Source of the DNA: Exobasidium rhododendri
Lineage: Eukaryota; Basidiomycota; Exobasidiomycetes; Exobasidiales; Exobasidiaceae
Assembly: GCA_026210745.1 (NCBI GenBank)
Contig: CP110630.1
Coordinates: 868,001-932,000 of the forward strand
DNA length: 64,000 bases
Direction: 5' to 3'
Positions 1-64,000 of this stretch are shown here, piece by piece. Below the pieces are notes generated by a model. It searched no databases and had not been told where the DNA came from. It saw only the letters and a program-made list of their open reading frames with translations. How positions within the stretch are numbered: the stretch's first letter is position 1; every line of letters starts with the position of its first letter. A program made the position numbers and the translations under genes.

Positions 1-2516
1 ATCACCGCTCAACTTGACGCTATCAGGATCTTCGTTGTACATCCTTGAGCTTTCCAGATCTTGAGGACTCATACAGATCATGACCGTCTCTTCTTCTTCG
101 GCATCCAGCAGTTCAATCAGGCCATCTCTGACAAGTTGACCCCAGCCGTAAGGTGTTCCGTCTGGCTTTTCCTGATTCACGACCCAATCTACATGTTTCG
201 GCTTCACATACAGTGTCTTGTCTTCTGGGTCCACGATGAACAGCGGCCTTTGGACTCTTCCAGCGTCTGTATACAGTCGAAGTTCCTTTTCACGAATGTC
301 ATGTACGACGCTCACTTCGATTGAAATGTCGTCCTTCCTTCTCAAGTCCCTTAGTGTGTCGACGAGACCAGAAGGAGCATCACAAGTGCCCATCCACACC
401 CCGTTCACGAACACTTTGGTCGCTTTTGCATCGGCAATCTGCATATCCACCAAGCTGTCCAGTCCGTACTCTTCCAAGAACTCGATGATAGGTCCACTCG
501 GCGAACCAACGGAGATCATCGCCATCAAGCTCAGGTTCTTGACCAGTCCACAAGCTTGGCCTTCCGGTGTTTCAGCGGGACAGACCATTCCCCAATGTGT
601 GTTGTGAAGTTGTCGCGGCTTGGCAATCTTTCCGTCACGACCGATAGGCGTATTGCATCTTCTCAAGTGGGACAAGGTGGAAGCGTACGTATACCGATTC
701 AACACTTGCGACACTCCCGCTTTTGCCGACATGAACTTCTTCTGGTCACCCCAATTACCCGTCGCTAGAGAGTACTTTAGACCGTTGGTGATTGTGCTTG
801 ATTTTACGGCTGCTTGTAGGGTGAAATCCTTTGATTCTTCTACACATCGCTGAAGATGACGATAAATGTCTCTGGTCAACTTTTTGAACAGCATTCGAAA
901 CAGTCCTGACAGCAAGGGACCCGCCAAGTCCAGTCGTTTCTTTCCGAAGTGATCTCGATCGTCGATCTCTCTTCTCTCCAGGGCAGCTAGTAGCAGCCTG
1001 TGAATCATGTAACCGAAAAAGTACGCCTTTCGAGTATTGCTGCCTTCTGCTGTGGAGATGTGAGGTAGCATCTCCTTTTGAAGAATATCTTGTGCGTGCT
1101 GTTGCCTCTTCTGTCGATTTACGCCTGCTTGGTTTCCTCTTCTTCCAATGAAATCCAGCGCAAACTCCCGATCTTGAACGACAAACGCTTCTTCAATGCA
1201 AGGCTTCAGCATTTCCAGCATCTGATTGTCGTTGAAGTCGTAACAGATGTGTTGCAATACCTCTCGATCTGGAACAATCCCTAGTGCTCGAAAGACTATC
1301 ACAATGGGAATGTCACTACGAATATAAGGCAGTGTGGCTCGAATGACGTTGTTGACCGCTTTCTCTTTTTGACGCGAAAAGAGCTTGATCTGCATCGTAC
1401 TGATGGTCTTTCCCCCCTTTTCTACTGCACTTCGAATCTCGGCCAGGAAGGTTACGGGTGCCGGTGGTGCTTTGGAAAATACGTAGACGTGGTTTGCAGC
1501 CATCCTTTCTTGCGCGATGAGTACCTTCTCTGAACCATTGATGACAAAGTAGCCACCAGAATCCAGAGGGCACTCGTTGGCTTCGTACATCTTTGCTTCG
1601 TCTAATCCCTTCAGGTAGCAATACTCGGATTGAAGCATGATCGGGACCTAAGCGACGGAGAGGAAGAGAAGAAGAGATTTGAAAGTCAGTACATCTTCAT
1701 TAGCTCGACGTTTTACAAACCCCTCGTTCTTATCACCCACCTTTCCAATGAAGACTTGCTGCTCCTCCAAGACATTATTGTCATCCTCGTCCACCCACTG
1801 CTTGTCTCCTGTCATTGGATCAATTTCATCACTCTCAATCAACCTTCGCTGTTTGACGTCGAGATAAAGCGGCGCAGCATAACTGTAAAGAGGGGATCGG
1901 GGTCATGGTAGACATGGCATGAGAAAACAGCTCGACGATGTATACATCTAGCCCAGTCCACCTACGTCAAATTTCTCAGACGAGCTTCCTGAGGCATGAG
2001 CGTTAATGACTGCCCATCGGATTCTGTGATCGAGGGCTTCGCCAAATAGATTTGTCCAAATTCAATCTCATACCGTCTCTGTGCGCAGTCAAGGAAGAGG
2101 ATCAACAGAGTCATCAGCCTTCAGTCCAGTCGTCTTTCGCTCCTGCTGTCTCTTTACCACCCTTTACGCACAGAAATGTCACCTTCCAGACCTGTGTGTT
2201 GGTCACTCTGCTCGAGTGTCAGGCTCTTATTCTCTTCCACCAACTCTTGAATGGTGTTGTTGACGAATTCATCGAAGCTCGATAGTTGCTGCTGAACGAG
2301 ACCGTTTTCCTCAAAGAAGGAAGTAATGATTTCCCAACATCCTTGCTGAGTGATTTCACCAATATCATCTTCTTCATCATCCAAGTACCCTTCGCCTTGC
2401 TGATCAGCGTATGAGTCCCCGTAGCCTTTGTAGTCATCAAGATAGTTGGCTGTAGCTGCTCCACCTCCTCCCCCAAGACTGTCGTTCATGTACGAGTCGT
2501 AAGCCACATCCGCCAT
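1..2516 (-). CDS. RPB2: RNA polymerase II second-largest subunit RPB2 (5' part of the gene; runs off the left edge)
   Basis: Catalytic beta-like subunit of RNA polymerase II, nuclear. Exons read 2516-2161, 2076-1966, 1882-1741 and 1647-1; the three introns (84, 83 and 93 nt) join in phase and the last exon is open to base 1, giving 752 of the roughly 1,200 residues usual for the family. Visible family motifs are [19 protein letters not shown] near residue 50, [10 protein letters not shown] then [10 protein letters not shown] across intron 1, [14 protein letters not shown] across intron 3, [30 protein letters not shown], and the fork region [20 protein letters not shown] near residue 550. The hybrid-binding and zinc clamp regions lie outside the window. 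The ATG at 2516 opens the acidic N terminus expected for Rpb2. Its 5' end faces RPB6. Identity is certain; exon ends are predictions. Confidence 0.96.
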
Positions 2517-2970
2517 CTTGAGCTAGCTTTTGGCCGCACCTAAGAGCGTTAAGTCGAGACAACAAATCTCCTCCCGAGCGCAGTGTGGTAGCAATAAGCT
2601 GAGCAAAAGTCGAGACGACGTAGCGGAAAGGGGAGGAAAAGGGAAAGGGGATGCTCGGAGTGGGAAGAGGCGCAAGCTTCAACTGGAGAAGAAGGAGAGA
2701 GAAAAGAAAAAGACTTGAGCCTGGCGACAAGTGAGTCCGTCTCCCAATGCCAATTAGACGGCAGGCGCGTCGTCCTCTCTCCAAAAGCAGGCCCAAAGAA
2801 ATAAAAGTCACGCCAAGGTCCAATGGAATTTTTCCCTTCTGCCATCTTCCACACATCTCGATCTCACTTCTTCTCTCGTACTCGTCGTCATTGCCTTTCG
2901 AAGGATCGATTACTGCTGCTAAGTCAGCTGTCTCTCCCCATAATTGCCTGCCTGATCGCCCTATCTCGTT
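2517..2970. promoter_or_regulatory. Shared divergent promoter region of RPB2 and RPB6
   Basis: These 454 bp separate the start codons of two RNA polymerase subunit genes transcribed in opposite directions, so both promoters and 5' leaders must lie here. The stretch contains A/G-rich sequence about 2630-2720 and CT-rich sequence about 2860-2890 on the plus strand. No TATA box stands out. That the two genes are co-regulated is inference. Confidence 0.6.
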
Positions 2971-3631
2971 ATGTCTGACCGGGAAGATGCTGGTGAGACG
3001 GGGGGTGATACGTGAGTGAAGACGAGAAAACTTAAGAACCAGAGATGGAAGAAAGAGAGTAAATTCTCGTCCTCGTCCTTCTCATGAATTGGAAGCTCGA
3101 TGTTGATGCCGTCTCTGTCCCACTCATCCCTCCCGTTTAGCTTCTACGACGACGGTTTGGACCCAGAAGATGCCTATGATCCCGAAGATGAATTACTCGC
3201 TGGTGGTGATGCAGAGATGGGTGAAGATATCGTAGACGGCAACGATCCGACTGGTCTGACGGGAGAAGTGGCCAATCGAGATCGTATCACTACACCTTAC
3301 ATGACGAAATACGAACGAGCAAGGATACTGGGCACGAGAGCTCTTCAGATAAGGTGAATGTCGTCCCTAGAAGAACACCATGGAGAAGGACGAGGCAGAA
3401 AGAGCACACACTAACACTTGTACCTGATCTTCTTTCTCCCCTTTTTTCCCCCTTTTCCGACTCGTCAGCATGAATGCTCCCGTCTTGGTCTTGGTGGAAG
3501 GCGAGACTGATCCACTGCAGATCGCGATGAAGGAATTGGCAGCGAAAAAGATTCCTCTGATCGTGAGAAGAACGCTTCCGGATGGCTCATTTGAACTATG
3601 GAGAGTATCAGAGCTCATCATCAACGATTGA
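2971..3631 (+). CDS. RPB6: RNA polymerase I/II/III shared subunit RPB6 (ABC23)
   Basis: Small omega-like subunit common to the three nuclear RNA polymerases. Exons 2971-3011, 3141-3353 and 3469-3631 splice in phase (phases 2 and 2) to a 138-residue protein, close to the family length of 130-155. An acidic N-terminal half ([20 protein letters not shown]) precedes the invariant core [20 protein letters not shown], then [36 protein letters not shown] and the C terminus YELWRVSEL-like [13 protein letters not shown]. Both introns (129 and 115 nt) have GTGAGT or GTGAATG donors and CT-rich 3' ends. The start ATG opens MSDREDAG and is followed by a donor after only 41 nt. Head to head with RPB2. Confidence 0.95.
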
Positions 3632-3807
3632 AAGTCTTTTTGCTCTGTCCTCCCTTCCCACATACTTTCCCTCTTCTCTTCCCTTTCCCCCTACCCATCC
3701 ACACACACACACACACAACAATCCCCCCTCCTCCTGTATCAACACCATGTACCTTTACACACTCATGATGGAGTTCATCGAATCGCAATTGACTCATTCG
3801 TAGAACG

Positions 3808-3860
<53 letters not shown>

Positions 3861-4035
3861 CGTCTTTCTAGCGTTTTTTGAAGTATCGCAGGCAGTCGTC
3901 AGGTCAAGCCATCCATGTCATTGTCCACGTCTATGTGTATTCACACTGCCAAGAAGGAAGGAGGAGGAAGAGGGGGGGCGAGTTGTCTATGATATTATAC
4001 ATTGCATGCATTCGAACAAGGCCTCTCTCTCTCCT
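3632..4035. other. Convergent 3' region of RPB6 and the LRR-RhoGEF gene
   Basis: About 400 bp between two stop codons that face each other. It holds CT-rich sequence at 3640-3700, a short CA run near 3700-3718, the long AC microsatellite listed separately and a GA-rich stretch near 3955-3985. No gene is seen; it presumably carries both 3' UTRs. Confidence 0.6.
3809..3858. repeat. (AC)25 dinucleotide microsatellite
   Basis: Uninterrupted AC repeat of 25 units in the 3' flank of RPB6. Direct reading of the sequence. Likely length-polymorphic between strains. Confidence 0.97.
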
Positions 4036-7000
4036 CTACGGGCGAGTCGGCCTCGACTGCTGATGGACAGACGACATGGCCTTCTTCCACTCGACTGCCT
4101 CTTGTGGTGTGGATGCTGTAAAATACAAAATGTGCTTGGGATCGACGACCCGTAGTGCTGGAGGCCGGAGAAGGAGAGAAAAAGAGAGGGGTGTTAAAAA
4201 GTCAGCATCCTGTATCCTCACTGGCCCTTTTTGCATCCGAGCGCCATCTCCTCGACACTCACTCGTCTGCCCGATGATCTCCACCTCGCCTTGAATCCGA
4301 AGAACGGCAAACAATTCCACGGATGCATTAGCGCTGCTTGGCTCCTTGCTTTTGCTCATCATCACGACAATGGTAATGTCGTTGCAGAGTAGCAGCATCA
4401 CCTTCTTCTCCATGCACTGTTGATCCAAGCAGTCCACTTGAACGATTCCAAACTTTGTGTCGGTCACGGCTCCGTCGCAGTCAATCGATTCCCTGCTTTC
4501 CTCCTCCAGCATGTGAGTGCGTGACATGTGAAAGGCAGTCGTCTTCATGACGATTCGCTTCAAGAGCAAGTCTCCGTCTTGGATCAATCGACGATGCGGT
4601 TGCACCAACGGTGAAGGAAAGTTGCCCTGAATCCTTGCTTGCCATTCCAGCAACTTGCGATCGTTCTCCGACTGTCGCTTGCTTTCATTCATCAAGGTAG
4701 CAATCGACAAGATAGACTCGTATGCCGACTGAAGACCGCTCGAGTCCTGCAGGCGATACGTGGGGCAATTGCGCTTCAGCTCTTCGAATAGCAGTCGATA
4801 GCGTGGGATCCGCTGCACCGGCAGGTGAAGATACGTCTCCAGGGACAATTGTGAGTGATTTGGGTCTAATCTTGCCCGCTGGAGAAACAATTTGATCCGC
4901 TTCTTCTCTTTCATGGTCAGTACGTTGCTCGCGTCGATGGATTGCTGAACCATGCCGTTCACCAGCGACGGCGGCGTTGCTCCTTCCTTGCCGTTGCCAT
5001 TGCCATTGCCGTTGCTGCTGCTGCTGCTGCTGCTGTTGTTGACACCGCCGCTCGCCTTGTCGCTCCTCCAATGGGCCACCCTCGTCTGAGCAGCGTCCAC
5101 ATTGTTCACATAGGCAGAGTACATCTTAAAGTAGGCGGCATGTCGTTGAAATACAACGGCCACCTGTTCGACCACGTTCGCCGACATGCTCTTGAACTCC
5201 TCTTCTGCACCCTCACCCTCTTCACTGACTTTCGACTTCCACATCGACAGATCGACGTCAATGACACTACGAGCAGCACTCTCTAAAGCGGGCAAGAATG
5301 CACCTCGGTGAAAGTGCAGAATCGCCTCGACGTTCCCAAACACTTTTCGTCTTTCAGGAGACGGGATCGCGCACTGACCATTGCCGCTTCCATCCTCCAG
5401 TCCAGCAGAGGGAAGGACGTAGATGTCGACTAGCTCTTGCAACCCGCGGATGTACGACTTCTCTGTGGCAATGATCTCCTGAACGATTCGGATGCGCCGT
5501 TCTGCATCGTCTCTTCCTTGCAGCGGGGCTACAGACGTGCAAAGCGGGGCATTTGCATCTGCGACGGCGCCAATCGCATGGTCCGAAGAGGAGGAGGAGG
5601 TGCTGCAGAGGGAAGACGGAAGAGGGTGATGATCCGACGAAGAGGAAGAAGGAGTCGTCGTCGTCGTCGTCGTCTCTGCACCGCTCTCGTGTGAATTACC
5701 GTTGGATGGATTGGAGTAACGAGTAGCCGCCATGGACGTATCCATCGGCAGGACCGAGCCAGGCGGTCCTACTCGCGATGCACTGAGATCATCCAAGTCT
5801 TGCAGATACTGCAGTAGAGCGCGCAGCTTTCGACGCTGATCAATGTCCTTCTGGTCACCACCTCTCCCCTTTCCCTTTCCTCTGCTTGCTTCCATGAGCG
5901 TGGCAAAGGTCGTCTCGCCGGGTGGGCTGTCACTGGTACAATCATGCCACCCTACCGGCGTCAGTGGACAGGTGATCTTTGCTTTCCTCGCGCTGTCCAA
6001 TTCGCCGCTTTCGCCTCCACTGACACACTTGCTCGTGTCAGCACTGGCGGAGATCAGAAGCGTCGTCAGGGACGTGTTCGATGGCCTCTTCACCAACTTG
6101 CGCATCACTCTTCCCCACTTCTTTTCAGGGCTTTCTGCACCAACCGATGGCCTCCTCTGCTCCGTTGCTGTCGTGTCTCCGTCGAGTTTCCCGTGTTTCT
6201 GCCCACCATCCCCGCTGCTAGTCAGTATTCTTCGGATCAACGGTCGTCTGGTCTGCTTTTCCTGCCCTCTTCCCGGTGAAAGACTCAGCATTGACAGTTG
6301 CTCGGCATCTGTCAAAGCAGCAGTGAACGGTGCTTCTGCAGCCTCTTCGATCTCTTCCGATTCATCTTCAAATGACGAGGCAGTCGTCTCGCTTGCTTCT
6401 TCTTCCGGCAACGGAGCAAAGTTCAACACTCTACTTGGGGCAGAGATCGCGTTTCTACCAAGACCCGGTCGAGGCAGGTTCCGAGTCGCTTGCTCCTCTT
6501 CTCCTCCTCCCCTTCCTCCCCCTCCTTCTTCTTCTTCTTCTTCCCCTTCCTGTCTGGAGAGAGTGAACGCTTCGCAGATGCGTCGCCACGCCCCTTGAAA
6601 CGGATTGCCATCCAATGACAATCGTTCTAGTTGCTTCAATCGATGCAGCCAGCTAGGAAGGTGAGTCAGACTGTTTCGTTCAAGAGACAAGACGTGAAGC
6701 TGCTGCAGTTCGCCGAAATCTCGCGGTAAGATGGTGAACTGACAGTCATCGGCAGTGAGACTTTGAAGATTCAGCAGGAACTTTCCCAATCCCAGATTCT
6801 TCCAGGGTCGATCGAAAGGATTACTAGAGATGTTCACTTCCTCCAACTTGCTGCACTGAAGAATGGATCCGGGCAACCTAGTCAAGCCGGTGTTGGATAC
6901 GTCGAGAACAAGTAGGTGACTGCTGACGACTGGTAAAGCTTTCTCTAGAAAGGACAGCATGTCTCCATCTTGACAACCAGCCAACAAAAGGTGGCTCGTC

Positions 7001-8667
7001 TTAGAGCTCAGCATGCTTCCGATTTGTTGCAATGACTTTCCGTTTCCGAACAGGAAGCTTTCGTTCCCTTCCTCTGCCAGGGCGACGGAGAATTGATCTG
7101 TGGAACGATCCTTCGGTGTGAGAAAGTCGTCTGGGATAGTCATGGCCAGGTAGTCGTCCAGGATCTCTGTGCTGTAGAGCGCTTTCGCCGAAGAAGAGGT
7201 GTCTTTACTGAGCGGCAGCAGTCTGGCTTGGCGACTGCTCTTGTTGATGACGCTGCTGCTGCTGCTGCTACCACCAATTTCTCCTCTACTACTCATGCTG
7301 CCACTACTTCCACTACCACTATTGGACGCCGCCGGCTTACTCTGATGGCTTGTCCCTCTTCCGGCGATGTCCTCTCCTAGGCCTCCGGTGACTGCTATCG
7401 TGTTGTTCCTTTTTCTACTCGAAACCGTTTCATCATGCTGCGGTACGTTTGATGATGGCTGCCTTGATTTCGTAGACTTCGTCGTCTTTTTCATCGAACT
7501 TGTTCTGGGACTGATCTTCGAAAAGGAAGAATCCGTTGTGCTAGAGGTGACACTATTGGTCGACATGGAACGGGAAGTGCCTGGTCTTGCTTGATACTTT
7601 TCGTCAGCGGAGGCGTTTCGTGAAAAGGAAGAGACCAACGAACTTTTGGAAGCTTTGATTCGGAGGCCAGTGTGAGGGTTGTTCTGCTGGGAGGATGAAG
7701 TAGCGGTAGAACTAGATCGAGATCGAGAAGCGCAACGCGGAGGTACACTGACGTTGAAAGGCAACGGAGAGCTACTGAAGACTTCTGCCGGAGCTGCGGT
7801 ATTCTTGCTGCTCTCTGCGGCGGCGGCGGCAACGACGACGGCAGCAGGCGAAGTAGTGCTCAGCTTGTTGCCGCTCAGCATGGTCCAAGAAGGAGAGCGA
7901 TGGTGGGAAAATGGGCCACTGACGTTGCTTCGATCTGGGACAATGGCATACTGTTCGTCGGAGGCAGCCTCGTCTTTCGACTTCAAGCCTAGTCCCACCG
8001 CAATCAAGTTCACTGCATCACTTTCATGGGCTAGTTGTTCACTGTCTCTCACTGGACTCCCAAAAGCAAAGCCATAGCCGTTGGGGCTCGTTGCTATACT
8101 GCTATCGCTCTCCGTCCTGGTCGTCGAAGATGCCAAGGTAGAGCAAGAGAGTCGAATAGAGTCATCAAACAGATCAAAGTTGCTTTGCGCTGTGTAGTGG
8201 TCCTGGGGGCTACCAAAGCTGACGGGTGAGTCGTAGTATTCTTCACGTTTCGATGGATGGATCATGGTGAGAAGAGATAAGGGCGAATTCCACTCCATTC
8301 CAAACATTCCTATGGCAGGAGTGACAATCTCCTCCTTTGCTTGTCCTTCGCCAGACAGGTCACCTATCGGCGGCAGTGGTTTGTCCTTTGCCGATGATTC
8401 AAATCTGGATGTGGTAGTCCACATCATGGGCGAGTGAAACATCGTAGCTGAAGAAGTGCCGTCGTCTGAATCATCCATGTGCACTGTTGTTCCAAGGGTG
8501 GTCAGTATAGAGTCAGGGTGTGCGCCTTCTTACTACCTGATGAAGCACTCACAATCATTTTCTGTACTCTTTGGTGAAGGTGGTAGTTGCTTTTCTCGGT
8601 TTTTGGGGGTGAAGGAGGATGGATCGTCGAGAGCCACGTCTCGGTCTGCGTACATCGATGAGGCCAT
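4036..8667 (-). CDS. Leucine-rich-repeat RhoGEF (LRR-DH-PH protein)
   Basis: Predicted guanine-nucleotide exchange factor for Rho/Cdc42-type GTPases. Exons 8667-8553, 8483-4263 and 4157-4036 give 1,485 residues. A Ser-rich disordered N-terminal half is followed by LRRs at about residues 540-680 (LDVSNTGLTRLPGSILQCSK, LHVLSLERNSLTHLPSWLHR), an acidic/polyE stretch, a Dbl-homology domain at about 1040-1315 (RRIRIVQEIIATEKSYIRGL, then LPVQRIPRYRLLFEELKRN, the signature helix) and a PH domain at about 1330-1480 ending in a helix with EAVEWKKAM. The 105-nt intron 4158-4262 lies inside a continuous reading frame; I call it because it has a GTGAGT donor, a GCTGAC branch site and a TCCAG end, and its removal joins EIIGQT to LRVVDPKHILYF. 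ATG 8667 opens MASSMYADRD. The GTPase partner is unknown. Confidence 0.85.
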
Positions 8668-11600
8668 ACTCGAGGGCCGGGCGTGAGGTGATGAAGCGAG
8701 GATATTACACTCTAGGAGGGGGGGGCGTTTGTGATGGCAGTGTGTCGATGAGACAAAAAGGAAGCGACAGCGCGAATAAACGAGAGTGCAGTGCGGGCGA
8801 TGAAAGAAGTTTGCCTTACTTCCTTGTCGTGACTCAAGCCCAGGAGCAAGACAATGGAAGACTGAGAGAAAGTGCCAGAACAATGATGACACTCCCTTTC
8901 ACCTGCGATCCGACGTCTGGGAAAGTCGGCTAGACTACTACTGCTGCTGATGCCCTCTTGTACGTATCACAGCTCTGTCCCTAGCTAAATCCTAGTCGTC
9001 GAAGGTGGTGAAAATACTGTACGAGGAGCGTAATTTGAAGAAATCGCACAGCCCCTTGACCGGCCTATCAAAGGCAGGCGGGCAGAGAAGAAGAGCACCG
9101 AGCGTAGTTTTTCCCCCTTTACTTCAATGAAGCGATATGGGTGGGGGCGGCGCCGTTGATCAAAGCTTTGTGTGACACGGAGTAGAGAGGGGGAAGGAAT
9201 TTCAACCCAGTACGGACGAGAGAAGACGATGGAGAATGCAAGTCAGATCGGTGCCGTCGACGAGGAGATTGTTACTATCCTGATTACTACACTGATGGAT
9301 GGCGAAGAGTGTGCAATTCCTAGGACGGACGGCGCTGTGAGAAGTGGATGTTGCTTGCCTGCGAGGAGGATGGCGGGTGGTTGCGTGACTTCTTGTCCGA
9401 TACGAATAGAGCCTTTCCTATCTTGTACTGCCTAGCACTCCGCTTGTCCAGCAAGTTGGGAGGTTATGTCAAGTCTTGGGCAGGTGTTTCTAGTCGGCGA
9501 CACCGAGGAGTGGAGAGGTGCAATCACGACGAAGGAGGTGGCTCTTCCCACTTTTATCCTTCCCACACAGTGACAAGTAAATTCATCTCTCGAGTGACTG
9601 TGACAATGCCAGCCCAGCATCAATCCCAAGAGCCAAAATAAAAAAAAGGGACCCCTCAAGATAATTCCTAAAAATAAAAAACCTCTCCTTAATGCACTCG
9701 AGAATATCAATACGACTTAGTGCGTTATTGAAGTCGAAAGTTATCATCTCTATTTGTTTGTTGCTGGGGTTTGTCTTTCATTTTCCTATGGCGCTTCCCT
9801 TTAATTTTAGAGTGGGAAAAAAAACCAGACAGAAGCGCGCGAGGGAGGCCAAGATCCATTTTCACAATCACTGTCTGCGGTCAATCATCCGTGGCACAGT
9901 CGAACACAGGGACAGAGCAATATCGTTCATCACACCCTTCGACGGTTCACATATCATCCGAGCTATCAAGCTGAACGGTATGCAAGATTGCATCTCAAGG
10001 ATGAGAGAGACGCCTTGAGCTCGAGGCTGCTAAAACGTGATGAGTGAAACAATCAATCAGCTATCGGATCAGAGCTGCAGGCGTTTAAAAAAAAGGAGTT
10101 TTAATTTCAGAGAAGTAAGCCAAGAGATGCGCGCCTTCCTAATCTTAAATATCTATTTTAATTCTTTACAGAATAGCTACTGGGGACGTATTAACTTAGG
10201 AAGTATTGCTTTGTAGCAGCGTTGCTCACCATGTCCGTGGGCAATGAGTGATGTACGATGAGGGGTCCCGTAGCACGAGCCGTATGCCCACAGTCTTGCG
10301 GTAAGGGTTGAGCTCGCTTGAACACACCCTCGAGTGCGGTGGTGAGTGTGCGACCATTGGTGATCAGTAAGGCTGGCTCTGAGATCATCTTTTGGTGGTA
10401 CAAGCAACATGAGTCTTTGCAGCCAGGCATAGTGAAGGAATACAAGCTCGCCTAAGTCTTACAGGGGTACGAGTTCAGTCTTTGTTCAGAGCGGACCGTT
10501 GAATCAGGATGCCAGAAATGGCTCTGTATCATACCTTGACGAGATCCTGCCTCCTTCATTCATCTCCCGCGCACTCAAGGTGCAAATTAGTGATGTTCGA
10601 CATCTTTTGCGGTCTTCTATCTAGAACTTCCCAACGAACGCTGGCAACAGAATGCAAGGCGCTCTATTTGACATCATAGAAAGATCAAACACTGTCTACT
10701 CGGTCTCAGATATGCCTTCGCAGTCGTCCACAATTTTACACAATCTTGCACATCGAAAAGCCAGCATGGCCTGGTCTCGGATGCGTTTTCGATGGCGAAT
10801 GTCACGCTGCTATGGTCTTTAGCATACGGCATCCTTCCATCACCCCTCACGACCTCTTGTCTATACACAAGACCGGTTCTTGAGGAGCCAATTGCGTTTC
10901 ACGGCCACACGGGACTGTTTTTATCCAGTCGACTTGGCTGCCCATCGGCGAAAGCAATAGCAACTGTGCGCACATGAGGAATGCTAGCACAGAAGATCTG
11001 CCTCCTACCATTTTAGGATGAGGGCAAATTATTCTCCTCGAGCTACTGTGTCGGGCAAGCTCTCAAGTGCGAGGTCTCCTGCTGACCAAAACAGCAAGTG
11101 GCTGCTCCAGCTTCCGTACTTTCAGAATGTATTTTTTTTTCTAGCTGTATAATTCGACCCTTAGCTATGCTGAATTCTGGACAAAGAGCGAAGATCACAT
11201 AGTACTGTCAGGACAGAGAGGATCAGAGAAATAGTCATGGTGGTACAACAGAAGCGAGGACACTTTCACATTAAGACGACGGACATAGACGACGGACGCT
11301 CTTTCAAAATTATAGCTTCCTAGTGCAACGCATACCGCTTCATTTAAGTCTTTCGATCATCATTACGACTCATTCATCACTCGACCCCGTCTTCCTGCGC
11401 CTGTTCCATCACGGCAAGCAAGACGTCCAGGACAGGAGGACGTACCGCACCGCGTTAAATACCCAAAGTCACCTGCCTTTCTTAGGACAGTGAGGCCTGT
11501 TCTAAGCCGCGCGATCATCTTTACGACTATTTGCTGTGTACTAGCCATGTGTCTCACAAGTGTCATGGAGCCCTCACGATTTTTTCTTTCTTTCAACGTC

Positions 11601-12683
11601 AAAACGGTACCTCACTACCCTTCCTCTCGTTGTAGTTCTCGTTGTAAGACATGAAGACCCTTTCTTTGGTACAGTGCAACAGGGAAAGTGGCGCTGCAGT
11701 CTGGAGTGATTTTCCTCTTCGCTCGGAACGGACGGGGACACACGACAGTGCTAGTTCAGTTTATATAAATAGCGTCACAGCCGGCAGCGCGCAAAGCCAG
11801 TCGGAGGAGGCCTATACAGATAGGTATTTGAAGAGGAGAAATTGGTAGTCATGTGTCAATAGTAAGTTTGGTAGATTGATTACCGTGCTATCGATCACTG
11901 TACCTGGCGCCCCTTTTGAAATTTGTCGAGTCGATTCAAACACTATTTTTGCTATTCACTTGACTACCTACCAAATGTATGCAGTTCACATATTGGGCTA
12001 TTTCCCCCCAATTTCGACCGATCGCGTTTCGCGAATTTCTTCCGTCTTATTGTGCGGCGCAATCCTCTTAGCATACATGCCTTGCAAAGAAGAGAAATAC
12101 AAATTTCGAAGAGTCTATTACAGTTTAGTTGCCCCCGTTCCCCCCTACCTTCCTCTATACAAACACATACTCGGAGCCCTCCCTTGTCTAATAATACCGC
12201 CCACTAAGTTTGTCAGTCGACCCCTACTTCGCGTTCGATCCTTTTTTCTCCTCTCTCTCCCTCTTGAAGTTAGACAGCCTTTTCTCCTTTCTCCTTCTCA
12301 TATCCCCTCCTCCCCTCCCCGTCTTTCTCTGCTGGCTCATCAAGCGAGCACTTTACCGAGCGTCAACCGTTTGCTTGCCACAGACGACCTGCTGTCTTGC
12401 CAGTATCCCATCAAGAAACGCCGACAGGATTCGACGAGGCTTGTTGGTAGCGTGAACGGCAAAGGCAGAGAGCTAGAAGGTAACAATACCGCGAACCGAC
12501 TCCTGACACTATCGACCCGTACCTATACCTTCATTTTCGCTCTTTGTGCCGCCTCACTCTCCCTTTCAGCTTAAGATAGCCGACGTCTTCTCTCACCGTA
12601 TACTATTTTCCAACTTCACACCAACAAAGTGACAGCGCCATTCGGATCTACCATCGCTACGTCGGTCTGTCTCGCTAGCCGAC
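8668..12683. other. Gene-poor intergenic region of about 4 kb
   Basis: No reading frame here resembles a known family, and none could be joined across introns into a credible protein. The part before about 8.9 kb is the 5' leader and promoter side of the RhoGEF gene. 9.2-11.8 kb is unremarkable mixed sequence with short A/T runs (near 9640-9680, 10087-10110 and 11127-11150). From about 12.1 to 12.35 kb the plus strand is pyrimidine-rich, typical of a fungal promoter or leader for the NRPS-like gene that starts at 12684. No tRNA or rRNA was recognised. Unannotated non-coding RNA or regulatory DNA remains possible. Confidence 0.5.
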
Positions 12684-15600
12684 ATGTCTCGCTCCGAATT
12701 CCCCCTTGGGTTCATCTATTCGCTACCTACTCGACCAAAGACAATATCGCTGGGTGACCATCTGGCATCTCAAATCACAGACAGTGGGCGATGTTCGACT
12801 CTACTGGATGCGCTGTGCTCTACGACTGCTCCTGCTCTTTGGTCGCCCGACTTAAATCGACCCCCGATAAATCACTTGACGGTAAAGCGATACATTCAAT
12901 CGTTTGTATTGCCTTCATCGACGACACCACTGGGGCCCAATGATCGAGTCATGATGGCTCTACCCACCGGGGCCGAAAACGCCATCGCTCTTCTTGCAGT
13001 TGCCGCCTACCATACTTGCGCGCCCATCAATGCCAGCTGTACCGCCGGCGAATTGAGAGACGATGCGGTTCGACTGAGAGCAAAGGCGATAGTCACAACC
13101 AGAGATGCGGCTGAAAGATTAGATGTGCAAGCTTTGAAACGCGAAGAGGGTATGGAAATCATCTTTGTGGAAGCGAGAAACAGTGGGCCTGCTGGAATAT
13201 TCGACATGTCGCTGCTTGACGGAGAGGTGAACCAGAGCAGGAAGCCATCACAATTACATGGTCTAGAGCATCAATCGCTGGTTCTACATACATCGGGCAC
13301 ATCAGGAAGAAAGAAGGTTGTTCCATACTCGCTTCGTCATTTGATTGTCGGAACATGCTGTGTTGTTCAGAGCTGGGATTTGAGACCAGAGAGTGTCAAT
13401 AGTGAGTCAATTTCATACTTGAACGTTTAAAATTACCTGGTTTTCCCCGTTCATACACTGACGTCTGACCTTTTTACAGTGAATATGATGCCCCTGTTCC
13501 ATGTTGGAGGAATTGTGCGTAATCTATGGGCCCCTATGTTTTCCGGAGGCAGTGCCATTATGTGCGCAGGCTTCGATGCAACCATGTGGTGGTCTCTGGC
13601 CAAACTACTTGGTGCAACATGGTACTATGCCGCCCCAACCATGCATCACGCCATTCTTGCGTCAAAACCAGAGGGTGTGAATGCTGCGAAAGAAACAAAG
13701 ATTCGAATGATTGCCAATGCCGCCGGTGGTCTCTTACCCTCGCTGGCCATTCAGCTGAAGGAGACTTTCCCAGCTTGCGCGGTCCTCCCTTCGTATGGAA
13801 TGACAGAGTGCATGCCGATTGCTTCGCCGCCCACAAATTATCAGCTCGACCGGCCTGGTTGCTCTGGTGTCGCATGTGGACCAGATCTTTCTATTCGTGA
13901 TCCTTTCAATCGCGAGAAGGAATTGCCCGTCGGTCAAACGGGAGCCATCTCCGTTCGAGGTCTACCCACCTTTTCAGGATATGAAATGTCGACCAATCCG
14001 TTTGAGCCGTTGGATACCTCGTCCTTTTCAAGTGAAGGGTGGTTCGATTCCGGTGACATGGGGCACATGGACGCAGACGGTTATCTTTACATTACCGGTC
14101 GATCCAAAGAGATCATCAACAAGGGAGGAGAAGTCATCTCACCGTTTGAAGTGGAAGAAGCCATTTCTCAAGCTTGCAAAGACCGCGTCAAGCAAACATT
14201 GGCCTTTTCCATCGAACATACAGTACTGCAAGAGACGATCGGTGTCGTCATTGTACCCGTACCAAATCAACCAAGGATCGGATTGGCAGAACTGCAAAAC
14301 TTGCTTCGATCTCACTTGCATCCTTCCAAGTGGCCCTTTGCGATTGTGTATATGAACGATCTACCAAAGAATCAAGCTGGAAAGCCCCTTCGTATCAAGC
14401 TGGGCAGTCGATTGAACATAGGACCTCTATCCGACGATGTTCCTGCCTTACTGCGCCACTTTGAAGCACGAGCACCTGGAAAGGAAGTACCTCTGACAGA
14501 ACCAATCCCCTGTAGCTTGGTCTCCGTTGACATTCGAGCAGTAGAGAGAGCTTGTTACCGTATCATTGGTATTGTGGAAGCAGCTGTTCGTCAACGAAAA
14601 GACGGAGCGCCGGAAGCGTTTATTCAGGTGGAAGAAACGGCAGAATACGACGCTGCGGACATCGATCGTGCTTTGGCGCAAGTCTTGCATGGCTACGTTG
14701 TCCCCAATCCACTACACGTCTTCCGTCAACCACTGGCTAAGCTGTCGAACGGTCAAATTGATTTCCGCACGATGGAAGAAGAAGTTCGAGCGCAGAATGC
14801 CTCCAGCATGTCTAGGACGGCCCTCGTTGTGCGAGATATCATTGCGAAGCTGCTAGACACCGAATCCGGTACAATCACTGCCGAGTCGGACTTTTTCCTA
14901 CTGGGAGGTAACTCACTACTACTGGGCAGACTGGTTCACTTGATCCGAAAAGAGACTGGCTCGTCGCTGGAAGTCTCGACGCTGTTCAACAACTCCACCG
15001 TCGAAGGAATCGCCATGCTCATTGAGGAAGATCAAGGGGTGGAAGAGGATGAGTACGACATGATGGACGGTTTCATGGATGAAAAGAGCACCAACGGTGG
15101 AGCTTTCAGCAGCGCTCATCGATACGATGAAGTCAGCGATGTGAATCCTGCCTTTGCTAGTCATGGATACAAACCACGTAGCCAAACGAATCCTTGGGTC
15201 ATGTTTGTTCAGCTCCTGCCCTTTCTCTTCTTCTATCCAGCCAAAGCAGCCTGGACTTGGACCGTCATCCTGCACGGTCTCGCCTTTTCCGCCTACTACA
15301 TCGAAGATGTCTTTTGGGAAAGAGTGGGCGTCTTGCTGGCTTCCGTCATCATTGCACGATTCACCAGTCGAATCATCTGTCCCGTCACTGCCATTGCTTT
15401 CAAGTGGTTGATCATCGGACGATATCGACCGGGAAAGTACCCGATGTGGTGCAACTATCATCTACGTTGGTGGATCGTGAATCAATCTCTCAAGACGGCT
15501 GGAAAAGGGTTGTTTGGTCTAAGTCCTTCGTTGACAAAGGCGTACTATCGCCTGCTCGGAATGTCTATCGGGTCTGACGTTCAGATTGACAAGTTTGCAA

Positions 15601-17552
15601 AGATGGCAGAGTACGATCTCATTACGATTCATGATGGTGCTCGTATCGACAAGTCGCTCGTTCGTGGATTCTGTGTGGAACGCGAAGGCTACTTCCGACT
15701 AGAACCGATCATCATTGGACGAGATTGCGTCGTCAACACGTTTACTCAGATCTCGCCGGGTGCTCGACTAGCAGACGGAACCGTGTGGGGACCTCAATCT
15801 TCCTCTCATGAAGAGCCTTCGAGTGATGCATACGCCGCTTACAATCGGAACGCTGCTCCTACACCAAGTGTGTGGTTGATTTCGTTTGTTGGCATTCCTA
15901 TCATCCTGTTGGTGCGACTGATTTGCTATGTTCCTTGGTTTGCCGCTCTGTTCATGCTCTTATCTCAACCGTTTGAGTTTGATCATCACGACTCGGTCAA
16001 GGGAGTTATTGCTTGGTTTGCTTACCCACGCCGAATCGGCTGGCATTACGTTGCAAGAGTGGTACGAAACATTATGCCACCGCTCATCAATCTCGTCTTG
16101 GGCATCATGCTCAAGAGAATCATGGGACTGAACCGAGAAGGATCCATGCGAAACGCCACGCAAATCTCCCTCTTCAGAAGATGGCTGAACAATCAACTCC
16201 TTTCTCAACCAAACATCCGTCGAGCCATGGCCATCCTAGGAACGCACTATGAAATGACGTCGGTCGTGTATCGTGCGATGGGAGCAAAGGTTGGCAAGCG
16301 AGTCTATTGGCCAGGTAGTGGTATCTACTGCCCTGATCCTGAGTTGATCGAGATTGGTGATGACGTCGTCTTTGGATCCCGATCAGAGGTGTTCACATCA
16401 GACTCGATTGGATGGGCAAGAGTTCGCGTCGGTCGAGGTGCGATGATTGCTGACCGAGTCGTTCTCTTGCCTGGCACGACGATTGGTAAGCAATGTGTCA
16501 TGGGCTCCGGAGCTTTGGCGGTACGAAACGGTCACTACGAAGAAAGCACTGTTTGGATGGGCTGCAAGAATGGATCGGCAGTCAGCTTCGGCAGAGCAGC
16601 AAGAGACAAGAACGAAGCTTCCGTCGGTACGGAAGACGAAACAATCACCCCCTTCGGACGAGCATTCTACAAACGCAAAGCATCCTTCTTCGTCTTTCCC
16701 TACTTTATGCTCATTGTCATCAACCTTGCCATGGCTCTCTTCTCTTCGGTGTACTGGGCAACGGCTGCCGTAGGAACAATCTTGGCCTTGAATCGACTTC
16801 GACAACAGTACGAGTACGCCGCTACTGTCATCTTCACCGATCACTGGTATCGACCCGGTCTTGTGTATGCCTTTATTGCCATCTGCTTTGTCATCATCCT
16901 CGACATTCAAGCCATCCTCGCCTTTGCCTGGGTCATTACAACAAAGTGGGCCGTGATCGGACGAAGGCGTGAAGGTCGATATGACTGGGACAAGAGTAGT
17001 TACTGTCAAAGATGGCAATTGCACTTGACTTTGCAAAGGTTACTCGGAAAAGGATTCGGAGGTCATCTGATAGGACACATTTCTGGAACAGTCTTTGCTG
17101 TGTGGTATCTACGATTGTTGGGTGCGAATATCGGTAAACAGTGTTCCATCTGGGCAGGTGGCAAGCCAAGTCTACAGTTGACTGAACCTGAATTGGTGAC
17201 GATGGGCGACTTTGTCACTATTGACGATTGTTCGATCGTAGCACACATCAACAGCCGAGGTAGATTCTCACTGAATCGATTGACGATTGCACCTGGCTGT
17301 GCGCTTCGAACAGGCAGTCGACTCTTGAGTGGTGCTGCGATGGAGCAGAACTCCATGTTGCTGGAGCACACACTGATTGCTTCAGGAGAGATTGCAGAAG
17401 CAAATAGCGTCTATGCCGGCTGGCCTGCGAGACAGTTGCGAATATTCAAGGCAAAACCAAGGGGCGATGCCGGAAATGGCTCTTCTGCCGAGAGCTCAAA
17501 TTACAACCTGCACAGTCCAATCAGCGGTCCATCGTCCTACTTGACAAAGTGA
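12684..17552 (+). CDS. Pls/PosA-type NRPS-like synthetase (AMP ligase, carrier domain, three membrane/LbH units)
   Basis: Exons 12684-13401 and 13480-17552 (78-nt intron, phase 1) give 1,596 residues. Residues 1 to about 550 are an adenylation domain: HTSGTSGRKKVVPYS, YGMTE, WFDSGDMG, GRSKEIINKGGEVISPFEVE and LPKNQAGKPLR. About 590-680 is a second AMP-ligase C-terminal-like subdomain in which the NGK motif reads LSNGQIDFR. A carrier domain follows (FFLLGGNSLLLGRL near residue 715; the Ser takes phosphopantetheine). The remainder has three repeats of paired membrane helices plus hexapeptide (left-handed beta-helix) segments, e.g. IEIGDDVVFGSRSEVF. This order is that of bacterial Pls (epsilon-poly-L-lysine synthetase) and of the NRPS terminal domain family. 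The substrate cannot be read from sequence; an acyl or amino-acid substrate is equally open. No tailoring genes lie nearby. Confidence 0.88.
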
Positions 17553-18098
17553 AGCCGACCCACCTTTCAAATGCACCGCAATTATCAATCTAGCACACTA
17601 GGGGGAAAGCCCTTCTCCCTTCTTTCATTCTCCTCTTCTCCCCTAATTTATTCCCCTCCAGTCGACTCAAAAAATGGACAATCTCTCTCTCTCTCTTCTC
17701 ACCATGCCACGAAAATATCACCCACAACACAATACGAGATCCCTCACATGTACACCCCTGGAAGGAGGGGAAGGAAAGCAAGTCCACGATTCGACCTCTC
17801 GACTGTTCTTCGGACCTCTTTCATCCCCTTCGATCCACGCAGCAATCGTTTCATTCTCTTTCTCTCTGTGATGCAGTCACTCTGAACACAACCACCACAC
17901 ACGCCGTCTCTCCCCCCTCCTCTCTTCTTCTCTACACTTCTATCTTCCTTCTCTTTCTCTCGCTCTCCCTAGACAATACTTGTTATTTTTTTTTGGTTTC
18001 TCTACATCTTTAACGTACGCAATTTGATTTGTTCAAGCTCAAGGGGTGGAGGTTTGTGTACATTGCGAAGTCTTTTCCAGCGTTGATGATGGATCATA
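17553..18098. other. Convergent 3' region of the NRPS-like gene and GET1
   Basis: About 545 bp of mostly pyrimidine-rich plus-strand sequence (CT-rich near 17600-17700 and 17910-17970, T-run near 17987-17995). No gene or RNA was recognised. It presumably contains the 3' UTRs of both neighbours. Confidence 0.5.
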
Positions 18099-19094
18099 TC
18101 AGTCCAATGCCGGTCCTGTCGTCGTCCTCTTCCGTAGTGACTCTGGTTTCTCACTCATACCTGCCGCCGGGACGGGCTTCCCTCTGCTTGCTTCCATGGG
18201 CTTTTCGTTTAACGTGTCGTCACTAGAAGTAGGGACACGACTACTGGCGAGTGAAGAGACGACGAGAAATGTTTCCCGAAGCCTGTTGGTGACTAGAAGA
18301 GCAACTCTCGTACAGACGGTCGACCACATGCCTGCGCTGACAGAGCCTGTAATGTTCGTACGAGTGATAAGGACGTAGCAGTAGCGATTGTGACTTGTGA
18401 GTGAGAGAACATACGTGTCAAAAAGTGAGACTTTTAAACTCACCTCTTGGGGCTCCGGTCATACTGAGCAACCAGCCCATTGGACCTAGGTAAGTTTCAT
18501 TGGCCAAGTCCCATGCATGATTTGGATTGTGAGGTATCGTGAATCCACCTGGTGCCATTCGGGCGGGTCTAGAAGTGGAAGCCGTTGTCCCAGAAGGCGG
18601 TAGGAAGAACATGGGAGTCTTTCCAAAGTAGAATGTAAGTACGAATGGGAATAGAGTCGTCGAGAGGAATAACACTACTCTAAGTAATAGACCGAGTGTA
18701 GATGAGGCACTGGCCAGTCGAGCGTCTGGCGAAGATTAGCAAGGTTCGAGGAGGAGGAGGAGAAGATTCCCAGAAGAGAGAATGAGTACCTCTTTCATCT
18801 TTACAAGCACACGACGCTGGACCACTCACTAGTTGCCTCTAATTGCGAGATGGATTTGTCTACACTACGACGCAGCTTTGCCCACTTTGCGAACTCATCT
18901 TGACTGCTCGTTTTGTTCAGTTGCTGCCTTGTCTCATAGATGGTCTTCTTTAATTGCTTTTGAATCCTGGTATCCTGTGAATGGAACAGGCGTAGGTACA
19001 GGGGCGATATTGAGCTCTGTATGCGTTCCCTTCCAATCAGAGTCGTCAAATGAGATCCAAAGACGACGAACAGTACGATCAGAGCAGGATGCAT
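18099..19094 (-). CDS. GET1: GET1/WRB, ER receptor subunit for tail-anchored protein insertion
   Basis: Get1 with Get2 forms the ER membrane receptor that takes tail-anchored proteins from the Get3 ATPase. Exons 19094-18830, 18725-18444 and 18346-18099 splice in phase (introns 104 and 97 nt) to 264 residues. The N terminus MHPALIVLFVVFGSHLTTLI is the first membrane segment. A charged coiled coil follows at about 40-85 (QKQLKKTIYETRQQLNKTSS, EFAKWAKLRRSVDK), the Get3-binding part in this family. The second helix is about 98-121 (LLLRVVLFLSTTLFPFVLTF), and the third is near 187-202 after GPMGWLLSMTGAPRG. The C terminus is a polar extension of about 55 residues, longer than the yeast protein. 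Start chosen at the ATG of MHPAL; the codons before it contain no ATG. Confidence 0.9.
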
Positions 19095-19677
19095 GATACC
19101 CAAACCGATCTCTCCTTAGTCGTCTTCTTCCAAGCAATGGCCCGAGAAGTGGTCTCTGCATTCAAAGAGGTGGAGACATCGATGGCATGCTACCGGTACA
19201 CGATCTCGTCCACTACTCACGTGTCAGGCCACGACGCAAGGACCCTCTCGTCTTCTCAAATTTCTCCATATATTTCTGGTTAGACAAATCTGAGATGAAG
19301 CTAGCTAGACGGCTCGTTACTTCGCAATTCCGAGACCGCTTACACCTTTTCCTATGTCATCTGGTGGGTCCCTATTTTAAGATTTTTATTTTCTAAGTGC
19401 GTTCCGTTTTACCTCTTTTTTTTTGCGTGGTAGAGAAAGGGAAGAGGTGTGTGGTCGTCAGATGGAGGTTTGTGCTTACGGAAAAGGAAAAAGGGGGTTT
19501 GTGATCGATTGAGGTTTTCCCTACTTTGAAATTGGCGATCGAGAGAGAGTGACAAGGAGGATTCCGCTCACCTTCATCTCCTGGCCACCACAACGCATCT
19601 TCCCAAGGACAAGGGCCTTCCCTGTTCTTCTCCTTACTACAGCGCTGCTATCCTAGAGCTGTGTTTGTACCCCCGCC
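19095..19677. promoter_or_regulatory. Divergent promoter region of GET1 and the DUF7137 gene
   Basis: About 580 bp between divergent start codons. It contains an A/T-rich patch near 19375-19430 and a G/A-rich stretch near 19430-19500. No gene is seen. Likely holds both promoters. Confidence 0.5.
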
Positions 19678-20452
19678 ATGATGACAGCATACCCGAATCG
19701 GAGCACATTCTTTGCCGTTCTTTCTGTTTTCTTCATCGTTCTAGCTGATCGTCTAGTACAGTGTCAGGTAGTCCCTATCACTGTCTCTCCAACAACAACA
19801 ATTTCGTCGACGGCATCTTCAGCGACAACGTCAACATCAGTCTCGATACCATCTACTGCCGCCAACGGGGGAATCACGATCACTGAACCTGCCCAAACAG
19901 CCGATGCTTCATACTACAAAATAGCGCAAGGTGTGACGGTCACGTTTGGTTGGAACTTCACTTCGGTATTGAGTTACCCAACATCACTCGTCGTCCAAGC
20001 TGTCTGTTCAGACAACTCAAATACCTACACCATTGCAACCTCATTGCCTGGGACAGCTACCAATGTCACCTGGGTTCCCTACGATTATGACCAAAATGCA
20101 GCTCAGTCGGGCAATCCTGCTTTGATTCAAGCAACGTATCGATTGGAGATCTTTGACGAGAGGGGTCTCTCGGTAGCAGCAAGTCCGGGTCGCTTTTCAC
20201 CTAACACTCAAGTCGATTTCGCCCTCTACATCCCTCAGCCTTATACACCGATTGCCAGTGAGTCGGAGATCAGAAGTTGTAGCAGCAGAAAGAGAATCTC
20301 ATTGACTAATCCCTTCCGCTACTGCAGGCGGCTGGTTTTGCTCGGCTTGCAGTGGAGCTTCTTCACTGGAGGTTCCCAGGCCGCTACTTCTGGCAGTCGT
20401 CTCTACCTGCCTCGTCATGGTCTTTGGGAGCTGGAGTATCCTTCAGAGGTGA
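19678..20452 (+). CDS. DUF7137-type secreted/membrane protein
   Basis: Exons 19678-20257 and 20328-20452 (70-nt intron with TGACTAAT branch site, phase 1) give 234 residues. A signal peptide is evident at residues 1 to about 31 (FFAVLSVFFIVLADRLVQCQ). A Ser/Thr-rich linker follows, then a beta-rich domain starting near ITITEPAQTADASYYKIAQG, with VTFGWNFTSVLSYP and FSPNTQVDFALYIPQPYTP. The second exon supplies a Cys pair (GGWFCSACSG) and a C-terminal membrane segment (LLLAVVSTCLVMVFGSWSIL). This layout matches the fungal DUF7137 family, which has no established function; several N-glycosylation sequons (NFT, NVT) fit the secretory route. The splice is well supported, since without it the membrane segment is lost. 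Surface location is inferred. Confidence 0.75.
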
Positions 20453-20537
20453 CCACGCAACAAGACTAGGCTAGATTTCCTACTGTAACAACAACGGCAT
20501 TCTCTTCAACATTGGCCAGCACATCTTCACACGTCAT

Positions 20538-20541
<4 letters not shown>

Positions 20542-20569
<28 letters not shown>
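20542..20569. repeat. (CT)n microsatellite
   Basis: About 14 CT units in the region between the DUF7137 gene and BDP1, followed by a further interrupted CT run to about 20580. Direct reading. Confidence 0.9.
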
Positions 20570-20575
<6 letters not shown>

Positions 20576-20671
20576 TCTCCTTTCCTCCCTCATCAAGGAC
20601 AGTGTCTACACAAAGAACACAACTCACTCAAACATTACATTACATTCAAACAATACATCAAACTGGCACTT

Positions 20672-23362
20672 CTACTCCTCCACGACTTCCTCTTCGTTTC
20701 TTGGCACATGACGACGTCGTGACCGTTCCCGCTCTTTTCGCTCCAGCTCTCGTTTCTTCTTTTCCGCTCGAAGCCGCTCGGTTTCCGTTGAATTTGACTT
20801 CGAGACACTTCCTGAACGAGGTCGATGATGTGAGGTGGTGCTCGAAGCGCTGACCGCTCTTTCATTTCGACGTTTTGCGTCTTTCATAATATCCTCCTTT
20901 GTGGCAGGCAAGTCATTTGTTTCATCATCGTCGTCGTCGTCATCATCTCCATCACCTTGCTCATCTCTCGCAGCTCCAGATGGAATTTCCGATGCTGCCA
21001 CTCTGATCGGGGTCGCACTCTTCTTGCGAACGACCTTGGTGGCTTCTGCTGGTCTGCCTTCCTCGATAATCTCGTGTCCATACTCGTTTCGTTCAATCTC
21101 CCTTGTTGGATCGACTGCAAGTCCCTTGGCCCTTTCTTCCTCTTCCCTATCTTCTCCTTCCTGCAGCTCCTCTAATTTTCTACTAAGCAGGCTTGCCTCA
21201 ATTCTGGGTGCTTCTCCACTCAAGTCCACTCCGGCCAACAGTCCATACTCTTCCAAATCGACAGGCAACTTCCTCTTGAAAGCGAGATCAAGACTGCGAC
21301 TGTCTGTCCTTTCCAGACTTCTCCACTTTGATCGTATCTGCTTTCGGTTCCGATTTGGAAACATTCGAGCGATCATCTCAAAATCACTTCCCCACATGGA
21401 TACGGCCTGTAAGAATCGTCTTGTCTCTTGAGCATCCCATCTTTCCGTGCCGACTCGTTTCGAGTAGGTTGCTGAATTGACGAATCGGTCATTCTCATTG
21501 ATGTCCAGGTACTCGGCACCAAGGCCGTCCATGCTAGCGTCGAGACTCCTTTGCTGCTGAAGGCTGCTTTCATCAAGCACGATCTGGCCATTTACGATTC
21601 TCGTCTGGACGGTGAATCGATTCTCTCGTAGAGGGTGATGGTGTGATGATGCGACCGATGTTGCCCCAGCAGAGTCAGCGTCCGATCCTCCACCATCCGC
21701 CTCGTCCTCCTCTCTTTCTTCTCCATCGGAATTAGTCCGGCTTGATGGCTGACGTCCCTCGCCTGCAGGACCTCCCCTCTCTGCCTCGTCCTCGTCATCA
21801 TCCTCCTCCTCCTCCTCCTCCTTTTCGCCCTTTTCTCGCCTTCGCTGCCCCTCGTCTGCTGTTCTCCCACTGACCACGGCAGCTCGATGCACTTTAAGCT
21901 GCTTCTTCCGTTCCCTCTTGACATTCTCCAATTTTCTCTGCATGTCAAACGTTCGCCTACTCGCTCGACCCTGCTTAAAGGCGGGCAAGCTCAAGTCTGC
22001 CATGGCCGTCTTCCTTGGGTCAAGTCTTCTAGCTCGAAGGTGAGCGCCGTACTGCTCGACCTCGGCAAGATACCCTGCTTCATCTTCCGATGCAGTCTTC
22101 TTCTTTTCCTTTGTCCGTTTCCTCTTCACTTCGACTTCGTTCTCTTCATCCCACAGTTGCTTTTCAGTTGCGTACTGCCTTTCTGCCTCGCGCACCCGGT
22201 TCTCGTACTCGGCACGCTCTTCTCCGCTGAGAGACTGCCAGGCCTCTCTCCTCTTTTCTGCACTCTCGTCACCCGGTCGGTCATCTTGAAACAGCTGGTA
22301 GGCGTCCTTGGAAGGTGGTGCCGGTTCGACTTTTCTACTCATCGATCTTCTCGTCCTGCTCAATGTCGTCGTCGGATGTGACGCTTGAGACTCCGAATAC
22401 TTTGCCAGCCAATCCTCCATGTTAGATTGCCATACTTCCTTCTTCAAAGCTGCTTCGCTTTCGTAGTGGGCCCGTTCGTCCAAGGGTAAGTTCTTCCATT
22501 CCTCTCGAACCTTGGCAGTGATGTTAAAGCTTGCGCCATCCGCTGTCCCCGCTGCCTCACTGATTCGTGGTCTCGTTTCTCGAGAGAAGAGCACGTAGGC
22601 TGACAGAGGTTTCGTGGGTCTCTGTGGCACTGCTTTACCTTTGTCCTTTCTTGTCTTGTGGCCATCCTCCCCCTCGTCGCCGCCCGCATCTCTCGTAGCT
22701 GAGTAATCAACGGGTGCATGCACCGATGATGCATCCTTCCCATCCGCCACATTTCGCCTGCTTCTCCTCAGATTATTCTCGGGCTCCATCCTTCTCTTTC
22801 TTCCAGGAATTAGGACTTCCTGTCCGACCTCGGCTGGTGCATCGCCCTGTCCGTCATGATGTCTTGTCCAGAAGGGTGGTGCCTGTACTGGCTCCTCAAG
22901 TGGTGCACTAATCCTCGGAGAAGCTGTCGCCTGCGGTGTCTGCGATCGACGTGAAGGAGCGACCAATGGCGGGCCCATGGATGTCCCTCTAGCGTGTGCG
23001 TGCGAGTGAGCACCCGACCCTACAAAGATGGGCACACCGCCCCCTCGCGAAGACAGGGAAGAGCCCAAAGCATAGCTCTTCGTTGTTGCTGCTCTATTGT
23101 TGCTGCTGCTGCTGATACTTTTGTTGTTGTTGCTGCTGCTGTCGTCCTCGCTGCTGGTCCCAGTCGAGGTCCGCATTGGGAAGGGCGATGGCTCCATGGA
23201 GGCGGAAGGTCGGATCGGTGCCGGTATAGCGAGGGGAGTCGCTCGAATGGACGAGGCCTCCCCACTACCGTTCTCAGCCCGCCTCTGGGCTTCAGTGCTG
23301 TGGACGTTCCTCGACACTGGTCGGATCTTCACCGCGGTCGCCCCTCCGACTCTCGAAGTCAT
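20672..23362 (-). CDS. BDP1: TFIIIB subunit Bdp1 with N-terminal HMG-box sequence
   Basis: Bdp1 (B'') joins TBP and Brf1 at Pol III promoters. The C-terminal third has the family signature: RIVNGQIVLDESSLQ, SATYSKRVGTERWDAQETRR, then the extended SANT/Myb domain (VSMWGSDFEMIARMFPNRNR, KQIRSKWRSLER) at about residues 625-700, then KLPVDLEEYGL. Unusually, residues about 244-322 form a clear HMG box (RPTKPLSAYVLFSRETRPRI, VREEWKNLPLDERAHYESEA), and about 350-405 resemble a second, weaker one (SKDAYQLFQDDRPG, AWQSLSGEERAEYE). No intron interrupts the frame. I start at ATG 23362 (MTSRVGGATAVKIRPVSRN, basic), giving 896 residues; the frame is open 34 codons further but that part is not conserved-looking. 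Acidic and basic low-complexity tracts fill the remainder. Confidence 0.88.
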   Translation of the reverse strand: MTSRVGGATAVKIRPVSRNVHSTEAQRRAENGSGEASSIRATPLAIPAPIRPSASMEPSPFPMRTSTGTSSEDDSSSNNNKSISSSSNNRAATTKSYALGSSLSSRGGGVPIFVGSGAHSHAHARGTSMGPPLVAPSRRSQTPQATASPRISAPLEEPVQAPPFWTRHHDGQGDAPAEVGQEVLIPGRKRRMEPENNLRRSRRNVADGKDASSVHAPVDYSATRDAGGDEGEDGHKTRKDKGKAVPQRPTKPLSAYVLFSRETRPRISEAAGTADGASFNITAKVREEWKNLPLDERAHYESEAALKKEVWQSNMEDWLAKYSESQASHPTTTLSRTRRSMSRKVEPAPPSKDAYQLFQDDRPGDESAEKRREAWQSLSGEERAEYENRVREAERQYATEKQLWDEENEVEVKRKRTKEKKKTASEDEAGYLAEVEQYGAHLRARRLDPRKTAMADLSLPAFKQGRASRRTFDMQRKLENVKRERKKQLKVHRAAVVSGRTADEGQRRREKGEKEEEEEEDDDEDEAERGGPAGEGRQPSSRTNSDGEEREEDEADGGGSDADSAGATSVASSHHHPLRENRFTVQTRIVNGQIVLDESSLQQQRSLDASMDGLGAEYLDINENDRFVNSATYSKRVGTERWDAQETRRFLQAVSMWGSDFEMIARMFPNRNRKQIRSKWRSLERTDSRSLDLAFKRKLPVDLEEYGLLAGVDLSGEAPRIEASLLSRKLEELQEGEDREEEERAKGLAVDPTREIERNEYGHEIIEEGRPAEATKVVRKKSATPIRVAASEIPSGAARDEQGDGDDDDDDDDETNDLPATKEDIMKDAKRRNERAVSASSTTSHHRPRSGSVSKSNSTETERLRAEKKKRELERKERERSRRRHVPRNEEEVVEE

Positions 23363-23510
23363 CTCTGCAGGCGGGCGCTGTGAGTCAAAGTCGGAGGTAC
23401 AGGGAGCGAGATGTATGTATGAGGACTGATCGAGGGAGAAATGCAAAAGAGTCCCCCCTGGCACTGCAAGATTTCAAATAGAATCATAAACATAGTCAAA
23501 CCTAGATGCA

Positions 23511-23617
23511 GCCCCATTAGCTCAGTTGGTTAGAGCTCGATGCTTATATTCTTTTGAATTCACTTAGAGAATACCCCACCGACGTCGTGGTCGTCGGTTC
23601 AAGCCCGACATGGAGCA
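23511..23617 (+). tRNA. tRNA-Ile(UAU) with a 33-nt intron
   Basis: Cloverleaf read by hand: acceptor 23511-23517 with 23610-23616, D stem GCTC/GAGC, anticodon stem CGATG (23538-23542) with CGTCG (23583-23587), anticodon TAT at 23545-23547, T stem GTCGG/CCGAC around TTCAAGC, discriminator A at 23617. The intron is 23549-23581, between positions 37 and 38 as in eukaryotic nuclear tRNAs. A box 23518-23529 and B box 23597-23606 are internal Pol III elements. One oddity: acceptor pair 3:70 is C-A, not a Watson-Crick or wobble pair. This tRNA decodes AUA and is often the intron-bearing Ile species in fungi. Confidence 0.9.
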
Positions 23618-23618
23618 G

Positions 23619-23625
23619 TTTTTTT
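23619..23625 (+). terminator. Pol III terminator of tRNA-Ile
   Basis: Run of seven T residues starting two bases after the discriminator base, the standard RNA polymerase III stop signal. Confidence 0.9.
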
Positions 23626-24220
23626 CCGCTCTTTTTTTTAGGGAATATTTTTTCTTTCTTTTTGAGCCTTGCTTCTTTCTGGGAATGGCGCGCGCTTTTA
23701 GCTGTGTCGCACACGCTGGGCACACAGCTTTTGCTTCCTCACGGCGCTCCGTGGTCAACCCGAGAGCTCGCGTCCTGCACTGTTTCGAGAGAAAGGTGCC
23801 TGATCCGACGCACTACATTCATTTCTTGTCCGATTTTGCCAGTGATCTGACGTGGTGGCACGATGCGCGCTCTATTCATCTGATCGGTGCGGGCCGTAGC
23901 AAGACTTAGATGCTGGGCTTTTGGATTCGAGTAGTACAAGGAGTCTTCTCGAGTAGTACAAGGGGTCTTCTCGAGTAATACAAGGTGTCTTCTCGAGTAA
24001 TACAAGGGGTCTTCTCACTAACCGCTGACCGTCTTGTGCGCCTTCTACACTCTCAGTAACACCCTCCCCCAACAAGAACTTGCTGCTCTTCACGGTTGAA
24101 TTCTCAATCGTATTTGACTCGTCGAAGTCTATTCGTGAATGCGGAGAGAGAAAAGCAGTATTGTACACAATGGGGAGGACCCGTGGAAGGAGGGAACGGA
24201 AACATGGCGCAGAAGATAAT
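23626..24220. other. tRNA-to-SUR7-like intergenic region
   Basis: About 600 bp between the tRNA terminator and the 3' end of the SUR7/PalI-like gene. It begins with a T-rich patch and contains the four-copy 22-bp repeat listed separately. No gene was recognised. Confidence 0.5.
23927..24014. repeat. 22-bp tandem repeat, four copies
   Basis: Four head-to-tail copies start at 23927, 23949, 23971 and 23993. The unit reads TCGAGTARTACAAGGNGTCTTC-like, with variation at base 8 (G in copies 1-2, A in 3-4) and at base 16 (A, G, T, G). No spacers, so it is a minisatellite and not a CRISPR array. It lies in the 3' flank of the SUR7/PalI-like gene. Confidence 0.95.
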
Positions 24221-25452
24221 TCAGTACTTCTCGACTGGCTTGCGCTTGCTGAAGCCTCTACTGCCGATGTTCTGGGGTACGTTCTGGGGTGCGTCTTCAT
24301 AAATACTCCTGGCGCTTTGATAGTCATCGTCGACATCGCTGTCTTCTGCAAACGGCGCATCCTCGTATCGACTTGGTGCAAAGCTTGCCACATCCGTCGT
24401 CGATCGTCCACCGTCGCCGCTCATTCTCGGGGCTATCGACGCAGTCCGGATCGAGTAGGCATCGTTCCGATCAACAGTCGACCTCTCAAGCATTTCCCTG
24501 GGCTCCACCTCTTCTCCGTCCACGTCGAGACCTCGACGACTCTTGCTACTCCTGCTCGTGGAGACAGCAGTGGTTGCGTCGCCAAGAGAGGTGATTGAAC
24601 TTTGTGCTTTGTAGCCTCGTCGGCTCTTGTGCAATCCGTCGCTCTCCATGTCGGCAGAGTAGGCACCCGATCGCTGCGCTTGCGAAGTTCGTTGATATCG
24701 CCAGATCGTGTATCCAAAGATCACGATTCCGTTTCCAATGATATCAACACAGAAACACGCCAGACTTAGCCAGAAAGCAGGTCCCAGAGAGGTGCTTTGA
24801 ACCATCGAACCCAACACTTCGGTGCCCTTTTGCGACATCAGCTTGCTTCGAGCCGGAACGAAGGTGGCCACGTCGATGAAGAAGCTGATCAAAGCAAAGA
24901 GGCAAGACAAGAACGAAAAGATGGGGAGTGCGATGCTATACTTCTGACGCTTGATTGTTACCAAGGCAGCAATCATGGCGCAGAAGGTAAACCCGCAAGA
25001 GATGGGATGGAAGATGAGCTGGGAAAGCAGTAAAGAAGAGGAGGTCAGTCGGACCGACGCAATAGTCTACTACAGGGCTCTCGACTCACCGCCTTAGGGA
25101 GGTTGCGATCAAAGAAAGTCTCAGTGATACCGGAGTAGCGCAGGTTCTTCCAGCCCCACGTCGCAGGAGGGCAATTGAAAGCTTCTGGTTGATTGAGATC
25201 AGGTCGAGTGGGGAAAGTGAGAGCGTCTCTACCGTTGCAAGCCGCCCACATTCCCAATTCTACAAAGGTAAAGTTGCTGAGGTCGAAGCGGAAGAAATCC
25301 AGCATGATGAAAGGAACTCCAATCGAGGTAATGAGCTGAATGACAAAGGAGCAGAAGAGGAGGAAGCTGCCAAGAAGGACGCAGTACGTCGGCCCCAACC
25401 AGTAGAGAAACGACCGGACGCCGTTTCGTGTCTTCTGCCAGATTCGAGGCAT
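24221..25452 (-). CDS. SUR7/PalI-family four-helix membrane protein
   Basis: Exons 25452-25090 and 25018-24221 (71-nt intron, phase 0) give 386 residues. Four membrane segments are visible: about 15-45 (YWLGPTYCVLLGSFLLFCSF), 122-143 (the exon 2 start, LIFHPISCGFTFCAMIAALV), 149-173 (LPIFSFLSCLFALISFFIDV) and 196-222 (FWLSLACFCVDIIGNGIVIF). The first extracellular loop carries WAACNGRDALTFPTRPDLNQ and a second Cys (FNCPP), as in fungal claudin-like SUR7/PalI proteins. A 160-residue polar, Ser/Arg/Asp-rich cytoplasmic tail follows. Known members act at eisosomes (Sur7) or in ambient pH sensing (PalI/Rim9). Which role applies here is undecided, although a PacC gene lies 29 kb away. The start is ATG 25452 (MPRIWQKTRNGVRSF). 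Confidence 0.82.
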
Positions 25453-25777
25453 GGCTGGTCGCTTTGTGAAGGGGATATTTGGTCGAAAGAAGGTGAAGAG
25501 GAAGGAGAAGGGGCGAAACACACGCGCGCAGGTGCAGTGGCAGAAATATAGACGGGTAGGAGCAAGTGATGGAAGGGTGTAAAAATAAACAGGTGATGAG
25601 GCAATACTAGTGAAAGGGGAGAGGAGTGTGAAAATTGTTGAAACCCCCCCCCAGCCCAGGATTGATATCGGCACGGTCATATGTCGTGAGATACGCTAAT
25701 ATTGTAATCATTCCCCGCATTGACATACATTGTGTATTTATAACGGAATACTTTACAAGTTCAAAGACGGATACAAG
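25453..25777. promoter_or_regulatory. Upstream region of the SUR7/PalI-like gene
   Basis: About 325 bp between the start codon at 25452 and the MITE. It holds the presumed promoter and leader, a run of nine C near 25646-25655 and A/T-rich sequence towards the MITE. No gene seen. Confidence 0.45.
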
Positions 25778-25779
25778 TA

Positions 25780-26157
25780 CAGTAGAACTTCCCATATCTT
25801 ATACGCGCGGGACCGAGCGATTTCTATCAGTTATGGGGATTATAGAATATGGGAATTCAATTTGACAGGAAGCAAATCGTTCCAAGACCAGGTTTTAGAA
25901 TTGTGATTACTGAAAAGGGAGTAAGATAAGCCGGAATACAAGAATTGCGCATTACAACTTAGAAATTCAATACAAAATACTTCCACGTGTAAGTCCTCAT
26001 ATCTTATAATCACTAGTAGGATTATTTCAGATCTCATAAGTTAAAAGAAATGGGGATTTTCCTTTAAAACACTAGGTCCCGATTCTGTACGGCCAGATTT
26101 CAATAAGGTATGGGAATATATAGAATTTGAGGGTATAAGATTAGAGAAGTTCTACTG
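25780..26157. mobile_element. Pogo/Tigger-like MITE, 378 bp, with TA target duplications
   Basis: The left end CAGTAGAACTTCCCATATCT continues to base 25804 and matches the inverted right end (26133-26157) at 22 of 25 positions. Both ends are flanked by TA (25778-25779 and 26158-26159), the target duplication of Tc1/mariner/pogo transposons. CAGTAGAAC is typical of pogo/Tigger ends. The interior is A/T-rich, unlike its surroundings, with no transposase reading frame, so the copy is non-autonomous. Subterminal sequence CGGGACC and repeated ATGGGGAT/TATGGGAAT motifs also recur towards both ends. It sits between the 5' end of the SUR7/PalI-like gene and the 3' end of TRM10. Confidence 0.85.
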
Positions 26158-26354
26158 TATAAAGACGGAACTTCGCCTTACTCTTCGTCTTTTTGTAATG
26201 CACATCATGTAGTGGCCCCTGCGTGTGATCTACTGTAGTGGTAGAAGTGGTCGACAACACTATGACATGTATCGAACCGTCTCTCCTCTCGTCCGATGCA
26301 ATCACCACCGCATGAACTGCTCCTTCCCACACTTCCCCTTGATGCAGTAGTCAA

Positions 26355-27389
26355 TCACAACCGCTCTGTCTCTCCCTCGTCTATTGCTGGGGTATGATCC
26401 TTCGTCTTGCGCCTTGGGAGACATCTGTCTAGCGTCAGCTCCCAGTCGGATGTTTCGTTGAATGCAAGCAGAATCTCCACCACTTGATTGACAGTCAATA
26501 CTGTACTAGATTTGAGACGCCCAGGTCCGATGGGAAGCTTGGCCGTCTTTATCCCGAGCCTCGTCGCTTTTTGAGCGCATATGTTCTGAAATGATTTCAG
26601 TCTCGAGAAGTCAATGGCTTGGGCAGACTATCTCTGTGGCAGCTCCAACTCACCTTGTGTCGGTTACGATCTACGATACCACCAATGATGTATCCTTTGC
26701 CTTCCTCGATCTGATCGAGTGTTTCTTCCGCGTCGGCGGAGAGGTATACCAATTGATTTATCCCACAGACTGCTGGACCGTCTTCTAGATCTTTGCAGAG
26801 GCCTTCAAGACCGCCATTCGGTCGAAGTGCTACCCTCTGCCACCTTTGCCAATCCCCCTTCATTTGGGTTTCCATGCGACGTCCAATTGATGTCTCCAGT
26901 AGCGACTGATCTGCCGGTCCACATATCACAACAGAAGAAAAGGGATGCGTGGAATGCCTGTTCGCATGATAAAGTGATGAAAGTTGTTGCGCCATCGAGG
27001 CTAGTTCCTAAGGCCAGGCCAGACGTGTAAGCTCATATGGAAGTAGTCTGGCTCGTTGGAAGAAAAAATGCACGCACCTTTTCGATCATGAGCTCATCAA
27101 AGCTGCAATCTATGATAATCTTGGCCGGAACAACATGCCTTTCTCTCGCATTAGCCTCTCTTTTCTCCTTTCCAAGATCCTTGCCTGCTAGTCTAGCCTC
27201 CAGCCTTTTTGCTTTGCGATTGTCCCTTTCACGTTTCCGTTTTGCTTGCTTCTGCTCTTCGTAGTTTTGATTCCGCAGGAGCCTCTTTTGTTGACTTTTA
27301 GAGAGCGGCAGTACTTCCGCTTGAGTGACATCGTCGGGTGTGGCAGCTTTTGGAAGCTGTGTCTCCGTCTCCCCTTCTTCTACATCCAT
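26355..27389 (-). CDS. TRM10: tRNA (guanine-9-N1) methyltransferase Trm10
   Basis: SPOUT methyltransferase that makes m1G9 in tRNA using S-adenosylmethionine. Exons 27389-27078, 27007-26654 and 26585-26355 (introns 70 and 68 nt, both phase 0) give 298 residues, the usual fungal length. The N-terminal third is acidic then strongly basic (SKSQQKRLLRNQNYEEQKQA). The core has IIIDCSFDELMIEK at the end of exon 1, QQLSSLYHANRHSTHPFSSV after the first splice, then LVYLSADAEETLDQI, GYIIGGIVDRNRHK, and in exon 3 KATRLGIKTAKLPIGP with VLTVNQVVEILLAF. These are the SPOUT knot and cofactor-loop positions of the family. Divergent from NCS6, another tRNA-modification gene, with 172 bp between start codons. 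Confidence 0.94.
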
Positions 27390-27561
27390 GTCGATTTGTT
27401 GAACTTAGCCTTGATATGAAGACTCCATCAAGCCAATGTATTCGACTTGGGTTCCTCAGAAAAGTTCTCACGCACGTGCTTTAAAGATTCCCTCCCAACT
27501 TCGTCACAGATGACTGAAAGTGCTTCCCCTCGCTCTTCCATACCTCGCCACCGTACCGACC
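27390..27561. promoter_or_regulatory. Compact divergent promoter of TRM10 and NCS6
   Basis: Only 172 bp separate the ATG of TRM10 (27389, minus) from the ATG of NCS6 (27562, plus). Both promoters and leaders must overlap here. No TATA box or obvious operator was recognised. Co-expression of the two tRNA-modification genes is inference. Confidence 0.65.
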
Positions 27562-28698
27562 ATGCCGGCTCGCCTCTGTACGACCTGCCAGACGGCGAGA
27601 GCAGTCCTTCGACGCCCAAAGACTGGAGCCCTTGTCTGCAGAGAATGCTTCTTCTATATCTTCGAGGAGGAAGTACATCAGACAATTGTGAATGCTCGAC
27701 TCTTCCAATCGGGTGATCGGGTGGCTATCGGGGCGTCGGGTGGAAAGGATTCGACCGTGCTGGCTCACGTAATTAAGACGCTCAACGATCGATACAAGTA
27801 TGGTCTCAACTTGTTTCTACTCAGTATTGATGAAGGAATCACTGGATATCGTGACGATTCGCTGGAGACTGTTAAACGAAACAAAATACAATACGGTATG
27901 CCTCTCAAAGTTCTGGGCTACGACGAGCTCTATGGCTGGACGATGGATGATATTGTCAAGCAGGTTGGCATGAAGAACAATTGCACATTTTGTGGAGTCT
28001 TCAGACGGCAAGCCCTGGACAGAGGTGCAGCTACGCTTGGTGTCGATCACATTATAACTGGCCACAACGCAGATGACATGGCAGAGACGATCCTGATGAA
28101 TGTCTTGCGTGGAGACATTGCTCGATTAGAGAGGTGCACAGACATTTGCACCCGTGGAGCACAAGAAGGAGCGATTGAAGAGGAAGAAGAGGAAGGTTGT
28201 GGTGCGCATGAAAACGAATTCGGCGGAACGGGTATTAAGCGAAGCAAACCTTTCAAGTACGCTTATGAAAAGGAGATCGTAATGTACGCCTACTACAAGA
28301 AGCTCGACTATTTCAGTACGGAGTGTATCTATCATCCCAATGCCTATCGAGGTTATGCACGAGAGTACTTGCGTGAATTGGAGCAGATTCGACCCAGCGC
28401 AGTAATTGATATCATTCACTCTGGAGAAGCGCTACGAGTAGGAGGAGAAGTCAAACGACCAGAGCAAAGGAAGTGTGCAAGATGTGGCTACATGTCATCA
28501 AACGAGCTATGCAAAGCCTGCCTTCTTCTGGAAGGACTAAACAGAGGTCAGCCCTCTATGGGAATTCATTCTTCCAAGTCGAGGTACGTTCGAGAGGCAA
28601 GAGCAGGCGATGCAGGAAAGGACGACGAGAGCAAGATCGGTCGCAAGATTGCAATGTACGAGAGGCCAGGGAAAGCAAAGGTGGAGATCACGACGTGA
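27562..28698 (+). CDS. NCS6: Cytosolic tRNA 2-thiolase Ncs6 (Ctu1)
   Basis: With Ncs2 it transfers sulfur from Urm1 to C2 of wobble uridine U34 in tRNA-Lys(UUU), -Gln(UUG) and -Glu(UUC). Single exon, 378 residues. N-terminal zinc-ribbon cysteines are CTTCQTARA and CRECFF. The PP-loop ATPase signature is [16 protein letters not shown] near residue 57. Then [36 protein letters not shown] (CxxC near the active site), [14 protein letters not shown], and a C-terminal Cys cluster [21 protein letters not shown] short acidic insert (EEEEEEG) interrupts the middle. I start at ATG 27562 (MPARLCTTC), because nothing conserved lies upstream. The stop overlaps the stop of the convergent DDAH gene. Confidence 0.95.
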
Positions 28699-29722
28699 TC
28701 GATCTCACTCGTACCGAAAGGCAAGTCACACACCCTTCCAGCTTCTGCTCAACAGTGACGTGTATCGTCAGCTTCATAACTATCGCAGTCTATTCTTCTG
28801 ACCTACCTCAAATTCCGACACCTCGACTTTGATCACCTCGTAGCCTCTACTCTGGAGAAGCTTTGCCGATTCAGGCGCTGAAGATGAGATGAGGAGGGTC
28901 TTGGTGGAGATGACATCACTGTCAAGGAACACAACAGCAGCACCTTCCGCCTGCAGGTGTAGGGTCATCAATCAGCACGCGGCTTCTTGTACGAATTGTC
29001 CTCCTCCGTACCTACCTCGGGCATGGCAAGGAACGACGGGAAGATGCTGCTGTTTTCTAGCAGCGACTCATATCCAATTATGGTACCGTCTGGTAGAGCA
29101 GTAATCATCGACTCTGGTGGTCGTGCGGCGTTGAGCTTTCTGTACATAGCAAAGCGCTACCCAAATCCTTTGCACTAGAGGACTTACTCAAGTGCAAAGC
29201 TTTGATCACTGGTACTGTCTTGACTTGCCATCCCAGCCGGGTGACATGATCGGTGAACTGCTGAATTCCCGCGTCGTTGGTCCTCTGGCTCTTGCCAACA
29301 TAGATTGTCTTTCGGCTCGGTATCTTGAGAACGTCTCCTCCGTCCAATGTACCTGGTTTCACGATCTTTGCGATGGAATGTGATGAGTGGATGTTGCCCT
29401 TCAACATGTCTTCGATGCCTCGGATCTCTCCCTCTCGTGCCACATTACCCGGAGAGGCTAAGATGAAGAGACCATCCGTCGTCTTGTCGTGTATGCCATT
29501 GACGAAGATTACTCCGTCCTCGACGAAAACACTGTCCGGTAAATCATCATCAAGTGTCACTTCCTCTACCTTCCATCCCCTTTCTTTGAATATTTCTGTG
29601 TACGCTTGCCATTGTGCGAGCGCCTTTTCATAATCTATACTATCTCGGTTGTCTTCTATGTGCGATACGATGCCTTCCGCAAGGCTCTTTGGCGGCTTGC
29701 GCACCAGCAACACGGAATTCAT
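28688..29722 (-). CDS. Dimethylarginine dimethylaminohydrolase (DDAH)
   Basis: Hydrolyses N-omega-methylated arginines to citrulline plus methylamines. Exons 29722-29188, 29113-29016, 28950-28807 and 28744-28688 splice in phase to 277 residues, about the length of bacterial and animal DDAH. Visible: [13 protein letters not shown] (the acidic active-site segment), [11 protein letters not shown], the catalytic-His motif KALHLKS created by splicing exon 1 to exon 2, [15 protein letters not shown], and [13 protein letters not shown] with the nucleophilic Cys, entirely in the 57-nt last exon. The first splice was chosen because the GTAAGT donor joined to CACCAG restores HLKS; other acceptors break the frame. 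The 5' end faces RRP8 and the 3' end overlaps NCS6 by 11 bp. Confidence 0.9.
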
Positions 29723-30004
29723 ACACTATGGAAGAGGGCTGAGGACGAATGCCGGCAGTGGGCTAGGTAGGCTACGTGAATTCGTCGTGAATATGCAACA
29801 GGCCGCAACGCATCGTTCTCACTTCTGATCGACACTAACCAACACACGTGTGTGCAACAAAACGTCGGCTTGGCGCCGACCTTCTTAAAATCTTTCTTGA
29901 CAAAATGGAAAGGAAGATAGATGCCTATCACACCTCTTGGGACTTCGATGATCCTGAGGATACAGTAGAGAACACTTTTCGTATACTGTACATCGCTAGA
30001 AGAA
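29723..30004. promoter_or_regulatory. Divergent promoter of DDAH and RRP8
   Basis: 282 bp between start codons of divergent genes. No distinct motif recognised beyond ordinary mixed sequence. Confidence 0.5.
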
Positions 30005-31555
30005 ATGGCATCTTCAAAAGCCAAAGAAAAGGAAGACCTTGCAGCGATTCAAGCTCAATTGCAGCTGGAAAGAGCTCAATTGACCAATGAAATCGGACAT
30101 CGATTGACCTCACTTTCAGCAGCATCATCTCCAATCAAGTTTACCAACAAATCTAAGAACCCTTTTAGCATGTCAAGAACGCACGGAGATGCATCTTCCT
30201 CGTCGTCGTCCCTATCCTCATCGCCATTCAGTCATAGACCAGCCACTCTTGGGCTGGGAGCGGAAGCGTCCGAGCAAGACAAAGCGCAAGCATCGAGTAG
30301 TCTAGAGAATGCCCGACTCAAAGGAGCTATCATGGGAAAGCGGAAGAGGGAGACTGAAAGGGCAGAGGAGAGGAGGGAGGAAGAGGACGAAGAAGACAGT
30401 AAGTTCAATGCTCTGGGGAAAGGTAGTGGGAAGGATAAGGTAGTCACGGCGAATGGCAAAGGGAAAACGATCAGCAAGGTAGACCCCTTTGCAAGCAAGA
30501 AAGGCAAAGGGAAGAAAAATGGCACAAGTGAAGAGCCTACTGTCTTGCGTCATGACAAGTCTGGCCAGCCAGCACAAGAGCAGCTTTTGGGTCTATCGAA
30601 AAGTGCCAAGAAGAAGCTTAGGAAGAGAATGAAGAGGGAAGCAGGAGTGTCTGAGGAAAGTAAAGAAGGGGTAGTGACAAGGCCTATCGAGGTAGGGCGA
30701 CCGCTCAGCAATGGATTACACAACCATAAAACGGAGACAGAGACGGAAGGCGGACGAAGTGCTATGACAGCGCATCAAAAGTCGATGCTTTCCCACCTCT
30801 CCGGCGCTCGCTTTCGACAGATCAACGAGACACTGTACTCTACTTCGTCCTCTTCCGCAATGTCCTACATTCAAAGTGAACCCTCGAAACTTCGCGAATA
30901 CCATGAAGGCTTTCGAGAACAAGTGAAGGGCTGGCCAAAGGTGCCTGTTCGACAGATTGCAGAAAAGATCCTCAAAGGTCAGACGCAGCAGCAAAAGGGA
31001 GCGGGTCGCTTTGCTCCGGGTGCTCTCGTCATCGACTTGGGAGCGGGAGAAGCATTCCTCGGCAAAATATTAGCAAGGGAAGCATCGAAAGTTCGTGTGC
31101 TAAGTTATGACTTGCTGGACAGCGACGATGGATGGGTGAAAGGTCTAGACATTGCAAAGCTGAACGGTCTACCGCTTCCAGGCACCTTGGGACCAGCGGA
31201 CGAAGAATCATCTCATGTAGTGGACGTCGCTGTCTTCTGCTTAAGTCTGATGGGCACAAACTGGGTGGAAATGATCATGGAAGCAAGTCGAGTTCTTCGC
31301 AGCAGTGGGGAGCTCATCATTGCGGAGGTGACAAGTCGTTTCAACACAAAGGCCGACTTTATCGAGATTGTGTCTTCCCTGGGTTTCAAGCTGGTGCAGG
31401 AAGACTCGAGTAATTCACACTTTGTCACCTTTGACTTTGTCAAACTGGGCAAGTCGGACTGGGACTCCAAAGCGGTACAAGCAGAGCAGGACAGAGCCAC
31501 AGCGATCGAAGCAGGATCAAAAGTACTGAAACCTTGTCTCTACAAACGTAGATGA
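30005..31555 (+). CDS. RRP8: 25S rRNA adenine-N1 methyltransferase Rrp8
   Basis: Nucleolar SAM-dependent methyltransferase acting on 25S rRNA (m1A) and needed for early pre-rRNA cleavage in yeast. Single exon, 516 residues. About 250 N-terminal residues are disordered, Lys/Ser-rich and nucleolar-like (KSAKKKLRKRMKREAG). The catalytic domain starts with LSHLSGARFRQINETLYST and YHEGFREQVKGWP, followed by the Rossmann motif ALVIDLGAGEAFLGKIL near residue 341, SYDLLDSDD, VVDVAVFCLSLMGTNW, ASRVLRSSGELIIAEVTSRF and the C terminus LKPCLYKRR, all typical of Rrp8. The N terminus is longer than in yeast. ATG 30005 opens MASSKAKEKEDL, a plausible start with no conserved sequence before it. Confidence 0.94.
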   Translation: MASSKAKEKEDLAAIQAQLQLERAQLTNEIGHRLTSLSAASSPIKFTNKSKNPFSMSRTHGDASSSSSSLSSSPFSHRPATLGLGAEASEQDKAQASSSLENARLKGAIMGKRKRETERAEERREEEDEEDSKFNALGKGSGKDKVVTANGKGKTISKVDPFASKKGKGKKNGTSEEPTVLRHDKSGQPAQEQLLGLSKSAKKKLRKRMKREAGVSEESKEGVVTRPIEVGRPLSNGLHNHKTETETEGGRSAMTAHQKSMLSHLSGARFRQINETLYSTSSSSAMSYIQSEPSKLREYHEGFREQVKGWPKVPVRQIAEKILKGQTQQQKGAGRFAPGALVIDLGAGEAFLGKILAREASKVRVLSYDLLDSDDGWVKGLDIAKLNGLPLPGTLGPADEESSHVVDVAVFCLSLMGTNWVEMIMEASRVLRSSGELIIAEVTSRFNTKADFIEIVSSLGFKLVQEDSSNSHFVTFDFVKLGKSDWDSKAVQAEQDRATAIEAGSKVLKPCLYKRR

Positions 31556-31905
31556 GTGTCATCTCGATTACTTGCTTTTCATGCCACACAGAGAGAGGCA
31601 GTGACGTTCTCCTCTTTCTGCGCGAAGCAAATGGCACGACGACATGTGTATTAATCAAGATGATTGAGTGGTAATGCGATGAACGATGAGGTGAAAGTGT
31701 GATTGACTCTATGCACCGCGGAAAGAAGGAAAAAAGAAAAGAAAAGCAGAGCAGGAGGGAAAAAGAGAGGTGTCAGTGGAAGGGAGGAGGAGAAGAACAA
31801 GGTATCAGGGTGATGCGTGTGGAGAAAGAAAAGAACAAGAGAGAGAGAGAATGTGCGCGTGCGTCACAAGAGACCCGGGGAGGGGGGGGGTATATACGAT
31901 AGTGC
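31556..31905. other. Convergent 3' region of RRP8 and the YDR124W-like gene
   Basis: 350 bp between two facing stop codons. Purine-rich on the plus strand near 31710-31880 (A/G runs and a G9-like stretch near 31876-31890). No gene seen; presumed 3' UTRs. Confidence 0.5.
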
Positions 31906-32003
31906 TTATTGCTTTTGAGCCTGGAAAGACCACGAATCATATGTGTTTGACACTTTTCCCAGGCTGAGATTATACGGGTTTCGATTGATCTGCTGTGGTG
32001 GTT

Positions 32004-32034
<31 letters not shown>

Positions 32035-34302
32035 AGAAGCTTGAGGTTGGAACTGAAGATGCTGTACGTAATCAAGGGTGCCGACGCCTGCCGGTCCTGC
32101 ACCACTGCCTTCCTTTGAGTCACTACTTCGTTGAATAGTTCCTACACTCATGGGTGGCGTGGCGGGGCCAGCACTATCGACGGTAGACGCAAAGCTGGTC
32201 TCAAAGGAGCTATCTCCAAGCCCGATTGGGGCATCCTTTGACTGTGGCGGTGGCTGAGGTCTTTGCTGCTGCTGCTGCTGCTGCCACCACGCCGATGCCG
32301 CGGCATTGGAATCATTCGAGAAATCTTGACCAAAACCGGCGTTACTCCAGTGCATACCAATTCCTTGCAGGCCCAGCGCACTACTGCTCGTGGAAGGGGT
32401 GCCATCGATGGCGTTAGCCTCCAGTCGTTGCTGCTGCTGCTGATAAGCAAACAGATTGGAGGCATCCCGAGTGGTGTGCAGATTGTACTGATGATGCTGC
32501 TGCTGCTGCTGCTGTTGATGTTGTGAGCCTTGGAACTGGAAAGTAGAGTGAGGGTACAATTGCGCATGACTAGGTGGAGGAGCAGACATGTAGCCAGCGA
32601 CGAATCCATCACCGCTCGTGTCTTTTGTTGCCTGCAAGAAGTGCGGGTCCATCAAATGGCTGTTCCCGGTAAGTGGAGTGATGAGACCGTAGTTCTGTCC
32701 CATCACTTGCTGTTGCTGTGCGTTTGCTTGGCCATAGGAAGCATTGACGGTGTTGGGTGCAGCCATGGAGGAATTGTTCATGGCCTTTTTCATGCTGTTC
32801 TGAGTAGCTTCTTGCATCATCCAATTGCCCAAAGGTCGGCGAGCATTATCGAGTCCGTTGTCTGCTTTAGTAAGGAGTGGTGAAGAAGAAGAGGAGGAGG
32901 AGGAGGAGAAATCTAGAGCGCTTGCACGGCGTTTGTTGGACTTCATCGTAGACGAGGCGGAAGCCGATCTACCCATTCCGACTGCTTTCCTCTTCGTCGA
33001 GACTTCGACTTCGTCATCTAAAGGTGATCCCGCTCGATCAGCAGTGACGCTCTGATCAATCTCTGACCAGCCGTCCAACGTGCTAACGCCGACTTTCATA
33101 GGCGTGTCCAAGTCGATTCCTGCTTCCCTCATCTTTTCTTCCTCTCGAGCGATACGATACACGTCCATTAATAGACTAACCTTGTCTGCTTTGATCAGTG
33201 CCACAACTTCCGCTGTAGCCAACTGCAACCTAGCCACCTGAATATCTGGACTTCGCAAGATCGTCAACAGCAATGCGTGCCTTTCAGGTTTCATCAGATG
33301 GTCTGGCTCCTTGTGACGAACACCTTCTGGCCACCATTTCGGTTTGCCTTCTTCGCCTTTATTGTAAGGACATCTCGTTTGCTTCTTGGGCTCGATGATC
33401 TTTATCCAGGCTTTCGCTACCGTTTTGCACATTCCTTGCTGTAATTGGCTGAAGCGTAGTTCCAAAAAGGTAGTCCTGGCTTTCAAGTTGTCAAGTCGAG
33501 TCTCAAATTGAGGTACATGCTGCTGGGTGCTGCTGTTCGTTCTTTGGAGAGTGTTGCGATTGGGTGGTGCTGCCATACGAAGAGGAGCAGAGTGAGGTGG
33601 TACAATGAAGTCCTTTTCGTCCGATGTATTCAAGCCAAGTCCTTTGAGAGAGCTCATGTAGTGACCCTCCACGGCAGACTGAGGGTGGAGGTCCGCTCCC
33701 TGCTTTACTTTGAGATACTGTTCATTCACGACACTGGTGTCGAGAGGCGATATCGTCTTGCGTTTACCGGCCGAAGTGGAAGAACTTCTGTGTAAGGTCG
33801 GCCTTGAATCTAAGCGGGTCTGATTTTCTTGCATATTTATGCTTGGATTGACGTCGGTGAACACATCATCACTGGGCATCACGGGTGTCGTAAAGGAAGA
33901 AGAAGGTTGAGAAATGGTACTACTGCCGGGAACCTGCAGTGTCAATCCCCTATCATCTTCAGAGAAATAGCCGTCGCCATCTTCTCCCCCTTCCTCCTCC
34001 TGTAGATCGTCGCCTTGAAATGGGTCTGTCCGTGGCATTCCTTGCGCTCCGATGACCAATCTTTTGGCCTCATCCGCAATGCCACTCTTGACAAACCAGT
34101 CCTCTAGCCTATCTTGAAGTGCTTCTGATGCATACGTCTCTACGTCGCCTCGAGCACTAACCCACATGATCGAAAAGTGAGACCCATTGATGTAGGCTGC
34201 TTTTCCCAATGCTCTCAGTACTTGGTCACGTTTGTTCTTGTAATGACGATGTTGTCGAGACGGAGAAGTATACGGCTCAATGCGCACTGGAATTCGTGGC
34301 AT
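31906..34302 (-). CDS. YDR124W/HrmA-associated-type helical-bundle protein (DUF2841-like), polyQ-rich
   Basis: Single exon, 798 residues. The N terminus (RVLRALGKAAYINGSHFSIM-like sequence and ETYASEALQDRLEDWFVKSG) precedes a predicted helical bundle at about 270-400: QLQQGMCKTVAKAWIKIIEP, QTRCPYNKGEEGKPKWWPEG, VRHKEPDHLMKPERHALLLT, then AEVVALIKADKVSLLMDVYR. The WWPxGVRHKEPDHLxKPER sequence is what I recognise from the fungal family named after yeast Ydr124w and the A. fumigatus subtelomeric HrmA-associated protein. The C-terminal half is low-complexity, with polyS and several polyQ tracts and many Asn/Ser, as in fungal transcription regulators. Function in the family is poorly defined; a regulatory role is inference. 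The start MPRIPVRIEPY is the first ATG of the frame. Confidence 0.72.
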
Positions 34303-34613
34303 TGTCTACAGCTGACTAGGACCCGTTTCAAGATAATGGAGAATCCAGATGAAGCGGGTAGGGGAGGGGAGTCAGATGGAGACCGTCAAGTGATGTAGCT
34401 GCGCAGTGTTGTTATTTGGGAGTTTGAAGCGAAAGTGATGGAGTGTGATCGACGTGCGAGATGGGGGTGACAAAGTGTAAAGGTGGATGTAACTGTCGAA
34501 AGGGACAGATCAAGGACGATACAGAGTATCACTTGGAAGGACGGAGGTGGTTGGTAAAGGCGAAAGTGATGAGAGGCAATGGGAACGAATCTCAGCCAGT
34601 GTAGGTGTGTATG

Positions 34614-34659
<46 letters not shown>

Positions 34660-35646
34660 AAGCTTGCCAAAGCGCCGCTACCGTGCCTGTGGTAAACAGC
34701 CCTTCGAGTCCATTCCCGCGAGGTGGTCTTTACGTTCTCAGGATCCAAGCCAAAAACAACAACGGCTGCAGCGAATATAGTCGTGTACGCTCTACTGTAC
34801 TTACAGCACTGTACTCCCAAATTCCTCCTTCTGCTATTCCTTATTCCAATGAATTTCTCTCTCGGAACTTTAAATCTTAAAACGGTAAAACCTTGGAGCA
34901 GAGCAAAGTCGATGGCCAGGCCGGTACGTGCTCCACCACTGTCCTAGGGTGGGAGGGGGGAGGAGGTCCCGTTGGAAAAGCTGGTTCGAAAAAAAAGAGA
35001 CAATCTTAGCGCACTTCTCCATTCAATGCGGAATGAGATTGGAGGCCGCACAAGGCACGGACCTTGCATAATGTGAGATTGACGCCCACGCGACGTTTAA
35101 TGTATGTGAGCAGCGATTTGTTATGAAGGATGGAAGACGCGCATTGCGTATGACATATCTATAGAAGCGCGCCTTTCAAGGAACCCCTTACTGGGAATCG
35201 CCTCCCGATCAGCGCGCGCTCCTCAGACAAGCCGGGCTTTTTTCTGAGTGCCACTTTGTCGGAGCCTGCACACACGGACATAGCTTTGGTATGAAGGTAT
35301 TGACATTGCAACGGATTGGATTAAAGGTTGTTCGCTTATTCCTCTGAACAGCAAGGCGACATTTTTGGAAAAAAGGTGAATGAACAATTAAGATAGAGTT
35401 AGCCGGCTGAAAAACAGACGAGCACAACATTCGGAGAAGCATGGCGTCGCAAGTTTGGAAAAGTATAGGGAAGAGCGATTCGTTCTTGGGGATCGTGTAG
35501 GCCGAGAGCAAGGGTGATCTGTGCTGCTCCAGCTCTGTTTTCGATTGCCCCGGGGGATGCACGCACACACACACAGGCACACAGACACACAACGACACGC
35601 AATCTGCCCTCCTCAACTCTTACGTCCAACGTCTTCATTTGACACA
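34303..35646. other. Intergenic region of 1.3 kb with a GT microsatellite
   Basis: The first few hundred bases are the presumed promoter of the YDR124W-like gene (minus). Further right lies mixed sequence leading to the 3' end of ELP4. The long GT repeat is listed separately, and a shorter CA-rich run occurs near 35560-35600. Short reading frames here are low-complexity products of the repeats and I call none of them. Confidence 0.5.
34621..34658. repeat. (GT)19 microsatellite
   Basis: Uninterrupted GT repeat, preceded by an interrupted GT-rich stretch from about 34600. Direct reading. Confidence 0.97.
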
Positions 35647-37143
35647 TCACCACTCGTCCGTCTCATCTACTTGTACAATGACTTGCTTGGTAGCTCGCAT
35701 ACCACGTTCCCGCAGTGACTTGAGACCCTCGAACTTGACCTTGGTCGGTCGAGGGGCAGGGGCAGGCGAGGGCTCGAAGTGCGTATGAGCGCTCGGACGC
35801 GCTTCCACCTTTTTGCGAGAAAGACCAAGTGCTGCTTCCTCAATATCGTCTCCCTTCTTTCCTTGAGAAGCGTCCTTTGCCGCAGGATCATCTTTCTCTT
35901 TGACACCAGAGTCAACATCTTCGTGCAACGTCTCTAGAACGATGCCCCTTCTCTTCTTCTTCCAACCGACATCGTTCTCTGCACCTGCTTCGGCCACGCC
36001 CCCTCTGAGTACACTTCTACTCTCGCCAGGTGGTAGCAAGAAGCCAACCGAAGGGCCTTTGAGAAGCGACACAGCCCCACCGTAGCCAAGGTATGCTTTT
36101 CGAAGATGGGGATAGTGAGTGAAATCGGAAATGAGCACTTGTGCATCGACGAATCGAGAGATATGCAGCGTCGTCCTATTGATGGATGCGAAGGGTAAGA
36201 GAAGATCAGATGATAACGTGAGCAGGGAAATCGAATGTATCGGGGTCTCATCATGAAGAGAAAGATCTTTGAGAAAACGACGAAGGCGAAGCAAAAAGCG
36301 CGATAATTGCATCAATCGAGTCTCCAGCGATTGTTTTCCGTCTCGCATCATCCCTAGCGAACCTATTTGAGGTAGATGAAGACGAAGAGTGGGAAGCGGC
36401 CTAGTCTTATCCAACGATAAATGCTTGCAACGCTCGCCTTCTTGCTCTATCGCCCGCCAAGTCGCCTCGTATGTACTTTCCTCAATGCATCTCAGCTTTC
36501 CTCTCTTTCGTTCTTCTGCAGCCACGATCTCCTCTTCACTCCATCTCTTGGATTTGTCAAATGGAGCCCTGAAGAAATGCTCTTCAGGCACTCCCAAGGT
36601 AGCATCGGAGCTCACTTCAGGCTCGTCTACTGTTGTTTTGAATTTAGGTCGATGAGCGTATCGAAAGGCGATAGTCAATGCGTCTTCTTCGGCTTCCTTC
36701 TTCTTGTCCACCGATTGACTATAGTCTCGAGAAGTAGCTTTCCCTGGCATACGGTCTCTGATAAGCTTACGAGCGCCTTTGCCGATCACGAGAGTCTCTT
36801 GACTTGCTACCAAACTCTGTGCCACACTATAGCTCATCAAGTCTAATGCAACCTCTTCAGCAGCTTTCAAGGCGTCCAAGGTTTGATCGGAGCCAGATGC
36901 CGCCGAAGACTTTTGCAAGGTTCGTTCTTGTTCCTCTTCATGTGTCGATAGAGTTGCTAGTCCCAGAGCCGGGCATATTGCAAGCACTGAGGAGGACGGC
37001 AGTCCACTTCCCGATAGGACATCATCCAGCGAAGCTAGTCCTGTTGAGAAAAGCGGTACTGGCGAAGGATAAGGGGCCGGTCTCAGTCCGTTGGCGAGTT
37101 TCTGTTGATTCGACGCCGGTTCTCGTCGCTTGAAGGAGGGCAT
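35647..37143 (-). CDS. ELP4: Elongator complex subunit Elp4 (PAXNEB family)
   Basis: Elp4 is one of the RecA-like ring subunits (Elp4-5-6) of Elongator, which starts the mcm5/ncm5 side chain on wobble U34. Single exon, 498 residues. The N terminus SFKRREPA and NGLRPAPYPSPVPLFSTGLA leads to SLDDVLSGSGLPSSSVLAIC, the PAXNEB RecA-like opening. In yeast the equivalent segment reads STGxxSLDxxLGGGxPxGxVxxI. Further right: LRLHLPQIGSLGMM, HISRFVDAQVLISDFTHYPH, LRKAYLGYGGAVSLLKGPSV and KKRRGIVLETLHEDVDSG near the C terminus, followed by a polar tail. No complete Walker A is present, as expected for Elp4. Shares a 368-bp divergent promoter region with the acyl-CoA dehydrogenase. Same modification pathway as NCS6. 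Confidence 0.86.
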   Translation of the reverse strand: MPSFKRREPASNQQKLANGLRPAPYPSPVPLFSTGLASLDDVLSGSGLPSSSVLAICPALGLATLSTHEEEQERTLQKSSAASGSDQTLDALKAAEEVALDLMSYSVAQSLVASQETLVIGKGARKLIRDRMPGKATSRDYSQSVDKKKEAEEDALTIAFRYAHRPKFKTTVDEPEVSSDATLGVPEEHFFRAPFDKSKRWSEEEIVAAEERKRGKLRCIEESTYEATWRAIEQEGERCKHLSLDKTRPLPTLRLHLPQIGSLGMMRDGKQSLETRLMQLSRFLLRLRRFLKDLSLHDETPIHSISLLTLSSDLLLPFASINRTTLHISRFVDAQVLISDFTHYPHLRKAYLGYGGAVSLLKGPSVGFLLPPGESRSVLRGGVAEAGAENDVGWKKKRRGIVLETLHEDVDSGVKEKDDPAAKDASQGKKGDDIEEAALGLSRKKVEARPSAHTHFEPSPAPAPRPTKVKFEGLKSLRERGMRATKQVIVQVDETDEW

Positions 37144-37511
37144 GCGAGCGTATGTCGTCCACGTAGAGAGAGGCCTTTGATCGGCATTCTGACAGTACCA
37201 CGCCTATAAAAAGATTAAGATCAAGAATATACTCTACAAGTGAAGATGCAAAGAAATTCGTCTAAGACACGTGCTTTAGTCGAATGGTGGAAAGCTTCAA
37301 CTTCAAATTCACTCGCCGGTTAATTCGGCTGATTGCATCTCCCGTCGCCCTAGTGCCTGCGCCAGACTTTCTCACTTATTGCGGGGACCCAAGCTAAGGT
37401 TGCAGCAGCGATTGGTCAACTTTTGCCTCTTGGCTGCACTTCTTCCCGCCTTCCACTACCCGTTAAACCTCTCCTGACGCATCTACCTAAAACTCATAAG
37501 CACTGCACATC
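37144..37511. promoter_or_regulatory. Divergent promoter of ELP4 and the acyl-CoA dehydrogenase gene
   Basis: 368 bp between divergent start codons. Mixed sequence with no motif that I can name. Confidence 0.45.
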
Positions 37512-39181
37512 ATGACCACCTCTCCTGCCGAGTCGCATCCTGCTGTGGCTGCTGGCCTCGTCTCACCCGGTGCTTGGTCTCTGGTGGAGAGTCAATTCTC
37601 GCCCTTTGCCAAGGAAACGCTGACCAAGGTCGTTCACTTTGTTATGGTGAGTACGAATTTCAAGCGACTCCAATCTGTGATGGCTCTGCTTACCACCGAT
37701 CTTTCAATGGACCTGCTCACCACCTATCTTCCAATTGGACCTCCTCCCTTTGACAGAACGAATGTATCCCTGCTGCAGAAGTGTACGAGGCGCAGATCAG
37801 TACAGATCCTGCCACTCGATGGAAGGTCATCCCTCCTGTTGTGGAAGATCTAAAGCGAAAGGCCAAAGCACTAGGACTGTGGAATTTATTCCTGAGCAAG
37901 AAACACTATCCCAAATTCGGAACAGACCTGACTAATGTGGAGTACGGACTGATGGCAGAGATCATGGGTAGGGGACACCATTTCACGAGTGAAGCAATGA
38001 ACTGTGGTGCCCCAGACACAGGAAACATGGAGGTCTTGGCAAAGTACGGCAACGAGGAACAACAGAGGACCTGGTTGACACCTCTCATGAATGGAGAGAT
38101 TCGCAGTGCTTTTGCCATGACGGAAAGATACGTTGCTTCCTCTGACGCCACAAATATTTGCACCTCCATCAAACAAGAGGGAGACGAGATCGTGATTAAC
38201 GGTCACAAGTGGTGGATCTCAGGTGCAGGGGACCCACGCTGCAAAGTCCACTTACTCATGGGCAAAAGCCATCCCGAAAACGCCTCTCCCTATGGACAAC
38301 AGAGTATGGTAATCATTCCTGCCAACACGCCCGGTGTGAACATCATCCGACCGATGAAGGTGTTTGGCTACGATAGTGCGCCCGAAGGTCACTGTGAAAT
38401 CATCTACACCAACGTACGAGTGCCGGTCAAGAATTTACTAGTAGGATGGGGAAAGGGATTTGAAATTATCCAAGGCAGACTAGGACCAGGCAGAATTCAC
38501 CACTGCATGAGAAGCATTGGAGCAGCAGAAACAGCATTGGAGTACATGATTCGACGCTCGACTGACCCTACAAAGACTCCCTTTGGCAAGATGATCGGCG
38601 AACACGACACTACTATTGCGAATCTAGCTGAAGCCAGGATAAAGATTGAGCAATCAAGATTGCTAGTCCTGAGTGCAGCTCGCATGATTGACTTGTACGG
38701 AGCAAAGGTAGCGCGTAATCAGATTGCGTATGCGAAGGTACGTCGTGTAGAGAGAGAGAGAGGTGTGCCGCTGTCTTTTTTACATTTTGGCACTGTTCAT
38801 TGATTTGTTTCTCTCTCCGCTTCTTTGCCATATAGGTGGCCGTCGTTAACTCGTCGTTGGCCGTGATCGATGAAGCAATGCAAGTACACGGCGGTGCGGG
38901 CATCTCACAGGAGTTCCCTCTGGCAGCAATGTGGGCAGGCTTGAGAACATTACGATACGCCGATGGGTGAGCATGAATCGCGTCTCGCGAATTGAAAGTA
39001 GTCTACATACTCACAGACAGCCGACCTTATCCTCTAACCCTACAGACCCGATGCCGTTCACTTGCACAGTATGGGCAAGGTTGAATTAAAGCGTTCCGCT
39101 CAACTTTGGCAGCGATTCGAAAAGCAGGAGGCAAAGACAAAGGCCCTCATGGCGTCGTATGGGTGTCAACCACGTCTCTAA
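37512..39181 (+). CDS. Acyl-CoA dehydrogenase (ACAD10/11-like)
   Basis: FAD-dependent enzyme introducing the alpha-beta double bond in acyl-CoA. Exons 37512-37646, 37757-38737, 38836-38966 and 39046-39181 (introns 110, 98 and 79 nt) give 460 residues. Motifs in order: [108 protein letters not shown] and, after the second splice, [20 protein letters not shown] with [15 protein letters not shown]. This is the ACAD10/11-like branch, by the [12 protein letters not shown] type of FAD segment; the exact substrate length is not readable. No mitochondrial presequence is evident; the C terminus PRL is not a standard peroxisomal signal, so location is open. Confidence 0.9.
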
Positions 39182-39368
39182 GTCTTGCACGCATGTAGCC
39201 TGTCGATGACTATCTTCCAGAAGACATCTATTACCACTCGATCCTGCGCTGATGTTTGTCACTGCAGTATTCACGTAAGCACGCAAAAAGGGGTACGACT
39301 TATTGGTCATTGCTCATAGGGGTGGCTGCGACGGCCTACACGATGACTATGATGATGATGAGGAGGAA

Positions 39369-42300
39369 CTACTCTTCTTGCCCACTCTCCTCGCCGCTCT
39401 CTTTTCCATTCGGCTCGTCCTTTTGGCTGCGCTCCTCCACGAAGCGTCTCGCCCTACTTAAGACGGCCTTCTCGCCTCGTTGATCTCCATGCTTCTTTTC
39501 AAACTCGAGCCATTTCTTTAGCACGGATTTCACCTTCTTACTGGACTGCTTCATCGACAAGATCCTTTCAAAGAGTTCTCTCGCTTGGGCCACGTTCTGC
39601 TTCCTGCTCTCCTGATCAATGTACTGCCACCAGATGTCGAGTCGTTTCGGATACGTGTCGACCAACCCTTCAAAGATCGTTCTCCCCCTCTCGGCGTCTC
39701 CCATCCGGAAATCATCCAGAGCAAAAGCTACAATCGTCTTGACATGCTTCCTCTTTTCGAGGCTTTGCATGCTCCTTGCAATCATGTTCCTTGCTTCTTC
39801 TGCTCGCCCGATGCGTAAGCAAAAGCGATGGTATTCTACCCACACTTTACTGCTGAATCCGAACTTCTTCGTCGTTCTCTTCCACTGCTCGCCAGCCTTT
39901 TCGATCTTGTCACTCTTCTCTAGTATCTCGGCGAACTTCAGGCTGATGACCTTGTCGTCGTTGTATGCGCACGCCTCTTTGTACACCTCTTCCAGCGTAT
40001 CCTCACTTCCGAATGTATTCTCGAGATTCAGCAACGCAATCCAGACATTGAACTTCTCTTGTTCTTCTCGGAAGCCAATCACCTGGAGCGCCTTCCTGCC
40101 CACCTCTCTCGCCTTTACCACATCACCGAGCTGCAGCTGGAAAGAGATGAACTGTATCCAAAGGTAGGACGAATCCGGCGAGCCAAGCAGCAGTCTTTCA
40201 AAGTCTTGTGTGCTTTCCGGCGCCTTTGTGGCTAAGTTGGCGGTAAGATCTTCTTGGTAGACCTTCTGCTCTGCTGCCCTTGCCTTGCGCTTCTTCTTCA
40301 GATCGCGTTTGGAGACTTTGGCGTTGGCCTCTTCCTCATCGGAAGAAGATGATGGCGTGTCTTCTTCTTCTGCCTTCTGAGCAGACCAGCTGATTCCTCC
40401 TGGGAGTGCGAGGGCTGGTGCCGCCACCGCTTTGGTAAGCGTCTCATCGGCGTCTTCATACTCGCTCGAATCGCTGTCAGACTCGTTGTCATTATCGCGT
40501 TGCGTGAGACTGAGCAGACCCTCATCGCTGTCGTCAGAAGACTCGCCCTCCTCGTCGCCCTCGTCTTCATCGCTCTCGTCCTCCTCCCCACTGTGGCTGG
40601 AGTCGACTTCGAGGAGATCGTCTGCGTCGGAATTCCCGTCCACGTCCAGGAGAGCACTCGTGTCCATCTCAACGTCGCTGCTTTCTGCCTCGCTCTGTTC
40701 GTCTTCTCCCCTCTCATCCGAGTCTTCTCCCTCCATTTCTTCGTCCTCTTCGTCCTCTTCGTCGTCGTCCTCTTCGTCGTCGTCGTCGTCGTCGTCGTCG
40801 TCAGAGTCAACGAAGTCTTCCGCATCGAACAACGACGGCTTCAGTCCAAAGCTGAGCTTCTTCTTCTCCAGGTCGACCTTCAGTATCTTTGCTTTCACTT
40901 TGTCACCGATGTTGAAGGCCTTCATGGCATTGTCAGATTGATTGTCGTCACTCAATTGACTCTTGTGAGCTAGACCACTCAATTCCGTTCCTTCAATCTG
41001 CAGGAACAGTCCATACTCTGTAACGCTCTTGACAAAAGCTTTGATTTTTTGACCCTGTTCAAGCTTAGCGAAGGCGACCGCTCTGGAGGAAGCAGCAGAA
41101 GGAGAGGCAAGCTCGCCGTCTGCCTTGCTCTTGCCAGACTTCTTGCCCGGCTCCTTGCGCAGTGACATTTCCACCTTGTTCTGATGCACTTGCACACTGG
41201 TGATCGTACCTTCGACAAGCTGTCCGATAGTAAAGCGACTGATCCAATCTTTGATGTACGCATCGAACAGTTCCGAGATCATCACTCTGGCGGTCACGTT
41301 TCTTCCTATTTCAACAAACAACCCTCCTTTCTCGGCCATCGCTTTGACGAAGCCCCGAACTTTGACACCTTCTTTAAGCTGTGACATCTCGCTGATCTCT
41401 TCATCGCGGACGATCAGGCCTTTGGAAGAGGAAGCTTCTTGCAAGCGAGAAGGACGCATCGATACGTCTGCCTTCTTGCCGTTCAGTCCCCTTACAGCGA
41501 GGCAGTAGACTGACACCTGCGAGCCTTCCTTAGGTAAGATAGCGCTCGACGTCGACTCTTCGTTACCGTAGTCGTCAACACAATCAGTGACGTGCAATCT
41601 CGCTCGGACATTCTGGCCAATGTGCAACAAGACAACGTTCTTCTCCGTCTGAGTCACCTTGCCGTTCACGATGCTGCCTTGCTTCACACCTCCATCGTTC
41701 GACTTTACTTTCGCACTGACGCCGCCGAGGATCACTATTCCCTTCTCTACACTCTTGTCGACGACTTTCAAATTGTCCAACATCTCGCCTTCCGTCAGCT
41801 GAGTTCGGAGTTCGTCTATCGTTGTCTTGCGTTCCTTTGAGAGAGCATTGAGACCGATCAGAGCTCGGACATGGCTCGGCTCTAATTCTAACACCACTAC
41901 ATCCTGATGAACAGCTGCCAATCTGCCCTTGACTGTCTCGCCAATCTGAACGGCGTCCACATTGAGGCGCTTGAGGTAGCTCTCACTGGCCTGCTTAATG
42001 CTAGCAGTGATCCTGCCGGTCTCGTAGTCTACTCGAGTCAATCGAACCTTCACGCACTTGCCCAGGAAAAAGGTACTTCGAAACGAGTCATCGGAAATCC
42101 TAGCTTCCATCGCCTCTGAGATGGGCACATACGCTCGGATGTGCCCAAACAAGTCTACCAATATAGCCGAAGGACCTGCGTTGCCCTCGAGTATCCTTGT
42201 CACTGTTCCATGCGTCACTACACCAACTCGAGCGTCCTGCAGAGTTCCTACAATAGCCAATTCACTCTGCACAAGCGACTTTTTCAAACTCAAGACAATT

Positions 42301-44147
42301 CGATTCCTGTCGGGGTCTACCTTCCAGATCCTTGCCTTGAGTGCTTGTCCGACCTTGTACTTCTTCTCAGGCTTCTTCAGCGGAATATCGGCAAAGTGTA
42401 GCGGGAACACGACACCGTCGACTGATCCGTTCAGGTCGAGAATTATACTCTTCGGACTGATAGACTTGATGGTACACTTGACGACATCACCAATGGTCAT
42501 CTCGCTCACCCGCATGAAGGTACGTGAAAGGACCGACTGTTGGAAGGACAACTGGATGATCTGATCAGTGGGAGAGTGACCGACAACTCGTGCTTGATGT
42601 TTACTCCCTACTTGGAAAGAGCCCGAGGAGGAAGGTAAGCTGGCCACATGACTATCTGAGCAAGCAGAGATATGGGTGAACGCCTTCGATGGCGTGCCTT
42701 GAATCGAGCAGACCACGCCCCAATCCTCGATAGTACTGAGGACAGTCGCTTGAACGATGGCACCGACAGCGAAAGACTGCTTCATCGCTATATCACTAAA
42801 CTCTAATTTGACAATGGGCTCGATTGCACTCAATGCGAACTTGCGCTGATTGATGTGTGCTTCGTCGTCCAGAATAACTCCTGACCCCTCTGCTCCAATA
42901 GGCCCAATGTCCCAAAGTAGTCGTGCTTTGATATGCTGACCGACTTTGTATTCTGCCTCATGATCCATGTGAAACGAATCAATCGTACCATCAAACAGGC
43001 CAAACAACTTCACATTGATCCCAGAAGCAGAAGAGGCCGTCACCAAAGCTCTGACCAGATTACCAGGTAATAGACCGGAGATTGTCGGTGCCAAAGAGAG
43101 CAAGGAAGAGACAATGATGGTGTCTTTCAGGGAAGCAGAAAGAGACCGACCATTCTCAGCTACAGAGAGAACAGAAGCGATGACCACCTGTCCGATCTGA
43201 AGCTGCTTATCTTGTGCATCTTTGAAGGTGATGAATGCACCTATGCTTCCGACGCCAGTCTCCATGAGATATCCATGGTCTTCCTTGCTCTTCACAGTCA
43301 TAGGCAACAAGAAGCCGGGGCTCAAGTCTGTTGTGACAATTCCGTCATTCACCACGCTTGGCTCCAACGATAGTTCTACCTTCTTCGACTCTTGCTCGTA
43401 TTCGCCTCCTTCTCTTCCTCGATCTGTCTTGGCTTGCTTACTCTGCACCGAGACGACAGAGGCTACTACCCATTGTCCTACCTCGAAGATTTCCCTCAGC
43501 TCGGGAACATCCTTTGACCGCTTTCCCGCAGCATCCCTACTGCTCTCACTTCCACTTTCCTCTTCATCGCTTTCGTCATCTGACTCCTCGGTAGCTCCCT
43601 CCAGTCTTGATGTAAAAATATCGCTGATATTTGTAATTGGAACATGTCCAAGCAGTTGATTTGGCATACTGAGCACTACAGCGAGAGGATGGATTGCGAG
43701 GACAGAACACAGCATCCGTGTACCTGTGGCTAGCCTTTTGTAGTTTAGTACCTCAATTCGTTGAGGTCGGTCCTCATCCTTGACTGGCCGAACAATAGCG
43801 GACTTGCCCCCGCTTACGGACTTCTTCTTTGTAGCATTGTTCCGATCCCTATTCTGCTTCTGCTTGTCAGACTTTTTCTTGCTGTCACCATCTGTGAACA
43901 AATCATCTGAAGTGGCGATTACGTTCCTGGCCTTCTTAGCTGCGCTGGTCTCTGCTTTGACTTCTCGCAACACCTGCTGATGTTCAAAAGGAGTCAGTGT
44001 TGAGCCGCCCCCGCGAGGAAAGTCGACTTCGTGTGCGGAAATATTTGATGTGGAAGACGTTCTCTCAGGACGAGCCTCTGGTCTCGGCTTCTTGTTGGAG
44101 CTCTTCCTGCCATCCTCTTTATGCAGAGGCCGTTTCAAGCCTGGCAT
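39369..44147 (-). CDS. RRP5: Ribosome biogenesis factor Rrp5
   Basis: Large nucleolar RNA-binding protein required for both 18S and 5.8S/25S rRNA maturation. Single exon, 1,592 residues, near the family length of 1,700. A basic N terminus is followed from about residue 125 (IEVLNYKRLATGTRMLCSVL) to about 1110 by many S1 RNA-binding repeats; clear ones include LKEGVKVRGFVKAMAEKGGL and LEQGQKIKAFVKSVTEYGLF. An extended Asp/Glu-rich tract occupies about 1110-1240. The C-terminal part (about 1320-1570) is HAT/TPR-like: DFERLLLGSPDSSYLWIQFI, YHRFCLRIGRAEEARNMIAR, LDIWWQYIDQESRKQNVAQA, the part that in yeast suffices for 18S processing. 3' end faces the acyl-CoA dehydrogenase gene. Confidence 0.95.
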   Translation of the reverse strand: MPGLKRPLHKEDGRKSSNKKPRPEARPERTSSTSNISAHEVDFPRGGGSTLTPFEHQQVLREVKAETSAAKKARNVIATSDDLFTDGDSKKKSDKQKQNRDRNNATKKKSVSGGKSAIVRPVKDEDRPQRIEVLNYKRLATGTRMLCSVLAIHPLAVVLSMPNQLLGHVPITNISDIFTSRLEGATEESDDESDEEESGSESSRDAAGKRSKDVPELREIFEVGQWVVASVVSVQSKQAKTDRGREGGEYEQESKKVELSLEPSVVNDGIVTTDLSPGFLLPMTVKSKEDHGYLMETGVGSIGAFITFKDAQDKQLQIGQVVIASVLSVAENGRSLSASLKDTIIVSSLLSLAPTISGLLPGNLVRALVTASSASGINVKLFGLFDGTIDSFHMDHEAEYKVGQHIKARLLWDIGPIGAEGSGVILDDEAHINQRKFALSAIEPIVKLEFSDIAMKQSFAVGAIVQATVLSTIEDWGVVCSIQGTPSKAFTHISACSDSHVASLPSSSGSFQVGSKHQARVVGHSPTDQIIQLSFQQSVLSRTFMRVSEMTIGDVVKCTIKSISPKSIILDLNGSVDGVVFPLHFADIPLKKPEKKYKVGQALKARIWKVDPDRNRIVLSLKKSLVQSELAIVGTLQDARVGVVTHGTVTRILEGNAGPSAILVDLFGHIRAYVPISEAMEARISDDSFRSTFFLGKCVKVRLTRVDYETGRITASIKQASESYLKRLNVDAVQIGETVKGRLAAVHQDVVVLELEPSHVRALIGLNALSKERKTTIDELRTQLTEGEMLDNLKVVDKSVEKGIVILGGVSAKVKSNDGGVKQGSIVNGKVTQTEKNVVLLHIGQNVRARLHVTDCVDDYGNEESTSSAILPKEGSQVSVYCLAVRGLNGKKADVSMRPSRLQEASSSKGLIVRDEEISEMSQLKEGVKVRGFVKAMAEKGGLFVEIGRNVTARVMISELFDAYIKDWISRFTIGQLVEGTITSVQVHQNKVEMSLRKEPGKKSGKSKADGELASPSAASSRAVAFAKLEQGQKIKAFVKSVTEYGLFLQIEGTELSGLAHKSQLSDDNQSDNAMKAFNIGDKVKAKILKVDLEKKKLSFGLKPSLFDAEDFVDSDDDDDDDDDEEDDDEEDEEDEEMEGEDSDERGEDEQSEAESSDVEMDTSALLDVDGNSDADDLLEVDSSHSGEEDESDEDEGDEEGESSDDSDEGLLSLTQRDNDNESDSDSSEYEDADETLTKAVAAPALALPGGISWSAQKAEEEDTPSSSSDEEEANAKVSKRDLKKKRKARAAEQKVYQEDLTANLATKAPESTQDFERLLLGSPDSSYLWIQFISFQLQLGDVVKAREVGRKALQVIGFREEQEKFNVWIALLNLENTFGSEDTLEEVYKEACAYNDDKVISLKFAEILEKSDKIEKAGEQWKRTTKKFGFSSKVWVEYHRFCLRIGRAEEARNMIARSMQSLEKRKHVKTIVAFALDDFRMGDAERGRTIFEGLVDTYPKRLDIWWQYIDQESRKQNVAQARELFERILSMKQSSKKVKSVLKKWLEFEKKHGDQRGEKAVLSRARRFVEERSQKDEPNGKESGEESGQEE

Positions 44148-44884
44148 GATGCAACAAAGTGTAGCTAGTGACAGCTCGAATCGGGACTACGGACCAATGC
44201 AAACTCAATCTTCCCTTCAAACTTCATCTTTTTTTGAAAAAATAATTCTGACGCCCAAAAATTGTCAGCACGTGAGAAAATCTCCCTTCTTCGCCTCTCC
44301 CTCATCCTCCCAGCCTCGCACTAAATGGTCAGGGATGGAAGACGTACAGTGTCGTAGCTTAATACGTCAGTCATACTATCACATGCTCGCTGTACTCAGG
44401 ACATATTAAGATCAGGGACCTCTTCTAGTCAGGAGGATTAATCGCTCCCAGGAAAGGTCTGCATCTCATGTATTCAAGTACAACACGCTGCAGTGGGCGG
44501 TTGCCTCCCACTGTGCCCGCACGAGGTGTTATAGAGACAAGAGAGCGTCACTCGGTCCTACCGACTATTAATGCCGACGTTACTTCATCGTATGTCACTG
44601 TTGGTTAGGGAGAAGAGAGCATCCAGAACAGGCTGTTGGAAAGGTCCACAATGAGTACGTCGTCGAATACACAGAACGCGAGGAGCTGAATGGTGTATAT
44701 GTGGGGTAGAAAGCGCGTCTCTCCTCTTGGAACGCCTTCTAGCTTTAGCTTACTTAATGACGTCGCCCAATTTGTCAGAATGCACATCGACTTCAGACCC
44801 TGAGATGGACCGTTTGAGAAAAGGAAGACCAATCTTTTCGTGTTGCCGAGCTACGACACCAGGAGAGCGGTGACCTGAGTCACA
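44148..44884. promoter_or_regulatory. Divergent promoter region of RRP5 and ALO1
   Basis: 737 bp between divergent start codons. Nothing gene-like was recognised. There is an A/T-rich patch near 44225-44260. Contains both presumed promoters. Confidence 0.45.
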
Positions 44885-46936
44885 ATGTCAGACCAACAAG
44901 CAGGCAGCAGCAGCAGTATCATTCACGACTCGCCTTTGGAGAGATCAAAGGCATCGTTCGAAACATGGGGGGGTATTCCTGTAGCCAGGTTGCATGAGCT
45001 CGTCAGACCAACACTGCTCTCCGACAAGAAACCAATACGAAATTGGGGTGGCTCGTTTGTATGCCAGCCTAGTCGACGTTTCGCACCAACCTCTGTAGAA
45101 CAATGCTGTGCAATAGTAGAACTGGCCAGGAGGATAGGAGGCATCGAAGTGAGAGCTATCGGGAGGAGTCATAGTCCAGGTGACATCGTCTTTACCAAGG
45201 ATTGGATCGTACACATGGATCAATTGAAAGGCTTACTCTCTATTTCTACAAACGCCAATGGACCAACTCTTGCAGTTCTCGCCGGCACGTTCGTCTCAGA
45301 CATTCATGCAATTTTAGAAGCAGCTACACCACCCCTTTGCATGAGTAATGTCGGTTCCATCTCCGAGCAGACTATTGGCGGACTGATATCGACGGCGACA
45401 CATGGGACTGGGATCAAGCAGCCTGTCATTTCGGCAGCTGTACAGTCGCTGAGGATAGTATGCGCTCTTCTATCCGAAGATGGCGGGACCAAAGTCGTCA
45501 CCTGCAGTCGCACTGAGAATGTGGAGCTGTTCAATGCGACACTTTGTGGATTAGGTGCGACTGGTCTTATTGTAGAAGTGACAATTCAAGTGGACCAACT
45601 ATTCAAGCTCAAGCAGATATCTGAAGAGTGTCCCTTTGACTTTGTATTTGGCGCAAGGACAGGAGCACCTTGTATTGAAGTATCGCAGGTCAGCGACAAC
45701 CTCGATGCTCCTGGTCCCGAAGAGACCTACGGTAGACGCAATACTGGTTGGCTCTTAGCACACGGTCATCGCCTTCCACCGGCTACCCGTCGTTACGCCC
45801 CTACCGCACGTAATTCTGATCCATCGCATATACATCCTGTTTCGCTGGCTACAGCTGCGACTCGGGACACCAGCGAAGAGGAAGACGATGAAGTCACGAG
45901 GTCAGCACAGAAGAATCTCGAATTTATCATCAATTCTTCCGAATTCGTTCGGATCCTCTGGTTTGCCACTGTTGGGGTGTGTACAGTGATGAGGGCGAAC
46001 CGAACGTTAGAGCCTTTCCAGACTCCCGGCGTGCTTGCTCGATGGAAGCAGAGTATCATTAATCATCGCTTGACTGAGGTACTCCTTTATCTAGGTCGAT
46101 TCAACAATCGCCTTCCGCCTCACATCAATCGAGGCGTGCACTACTTGACAGCGCCCAAGGCCCCTGCGAGCAAGAATTCAGAGAAGCAGCAGGCAGCTAA
46201 TACTGAGGGAGCAATCCAAGGCATAGAAGATGGGAGTATCGCGAAAGTGGAAGTATCAGGTTCGAGCCCCTCCCCCTCGTCTGCTTCTGCAGAAGATCAT
46301 CTATCAAACTTACAAGCATTCAGCTCTGGTGGTACTTTCGACCCTCTAGATCTCAAATCAGGGGCAGTGTCTTCCGATCCTGACCCATTCGATTCTAGTC
46401 ACGCAAGAACAGTGTTAGTCGATACGTCTCACCGAGTCTTTAACGTCGATTGCCTGTTTCCTCAGTACACGGACGAGTGGGCTATTCCTCTAGAGCATGC
46501 CGCAAGCGCAATTCGAGCTATGCGAGACTGGCTAGAGGAGGAGGAAAGTCTCACGAACGGAGAAAGGATCCATTTCCCAGTAGAGATAAGGTTTGCCGAC
46601 GGTGATGGAATATGGATGAGTCATTGTCAAGGACGAAAGACTTGCTTCATTGGATTGACAAAATACCGCCCCTTTGATCGTCCAGTTCGCTATCGAAAGC
46701 TGTTCGGCAAATTTGAGATCCTGATGAGACACTATGCAGGGAGACCACATTGGGCGAAAGCACATTCTTGTGGACCGATCGAATTACAGAGCTTGTATCC
46801 GCATATGCAAGACTATCTTCATCTACTTCGGAAGGTGGACCCTAACGGCGTCTTCCGAAATCCATACATCCGCAGACATCTGTTTGGTCAGATCACAGAC
46901 GATGCTTCTTCCCGCATCTTCAAAAGTCGTCTATAG
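44885..46936 (+). CDS. ALO1: D-arabinono-1,4-lactone oxidase (Alo1-like)
   Basis: Catalyses the last step of D-erythroascorbate synthesis, with covalently bound FAD, on mitochondrial membranes in yeast. Single exon, 683 residues against 526 in S. cerevisiae. The FAD_binding_4 half has NWGGSFVCQPSRRFAPTSVE, then AIGRSHSPGDIVFT near residue 95, where the His is the covalent flavin site of the family, and GSISEQTIGGLISTATHGTG. The C-terminal half has ILWFATVGVCTVMRANRT, FPVEIRFADGDGIWMSHCQG, then GRPHWAKAHSC (HWAK) and LRKVDPNGVFRNPYIRRHL. The extra length comes from two low-complexity insertions, about residues 258-340 and 425-515. They contain no convincing introns. Apparently intact. Confidence 0.9.
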   Translation: MSDQQAGSSSSIIHDSPLERSKASFETWGGIPVARLHELVRPTLLSDKKPIRNWGGSFVCQPSRRFAPTSVEQCCAIVELARRIGGIEVRAIGRSHSPGDIVFTKDWIVHMDQLKGLLSISTNANGPTLAVLAGTFVSDIHAILEAATPPLCMSNVGSISEQTIGGLISTATHGTGIKQPVISAAVQSLRIVCALLSEDGGTKVVTCSRTENVELFNATLCGLGATGLIVEVTIQVDQLFKLKQISEECPFDFVFGARTGAPCIEVSQVSDNLDAPGPEETYGRRNTGWLLAHGHRLPPATRRYAPTARNSDPSHIHPVSLATAATRDTSEEEDDEVTRSAQKNLEFIINSSEFVRILWFATVGVCTVMRANRTLEPFQTPGVLARWKQSIINHRLTEVLLYLGRFNNRLPPHINRGVHYLTAPKAPASKNSEKQQAANTEGAIQGIEDGSIAKVEVSGSSPSPSSASAEDHLSNLQAFSSGGTFDPLDLKSGAVSSDPDPFDSSHARTVLVDTSHRVFNVDCLFPQYTDEWAIPLEHAASAIRAMRDWLEEEESLTNGERIHFPVEIRFADGDGIWMSHCQGRKTCFIGLTKYRPFDRPVRYRKLFGKFEILMRHYAGRPHWAKAHSCGPIELQSLYPHMQDYLHLLRKVDPNGVFRNPYIRRHLFGQITDDASSRIFKSRL

Positions 46937-47510
46937 ATACTTGTCAATCTCTACTTTATCCCTGTAACGATCGTCGCATACTTAATCTCGCTCTGCAATA
47001 TGCATTATTACCACGTACACTGATACACTTTCTCGCTGTGCCATGGGGCACGACACTTGGTTGGCAGGGTTGCATCGGGAGCACATAGTAAGGCCTTTTT
47101 GACGCTCAACGTTTACACACAGGCTCGCTCGAATTTGCCTCTCCGCCCTGCCTGCTCCCTGTGACCTTGAGACATGGCCTGCATGATGAGCACATGCTTA
47201 ACAAGTCGTGCCAGTGATTCAAGTTTGTGATTTATTTTTGTCCGTGTTCGCATCCAAAGTTCCCGTTTTATAATAAACCTACCAAAAGTGTATCTTGATA
47301 AGCTACAAAATCCAGAGAGACCGCATACAAATTAGACTTTAATTTGTGATGTGAAGCCATGTGATTTTAGTGGTACTGTACTGTCTGTCTGTGCCCATGG
47401 ATCCGTACTGATTCCCTTCCTTCTTACTCGCCTTTCCCCACCTTCACCTATTGCTCGGCATCGAAGGAGAAAAAAGCTCTCACATCACCTCGCAAAGCTA
47501 GTTGAATATT
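46937..47510. other. Intergenic region ALO1 to GLC8
   Basis: 574 bp between tandem plus-strand genes: the 3' UTR of ALO1 and promoter of GLC8. An A/T-rich patch lies near 47225-47350. No further feature recognised. Confidence 0.45.
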
Positions 47511-48750
47511 ATGAGCAGCCCAAGACACTCACCGCCTCCGTCAGCTGCAGCGCCCAGACCCAAGGGTATTCTTAAAAAGGGTAGTGAAAGTGCCGGTTCT
47601 CTTCCCCAAGTTGCAGGAGTAGGAGTGGGAGCAGGGGCAGAGCAAGGAAGAGGTGATCCCATTGAGCTCGATGAAAATGGCAATCGGTAAGTTTTCAGAG
47701 TGCTAAAAAAGTCGTCGTTATTGCCTACTTGTGACTCACACGATTGCACCTTCAGTCTAGCATGGGATGAGAGCAACTTGACGCTTCACGAAATCGAAAG
47801 AGAAACGCAGGCTGCCCGAATGAAGATCGACGAGCCAAAGACTCCATTTGTAAGGAGCGCAGCTCTTGGACCAATGGATGAAGACACTAGTAAGCAAGAG
47901 TATATGTTGCTTGAGTACGACAATTACATTGATGTGTCACTTCTCTTTCCTTCTGTCTGCAGATTTTGATCTCGACTCGCAAGGAGGAACCAGCTACTTT
48001 CCGGAAGGGAGCACTGCTTCAGAATCTTCGTCAGGGGAAAGCGTAGCCAGAGAAAGACGGGTATCATCAGCTGCCGATGAATTAGCAGCCAACACAATTG
48101 CCAATACCGGCAGGAGGACTTCTGTCGCTGGCAGTACAACAAGCAGTAGCGGTGGTGGTACTCAACCTGCTGCTACTGCAGCAGTCGGATTAGACAGTGT
48201 AGAAATGGCAGCTACTGGATCAGGAGCCACCAGTCGAAGATCTGATAGTAGATCGCCAAGCTTCACTTTGCCCAACGGTAGGAAGGGCTCCAACGCTGAT
48301 GGGGGCTCAAGGGAGGGCGTACGTGAGGAAATGAGAAACAGAGATGATGCAATGCAGGGCCTTGAACAAGATGAGAATGCTTTGGATAGCGAGCCGGTGG
48401 ATCCAGAAGGTGAGTGAAGTCAGCACAACTTTGCGTCTGGCTATTCTGCACTACTGAGTCTGACCTGTTCATCAATTCGGCAGCCAAAGCAAAACAGGCA
48501 GCATTTGCGGAAAAGCGTAATGCTCACTACGGTAATGAGGCTGAAGCGTGAGTGGCTGCCACTGCAGAGGAGTGGTGTAAACGCTGTTTAACGCTGGACT
48601 CTTCTTTTTATTCACAGTATGAAAGTGGCCGCTGCTCTTGCTGCTCAGGAGGACGACGATGACGATGATATTGACGAAGAGGGAGACACGGTGAACGCAA
48701 AGAGTGGTGTACCGCCTCTCACTTCATTGTCCAATGGAAGGACTCTGTAG
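47511..48750 (+). CDS. GLC8: Protein phosphatase 1 inhibitor-2 family protein Glc8
   Basis: Regulator of type 1 protein phosphatase (Glc7 in yeast). Exons 47511-47686, 47756-47889, 47963-48409, 48484-48547 and 48618-48750 splice in phase to 317 residues. The three conserved PP1-contact elements are present: KGILKK near residue 18, WDESNLTLHEIERETQAARM with KIDEPKTPFVR (the TP is the kinase site of the family) and, across intron 4, FAEKRNAHYGNEAEAMK. A Ser/Gly-rich spacer of about 150 residues separates the second and third elements. The C terminus is Asp-rich (EDDDDDDIDEEGD). Five exons make it the most split gene of the window, along with the GTPase. The start is ATG 47511 (MSSPRHSPPP). Confidence 0.92.
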
Positions 48751-49267
48751 TGTCATTTGGTGCAACTTTTAATGGAGTTGATGTCGAGATTACAGGCAAA
48801 ATCATTCGGAGTACGCTATATTTCTTATGTGTAGACCTTAGTCGGAAGACGCATCGTAAGTAGTGCAGAAGAGGCTGTCCAGCTGCCAATTTTGAACTTT
48901 ACTTTCCGGTTTGTAATGGTATCAGAGGAGACCACTTCATCATACTTCTTCGCTCACTGTGAGAGTTCATTGCAATATGGGTGTTCATCACAATGACGAG
49001 GGTCTGCCACGAATGCAATTCCAGACTAGACCGTCCTGAGATGCGTGCCATGACCGAGTCTTGTTTCTCCATCACTTGGCAGAGTAACGAAATGACGACC
49101 ACGCGTCCGTGCATCAGCCAACTTTAAGCGCGACCTGAATTCTCTTTCTTGAGCCTTGTTGTCCTTTCCCTTTTTTTTTTTCGTTGCAGTGACTCTAATC
49201 AAGTTGAACTTCTTTCTTCTCGAGTCACACAACCCAAGTTACATCAAGGGGATACGATCAACTCGCC
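48751..49267. other. Intergenic region GLC8 to DPS1
   Basis: 517 bp holding the GLC8 3' UTR and the DPS1 promoter. A T11-like run lies near 49171-49181 shortly upstream of DPS1. No gene recognised. Confidence 0.45.
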
Positions 49268-51071
49268 ATGATAGACGCACAAGCATCGACAGCTGCACCG
49301 GCAACGGATGGAGAAGAGCTAAAGTGGGTGTGCTACTTCGTTGCCGATGAACTTGCTCTTGTCAGATGGGGACTGACTGCCTTCTCTGCTTAGCCCGGAT
49401 GGCACCCCTCTCTCCGACAATCAAAAGAAGAAGCGTGCTGCCAAACTCGAAAAGGAGCGAATAAAAGCAGAGAAAGCCGCCAAGGTAGCGGCAGATAAGG
49501 CACAAAAAGATGCTGCGGAGCCAGTGAGTGGCAATTTTCGATCGCTGGTATCCTCTAGTCATACTGACTCAATTCTTGAATACACCCTTGACAAACAGGA
49601 CTTTGCGACTCAGTATTATGGCGAACTACCGCTGAACCAATCGAGAGAGCGCACCGGACGTCTTTACGATAAGTTGACCGACGTAAATGCCGATTCAGAC
49701 TCTAAAGAGATCTTCTTTACTGCTCGAATACAGACCTCTCGATCACCTTCCGCCAAGCTAGTCTTCCTCACCTTGAGAAATCAATTTTACTGCGTTCAAG
49801 CCGTCTTGGCTCAGACTCCAGAAAAGGTGTCAAAGCAGATGATCAAGTGGGCAGCAGGACTGGAAGCGGAAACTATAGTTCAGGTGCAAGGGGTCGTATC
49901 CAAGGTAGCCAAGCCTATCGAGTCTGCCACAGTGACGGCCAAAGACGCAGAGGTCAAAATCACACAAATTCACGCGATTCGCCGATTGACTACCTTGGAA
50001 CCGCTGCCGTTCTATGTCGACGATGCAACACGATCAGAAGCAGAAGTACAGGCTAGTCAATCGACCGATCGTCCCATGCCTAATATTGGCCTCGACACCC
50101 GCTTAGACTACCGCGTTCTTGACCTCCGAACGACAACAAATCAAGCCATCTTCCGCATTCAACATGGTGTCTGCAAGCTATTCCGAGAATTCTTGGATGC
50201 TCGCGACTTTCTAGAGATCCACACGCCAAAATTACAAGGAGCAGCAACAGAGAGCGGTGCTAGTGTCTTCAAGGTATCCTACTTCAAGGGAGCCGCCTTC
50301 CTTGCTCAAAGCCCACAATTGGCAAAACAAATGGCCATCGCCGCTGATTTTGGAAGGGTGTATGAGATTGGGCCGGTTTTCCGAGCAGAGGATAGTAACA
50401 CTCCTCGACACATGACCGAGTTCACTGGACTAGACCTGGAGATGGCATTCGATGAACATTATCACGAAGTCATGGACGTCCTTGCTGGTCTCTTCACTTT
50501 CATCTTTCAAGAGCTACCCAAGCGATACAAGAAAGAGATTGACACGATTCGGAAGCAATATCCAGTCGAGGATTTCCTGGTTCCAGATAAGATGCCGCGA
50601 CTAGAGTTTCCAGAAGCAATCAAGATCCTCCGAGAAGCCGGTCAAACGATCGGAGACTTCGACGACTTGAGCACTGAACAAGAAAGGGTACTTGGTAAAG
50701 TTGTTCGAGAGAAGTATGGCAGTGATTTTTTCATGCTTGATCGATTCCCTCTAGCCATTCGACCATTCTACACCATGCCCGATCCTACCGACAAGAACTA
50801 TAGTCTTTCCTATGACTTTTTCTTTCGTGGCCAGGAGATTCTTTCGGGCGCTCAACGTGTTCACGACGCCACTTTGCTTGAAAGTAGAATGAGGGAAGCA
50901 GGAATCCAACCTGAAGACATGAAGTCGTACGTTGATGCTTTCCGAATGGGCTGTCCACCTCATGCAGGTGCCGGAATCGGTCTTGAAAGAGTCGTCATGT
51001 TCTATCTTGGATTGGGCAACATTCGAAGAGCAAGCATGTTCCCCAGAGACCCAAAGAGACTAGACCCGTAA
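49268..51071 (+). CDS. DPS1: Cytosolic aspartyl-tRNA synthetase
   Basis: Class II synthetase charging tRNA-Asp. Exons 49268-49323, 49394-49523 and 49599-51071 (introns 70 and 75 nt) give 552 residues. A Lys/Ala-rich N-terminal helix (DNQKKKRAAKLEKERIKAEK) of the eukaryotic type precedes the OB-fold (IFFTARIQTSRSPSAKLVFL). Catalytic motifs: DARDFLEIHTPKL (motif 1), FRAEDSNTPRHMTEFTGLDL (motif 2), GIGLERVVMFYLGL (motif 3, with the catalytic Arg), plus GASVFKVSYFKGAAFLAQSP and the C terminus SMFPRDPKRLDP. The terminal FPRDPKR distinguishes it from lysyl- and asparaginyl-tRNA synthetases. Complete and unremarkable. Confidence 0.94.
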
Positions 51072-51474
51072 ATTGTACTTCTTTCTGTAGAAGAGAATAC
51101 TCATGCTAATACAGGAGACAATCAGCAGAGATTGATCGTCTTTTGTCCCCTTTTCTCCGGCTGAGACCCGTCCATATGCTGTAGATTAGTCTGCCCCTCC
51201 TTCTTCTGCTGTTGAATTTATTGAGCAAGGACTTCAATTCCGAATATTTCTTCCCAATGTACGCGAGAGGGAGCACTAGGGTTGGTGGCATTGTGGAGGC
51301 ACTGTGGCCGTGTGTGCCTTGCATTGGTAGTGATGCTTCCAAGGGGAGTCGCGCTTAAAATGATCTGTGAATTAGAAAAGATATCCAACCACTTGACTCA
51401 TCTTCCTGTTACTCTTCAAATACGAGGCAGGGTACTTTACAACATAGTCGACGCCTGATCGTCTGCTGCCCAAT
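51072..51474. other. Intergenic region DPS1 to the GTPase gene
   Basis: 403 bp between tandem plus-strand genes; 3' UTR and promoter. No further feature recognised. Confidence 0.4.
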
Positions 51475-54043
51475 ATGAATACAAAGGTAGCACCTCAATC
51501 GACGCCGACCTCCTCATCTGCGTCCACAGCAGCACGCCAGACACAACAAGCAGCAGCATCATTGGCGCATGCATCAAACGGTGGCGGTGAGGTCCCACCC
51601 AGTCCAGCTAAGAAGCAGGCGCCGACACCCGTGGAAGCACTATCCTCGACACTGAAGAATAGCAAGCTGGCAGAAGATTCTTTGGTAGATATGAACCCAG
51701 TAGTATACAAGAGACTCATCTTAAATCAAGATATAGCCGCAAATGCCGAGGGTACCGCGCAAGGAGAAACGATGGCAGGGTCATCTTCTTCCTCGATAAA
51801 CGAGAAGCCTTCACTTAGTACACAACTCCATGACCGGATATGGGCTCAAGGTGGTGAGCTAGTGATGCAACTTGGAGAGCCAAAGGAATTCGATGAGAAT
51901 GGAGACGCTGTGTCTCGAAAGATGTTCGAAAATGTAGAATTGGTGAATGTGGCATTCAGCGCGGAAGAACTGCAAGAAGCAATTGCTAATATTCGACAAG
52001 CTTGCCTGGAAGGAGACTGTGAATCAGCCATCCTCTTCGAGAGTAGCGGTACGAGCAAGGGTAACTATGCCTTTCTGATGCTAAGAAGGATACCATCCGG
52101 AGCTCAGGAGCTTTTAGAGCTACGAGTAGCGGTGATAGGAAATGGTGAGTGTGGAGGGGGAAGAGGGGGAGCACACTGTGGATTCGAGAGCTTCGTCTGA
52201 TGGGAATTTGCATGCTACCACACAGTCGACGCTGGCAAATCGTCTACATTGGGTGTATTGACTAGAGGTGGCTTGGACGACGGAAGAGGGAAAGCTCGAG
52301 TCAATCTATTCCGTCACAAGCACGAAATCGAGTCTGGTAGAACGTCCAGTGTAGGTATGGAAATCATGGGTTATGACACTAAAGGCGACATCATCATGAA
52401 TATGGACAAGAAGAATCCTTCCGAACCAGGACGAAAGATGAGCTGGGAGGAGGTGTGCGGAAAGAGCGCCAAAGTGATATCCTTTATTGATTTGGCTGGT
52501 CATGAGGTGAGTGGCAAGGCACGAGATTCAGCATTGTTAAGGCGGAGTAGTAGTATTGATGTTGTGTTGCTTTGCCTTGCGTTTTGGCAGAGATACCTCA
52601 AGACGACTGTAGGTGGTCTGACCGGCTGCTTGCCCGATTTTGTCATGCTCATGGTTGGTGCCAATGCAGGTTTGGTGAGTCGGCAGACGAAACGTTAGGA
52701 GTCATACTTCTACCGAATACTGACCTTCGAATCTAATCTTGTAGATTGGCATGTCCAAGGAGCATCTCGGTGTAGCGTTGGCTCTATCTGTACCCGTTCT
52801 CGTTTGTATCACAAAGATCGATATGACGCCGCCTCACATTCTGGAAGCGACGATCAAGCAATTGGTCAAGATTCTGAGATCACCTGGCTGTAGAAAGACG
52901 CCTATCTTCGTCGAGAATCAGGAGCAGGTGGTCGACTCGGCTTTACGGCTGGGCAAAGAGCGCATTTGCCCCGTCTTTCAGATCAGCAATGTGACCGGTC
53001 AGAACTTGAATCTACTGCGGTCCTTTCTCAACATCCTACCACAAGCAAATGCTGCAAAGGTAAGTCGACTTGCGTGTGTATGCGTATGAAGGATGAGAGC
53101 GTGATGCTAAAGGTGACTTTCTCAGTTCTCCCGCGACGCACCTTTCAAGTTTCAACTGCAAGACGTCTTTTCCGTTCCATTTGTTGGGTGTGTAGTAAGC
53201 GGAGTTATCTTAGGGGGAGTCGTTCGAGTTGGAGATAATCTCATCATTGGACCAGACTCACTTGGTCAATTTACCAACACCTCTGTTCGATCGATACAGA
53301 GGAAGCGGGTCAATGTGGATGCGGCCGTGGCAGGTCAAAGTGCTTCGTTTGCCTTGAAGAGGATTCGAAGAAATCAAGTTCGAAAAGGGATGGTCATGAT
53401 GAGCAAGACCGATGTACCACCAAAAGCATTCTTGACGTGCGATGCCGAGATCTTATGTCTGTATCACTCCACTACACTTAGTATCGGGAGTTGCATGGTC
53501 TTGCATGCGGCAAGTATTCGACAAACAGTCAAGATTGTTCAGATTGCGAAGTTGGACAGCCAGGGCAATATCGTACTACCATCCACATCATCGTCATCAT
53601 CGCCACCTTCTTCGTCGTCAGCATCGGGAGGAGCAGGAGAGACAGAAAAGGGTGCAGCAACAGAAAGTGAAGCGCAGAACGGCAAGGTGGAATTGCAAAC
53701 TTATCCTAGTAAAGCCAGTCGTGCTTCCTCCACCACGGCAGCAACATCGACAAAGAAGTCGAGTGACAGAAGCGAGAAACCGGTAGTGAGGACGGGTGAT
53801 CGGGCGCTACTGCGATTCCAATTCATTCGAACGGCGGAATTTTTGGAGCCTGGTCTGAAGCTGATCACTAGAGAAGCAGGGCTGAAGCTGATAGGTGTTA
53901 TCAGGAGTTGCGGTGACAGTAGTTGGCCTCCCAATCTGAAGCCTAATGGTGATACGAGTGCTACTGGAAGTAGTACTAGCAGCAGTGGCGCTGCTCCCAT
54001 TCCTCCGCCGCCAGCTCAGACTGTTGCGACAGCGAGTGCATAG
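51475..54043 (+). CDS. GTPBP1/2-type translational GTPase
   Basis: Elongation-factor-like GTPase of the GTPBP1 family; animal members deliver aminoacyl-tRNA to ribosomes and affect mRNA turnover. Exons 51475-52144, 52226-52506, 52591-52674, 52745-53059 and 53126-54043 give 755 residues. The G1 loop [14 protein letters not shown] is assembled by splicing (intron 1 falls inside it). G2 region: [14 protein letters not shown]3: FIDLAGHE, ending exactly at intron 2. G4: [12 protein letters not shown]. The EF-Tu-like beta-barrel domains follow: [51 protein letters not shown] Ser-rich insertion of about 70 residues sits in the last domain, and both termini are low-complexity. The fungal role is not established. 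Confidence 0.88.
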
Positions 54044-54298
54044 ATCGTGTACTGTAATACTCATCCACTCACACACACACACACGCACTCTCTCTCTCCT
54101 TTTTCAATGTATAATTCAGTAGTGGCGATAGTGACATTCATGGACACTCTAGTCAGACGAGAACAGAACAGGTTGGTTTACAGTGAGAATACGATCGAGG
54201 GCAGGACAATCTTGTGCAGGGGAGGAAGACGGAATGAGACATAAGGAGATGGAGGTGGAATCCGAGTCGCGAGGGAAGGGGAGGGGATGAACACACTT
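54044..54298. other. Convergent 3' region of the GTPase and PACC genes
   Basis: 255 bp between facing stop codons, with a short CA run near 54070-54085 followed by CT. Presumed 3' UTRs only. Confidence 0.45.
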
Positions 54299-57013
54299 CT
54301 AGATATTCACTCCCATGATCCTCCTTCTTCCAGCACCCTTCACTTCTGACGTCGTATCAACTTCATTCAGTAGAGAGGCAATATTTGGCAATTTCCGAAG
54401 ACCGTCCATCTTAGGAGTCGATCGCAGAGTTTCCGTCTCGTCACTACCTTCATCATCATCTGCACTTGCTCGATTGAAGGTAGGCGTCTTGACGGGCTCC
54501 ATGTCGTCGTCACTCTGCTGTCGTCCCGCCTGAATGCGAAGGGGAGCCAACGTCGTGGTGGCGTCTCTCTTGCTTCTTGGAAAATTGATGGCCATGAGAA
54601 GATCCAAGATTAGCTTAGCGTGTGATTGTCGGACCGGGTTGGAGATGGATCCGTGAGACGTGGTGGCATGTGAAGAAACTTCCATTGTGGCCACTTCTTC
54701 TTCAATGTCATCCATATTGTCTTCACCATCTCCAGCATTAGAAGCAGGAAAGAACGGTGATGAGTTTGATCTGAAAGAATCACCATCGTTTGTCGCCATA
54801 TTGGACGCCGGTGGACTGGGGGATGAGCTTGCCATGGAGTAGCTTTCGCTACGACTTCTGCGAACATGATTGCTGAGGGGACTGTTCAAGATTGAAGCAA
54901 TAGAGCTAGCCCCTGTTCCTCTCTCATTCGAAGTCGGTGATGGCAGCCTCCTTGCTGGATCGCCAGAGATAGCAAATCGTGGATAGATGCTCACCGAGGA
55001 TCGTACGACAGGTGGAGCCGCTTTGCTCGAGTTGGACTGGACGAAGTCCTCCATGTCTTGATCTTCGTCATCGTCTTGATCTTTCTCGTGCGTGGACCTT
55101 AGCGATGAATCGAGCGAAGATCTCTGTAACGGCTCGGCTCGAGTCAGCGCTTCAACGTTACGGTAGTGCGAGCCGCTCATCTCCTTTGGTCCGAGCTGTG
55201 GTACGTAAGCCGGTCCTCGACTGCTCCGAACGCTGTCAAATGAAGCAGAAGAAGAGCCTTGGTGGTACATCTGTGGCACAGGAGGGTACAGAAGAGCTGC
55301 CTGCTGCTGCTGTGAATGTTGAAGACTGTGTTGATGGCTGTGTTGATATTGTTGCTGTGGCTGCTGCTGTGTCGAGCTTTGATGGTAGCCGAGATCGTTA
55401 CTTCGTTGAGGCAGTTGAGCAATGGGACGTTGATCGTATGCGCTGCTGTGACTGGGCCACTGCGACCCATCCACACCAGAAAGGTATGGAACAGAGTGGT
55501 GGCGATTCTCCTGATCTTGGGGCCAGTGAAGCAAGCTCTCCTCGTATCCGGGCACGTTCGTCAAACCAAACGACGTCAAAGCGGATGCAAAGTCAAAGCT
55601 GCTTGATGGATCTTGAGAACCTTGACTGAGCGAAGAACTGGTATCAAACCTAGCTGCATTGGCGCCTACCTGCATCAGAAAGGCATTCAATTCGGCTAGA
55701 TCGGTGTGCTTGAAGGCATCGGGAAGGGATAGCTTGGGTAGGTGATTTCCTTGAGACGATTGTCGTTGAGCGGAGTGATGCGAGGCTGCTGGACTGTTTG
55801 CATCTGACGTGCCGGCTGATTCGGTGGCAAAAGACGACAGAATCTCGTGGAGAGAGGCATCGTCGATCCCATGACCAAATGACTGTTCAATCCTCTCTGC
55901 CATGTCAGAATCGTAGGTAGGTGTCACTCTCTTTTTGCGAACATCTTCAAAGAAGCTTGCCGTTGCGACTGCATCATGACCTCGCTTCGAGCCTGCCATT
56001 GAAGATGAACCTTGAGCTAGATAGGAATATGAGTTGGGATCATCGTTGTTTCCTCTTGGTCGCTCATTCTGCATTGCAAGGTACCCTCGGTCTACTGATG
56101 CTTGACCGTTGTTCGAGTATCGATGATGAAGGGGACCTATAGCAGAAGGGCTACCACTGGAAGCAGGCGTCGCAACATGAGAAGACAAGGGAGATAGTGA
56201 AGTCGACGAAGCAGATTCGTGCAGATAGCCAGGCGTGTGATCACGATGTACTTGTCCTTGATGGTGATTGTTCGTGTACATCGAAGAGCCTCGATTGACG
56301 CTAGGAAGACTAGGGTAAAGACTGGAATGGCTCGTATGTTGCAGAGACGCATTCTGCATGGAAGAGGCGTGATAGAGGGATGACGACTGAGATTCAGAAT
56401 GTCGAGCTCCAGTCCACAGCGGATTGGTGTTAGTGGCAGAGGCTGGATATTGCATAGGTAGGCTTGACCCTTGATAATTGGACTGTCTATTCTGTTGGTG
56501 TTGTTCCGTATGGATTCGCTCATGTTTCTTCAGGTCTTGAGGTCGCTTGAACAACTTCCCACAAGAATCGCAAGCGTGAGGTTTCAGAGGAGTATGAACT
56601 GTGCGTAGGGTAGGAAAAAGACAAGGGGCCAGGGGGACACCGACTTTAGCACACAATCACTAAACAAAGCTGGACAACACCAACTTCCTTTGTCTCTCAC
56701 CTCGCAAGTGGCTCGTAATGTGATCTCTCTTTGCGCATGTGACGTCGCAATCTGTCCATTTGCACGTCAAGCACAAATTATTCGTCGACTTGCGGCCGAC
56801 GTGATCGTTACAAAGATGAACGTACAGATCTTCGGGATCCTCGTACGACTTTGAGCATCCCACCCAGCGACAAACTGTTGCCTTTGAAACTTCTTCTCCT
56901 TGATTAGAAGAGGCTGAGCTCATAGAAGTGGCCAACGTGCTGCCGGCTGGAGAAGCGCTCGAACTGTCCGGACTGAGGGCGTCGACCGCTGCTTCGTTCT
57001 TTGCACTCGACAT
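54299..57013 (-). CDS. PACC: pH-response C2H2 zinc-finger transcription factor PacC/Rim101
   Basis: Regulator of ambient-pH-responsive genes. Exons 57013-56701 and 56598-54299 (102-nt intron) give 870 residues. Three fingers lie in the order typical of the family: [20 protein letters not shown] (about 47-72), [20 protein letters not shown] (about 80-105) and [20 protein letters not shown] (about 113-135). The splice joins SHLR to [15 protein letters not shown] and so restores the highly conserved link between fingers 2 and 3. A long Ser/Gln-rich region follows, with QQQ tracts and an Asp/Glu patch ([10 protein letters not shown]). The start is ATG 57013 ([11 protein letters not shown]). The proteolytic processing sites known for PacC cannot be placed by eye. 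Confidence 0.93.
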
Positions 57014-57977
57014 AGATAAATTTGTCGGTTTGTCGATATGATCTCTTGAGTTGCAAACGTGCACGCCGGTGATGGGAGCGACTGATAGGTCTAGAGTGAT
57101 CGGCGATGAAAGAATAAGGGGGATGACGATGGAAGAGGGAGACGGTCGGACGGGGTCGTTGAGAGGGAGGGGGAAATATTGTAATTTCTCTGCGCGAAGG
57201 TAAGGAGGGACATGGGGCCCAGGTAGTACCCTAGTCGCCGATTCTTGGCCCTCGTACCCTGCGTACAGTGCAAAGTCTTGGCGCAACACGTGTGGAAAGG
57301 CTGTGCCAAAGTGCCCACGGGGGCACTAGACGACACTAAGACTGTTCCCTTAATGCCTCCATCTTATGCCAAGCAAACGAAACAGATTGTTTCTTGGCAG
57401 CTTGGCGTCCCGTCCCTCGTGGCGTAGATCTCACCCCGAGGAAAGCTTGATAACCCTTCTGACATCCCCTCGCTATCGTTCTCCATCTGTCAAGACATCA
57501 TCAGCAGAGCGAGGAGTTCAAACTGTACTCAAGGCCACGATGACTCGGCCTTGGCAGATCAGGCTCAGTAATACTCGGATCGCAGTGTAGAGTAGACCAT
57601 CCTCTCCGCCTTCTTCTACCGTTCGACGAGGTGATGCAACAGCCTTTACCCTTTCTATATGCATGTGCTTCTTACCAATACAGATATCACTGTCAAAATT
57701 ACAAGTGGGAGTACGTCATACATGCTCACGTCCCTAGGGGTTATCAGAAGCTAAGGCAGCGATCTTTTTGGCCTTGGCAGGTCCATGGTCGGAGGAAGCA
57801 CATCCTCCCCAGAGCCGAGGCAAGGGACTGGCTATTCTCCGGCGCGTTCTAAGCTGGCCGTCGACCGTTTTATACGAGGGTGCGGATACTGCGATTACTG
57901 TACGCTACGATGTCGTCTTTCACATTGTCGTTGAGGGTCCAGTACGCCTAGATGGATAGTAGCACAATATAGTCTAT
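57014..57977. other. Intergenic region PACC to CNS1
   Basis: About 960 bp. The first 300 or so bases left to right are the PACC leader and promoter (minus strand); the remainder runs to the 3' end of CNS1. Several short open frames exist but none resembles a protein family or can be joined to one. No tRNA recognised. Confidence 0.45.
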
Positions 57978-59407
57978 TCATCGTTCCTTTGTGCTAGTCT
58001 CCTCCCTTTCCTTTTGAAATCGCTTGATCCATTTCTTTTCTTCATCTCCTTTGGGCAGGACAACGAGAGATATGAACCCATCCATCATGACGACACCGTC
58101 TCTCTCGATGCCCTTTGCCTTGTCTGCGTCCTTTGCACCTTGATCCAAGATTTCTCGCAAGGTAATCTTTCTTCCTAGCTTGAGCAACCTCTTGTTCCTC
58201 GTAGTTGCATATACATTCAGATTGTCGGCCACATATTCGCCCTTTTCATCCCAAGGCAACGCTCCTCTTGATTCGGGTGGGAACATCAAGTCGAGATGTG
58301 ATCCAACTGATGTGTCTTCGTGAAAGTGACTAACAAGATCTGTTTGAAAGTGTGCCGGATATAAAAATAGAATAGGAAACACCAATGGCGTCCTTATCGA
58401 GTCAGGTACTACCCATTTTTTCTCCCCCAAAAGTGGTAGTGAAGGCTGAGAAGATGCACCAAGCGCTTCTGGATCAAAGTGCAGGGGATTCGGATTTTCC
58501 GGAGGCTTGGCCGTTGTCTCTACCCAGACACCTCTCGCAAGCAGAGCCTTTCCTATCGCTACCTTTCCTTCCTTTTCTCTTCGTTCTCTCTCCCTGCTTT
58601 CTGCCTCTCGCTTCTCCGCTATTGCAGCCCTTTCCACAATCTTATGTCGAAGTTGCTCGACTGCACTATTACCTTTGTCGATGAGCAGGGCGTGGTCGCA
58701 GCAATCTGTTGCCTCGACGAAGCGATCGAGAGCAAAGAGAGCCCTAGCAGATCGATAGAAAGCTTTGCCTGATTTTCCGTTGAGACCAAGAACTTCCGAA
58801 CAATCCTTTAGCGTCATTCCAAAGTTCTCTAGTTCCAGGTTGCATGCCGCCCGATTGAGGAGGAGAGACTCTCGAAGTTTCTCGTCCTCGGGAGTCACGT
58901 CGATACCCTGAGTGTAGAAGCCGCGAGCTTCTTTGTATCTTTTTGCAACAAAGTACTCATTTCCTTGATTCTTGAACGTCGTAGCCACCTCTGCATCGGA
59001 TCAACTATCAGTGATCAAGCTGAGATTCGCCTTTTTAAGTCTCGGCTCCTACTTACCATCTGGAGTGCCATCAAAAGTTAGGCTCTGAAGTGCGTCAATA
59101 GCAGTCGTATCCTCTGATCCATTCACCGGAAGATCTTTCATGAAGAGTGGTATATTGTCAAGCATATCCAAGTGTGATTTGAGGTCTCTTTCAGGCTTTG
59201 GACTGTACACACCGAACGTCGGTCAGTCAAATCTTCGCAAATAGGGGAGAGCGATCATCGGACACAGATTAGAAGGGGGGGACGCACCTAGGCCTTTGGT
59301 CATGAGTCGATTCACTCGCATCGAGCTCCACAAGCGAAGGCTGCATGCAGATCAAAGTAAGTTTGCGAGAACCTAGTATAGTACGATATTGGCACTAAGC
59401 TCACCAT
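57978..59407 (-). CDS. CNS1: Hsp90 co-chaperone Cns1/TTC4
   Basis: TPR co-chaperone that binds Hsp90 and Hsp70 and, in yeast, supports eEF2 folding. Predicted exons 59407-59405, 59340-59288, 59202-59057 and 58990-57978 give 404 residues. The N-terminal exons encode MPSLVELDASES and HLDMLDNIPLFMKDLP, the conserved segment before the TPRs. TPR region: EVATTFKNQGNEYFVAKRYK, NRAACNLELENFGMTLKDCS, AFYRSARALFALDRFVEATD. The C-terminal wheel domain has FPILFLYPAHFQTDLVSHFH, LPWDEKGEYVADNLNVYATT and GRKITLREILDQGAKDAD. The first coding exon would be the ATG alone, directly followed by a GTGAGC donor; the other splices are in phase. An alternative is a start further in, with loss of the N-terminal segment. 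Confidence 0.88.
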
Positions 59408-59874
59408 TTTCTCAACCCTCGCCTAGACTGGATACGGGTGACTGGTACGGATGTATAGCATTGCATGCCCAAACTCACCAAACGCGAAAGAGAAAAGGCG
59501 AGAAAAGTGCCATTTCACGTGTCGCAGATCTTCCATTTAGCGCCGAGATCAACACCTCCACCCTTGGTTAAAGGTCCAAATAAGCTTTCCGGGAGCAAAA
59601 TCTCGAGACATCCGCCATCATTGCTCCTACTTTTCATGCACTGAGCTGGGCACGTCAAGCCGAATCAGCGTCGAATTAATTATGGATTTCTTGATCAGGA
59701 AAGTGGGACGATACAGAGCCTTGTCAAGGGTGCGACTTCGTTGCTTTAAAATGCTGCCTCTTGCGACTTCCTCTTGCAGCTGTCTCCCCATCCCCCTTCG
59801 TTCCCTTCACTGTGCTCTGTCTCGCTCTAATTTAACACCCTACTGCCTCACATACTCTATATCCTCTGCAAGAA
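59408..59874. promoter_or_regulatory. Divergent region between CNS1 and the hypothetical gene at 59875
   Basis: 467 bp; contains the CNS1 promoter on the minus strand and, towards the right, CT-rich sequence (59760-59860) resembling a leader of the plus-strand gene. No motif named. Confidence 0.4.
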
Positions 59875-60702
59875 ATGTCTCCAGAATTCGGCGTGCTACA
59901 GCGCAACAGCCTCCCAGCTAAGATTACTTTTGTAAAGGGAAGCAAAGGATTGCATCAACGAGCGAGGTCGCTTCTCTCGTCTCTTCGTCCTACATCAGTC
60001 CACCATCGAGCTTCTACCTCCTCAAGTACCGGATGCTATTATGCAACACACTACCTTTCCTCGTTGCATAGCGAACTACCACCACAACGATCGTACTCTG
60101 GGTGTCAGAACAAGAGAAGCTTCTCCTATCGACTTACTCATGAGACCACCTATGAGGAATGGTGCGATTCGCTAGGTGTCTCTGCTAACATCGATCTGAA
60201 TGAATATGCTGGTCTTGCGATGACAACAATAGGAGATGCAAGTATACAAAGGAGAAGTCACGTAGCAAGTAGACAGAAGACAGAACAGAAGCTACGTTTC
60301 TATCACCGACCTACCCAAATAAATTATGAGTTGTGGACGCATCCCGAACTCGGACCTACAACTACTCAAAATGTTCATCAACGCAACGAAAGCTCCAGCA
60401 GCTCTGCCTCTGTCAACTCGAGGAGTCGTCATCCATTTCAAGGAGAGCCTGTCCTATGGAGCCCTGCGCTCCTGCATACAAATGCCTGCCTCCCGTCGGT
60501 CAGCGAACGCTCTTCTTCGCTCAAGTCGCAAAAGCGTGATTCGTCCTCCTCCACCTCGTCCACTTCGTCTTCGCTCTCGCCGCTTTCGCCGGTCTTGCCA
60601 CCCTCGCGCCCTTGCACACTGTACGGCGAAGATGAACAGTACGTTTGGAGAGTATCTACGACGATGGCCGAGAAGCTCAGATCACCCATTGCTTGGATTT
60701 GA
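59875..60702 (+). CDS. Hypothetical protein, 275 residues
   Basis: Not recognised. A single open frame with ATG in a reasonable context (AAGAAATG) after a CT-rich stretch. The N-terminal 60 residues are basic and Ser-rich with few acidic residues (ITFVKGSKGLHQRARSLLSS), which could be a mitochondrial targeting sequence. The middle has a more globular appearance (SYRLTHETTYEEWCDSLGVS, NIDLNEYAGLAMTTIGDAS, YHRPTQINYELWTHPELGP). The C-terminal 100 residues are Ser/Pro-rich (SSSSTSSTSSSLSPLSPVLP) and end with YGEDEQYVWRVSTTMAEKLR. The frame is longer than chance shadows nearby and lies in an otherwise empty slot, ending 59 bp before the BOS1 stop. It could also be a partly wrong model with unseen introns. 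Confidence 0.5.
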   Translation: MSPEFGVLQRNSLPAKITFVKGSKGLHQRARSLLSSLRPTSVHHRASTSSSTGCYYATHYLSSLHSELPPQRSYSGCQNKRSFSYRLTHETTYEEWCDSLGVSANIDLNEYAGLAMTTIGDASIQRRSHVASRQKTEQKLRFYHRPTQINYELWTHPELGPTTTQNVHQRNESSSSSASVNSRSRHPFQGEPVLWSPALLHTNACLPSVSERSSSLKSQKRDSSSSTSSTSSSLSPLSPVLPPSRPCTLYGEDEQYVWRVSTTMAEKLRSPIAWI

Positions 60703-60761
60703 ATCTGTTGGTATATTTGTGCGCTCTATTGCCTTTATGTATTGCCAAGAGGAGACCATTA

Positions 60762-61776
60762 TTAGCCGAACCATTTGTATATATAGTCTGTCGTTTTCAT
60801 ATTGTCAGCATTCTACCCCTGCAACATCTGATATTAATACGCTTATACTCACAAAAGCAGACCAGAGTAAGGACGGCACCTATCGCAAAGATGATGTTGT
60901 CTTGTGTGCTCCTTCGTTCAATGTACCCCTTAGCAAGAAAGAGGAGACGTGTTGGCTGGGTAGCTGAAGATATCACTTTCACGCACACTCACAATGACAT
61001 CTCTGCTTAAGCCCATCGTCACTCCAACGTCTCTCAATCTCCGCTGTGTACCTTTGAGGATATCTCTCTGTTCTGTGATGTTGCTCCACACCTCTCTTCC
61101 CTGCGCGATGAAACCGTCCAATTGATTTTCCGTGCTCTGTATGAAGGAGTGTTCTCGAAGCGCATATCCTTCCCTCGCTGAGCCACCATTGCCTTCCCCA
61201 AACATGGCTGCTGCTGATGCATTCATTCGGTAGGCACTCAGCGGATCCGGCCGATCTTGGGGAGGGTGTGCACCTAAATTGATGGAGGTCGTCTCCAAGC
61301 CTTGTCCTTGCTGCTGTGTTGGCCCTTGATTCCGTGCATGGAGGGAGAAGGGTGACTCAACGTTTCCTGACCCGGCTGAACGTGTCGTTGAAGCGAAAGC
61401 ACTTGCTGAGCTAGATGCCGACGAAGGCTCCAAAGACTAGCAACAGCGACATCAACTTAGGGACAGTCTTCGTCCGATCTGACTGTCTAAGACTCACCTT
61501 GTTTTTGATATTCGTGAAAGTTGCTCTCATTTCCCTCTCTTCCTCCTTGAATTTCTTTACTCTTTGAAAAGCTTTCTCCCTCTTCTGCATATGCAGTTCT
61601 CTCTTTGCCATGTTCTCATAATCGTCGACCGTTCGGCTGAATGCTGATAGCGACGCGCTCAACTGACCCGACAGGGAAGTGAAAGAAGGAGAGCCTTTTG
61701 GTGATGACTCTATCAGTGTCAGATCAGAGTGAACCGAGGAAGACTGCCGTAGAGCCAGGTTGTACAGCGAATTCAT
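60762..61776 (-). CDS. BOS1: Golgi/ER SNARE Bos1 (membrin/GOSR2)
   Basis: v-SNARE for ER-to-Golgi vesicle fusion, C-terminally anchored. Exons 61776-61498, 61436-60993, 60928-60853 and 60787-60762 splice in phase to 274 residues. N terminus: MNSLYNLALRQSSSVHSDLT and LSGQLSASLSAFSRTVDDYE NMAKREL, characteristic of Bos1. After a Ser/Gln-rich linker come the SNARE heptads: REHSFIQSTENQLDGFIAQG, SNITEQRDILKGTQRRLRDV, LGLSRDVI-type GLSRDVI. The last two exons encode GYIERRSTQDNIIFAIGAVL and a tail anchor ending CFYYIYKWFG; the final 26-nt exon was deduced because it restores a complete anchor and stop. The 65-nt last intron has a GCTGACAAT branch site. Likely a substrate of the GET pathway, whose receptor gene GET1 is also in the window. 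Confidence 0.9.
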
Positions 61777-62394
61777 CTTGCAACGGTGACTTTTCTCTTC
61801 TCCTCTTTCTGTCTGACCGTCCAGTCGGCTGTAGTAAGGCAAGCTAAGTGCAAAAAGTGTGACACGCATGCTTAAGCGTACCAAGTGCATTCTTATCCGT
61901 GTTGGTCTGCCTGCATCTTCCAGCAATGGCCACGTTTCCCCGGCGCTCGTCTCTCATGCGTGGTTTCTGTTTGTTGCGCGTATTAGTCAAGGAAGCATTA
62001 TGATATTATGAAGCAAGCTAACTATGTATACAAATCATCCAAGCGAAAGTATACAGCAACAAGTCTCGCTCGCGACGGGAGCAGGATACCTTCATCCCTT
62101 TCGTCGAGTCAAATTCCAGTGAGCTCTCTCGAAGCAGCCTATGTCTAGATCAAAGGAGGCTCCTGAAGGGATGCAATATTAAGGGGCAGACTAGGCCTCG
62201 GAAGAGTACACCAGGCTGTCTTGCTCCAATTGGACTGGCGAGTGAGCACCATTTTTGCTCGATACCTTGCTCGCATCAGCCAATGGTCGGTAGTAGAGAT
62301 CTCCAAACCAAAGAGGGAAAAAACCTCCCATGCATTCCTGGTTGCTTTCTTATACGTCATGTGTAATGTCTTGACTTCCCTTTACACAAGATTC
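61777..62394. other. Intergenic region BOS1 to ORC5
   Basis: 618 bp between the BOS1 start and the ORC5 stop (both minus). Holds the BOS1 promoter and ORC5 3' UTR. A 71-codon frame at 62145-62360 resembles no family and is not called. Confidence 0.45.
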
Positions 62395-64000
62395 TCATTG
62401 ATTCCAGTCCCACAGCCATTCTGCTAAGTCGAATCTCGCTCGCTGACTTACTTGACTTATGGCGTCGTAGATAACGTTTGTTCTGAATAAAGTCGTGCCC
62501 TCCAATCTCTCCACAGCACCGACTCGGACCAAGAAGTTCATTCGAATCAAGCTGTTGATGTTCTCCATTATTACCACGCTCTTGCTTTTGGCTTCCCATA
62601 GATCACTCTTGGCTTGACTTTCATCCTCTCCCATCCATGTTTGCACCTCTGGACCTGCTTCCGTCATCAGGGATTGGAAGATACTGAGCAGTCGGTCTAA
62701 AGCAAAAGTCTTTGGTCCGAGCATCTCTTGACGATTTCGACTGCCACCGCTGACCCCTCCTCCCTTTCTCTTCCCTATGCGCCTTTTCTTCTTTCCTGCA
62801 TCAGGGTGCCCGTCCGTACGCCGGTTGTAGCCTTCCGGTAGTAGAGCGGACTCATCTCGAACGAAGTATCGTACGTCCAACCGAGCCGGATTGTATGAAG
62901 CCAGAAAGGAAGCCAAGAGTAGAAAGGAGGATATCGTAGGAAGAATGATAGGCCTGATAATAGGACGAGGTCGCTTTGTTGCAGCGAGCGTAGCTTCTTC
63001 TGCATCCTGCCACTCAAGCTTGACTCGGGCCACCATCTGGTTGATCCAGTCTGATGGACCGACTTCCCTTGTGTACAAGCGTGACAACGCATCACGAAAG
63101 AGGTAGGAGCCCCTCGTCAGAAGAGCGTGAAGCTTGGTGACCGGCACTGCACCTTGAAGTACCGGTTCGATAAAGGGGTACCAGACGCAGCATGCCAGCA
63201 ACCGGATCTCTCCCAAATCTCGAATATCACCTGCGAAGGAATCATACGCTACTGCTACATAAGTAGAGTGTAGGCGAACAAGTAGACTCATGGTCTCTGT
63301 ATGCCTTTTGTCTGATTTGATCAGGTTTTCTGCATCCAATTCCAGCGAAGCGAGCGCTTCCGCCTTGGTAAGTCGAGGAAAGGGAACGACGAGGGCATCA
63401 TCCAAGCCAACACCTCGTGTCATTCTGAAGTGCGAGATAGCGAGGCTGCTGATAGTGACGAGGGTGAAGTGACCTCGTGCATGGATCTGATAGTAATAAG
63501 GAAAGCGGAAGTAAGTATGTCATTTTCGGGGAAAGGAAAGAGTGGGTATCGAAGTCTCACTGTTTCGGCCATACTGTAGACGGCTTCCATAAGTGGCTCC
63601 GGCCAGATATCTCTCATCCGTTCTGCTCGATGTATGATGAAGATAAGTTTACCGTTGTCCCTGACGATCCCTTCGACTACTCTTGTAAGGAAGCCGAGGA
63701 ATTGATCGAGGGAGTCGTCAAAGTGAGCAGGGACAGAAGCTGCTTCTGCCTTGCTAAGACTGTCCCAGACGTGAGTGAAAAGCGATCGAGATGTTGAGCA
63801 GACGAGGGGGTCAATCTCGACTACTATAGTGGGCGAGGCGATCACTTCACGAAGAAGTTGAAGCGTTGAATCAGGACAGTTCGGATCGTAGAGGTGGATT
63901 AGCGCTGGTAGTGACTGACCAGGCTGTTTCGAGTTCTCGTCAGTGTCACTTTGAATCTGAGTGTCTCTATTTTCCTGCTCACCTGAAGCAGCACGTCTGC
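62395..64000 (-). CDS. ORC5: Origin recognition complex subunit 5 (5' end beyond the right edge)
   Basis: AAA+-like subunit of the replication origin complex. Exons seen: 64000-63983 (incomplete), 63923-63561 and 63486-62395 (introns 59 and 74 nt, phase 0), 490 residues in total. Order: VLLQPGQSLPALIHLYDP at the position where Orc5 normally has its Walker A loop, IASPTIVVEIDPLVCSTSRS, FDDSLDQFLGFLTRVVEGIV, LIFIIHRAERMRDIWPEPLM at the Walker B position, HFTLVTISSLAISHFRMTRG, then the C-terminal domain with ISSFLLLASFLASYNPARLD and INSLIRMNFLVRVGAVERLE. The ending VIYDAISQVSQRARFDLAEW matches the winged-helix end of Orc5. Walker A (GxxxxGKT) is replaced by DPNCPDSTL and Walker B Asp by His, so ATP binding is probably lost. 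Confidence 0.88.

Follow-up and report, generated by a model that had tools for sequence, protein, structure and literature searches.

Does the gene at positions 12684-17552 of this Exobasidium rhododendri window (the whole stretch of 64,000 nucleotides analysed) encode a polylysine-type synthetase (Pls/PosA), as the initial annotation proposed, or does a Pls-like membrane module serve another chemistry here? The gene lies on the + strand, and its two exons give a protein of 1596 residues after splicing. Its parts, with domains as predicted, are:

12684..13401, + strand: exon 1 (residues 1-239 and the first base of codon 240), the N-terminal half of the adenylation core.
12861..14126, + strand: predicted adenylation core of the acyl-CoA-ligase type (about residues 60-455, with the intron inside it); pocket motifs MPLFHVGG, WYYAAPTMH, NAAGG and YGMTECMPI.
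13402..13479, + strand: intron of 78 bases, GTGAGT...ACAG, the sole break in the reading frame.
13480..17552, + strand: exon 2 (residues 240-1596), up to the stop codon.
14127..14417, + strand: first A_sub domain, its A10 lysine being Lys541.
14526..14801, + strand: second, degenerate A_sub-like domain (about residues 589-680), the A10 lysine replaced by Gln665.
14829..15014, + strand: carrier (PP-binding) domain (residues 690-751), with GGNSL and Ser718.
15192..15818, + strand: unit C1, a helix pair (residues 811-884) and a beta-helix (about 933-1019).
15870..16595, + strand: unit C2, a helix region (1037-1121) and a beta-helix (about 1174-1278); its best fold match is to hexapeptide acyltransferases.
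16701..17432, + strand: unit C3, a helix pair (1314-1399) and a beta-helix (about 1454-1557).
17244..17246, + strand: codon of His1495, a candidate general base; His in 97% of 38 family rows and in 13/13 Pls rows.

The aligned rows were picked by hand: the 38 family rows are the window protein and 37 of 351 fetched proteins, and the 13 Pls rows come from 85 Pls loci (46 rows in alignment A4, 44 in A5). The peptide across the exon junction, DLRPESVNMNMMPLFHVGG, has the same sequence in relative P0002. Exon 2 runs for 1357 codons without interruption from the middle of the ligase to the end of the protein. This single open frame rules out two separate genes, a reading also contradicted by the full-length Novosphingobium member of the family, which is one frame of 1531 codons. 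Both the coordinates of the initial annotation and its view of the locus as a single gene hold, with one short intron.

The encoded order is acyl ligase core, A_sub, second A_sub-like domain, carrier and three units of membrane helices and beta-helix. In the window exons Pfam detected AMP-binding (E 3e-10 in exon 1, 4.7e-22 in exon 2), PP-binding (PF00550, E 7e-12) and Hexapep (E 2.6e-9), while AMP-binding_C, at 0.0005, fell under the Pfam cut-off in the window protein and over it in P0002. The condensation and thioesterase domains of a classical NRPS were not found by Pfam in the window exons or in four relatives. The window gene is the only TIGR02353 match in the organism's 17.6 Mb genome, and the next-nearest match to its A domain elsewhere in that genome is 24% identical.

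Units C1-C3 are, by sequence comparison and modelling, homologous to those of Pls, as the initial annotation held for the C-terminal half. TIGR02353 matched three stretches of the window protein (E 1.3e-53), and hhalign paired the C half with Pls over 679 columns at a probability of 100% (E 2.3e-80; 77 of the 85 Pls, the shorter ones being dropped). An AlphaFold2 model of residues 690-1565 (pLDDT 87, pTM 0.86) has three helix regions, and a strand pattern of the beta-helix type comes after each. Long hydrophobic helices occupy these regions in the model (the first helix is less clear by hydropathy alone), and the six membrane helices typical of Pls/PosA appear to be present. The carrier motif GGNSLLLG spans residues 715-722, and Ser718 (codon 14913-14915) is kept in 38/38 family and 13/13 Pls rows. 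The parts that had been read from the sequence, an AMP ligase, a GGNSLLLG carrier and three membrane/beta-helix units, are thus borne out by Pfam, TIGR02353 and the model. The carrier Ser and the His and Glu of C3 are common to the family and Pls, some conserved C2/C3 positions differ between them, and the putative catalytic positions of C1-C3 are retained from fungi to bacteria.

By fold, C2 resembles the hexapeptide (left-handed beta-helix) acyltransferases, among them serine, xenobiotic and streptogramin acetyltransferases. Those enzymes are soluble homotrimers that use acyl-CoA, whereas the window protein chains three units with membrane helices and a carrier. With the whole C-half model Foldseek gave only partial matches, e.g. 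to serine and galactoside acetyltransferases, and no solved structure of a C1-C3 assembly was among the matches listed. The Pls units have reportedly been studied by mutation (Kito 2013).

The adenylation half, unlike the C half, departs from Pls. Its sequence and the model of a relative identify it as a domain of the acyl-CoA-ligase type, closest to the oxalyl-CoA synthetases. Oxalyl-CoA synthetases and MatB are its best solved relatives, and the modelled fold of relative P0125 (pLDDT 83.7) has oxalyl-CoA synthetases as its top match. Among NCBIfam profiles, FadD-type ligases came far ahead of the amino-acid profile TIGR01733, which reached 21.9 bits in exon 1 against a cut-off of 317.4 and lay outside the best 25 matches of exon 2, hence at no more than 79.9 bits there; bacterial Pls controls gave 414-432. 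The first A_sub, with Lys at the Lys541 position in 38/38 family rows, is likewise nearer to acyl-CoA ligases (E 1.4e-30) than to Pls (4e-11).

The pocket comparison suggested in the initial annotation speaks against an alpha-amino acid. Asp235, which in Pls binds the substrate's alpha-amino group, is Asp in 13/13 Pls rows and Gly in 38/38 family rows; the PDB contains an A domain from Pls (7wew). The ten-residue code of the Stachelhaus type was read at this position only, because it applies to a different type of A domain, and an unsystematic look at the pocket found no amine-binding acidic residue. Oxalate is doubtful as the substrate, because His214, Ser289 and His319 of AAE3, presumably its oxalate contacts, align by eye with His, Ala and Pro in the window protein. 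Pcs60 and AAE3 remain the closest adenylation domains by sequence and, for P0125, by fold. They are single-domain ligases, MoPcs60 being described as 522 aa with a PTS1 (PMC8826238), whereas the 1596-residue window protein adds a carrier and membrane units and ends in YLTK.

Membership in Pls/PosA, the class first proposed for this gene, is ruled out. The window protein scores 182.5 bits with TIGR02353 against a cut-off of 423.1 (188.5 for the Novosphingobium member, 626-885 for three bacterial Pls controls), its A domain is not of the amino-acid type, and Asp235 is lost. For the same reasons a cationic alpha-amino-acid polymer, one of the two products suggested earlier, is unlikely; the other, an acyl product formed at the membrane, is the better match. 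What the window protein shares with Pls/PosA is an A-T pair followed by three membrane-plus-beta-helix units, together with the carrier Ser and the His and Glu of C3; it differs in its acyl-CoA-ligase-type A domain, the missing Asp235 and the extra A_sub. The idea of a true polylysine synthetase, which the domain order and the homologous C half would favour, is almost certainly wrong, as the sequence already contradicts it: to the points above is added a C half that shares just 23-25% identity with three bacterial Pls, compared with the 51% identity to Streptomyces Pls published for Epls (PMC7179176). Epls, from Epichloe festucae, is a characterised fungal polylysine synthetase with a conserved lysine pocket, and as far as its description goes it resembles the window protein in being fungal and in its domain order; on that description we place Epls in a different lineage (PMC7179176). 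The window gene lacks an amino-acid A domain.

The second A_sub-like domain sits directly ahead of the carrier, the place of the single A_sub in Pls. Profile comparison identifies it as a domain of the A_sub type: it matched the A_sub of 81/85 Pls at a probability of 98.8% (E 1.4e-16) and the protein's own first A_sub at 86% (E 4.9e-6), compared with less than 1% for two unrelated domains. Its A10 column holds Lys in 1/38 family rows and 13/13 Pls rows. Acyl-CoA ligases (13/15) also matched, at 98.0% (E 3.1e-13), and five Pls subsets of the same size as the ligase set gave E values from 7.8e-14 to 1.3e-15. Because both matches are strong, that to Pls somewhat stronger at equal depth, an origin from Pls is only weakly favoured. 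A ligase core could possibly have been swapped in before an old A_sub-T-C module, with the second A_sub as the scar, an attractive but unproven idea.

A first protein search gave 852 proteins (E up to 1e-3), and in the best 120 of these all named organisms are basidiomycetes, bar one fern assembly (P0012) that is probably a contaminant. Also within the best 120 of 852, identity to the window protein is 81-83% for five named relatives of the smut lineage (Violaceomyces, Ceraceosorus, Thecaphora, Tilletia and Parajaminaea) and 68-69% for four named Malassezia, so the product likely matters to the cell. Searches with the A-T part and with a profile (best 120 of 776 and best 120 of 910) added Ascomycota (Fusarium, Colletotrichum, Metarhizium, Xylariales, Dothideomycetes, Ophidiomyces), chytrids, Umbelopsis, the rotifer Adineta vaga, Novosphingobium and diatoms (Cylindrotheca, Seminavis, a Bacillariaceae MAG and a member labelled CCRYP, probably Cyclotella cryptica). 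Schizophyllum commune H4-8 has a homologue as well, P0083. Source databases give members generic names such as peroxisomal-CoA synthetase, NRPS-like protein or acetyl-CoA synthetase-like.

For bacteria we used 86 loci with a C half like that of the window protein, the best 80 of 574 contig-scan matches and six plasmid loci (85 distinct, L004 being the same plasmid locus as L023). Of these, only the Novosphingobium locus L010 has the family motifs FHVGG and TECMP; the NRPS motif NxYGPTE occurs in 80/86, and apart from L010 the loci that lack it are five short frames of 669-1033 aa. The family gene is present in 3/149 genomes of the genus, L010 included, and a C-half query (E up to 1e-40) found it in 1/298 sampled genomes of the bacterial family, again L010 itself. 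The family is therefore rare among the bacterial genomes sampled. The best 80 of 574 contig matches exclude the other Novosphingobium members, and more bacterial members may exist.

Some relatives carry a further domain: 35 of the best 120 of 852 have a C3HC4 (RING) pattern after C3, including those of Mycena, Athelia, Marasmius, Lentinula, Taiwanofungus and others. Pfam confirmed a RING in both fused proteins scanned (P0034 and P0047); the window protein has none, and the pattern occurs in 0/117 new proteins among the best matches listed in the third search. This fusion hints at regulation or turnover control, as would suit a membrane half that is a scaffold or regulator while the ligase supplies acyl-CoA or acyl-carrier to another enzyme. 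We consider such a division of labour very unlikely, given the putative C1-C3 catalytic positions kept from fungi to bacteria.

The reading that we hold probable is a one-module, membrane-bound acyl-transfer synthetase, in which a non-alpha-amino acid would pass through the carrier to an amine or hydroxyl acceptor. The ligase would activate a carboxylic acid that has no recognised alpha-amino group, and the acid would be loaded onto the phosphopantetheine of Ser718, as suggested by the conserved carrier and by the phosphopantetheinyl transferase (PPTase) encoded next to the synthetase in Novosphingobium. By analogy with Pls, the three membrane-tethered beta-helix units would then most likely take the acyl group off Ser718 and attach it to an amine or hydroxyl, either freely diffusing or borne by the membrane, with His1495 of C3, to judge from Pls and the hexapeptide acyltransferases, as the likely general base. 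In Pls, as described, C1-C3 couple the monomer on the carrier to an acceptor that diffuses freely, and polymerise by repeated transfer (PMC9205021). That repetition, and the presence of all three Pls units in unchanged order, would equally suit a polymerising enzyme that makes a polyamide from an omega- or beta-amino acid. We find this quite unlikely, as the A domain is of the acyl-CoA-ligase type, conserved C2/C3 positions differ from those of Pls, and the look at the pocket described above gave no acidic residue for an amine.

The bacterial loci offer a hint about the product of such acyl transfer. Three Novosphingobium genomes share one gene run: a response-regulator-like frame (so judged from its sequence), a sensor kinase, a secreted protein of 880 aa, the synthetase and a PPTase. 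The kinase has PmrB and heavy-metal kinases as its best NCBIfam matches, both under cut-off. The 880-aa protein, which we read as a putative outer-membrane protein, matched nothing in Pfam or NCBIfam. About 2 kb downstream all three have a TonB-dependent receptor (two by scan, the third by similarity); against the TonB-siderophor cut-off of 223.5 bits the L115 receptor scored 370 and the L114 receptor 97, and the frame in G001 is split into two pieces. A ferritin-like gene is common to two of the loci, and PepSY_TM and ApbE occur in one each. In the 85 canonical Pls loci (84 distinct), with flanks mostly of 5 kb or less, the 880-aa protein had no match and the TonB receptor queries matched one locus, a control that is insensitive because the PPTase annotated in L005 went undetected.

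This context points to metal handling without proving it. It raises the reading that the acyl group is joined to an amine acceptor, the product being either a small molecule that binds metal (a siderophore-like amide) or an envelope compound regulated by metal. We regard this as unlikely on present evidence, slightly more so in view of the insensitive control. Sphingomonads carry many TonB receptors, which makes a nearby one weak evidence, and bacterial and fungal functions may differ. Nor was a comparable partner found among the 16 frames scanned near the fungal gene. That Pfam scan, of frames up to position 8484 and from 19678 onward, matched 12/16 frames, mostly of housekeeping type as the initial annotation had said:

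4039-8484: RhoGEF/LRR.
19678-20466: DUF7137.
20675-23464: Myb/HMG.
27520-28695: PP-loop plus zinc ribbon.
30005-31552: Methyltransf_8.
31909-34302: YDR124W-like.
35650-37143: PAXNEB.
39372-44147: RRP5-like S1.
44885-46933: ALO.
49524-51068: class II tRNA synthetase.
57981-58988: Cns1/TTC4.
62398-63423: ORC5.

The family is old and widespread, with no described product found, and searches of the open-licence PMC literature yielded no paper recognisable as dealing with it. More tentatively, fungi, diatoms, a rotifer and Novosphingobium may hold a separate old enzyme class that arose when a Pls-like ancestor exchanged its amino-acid adenylation core for an acyl-CoA-ligase module, its original A_sub staying behind as a dead scar. 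A polymerising synthetase would thereby have become an acyl-carrier acyltransferase for a conserved membrane or metal-binding metabolite, under ubiquitin control through the fused RING in many mushrooms; we think this possible, at less than even chances. A 2021 paper describes the architecture as exclusive to synthetases of cationic poly-amino acids (PMC8117764). The family breaks that rule: an acyl-type ligase drives the same membrane module, both among the 120 strongest relatives listed and in further phyla. Identifying its substrate would yield a new natural product or lipid modification and shed light on what the poorly understood C1-C3 units do.

Two features of the window lie downstream of the synthetase gene.

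19678-20466, + strand: DUF7137 protein (E 3e-44), the closest downstream of the synthetase among the frames scanned
23511-23617, + strand: tRNA (Rfam, 47.4 bits, 107 bases)

ARAGORN found no tRNA at the second position, where Rfam gives one. Because it is 107 bases long, this tRNA probably contains an intron.

At the Novosphingobium loci (L010/L110/L111, L114 and L115) the gene order is kept, with a response-regulator-like frame, a sensor kinase, an 880-aa secreted protein, the synthetase, and a phosphopantetheinyl transferase. A TonB receptor lies near this run at every one of these loci, and at some there is also a gene for a ferritin-like protein, PepSY_TM or ApbE. The relative P0279, filed as an Acidimicrobiales MAG protein, groups within the Novosphingobium members and shares 68% identity with the protein encoded at L010; its contig may be misbinned. 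The close smut-type homologue P0012 is listed under the fern Adiantum nelumboides; it probably stems from fungal DNA contaminating that assembly.

In the synthetase tree, the chytrid proteins P0278 and P0301 (Geranomyces, Thoreauomyces) are nested among the Ascomycota, in a group whose SH-aLRT support is 100 and a subgroup with 96, whereas two Chytriomyces members fall outside the group. Gene transfer and contamination are both possible explanations for the former placement.

A C3HC4 RING finger pattern was found at the C-terminus, after the last membrane/beta-helix unit (C3), in 35 relatives (P0034, P0047 and 33 others) among the matches listed, the best 120 of 852. This pattern suggests that a biosynthetic membrane enzyme is under ubiquitin-linked control.
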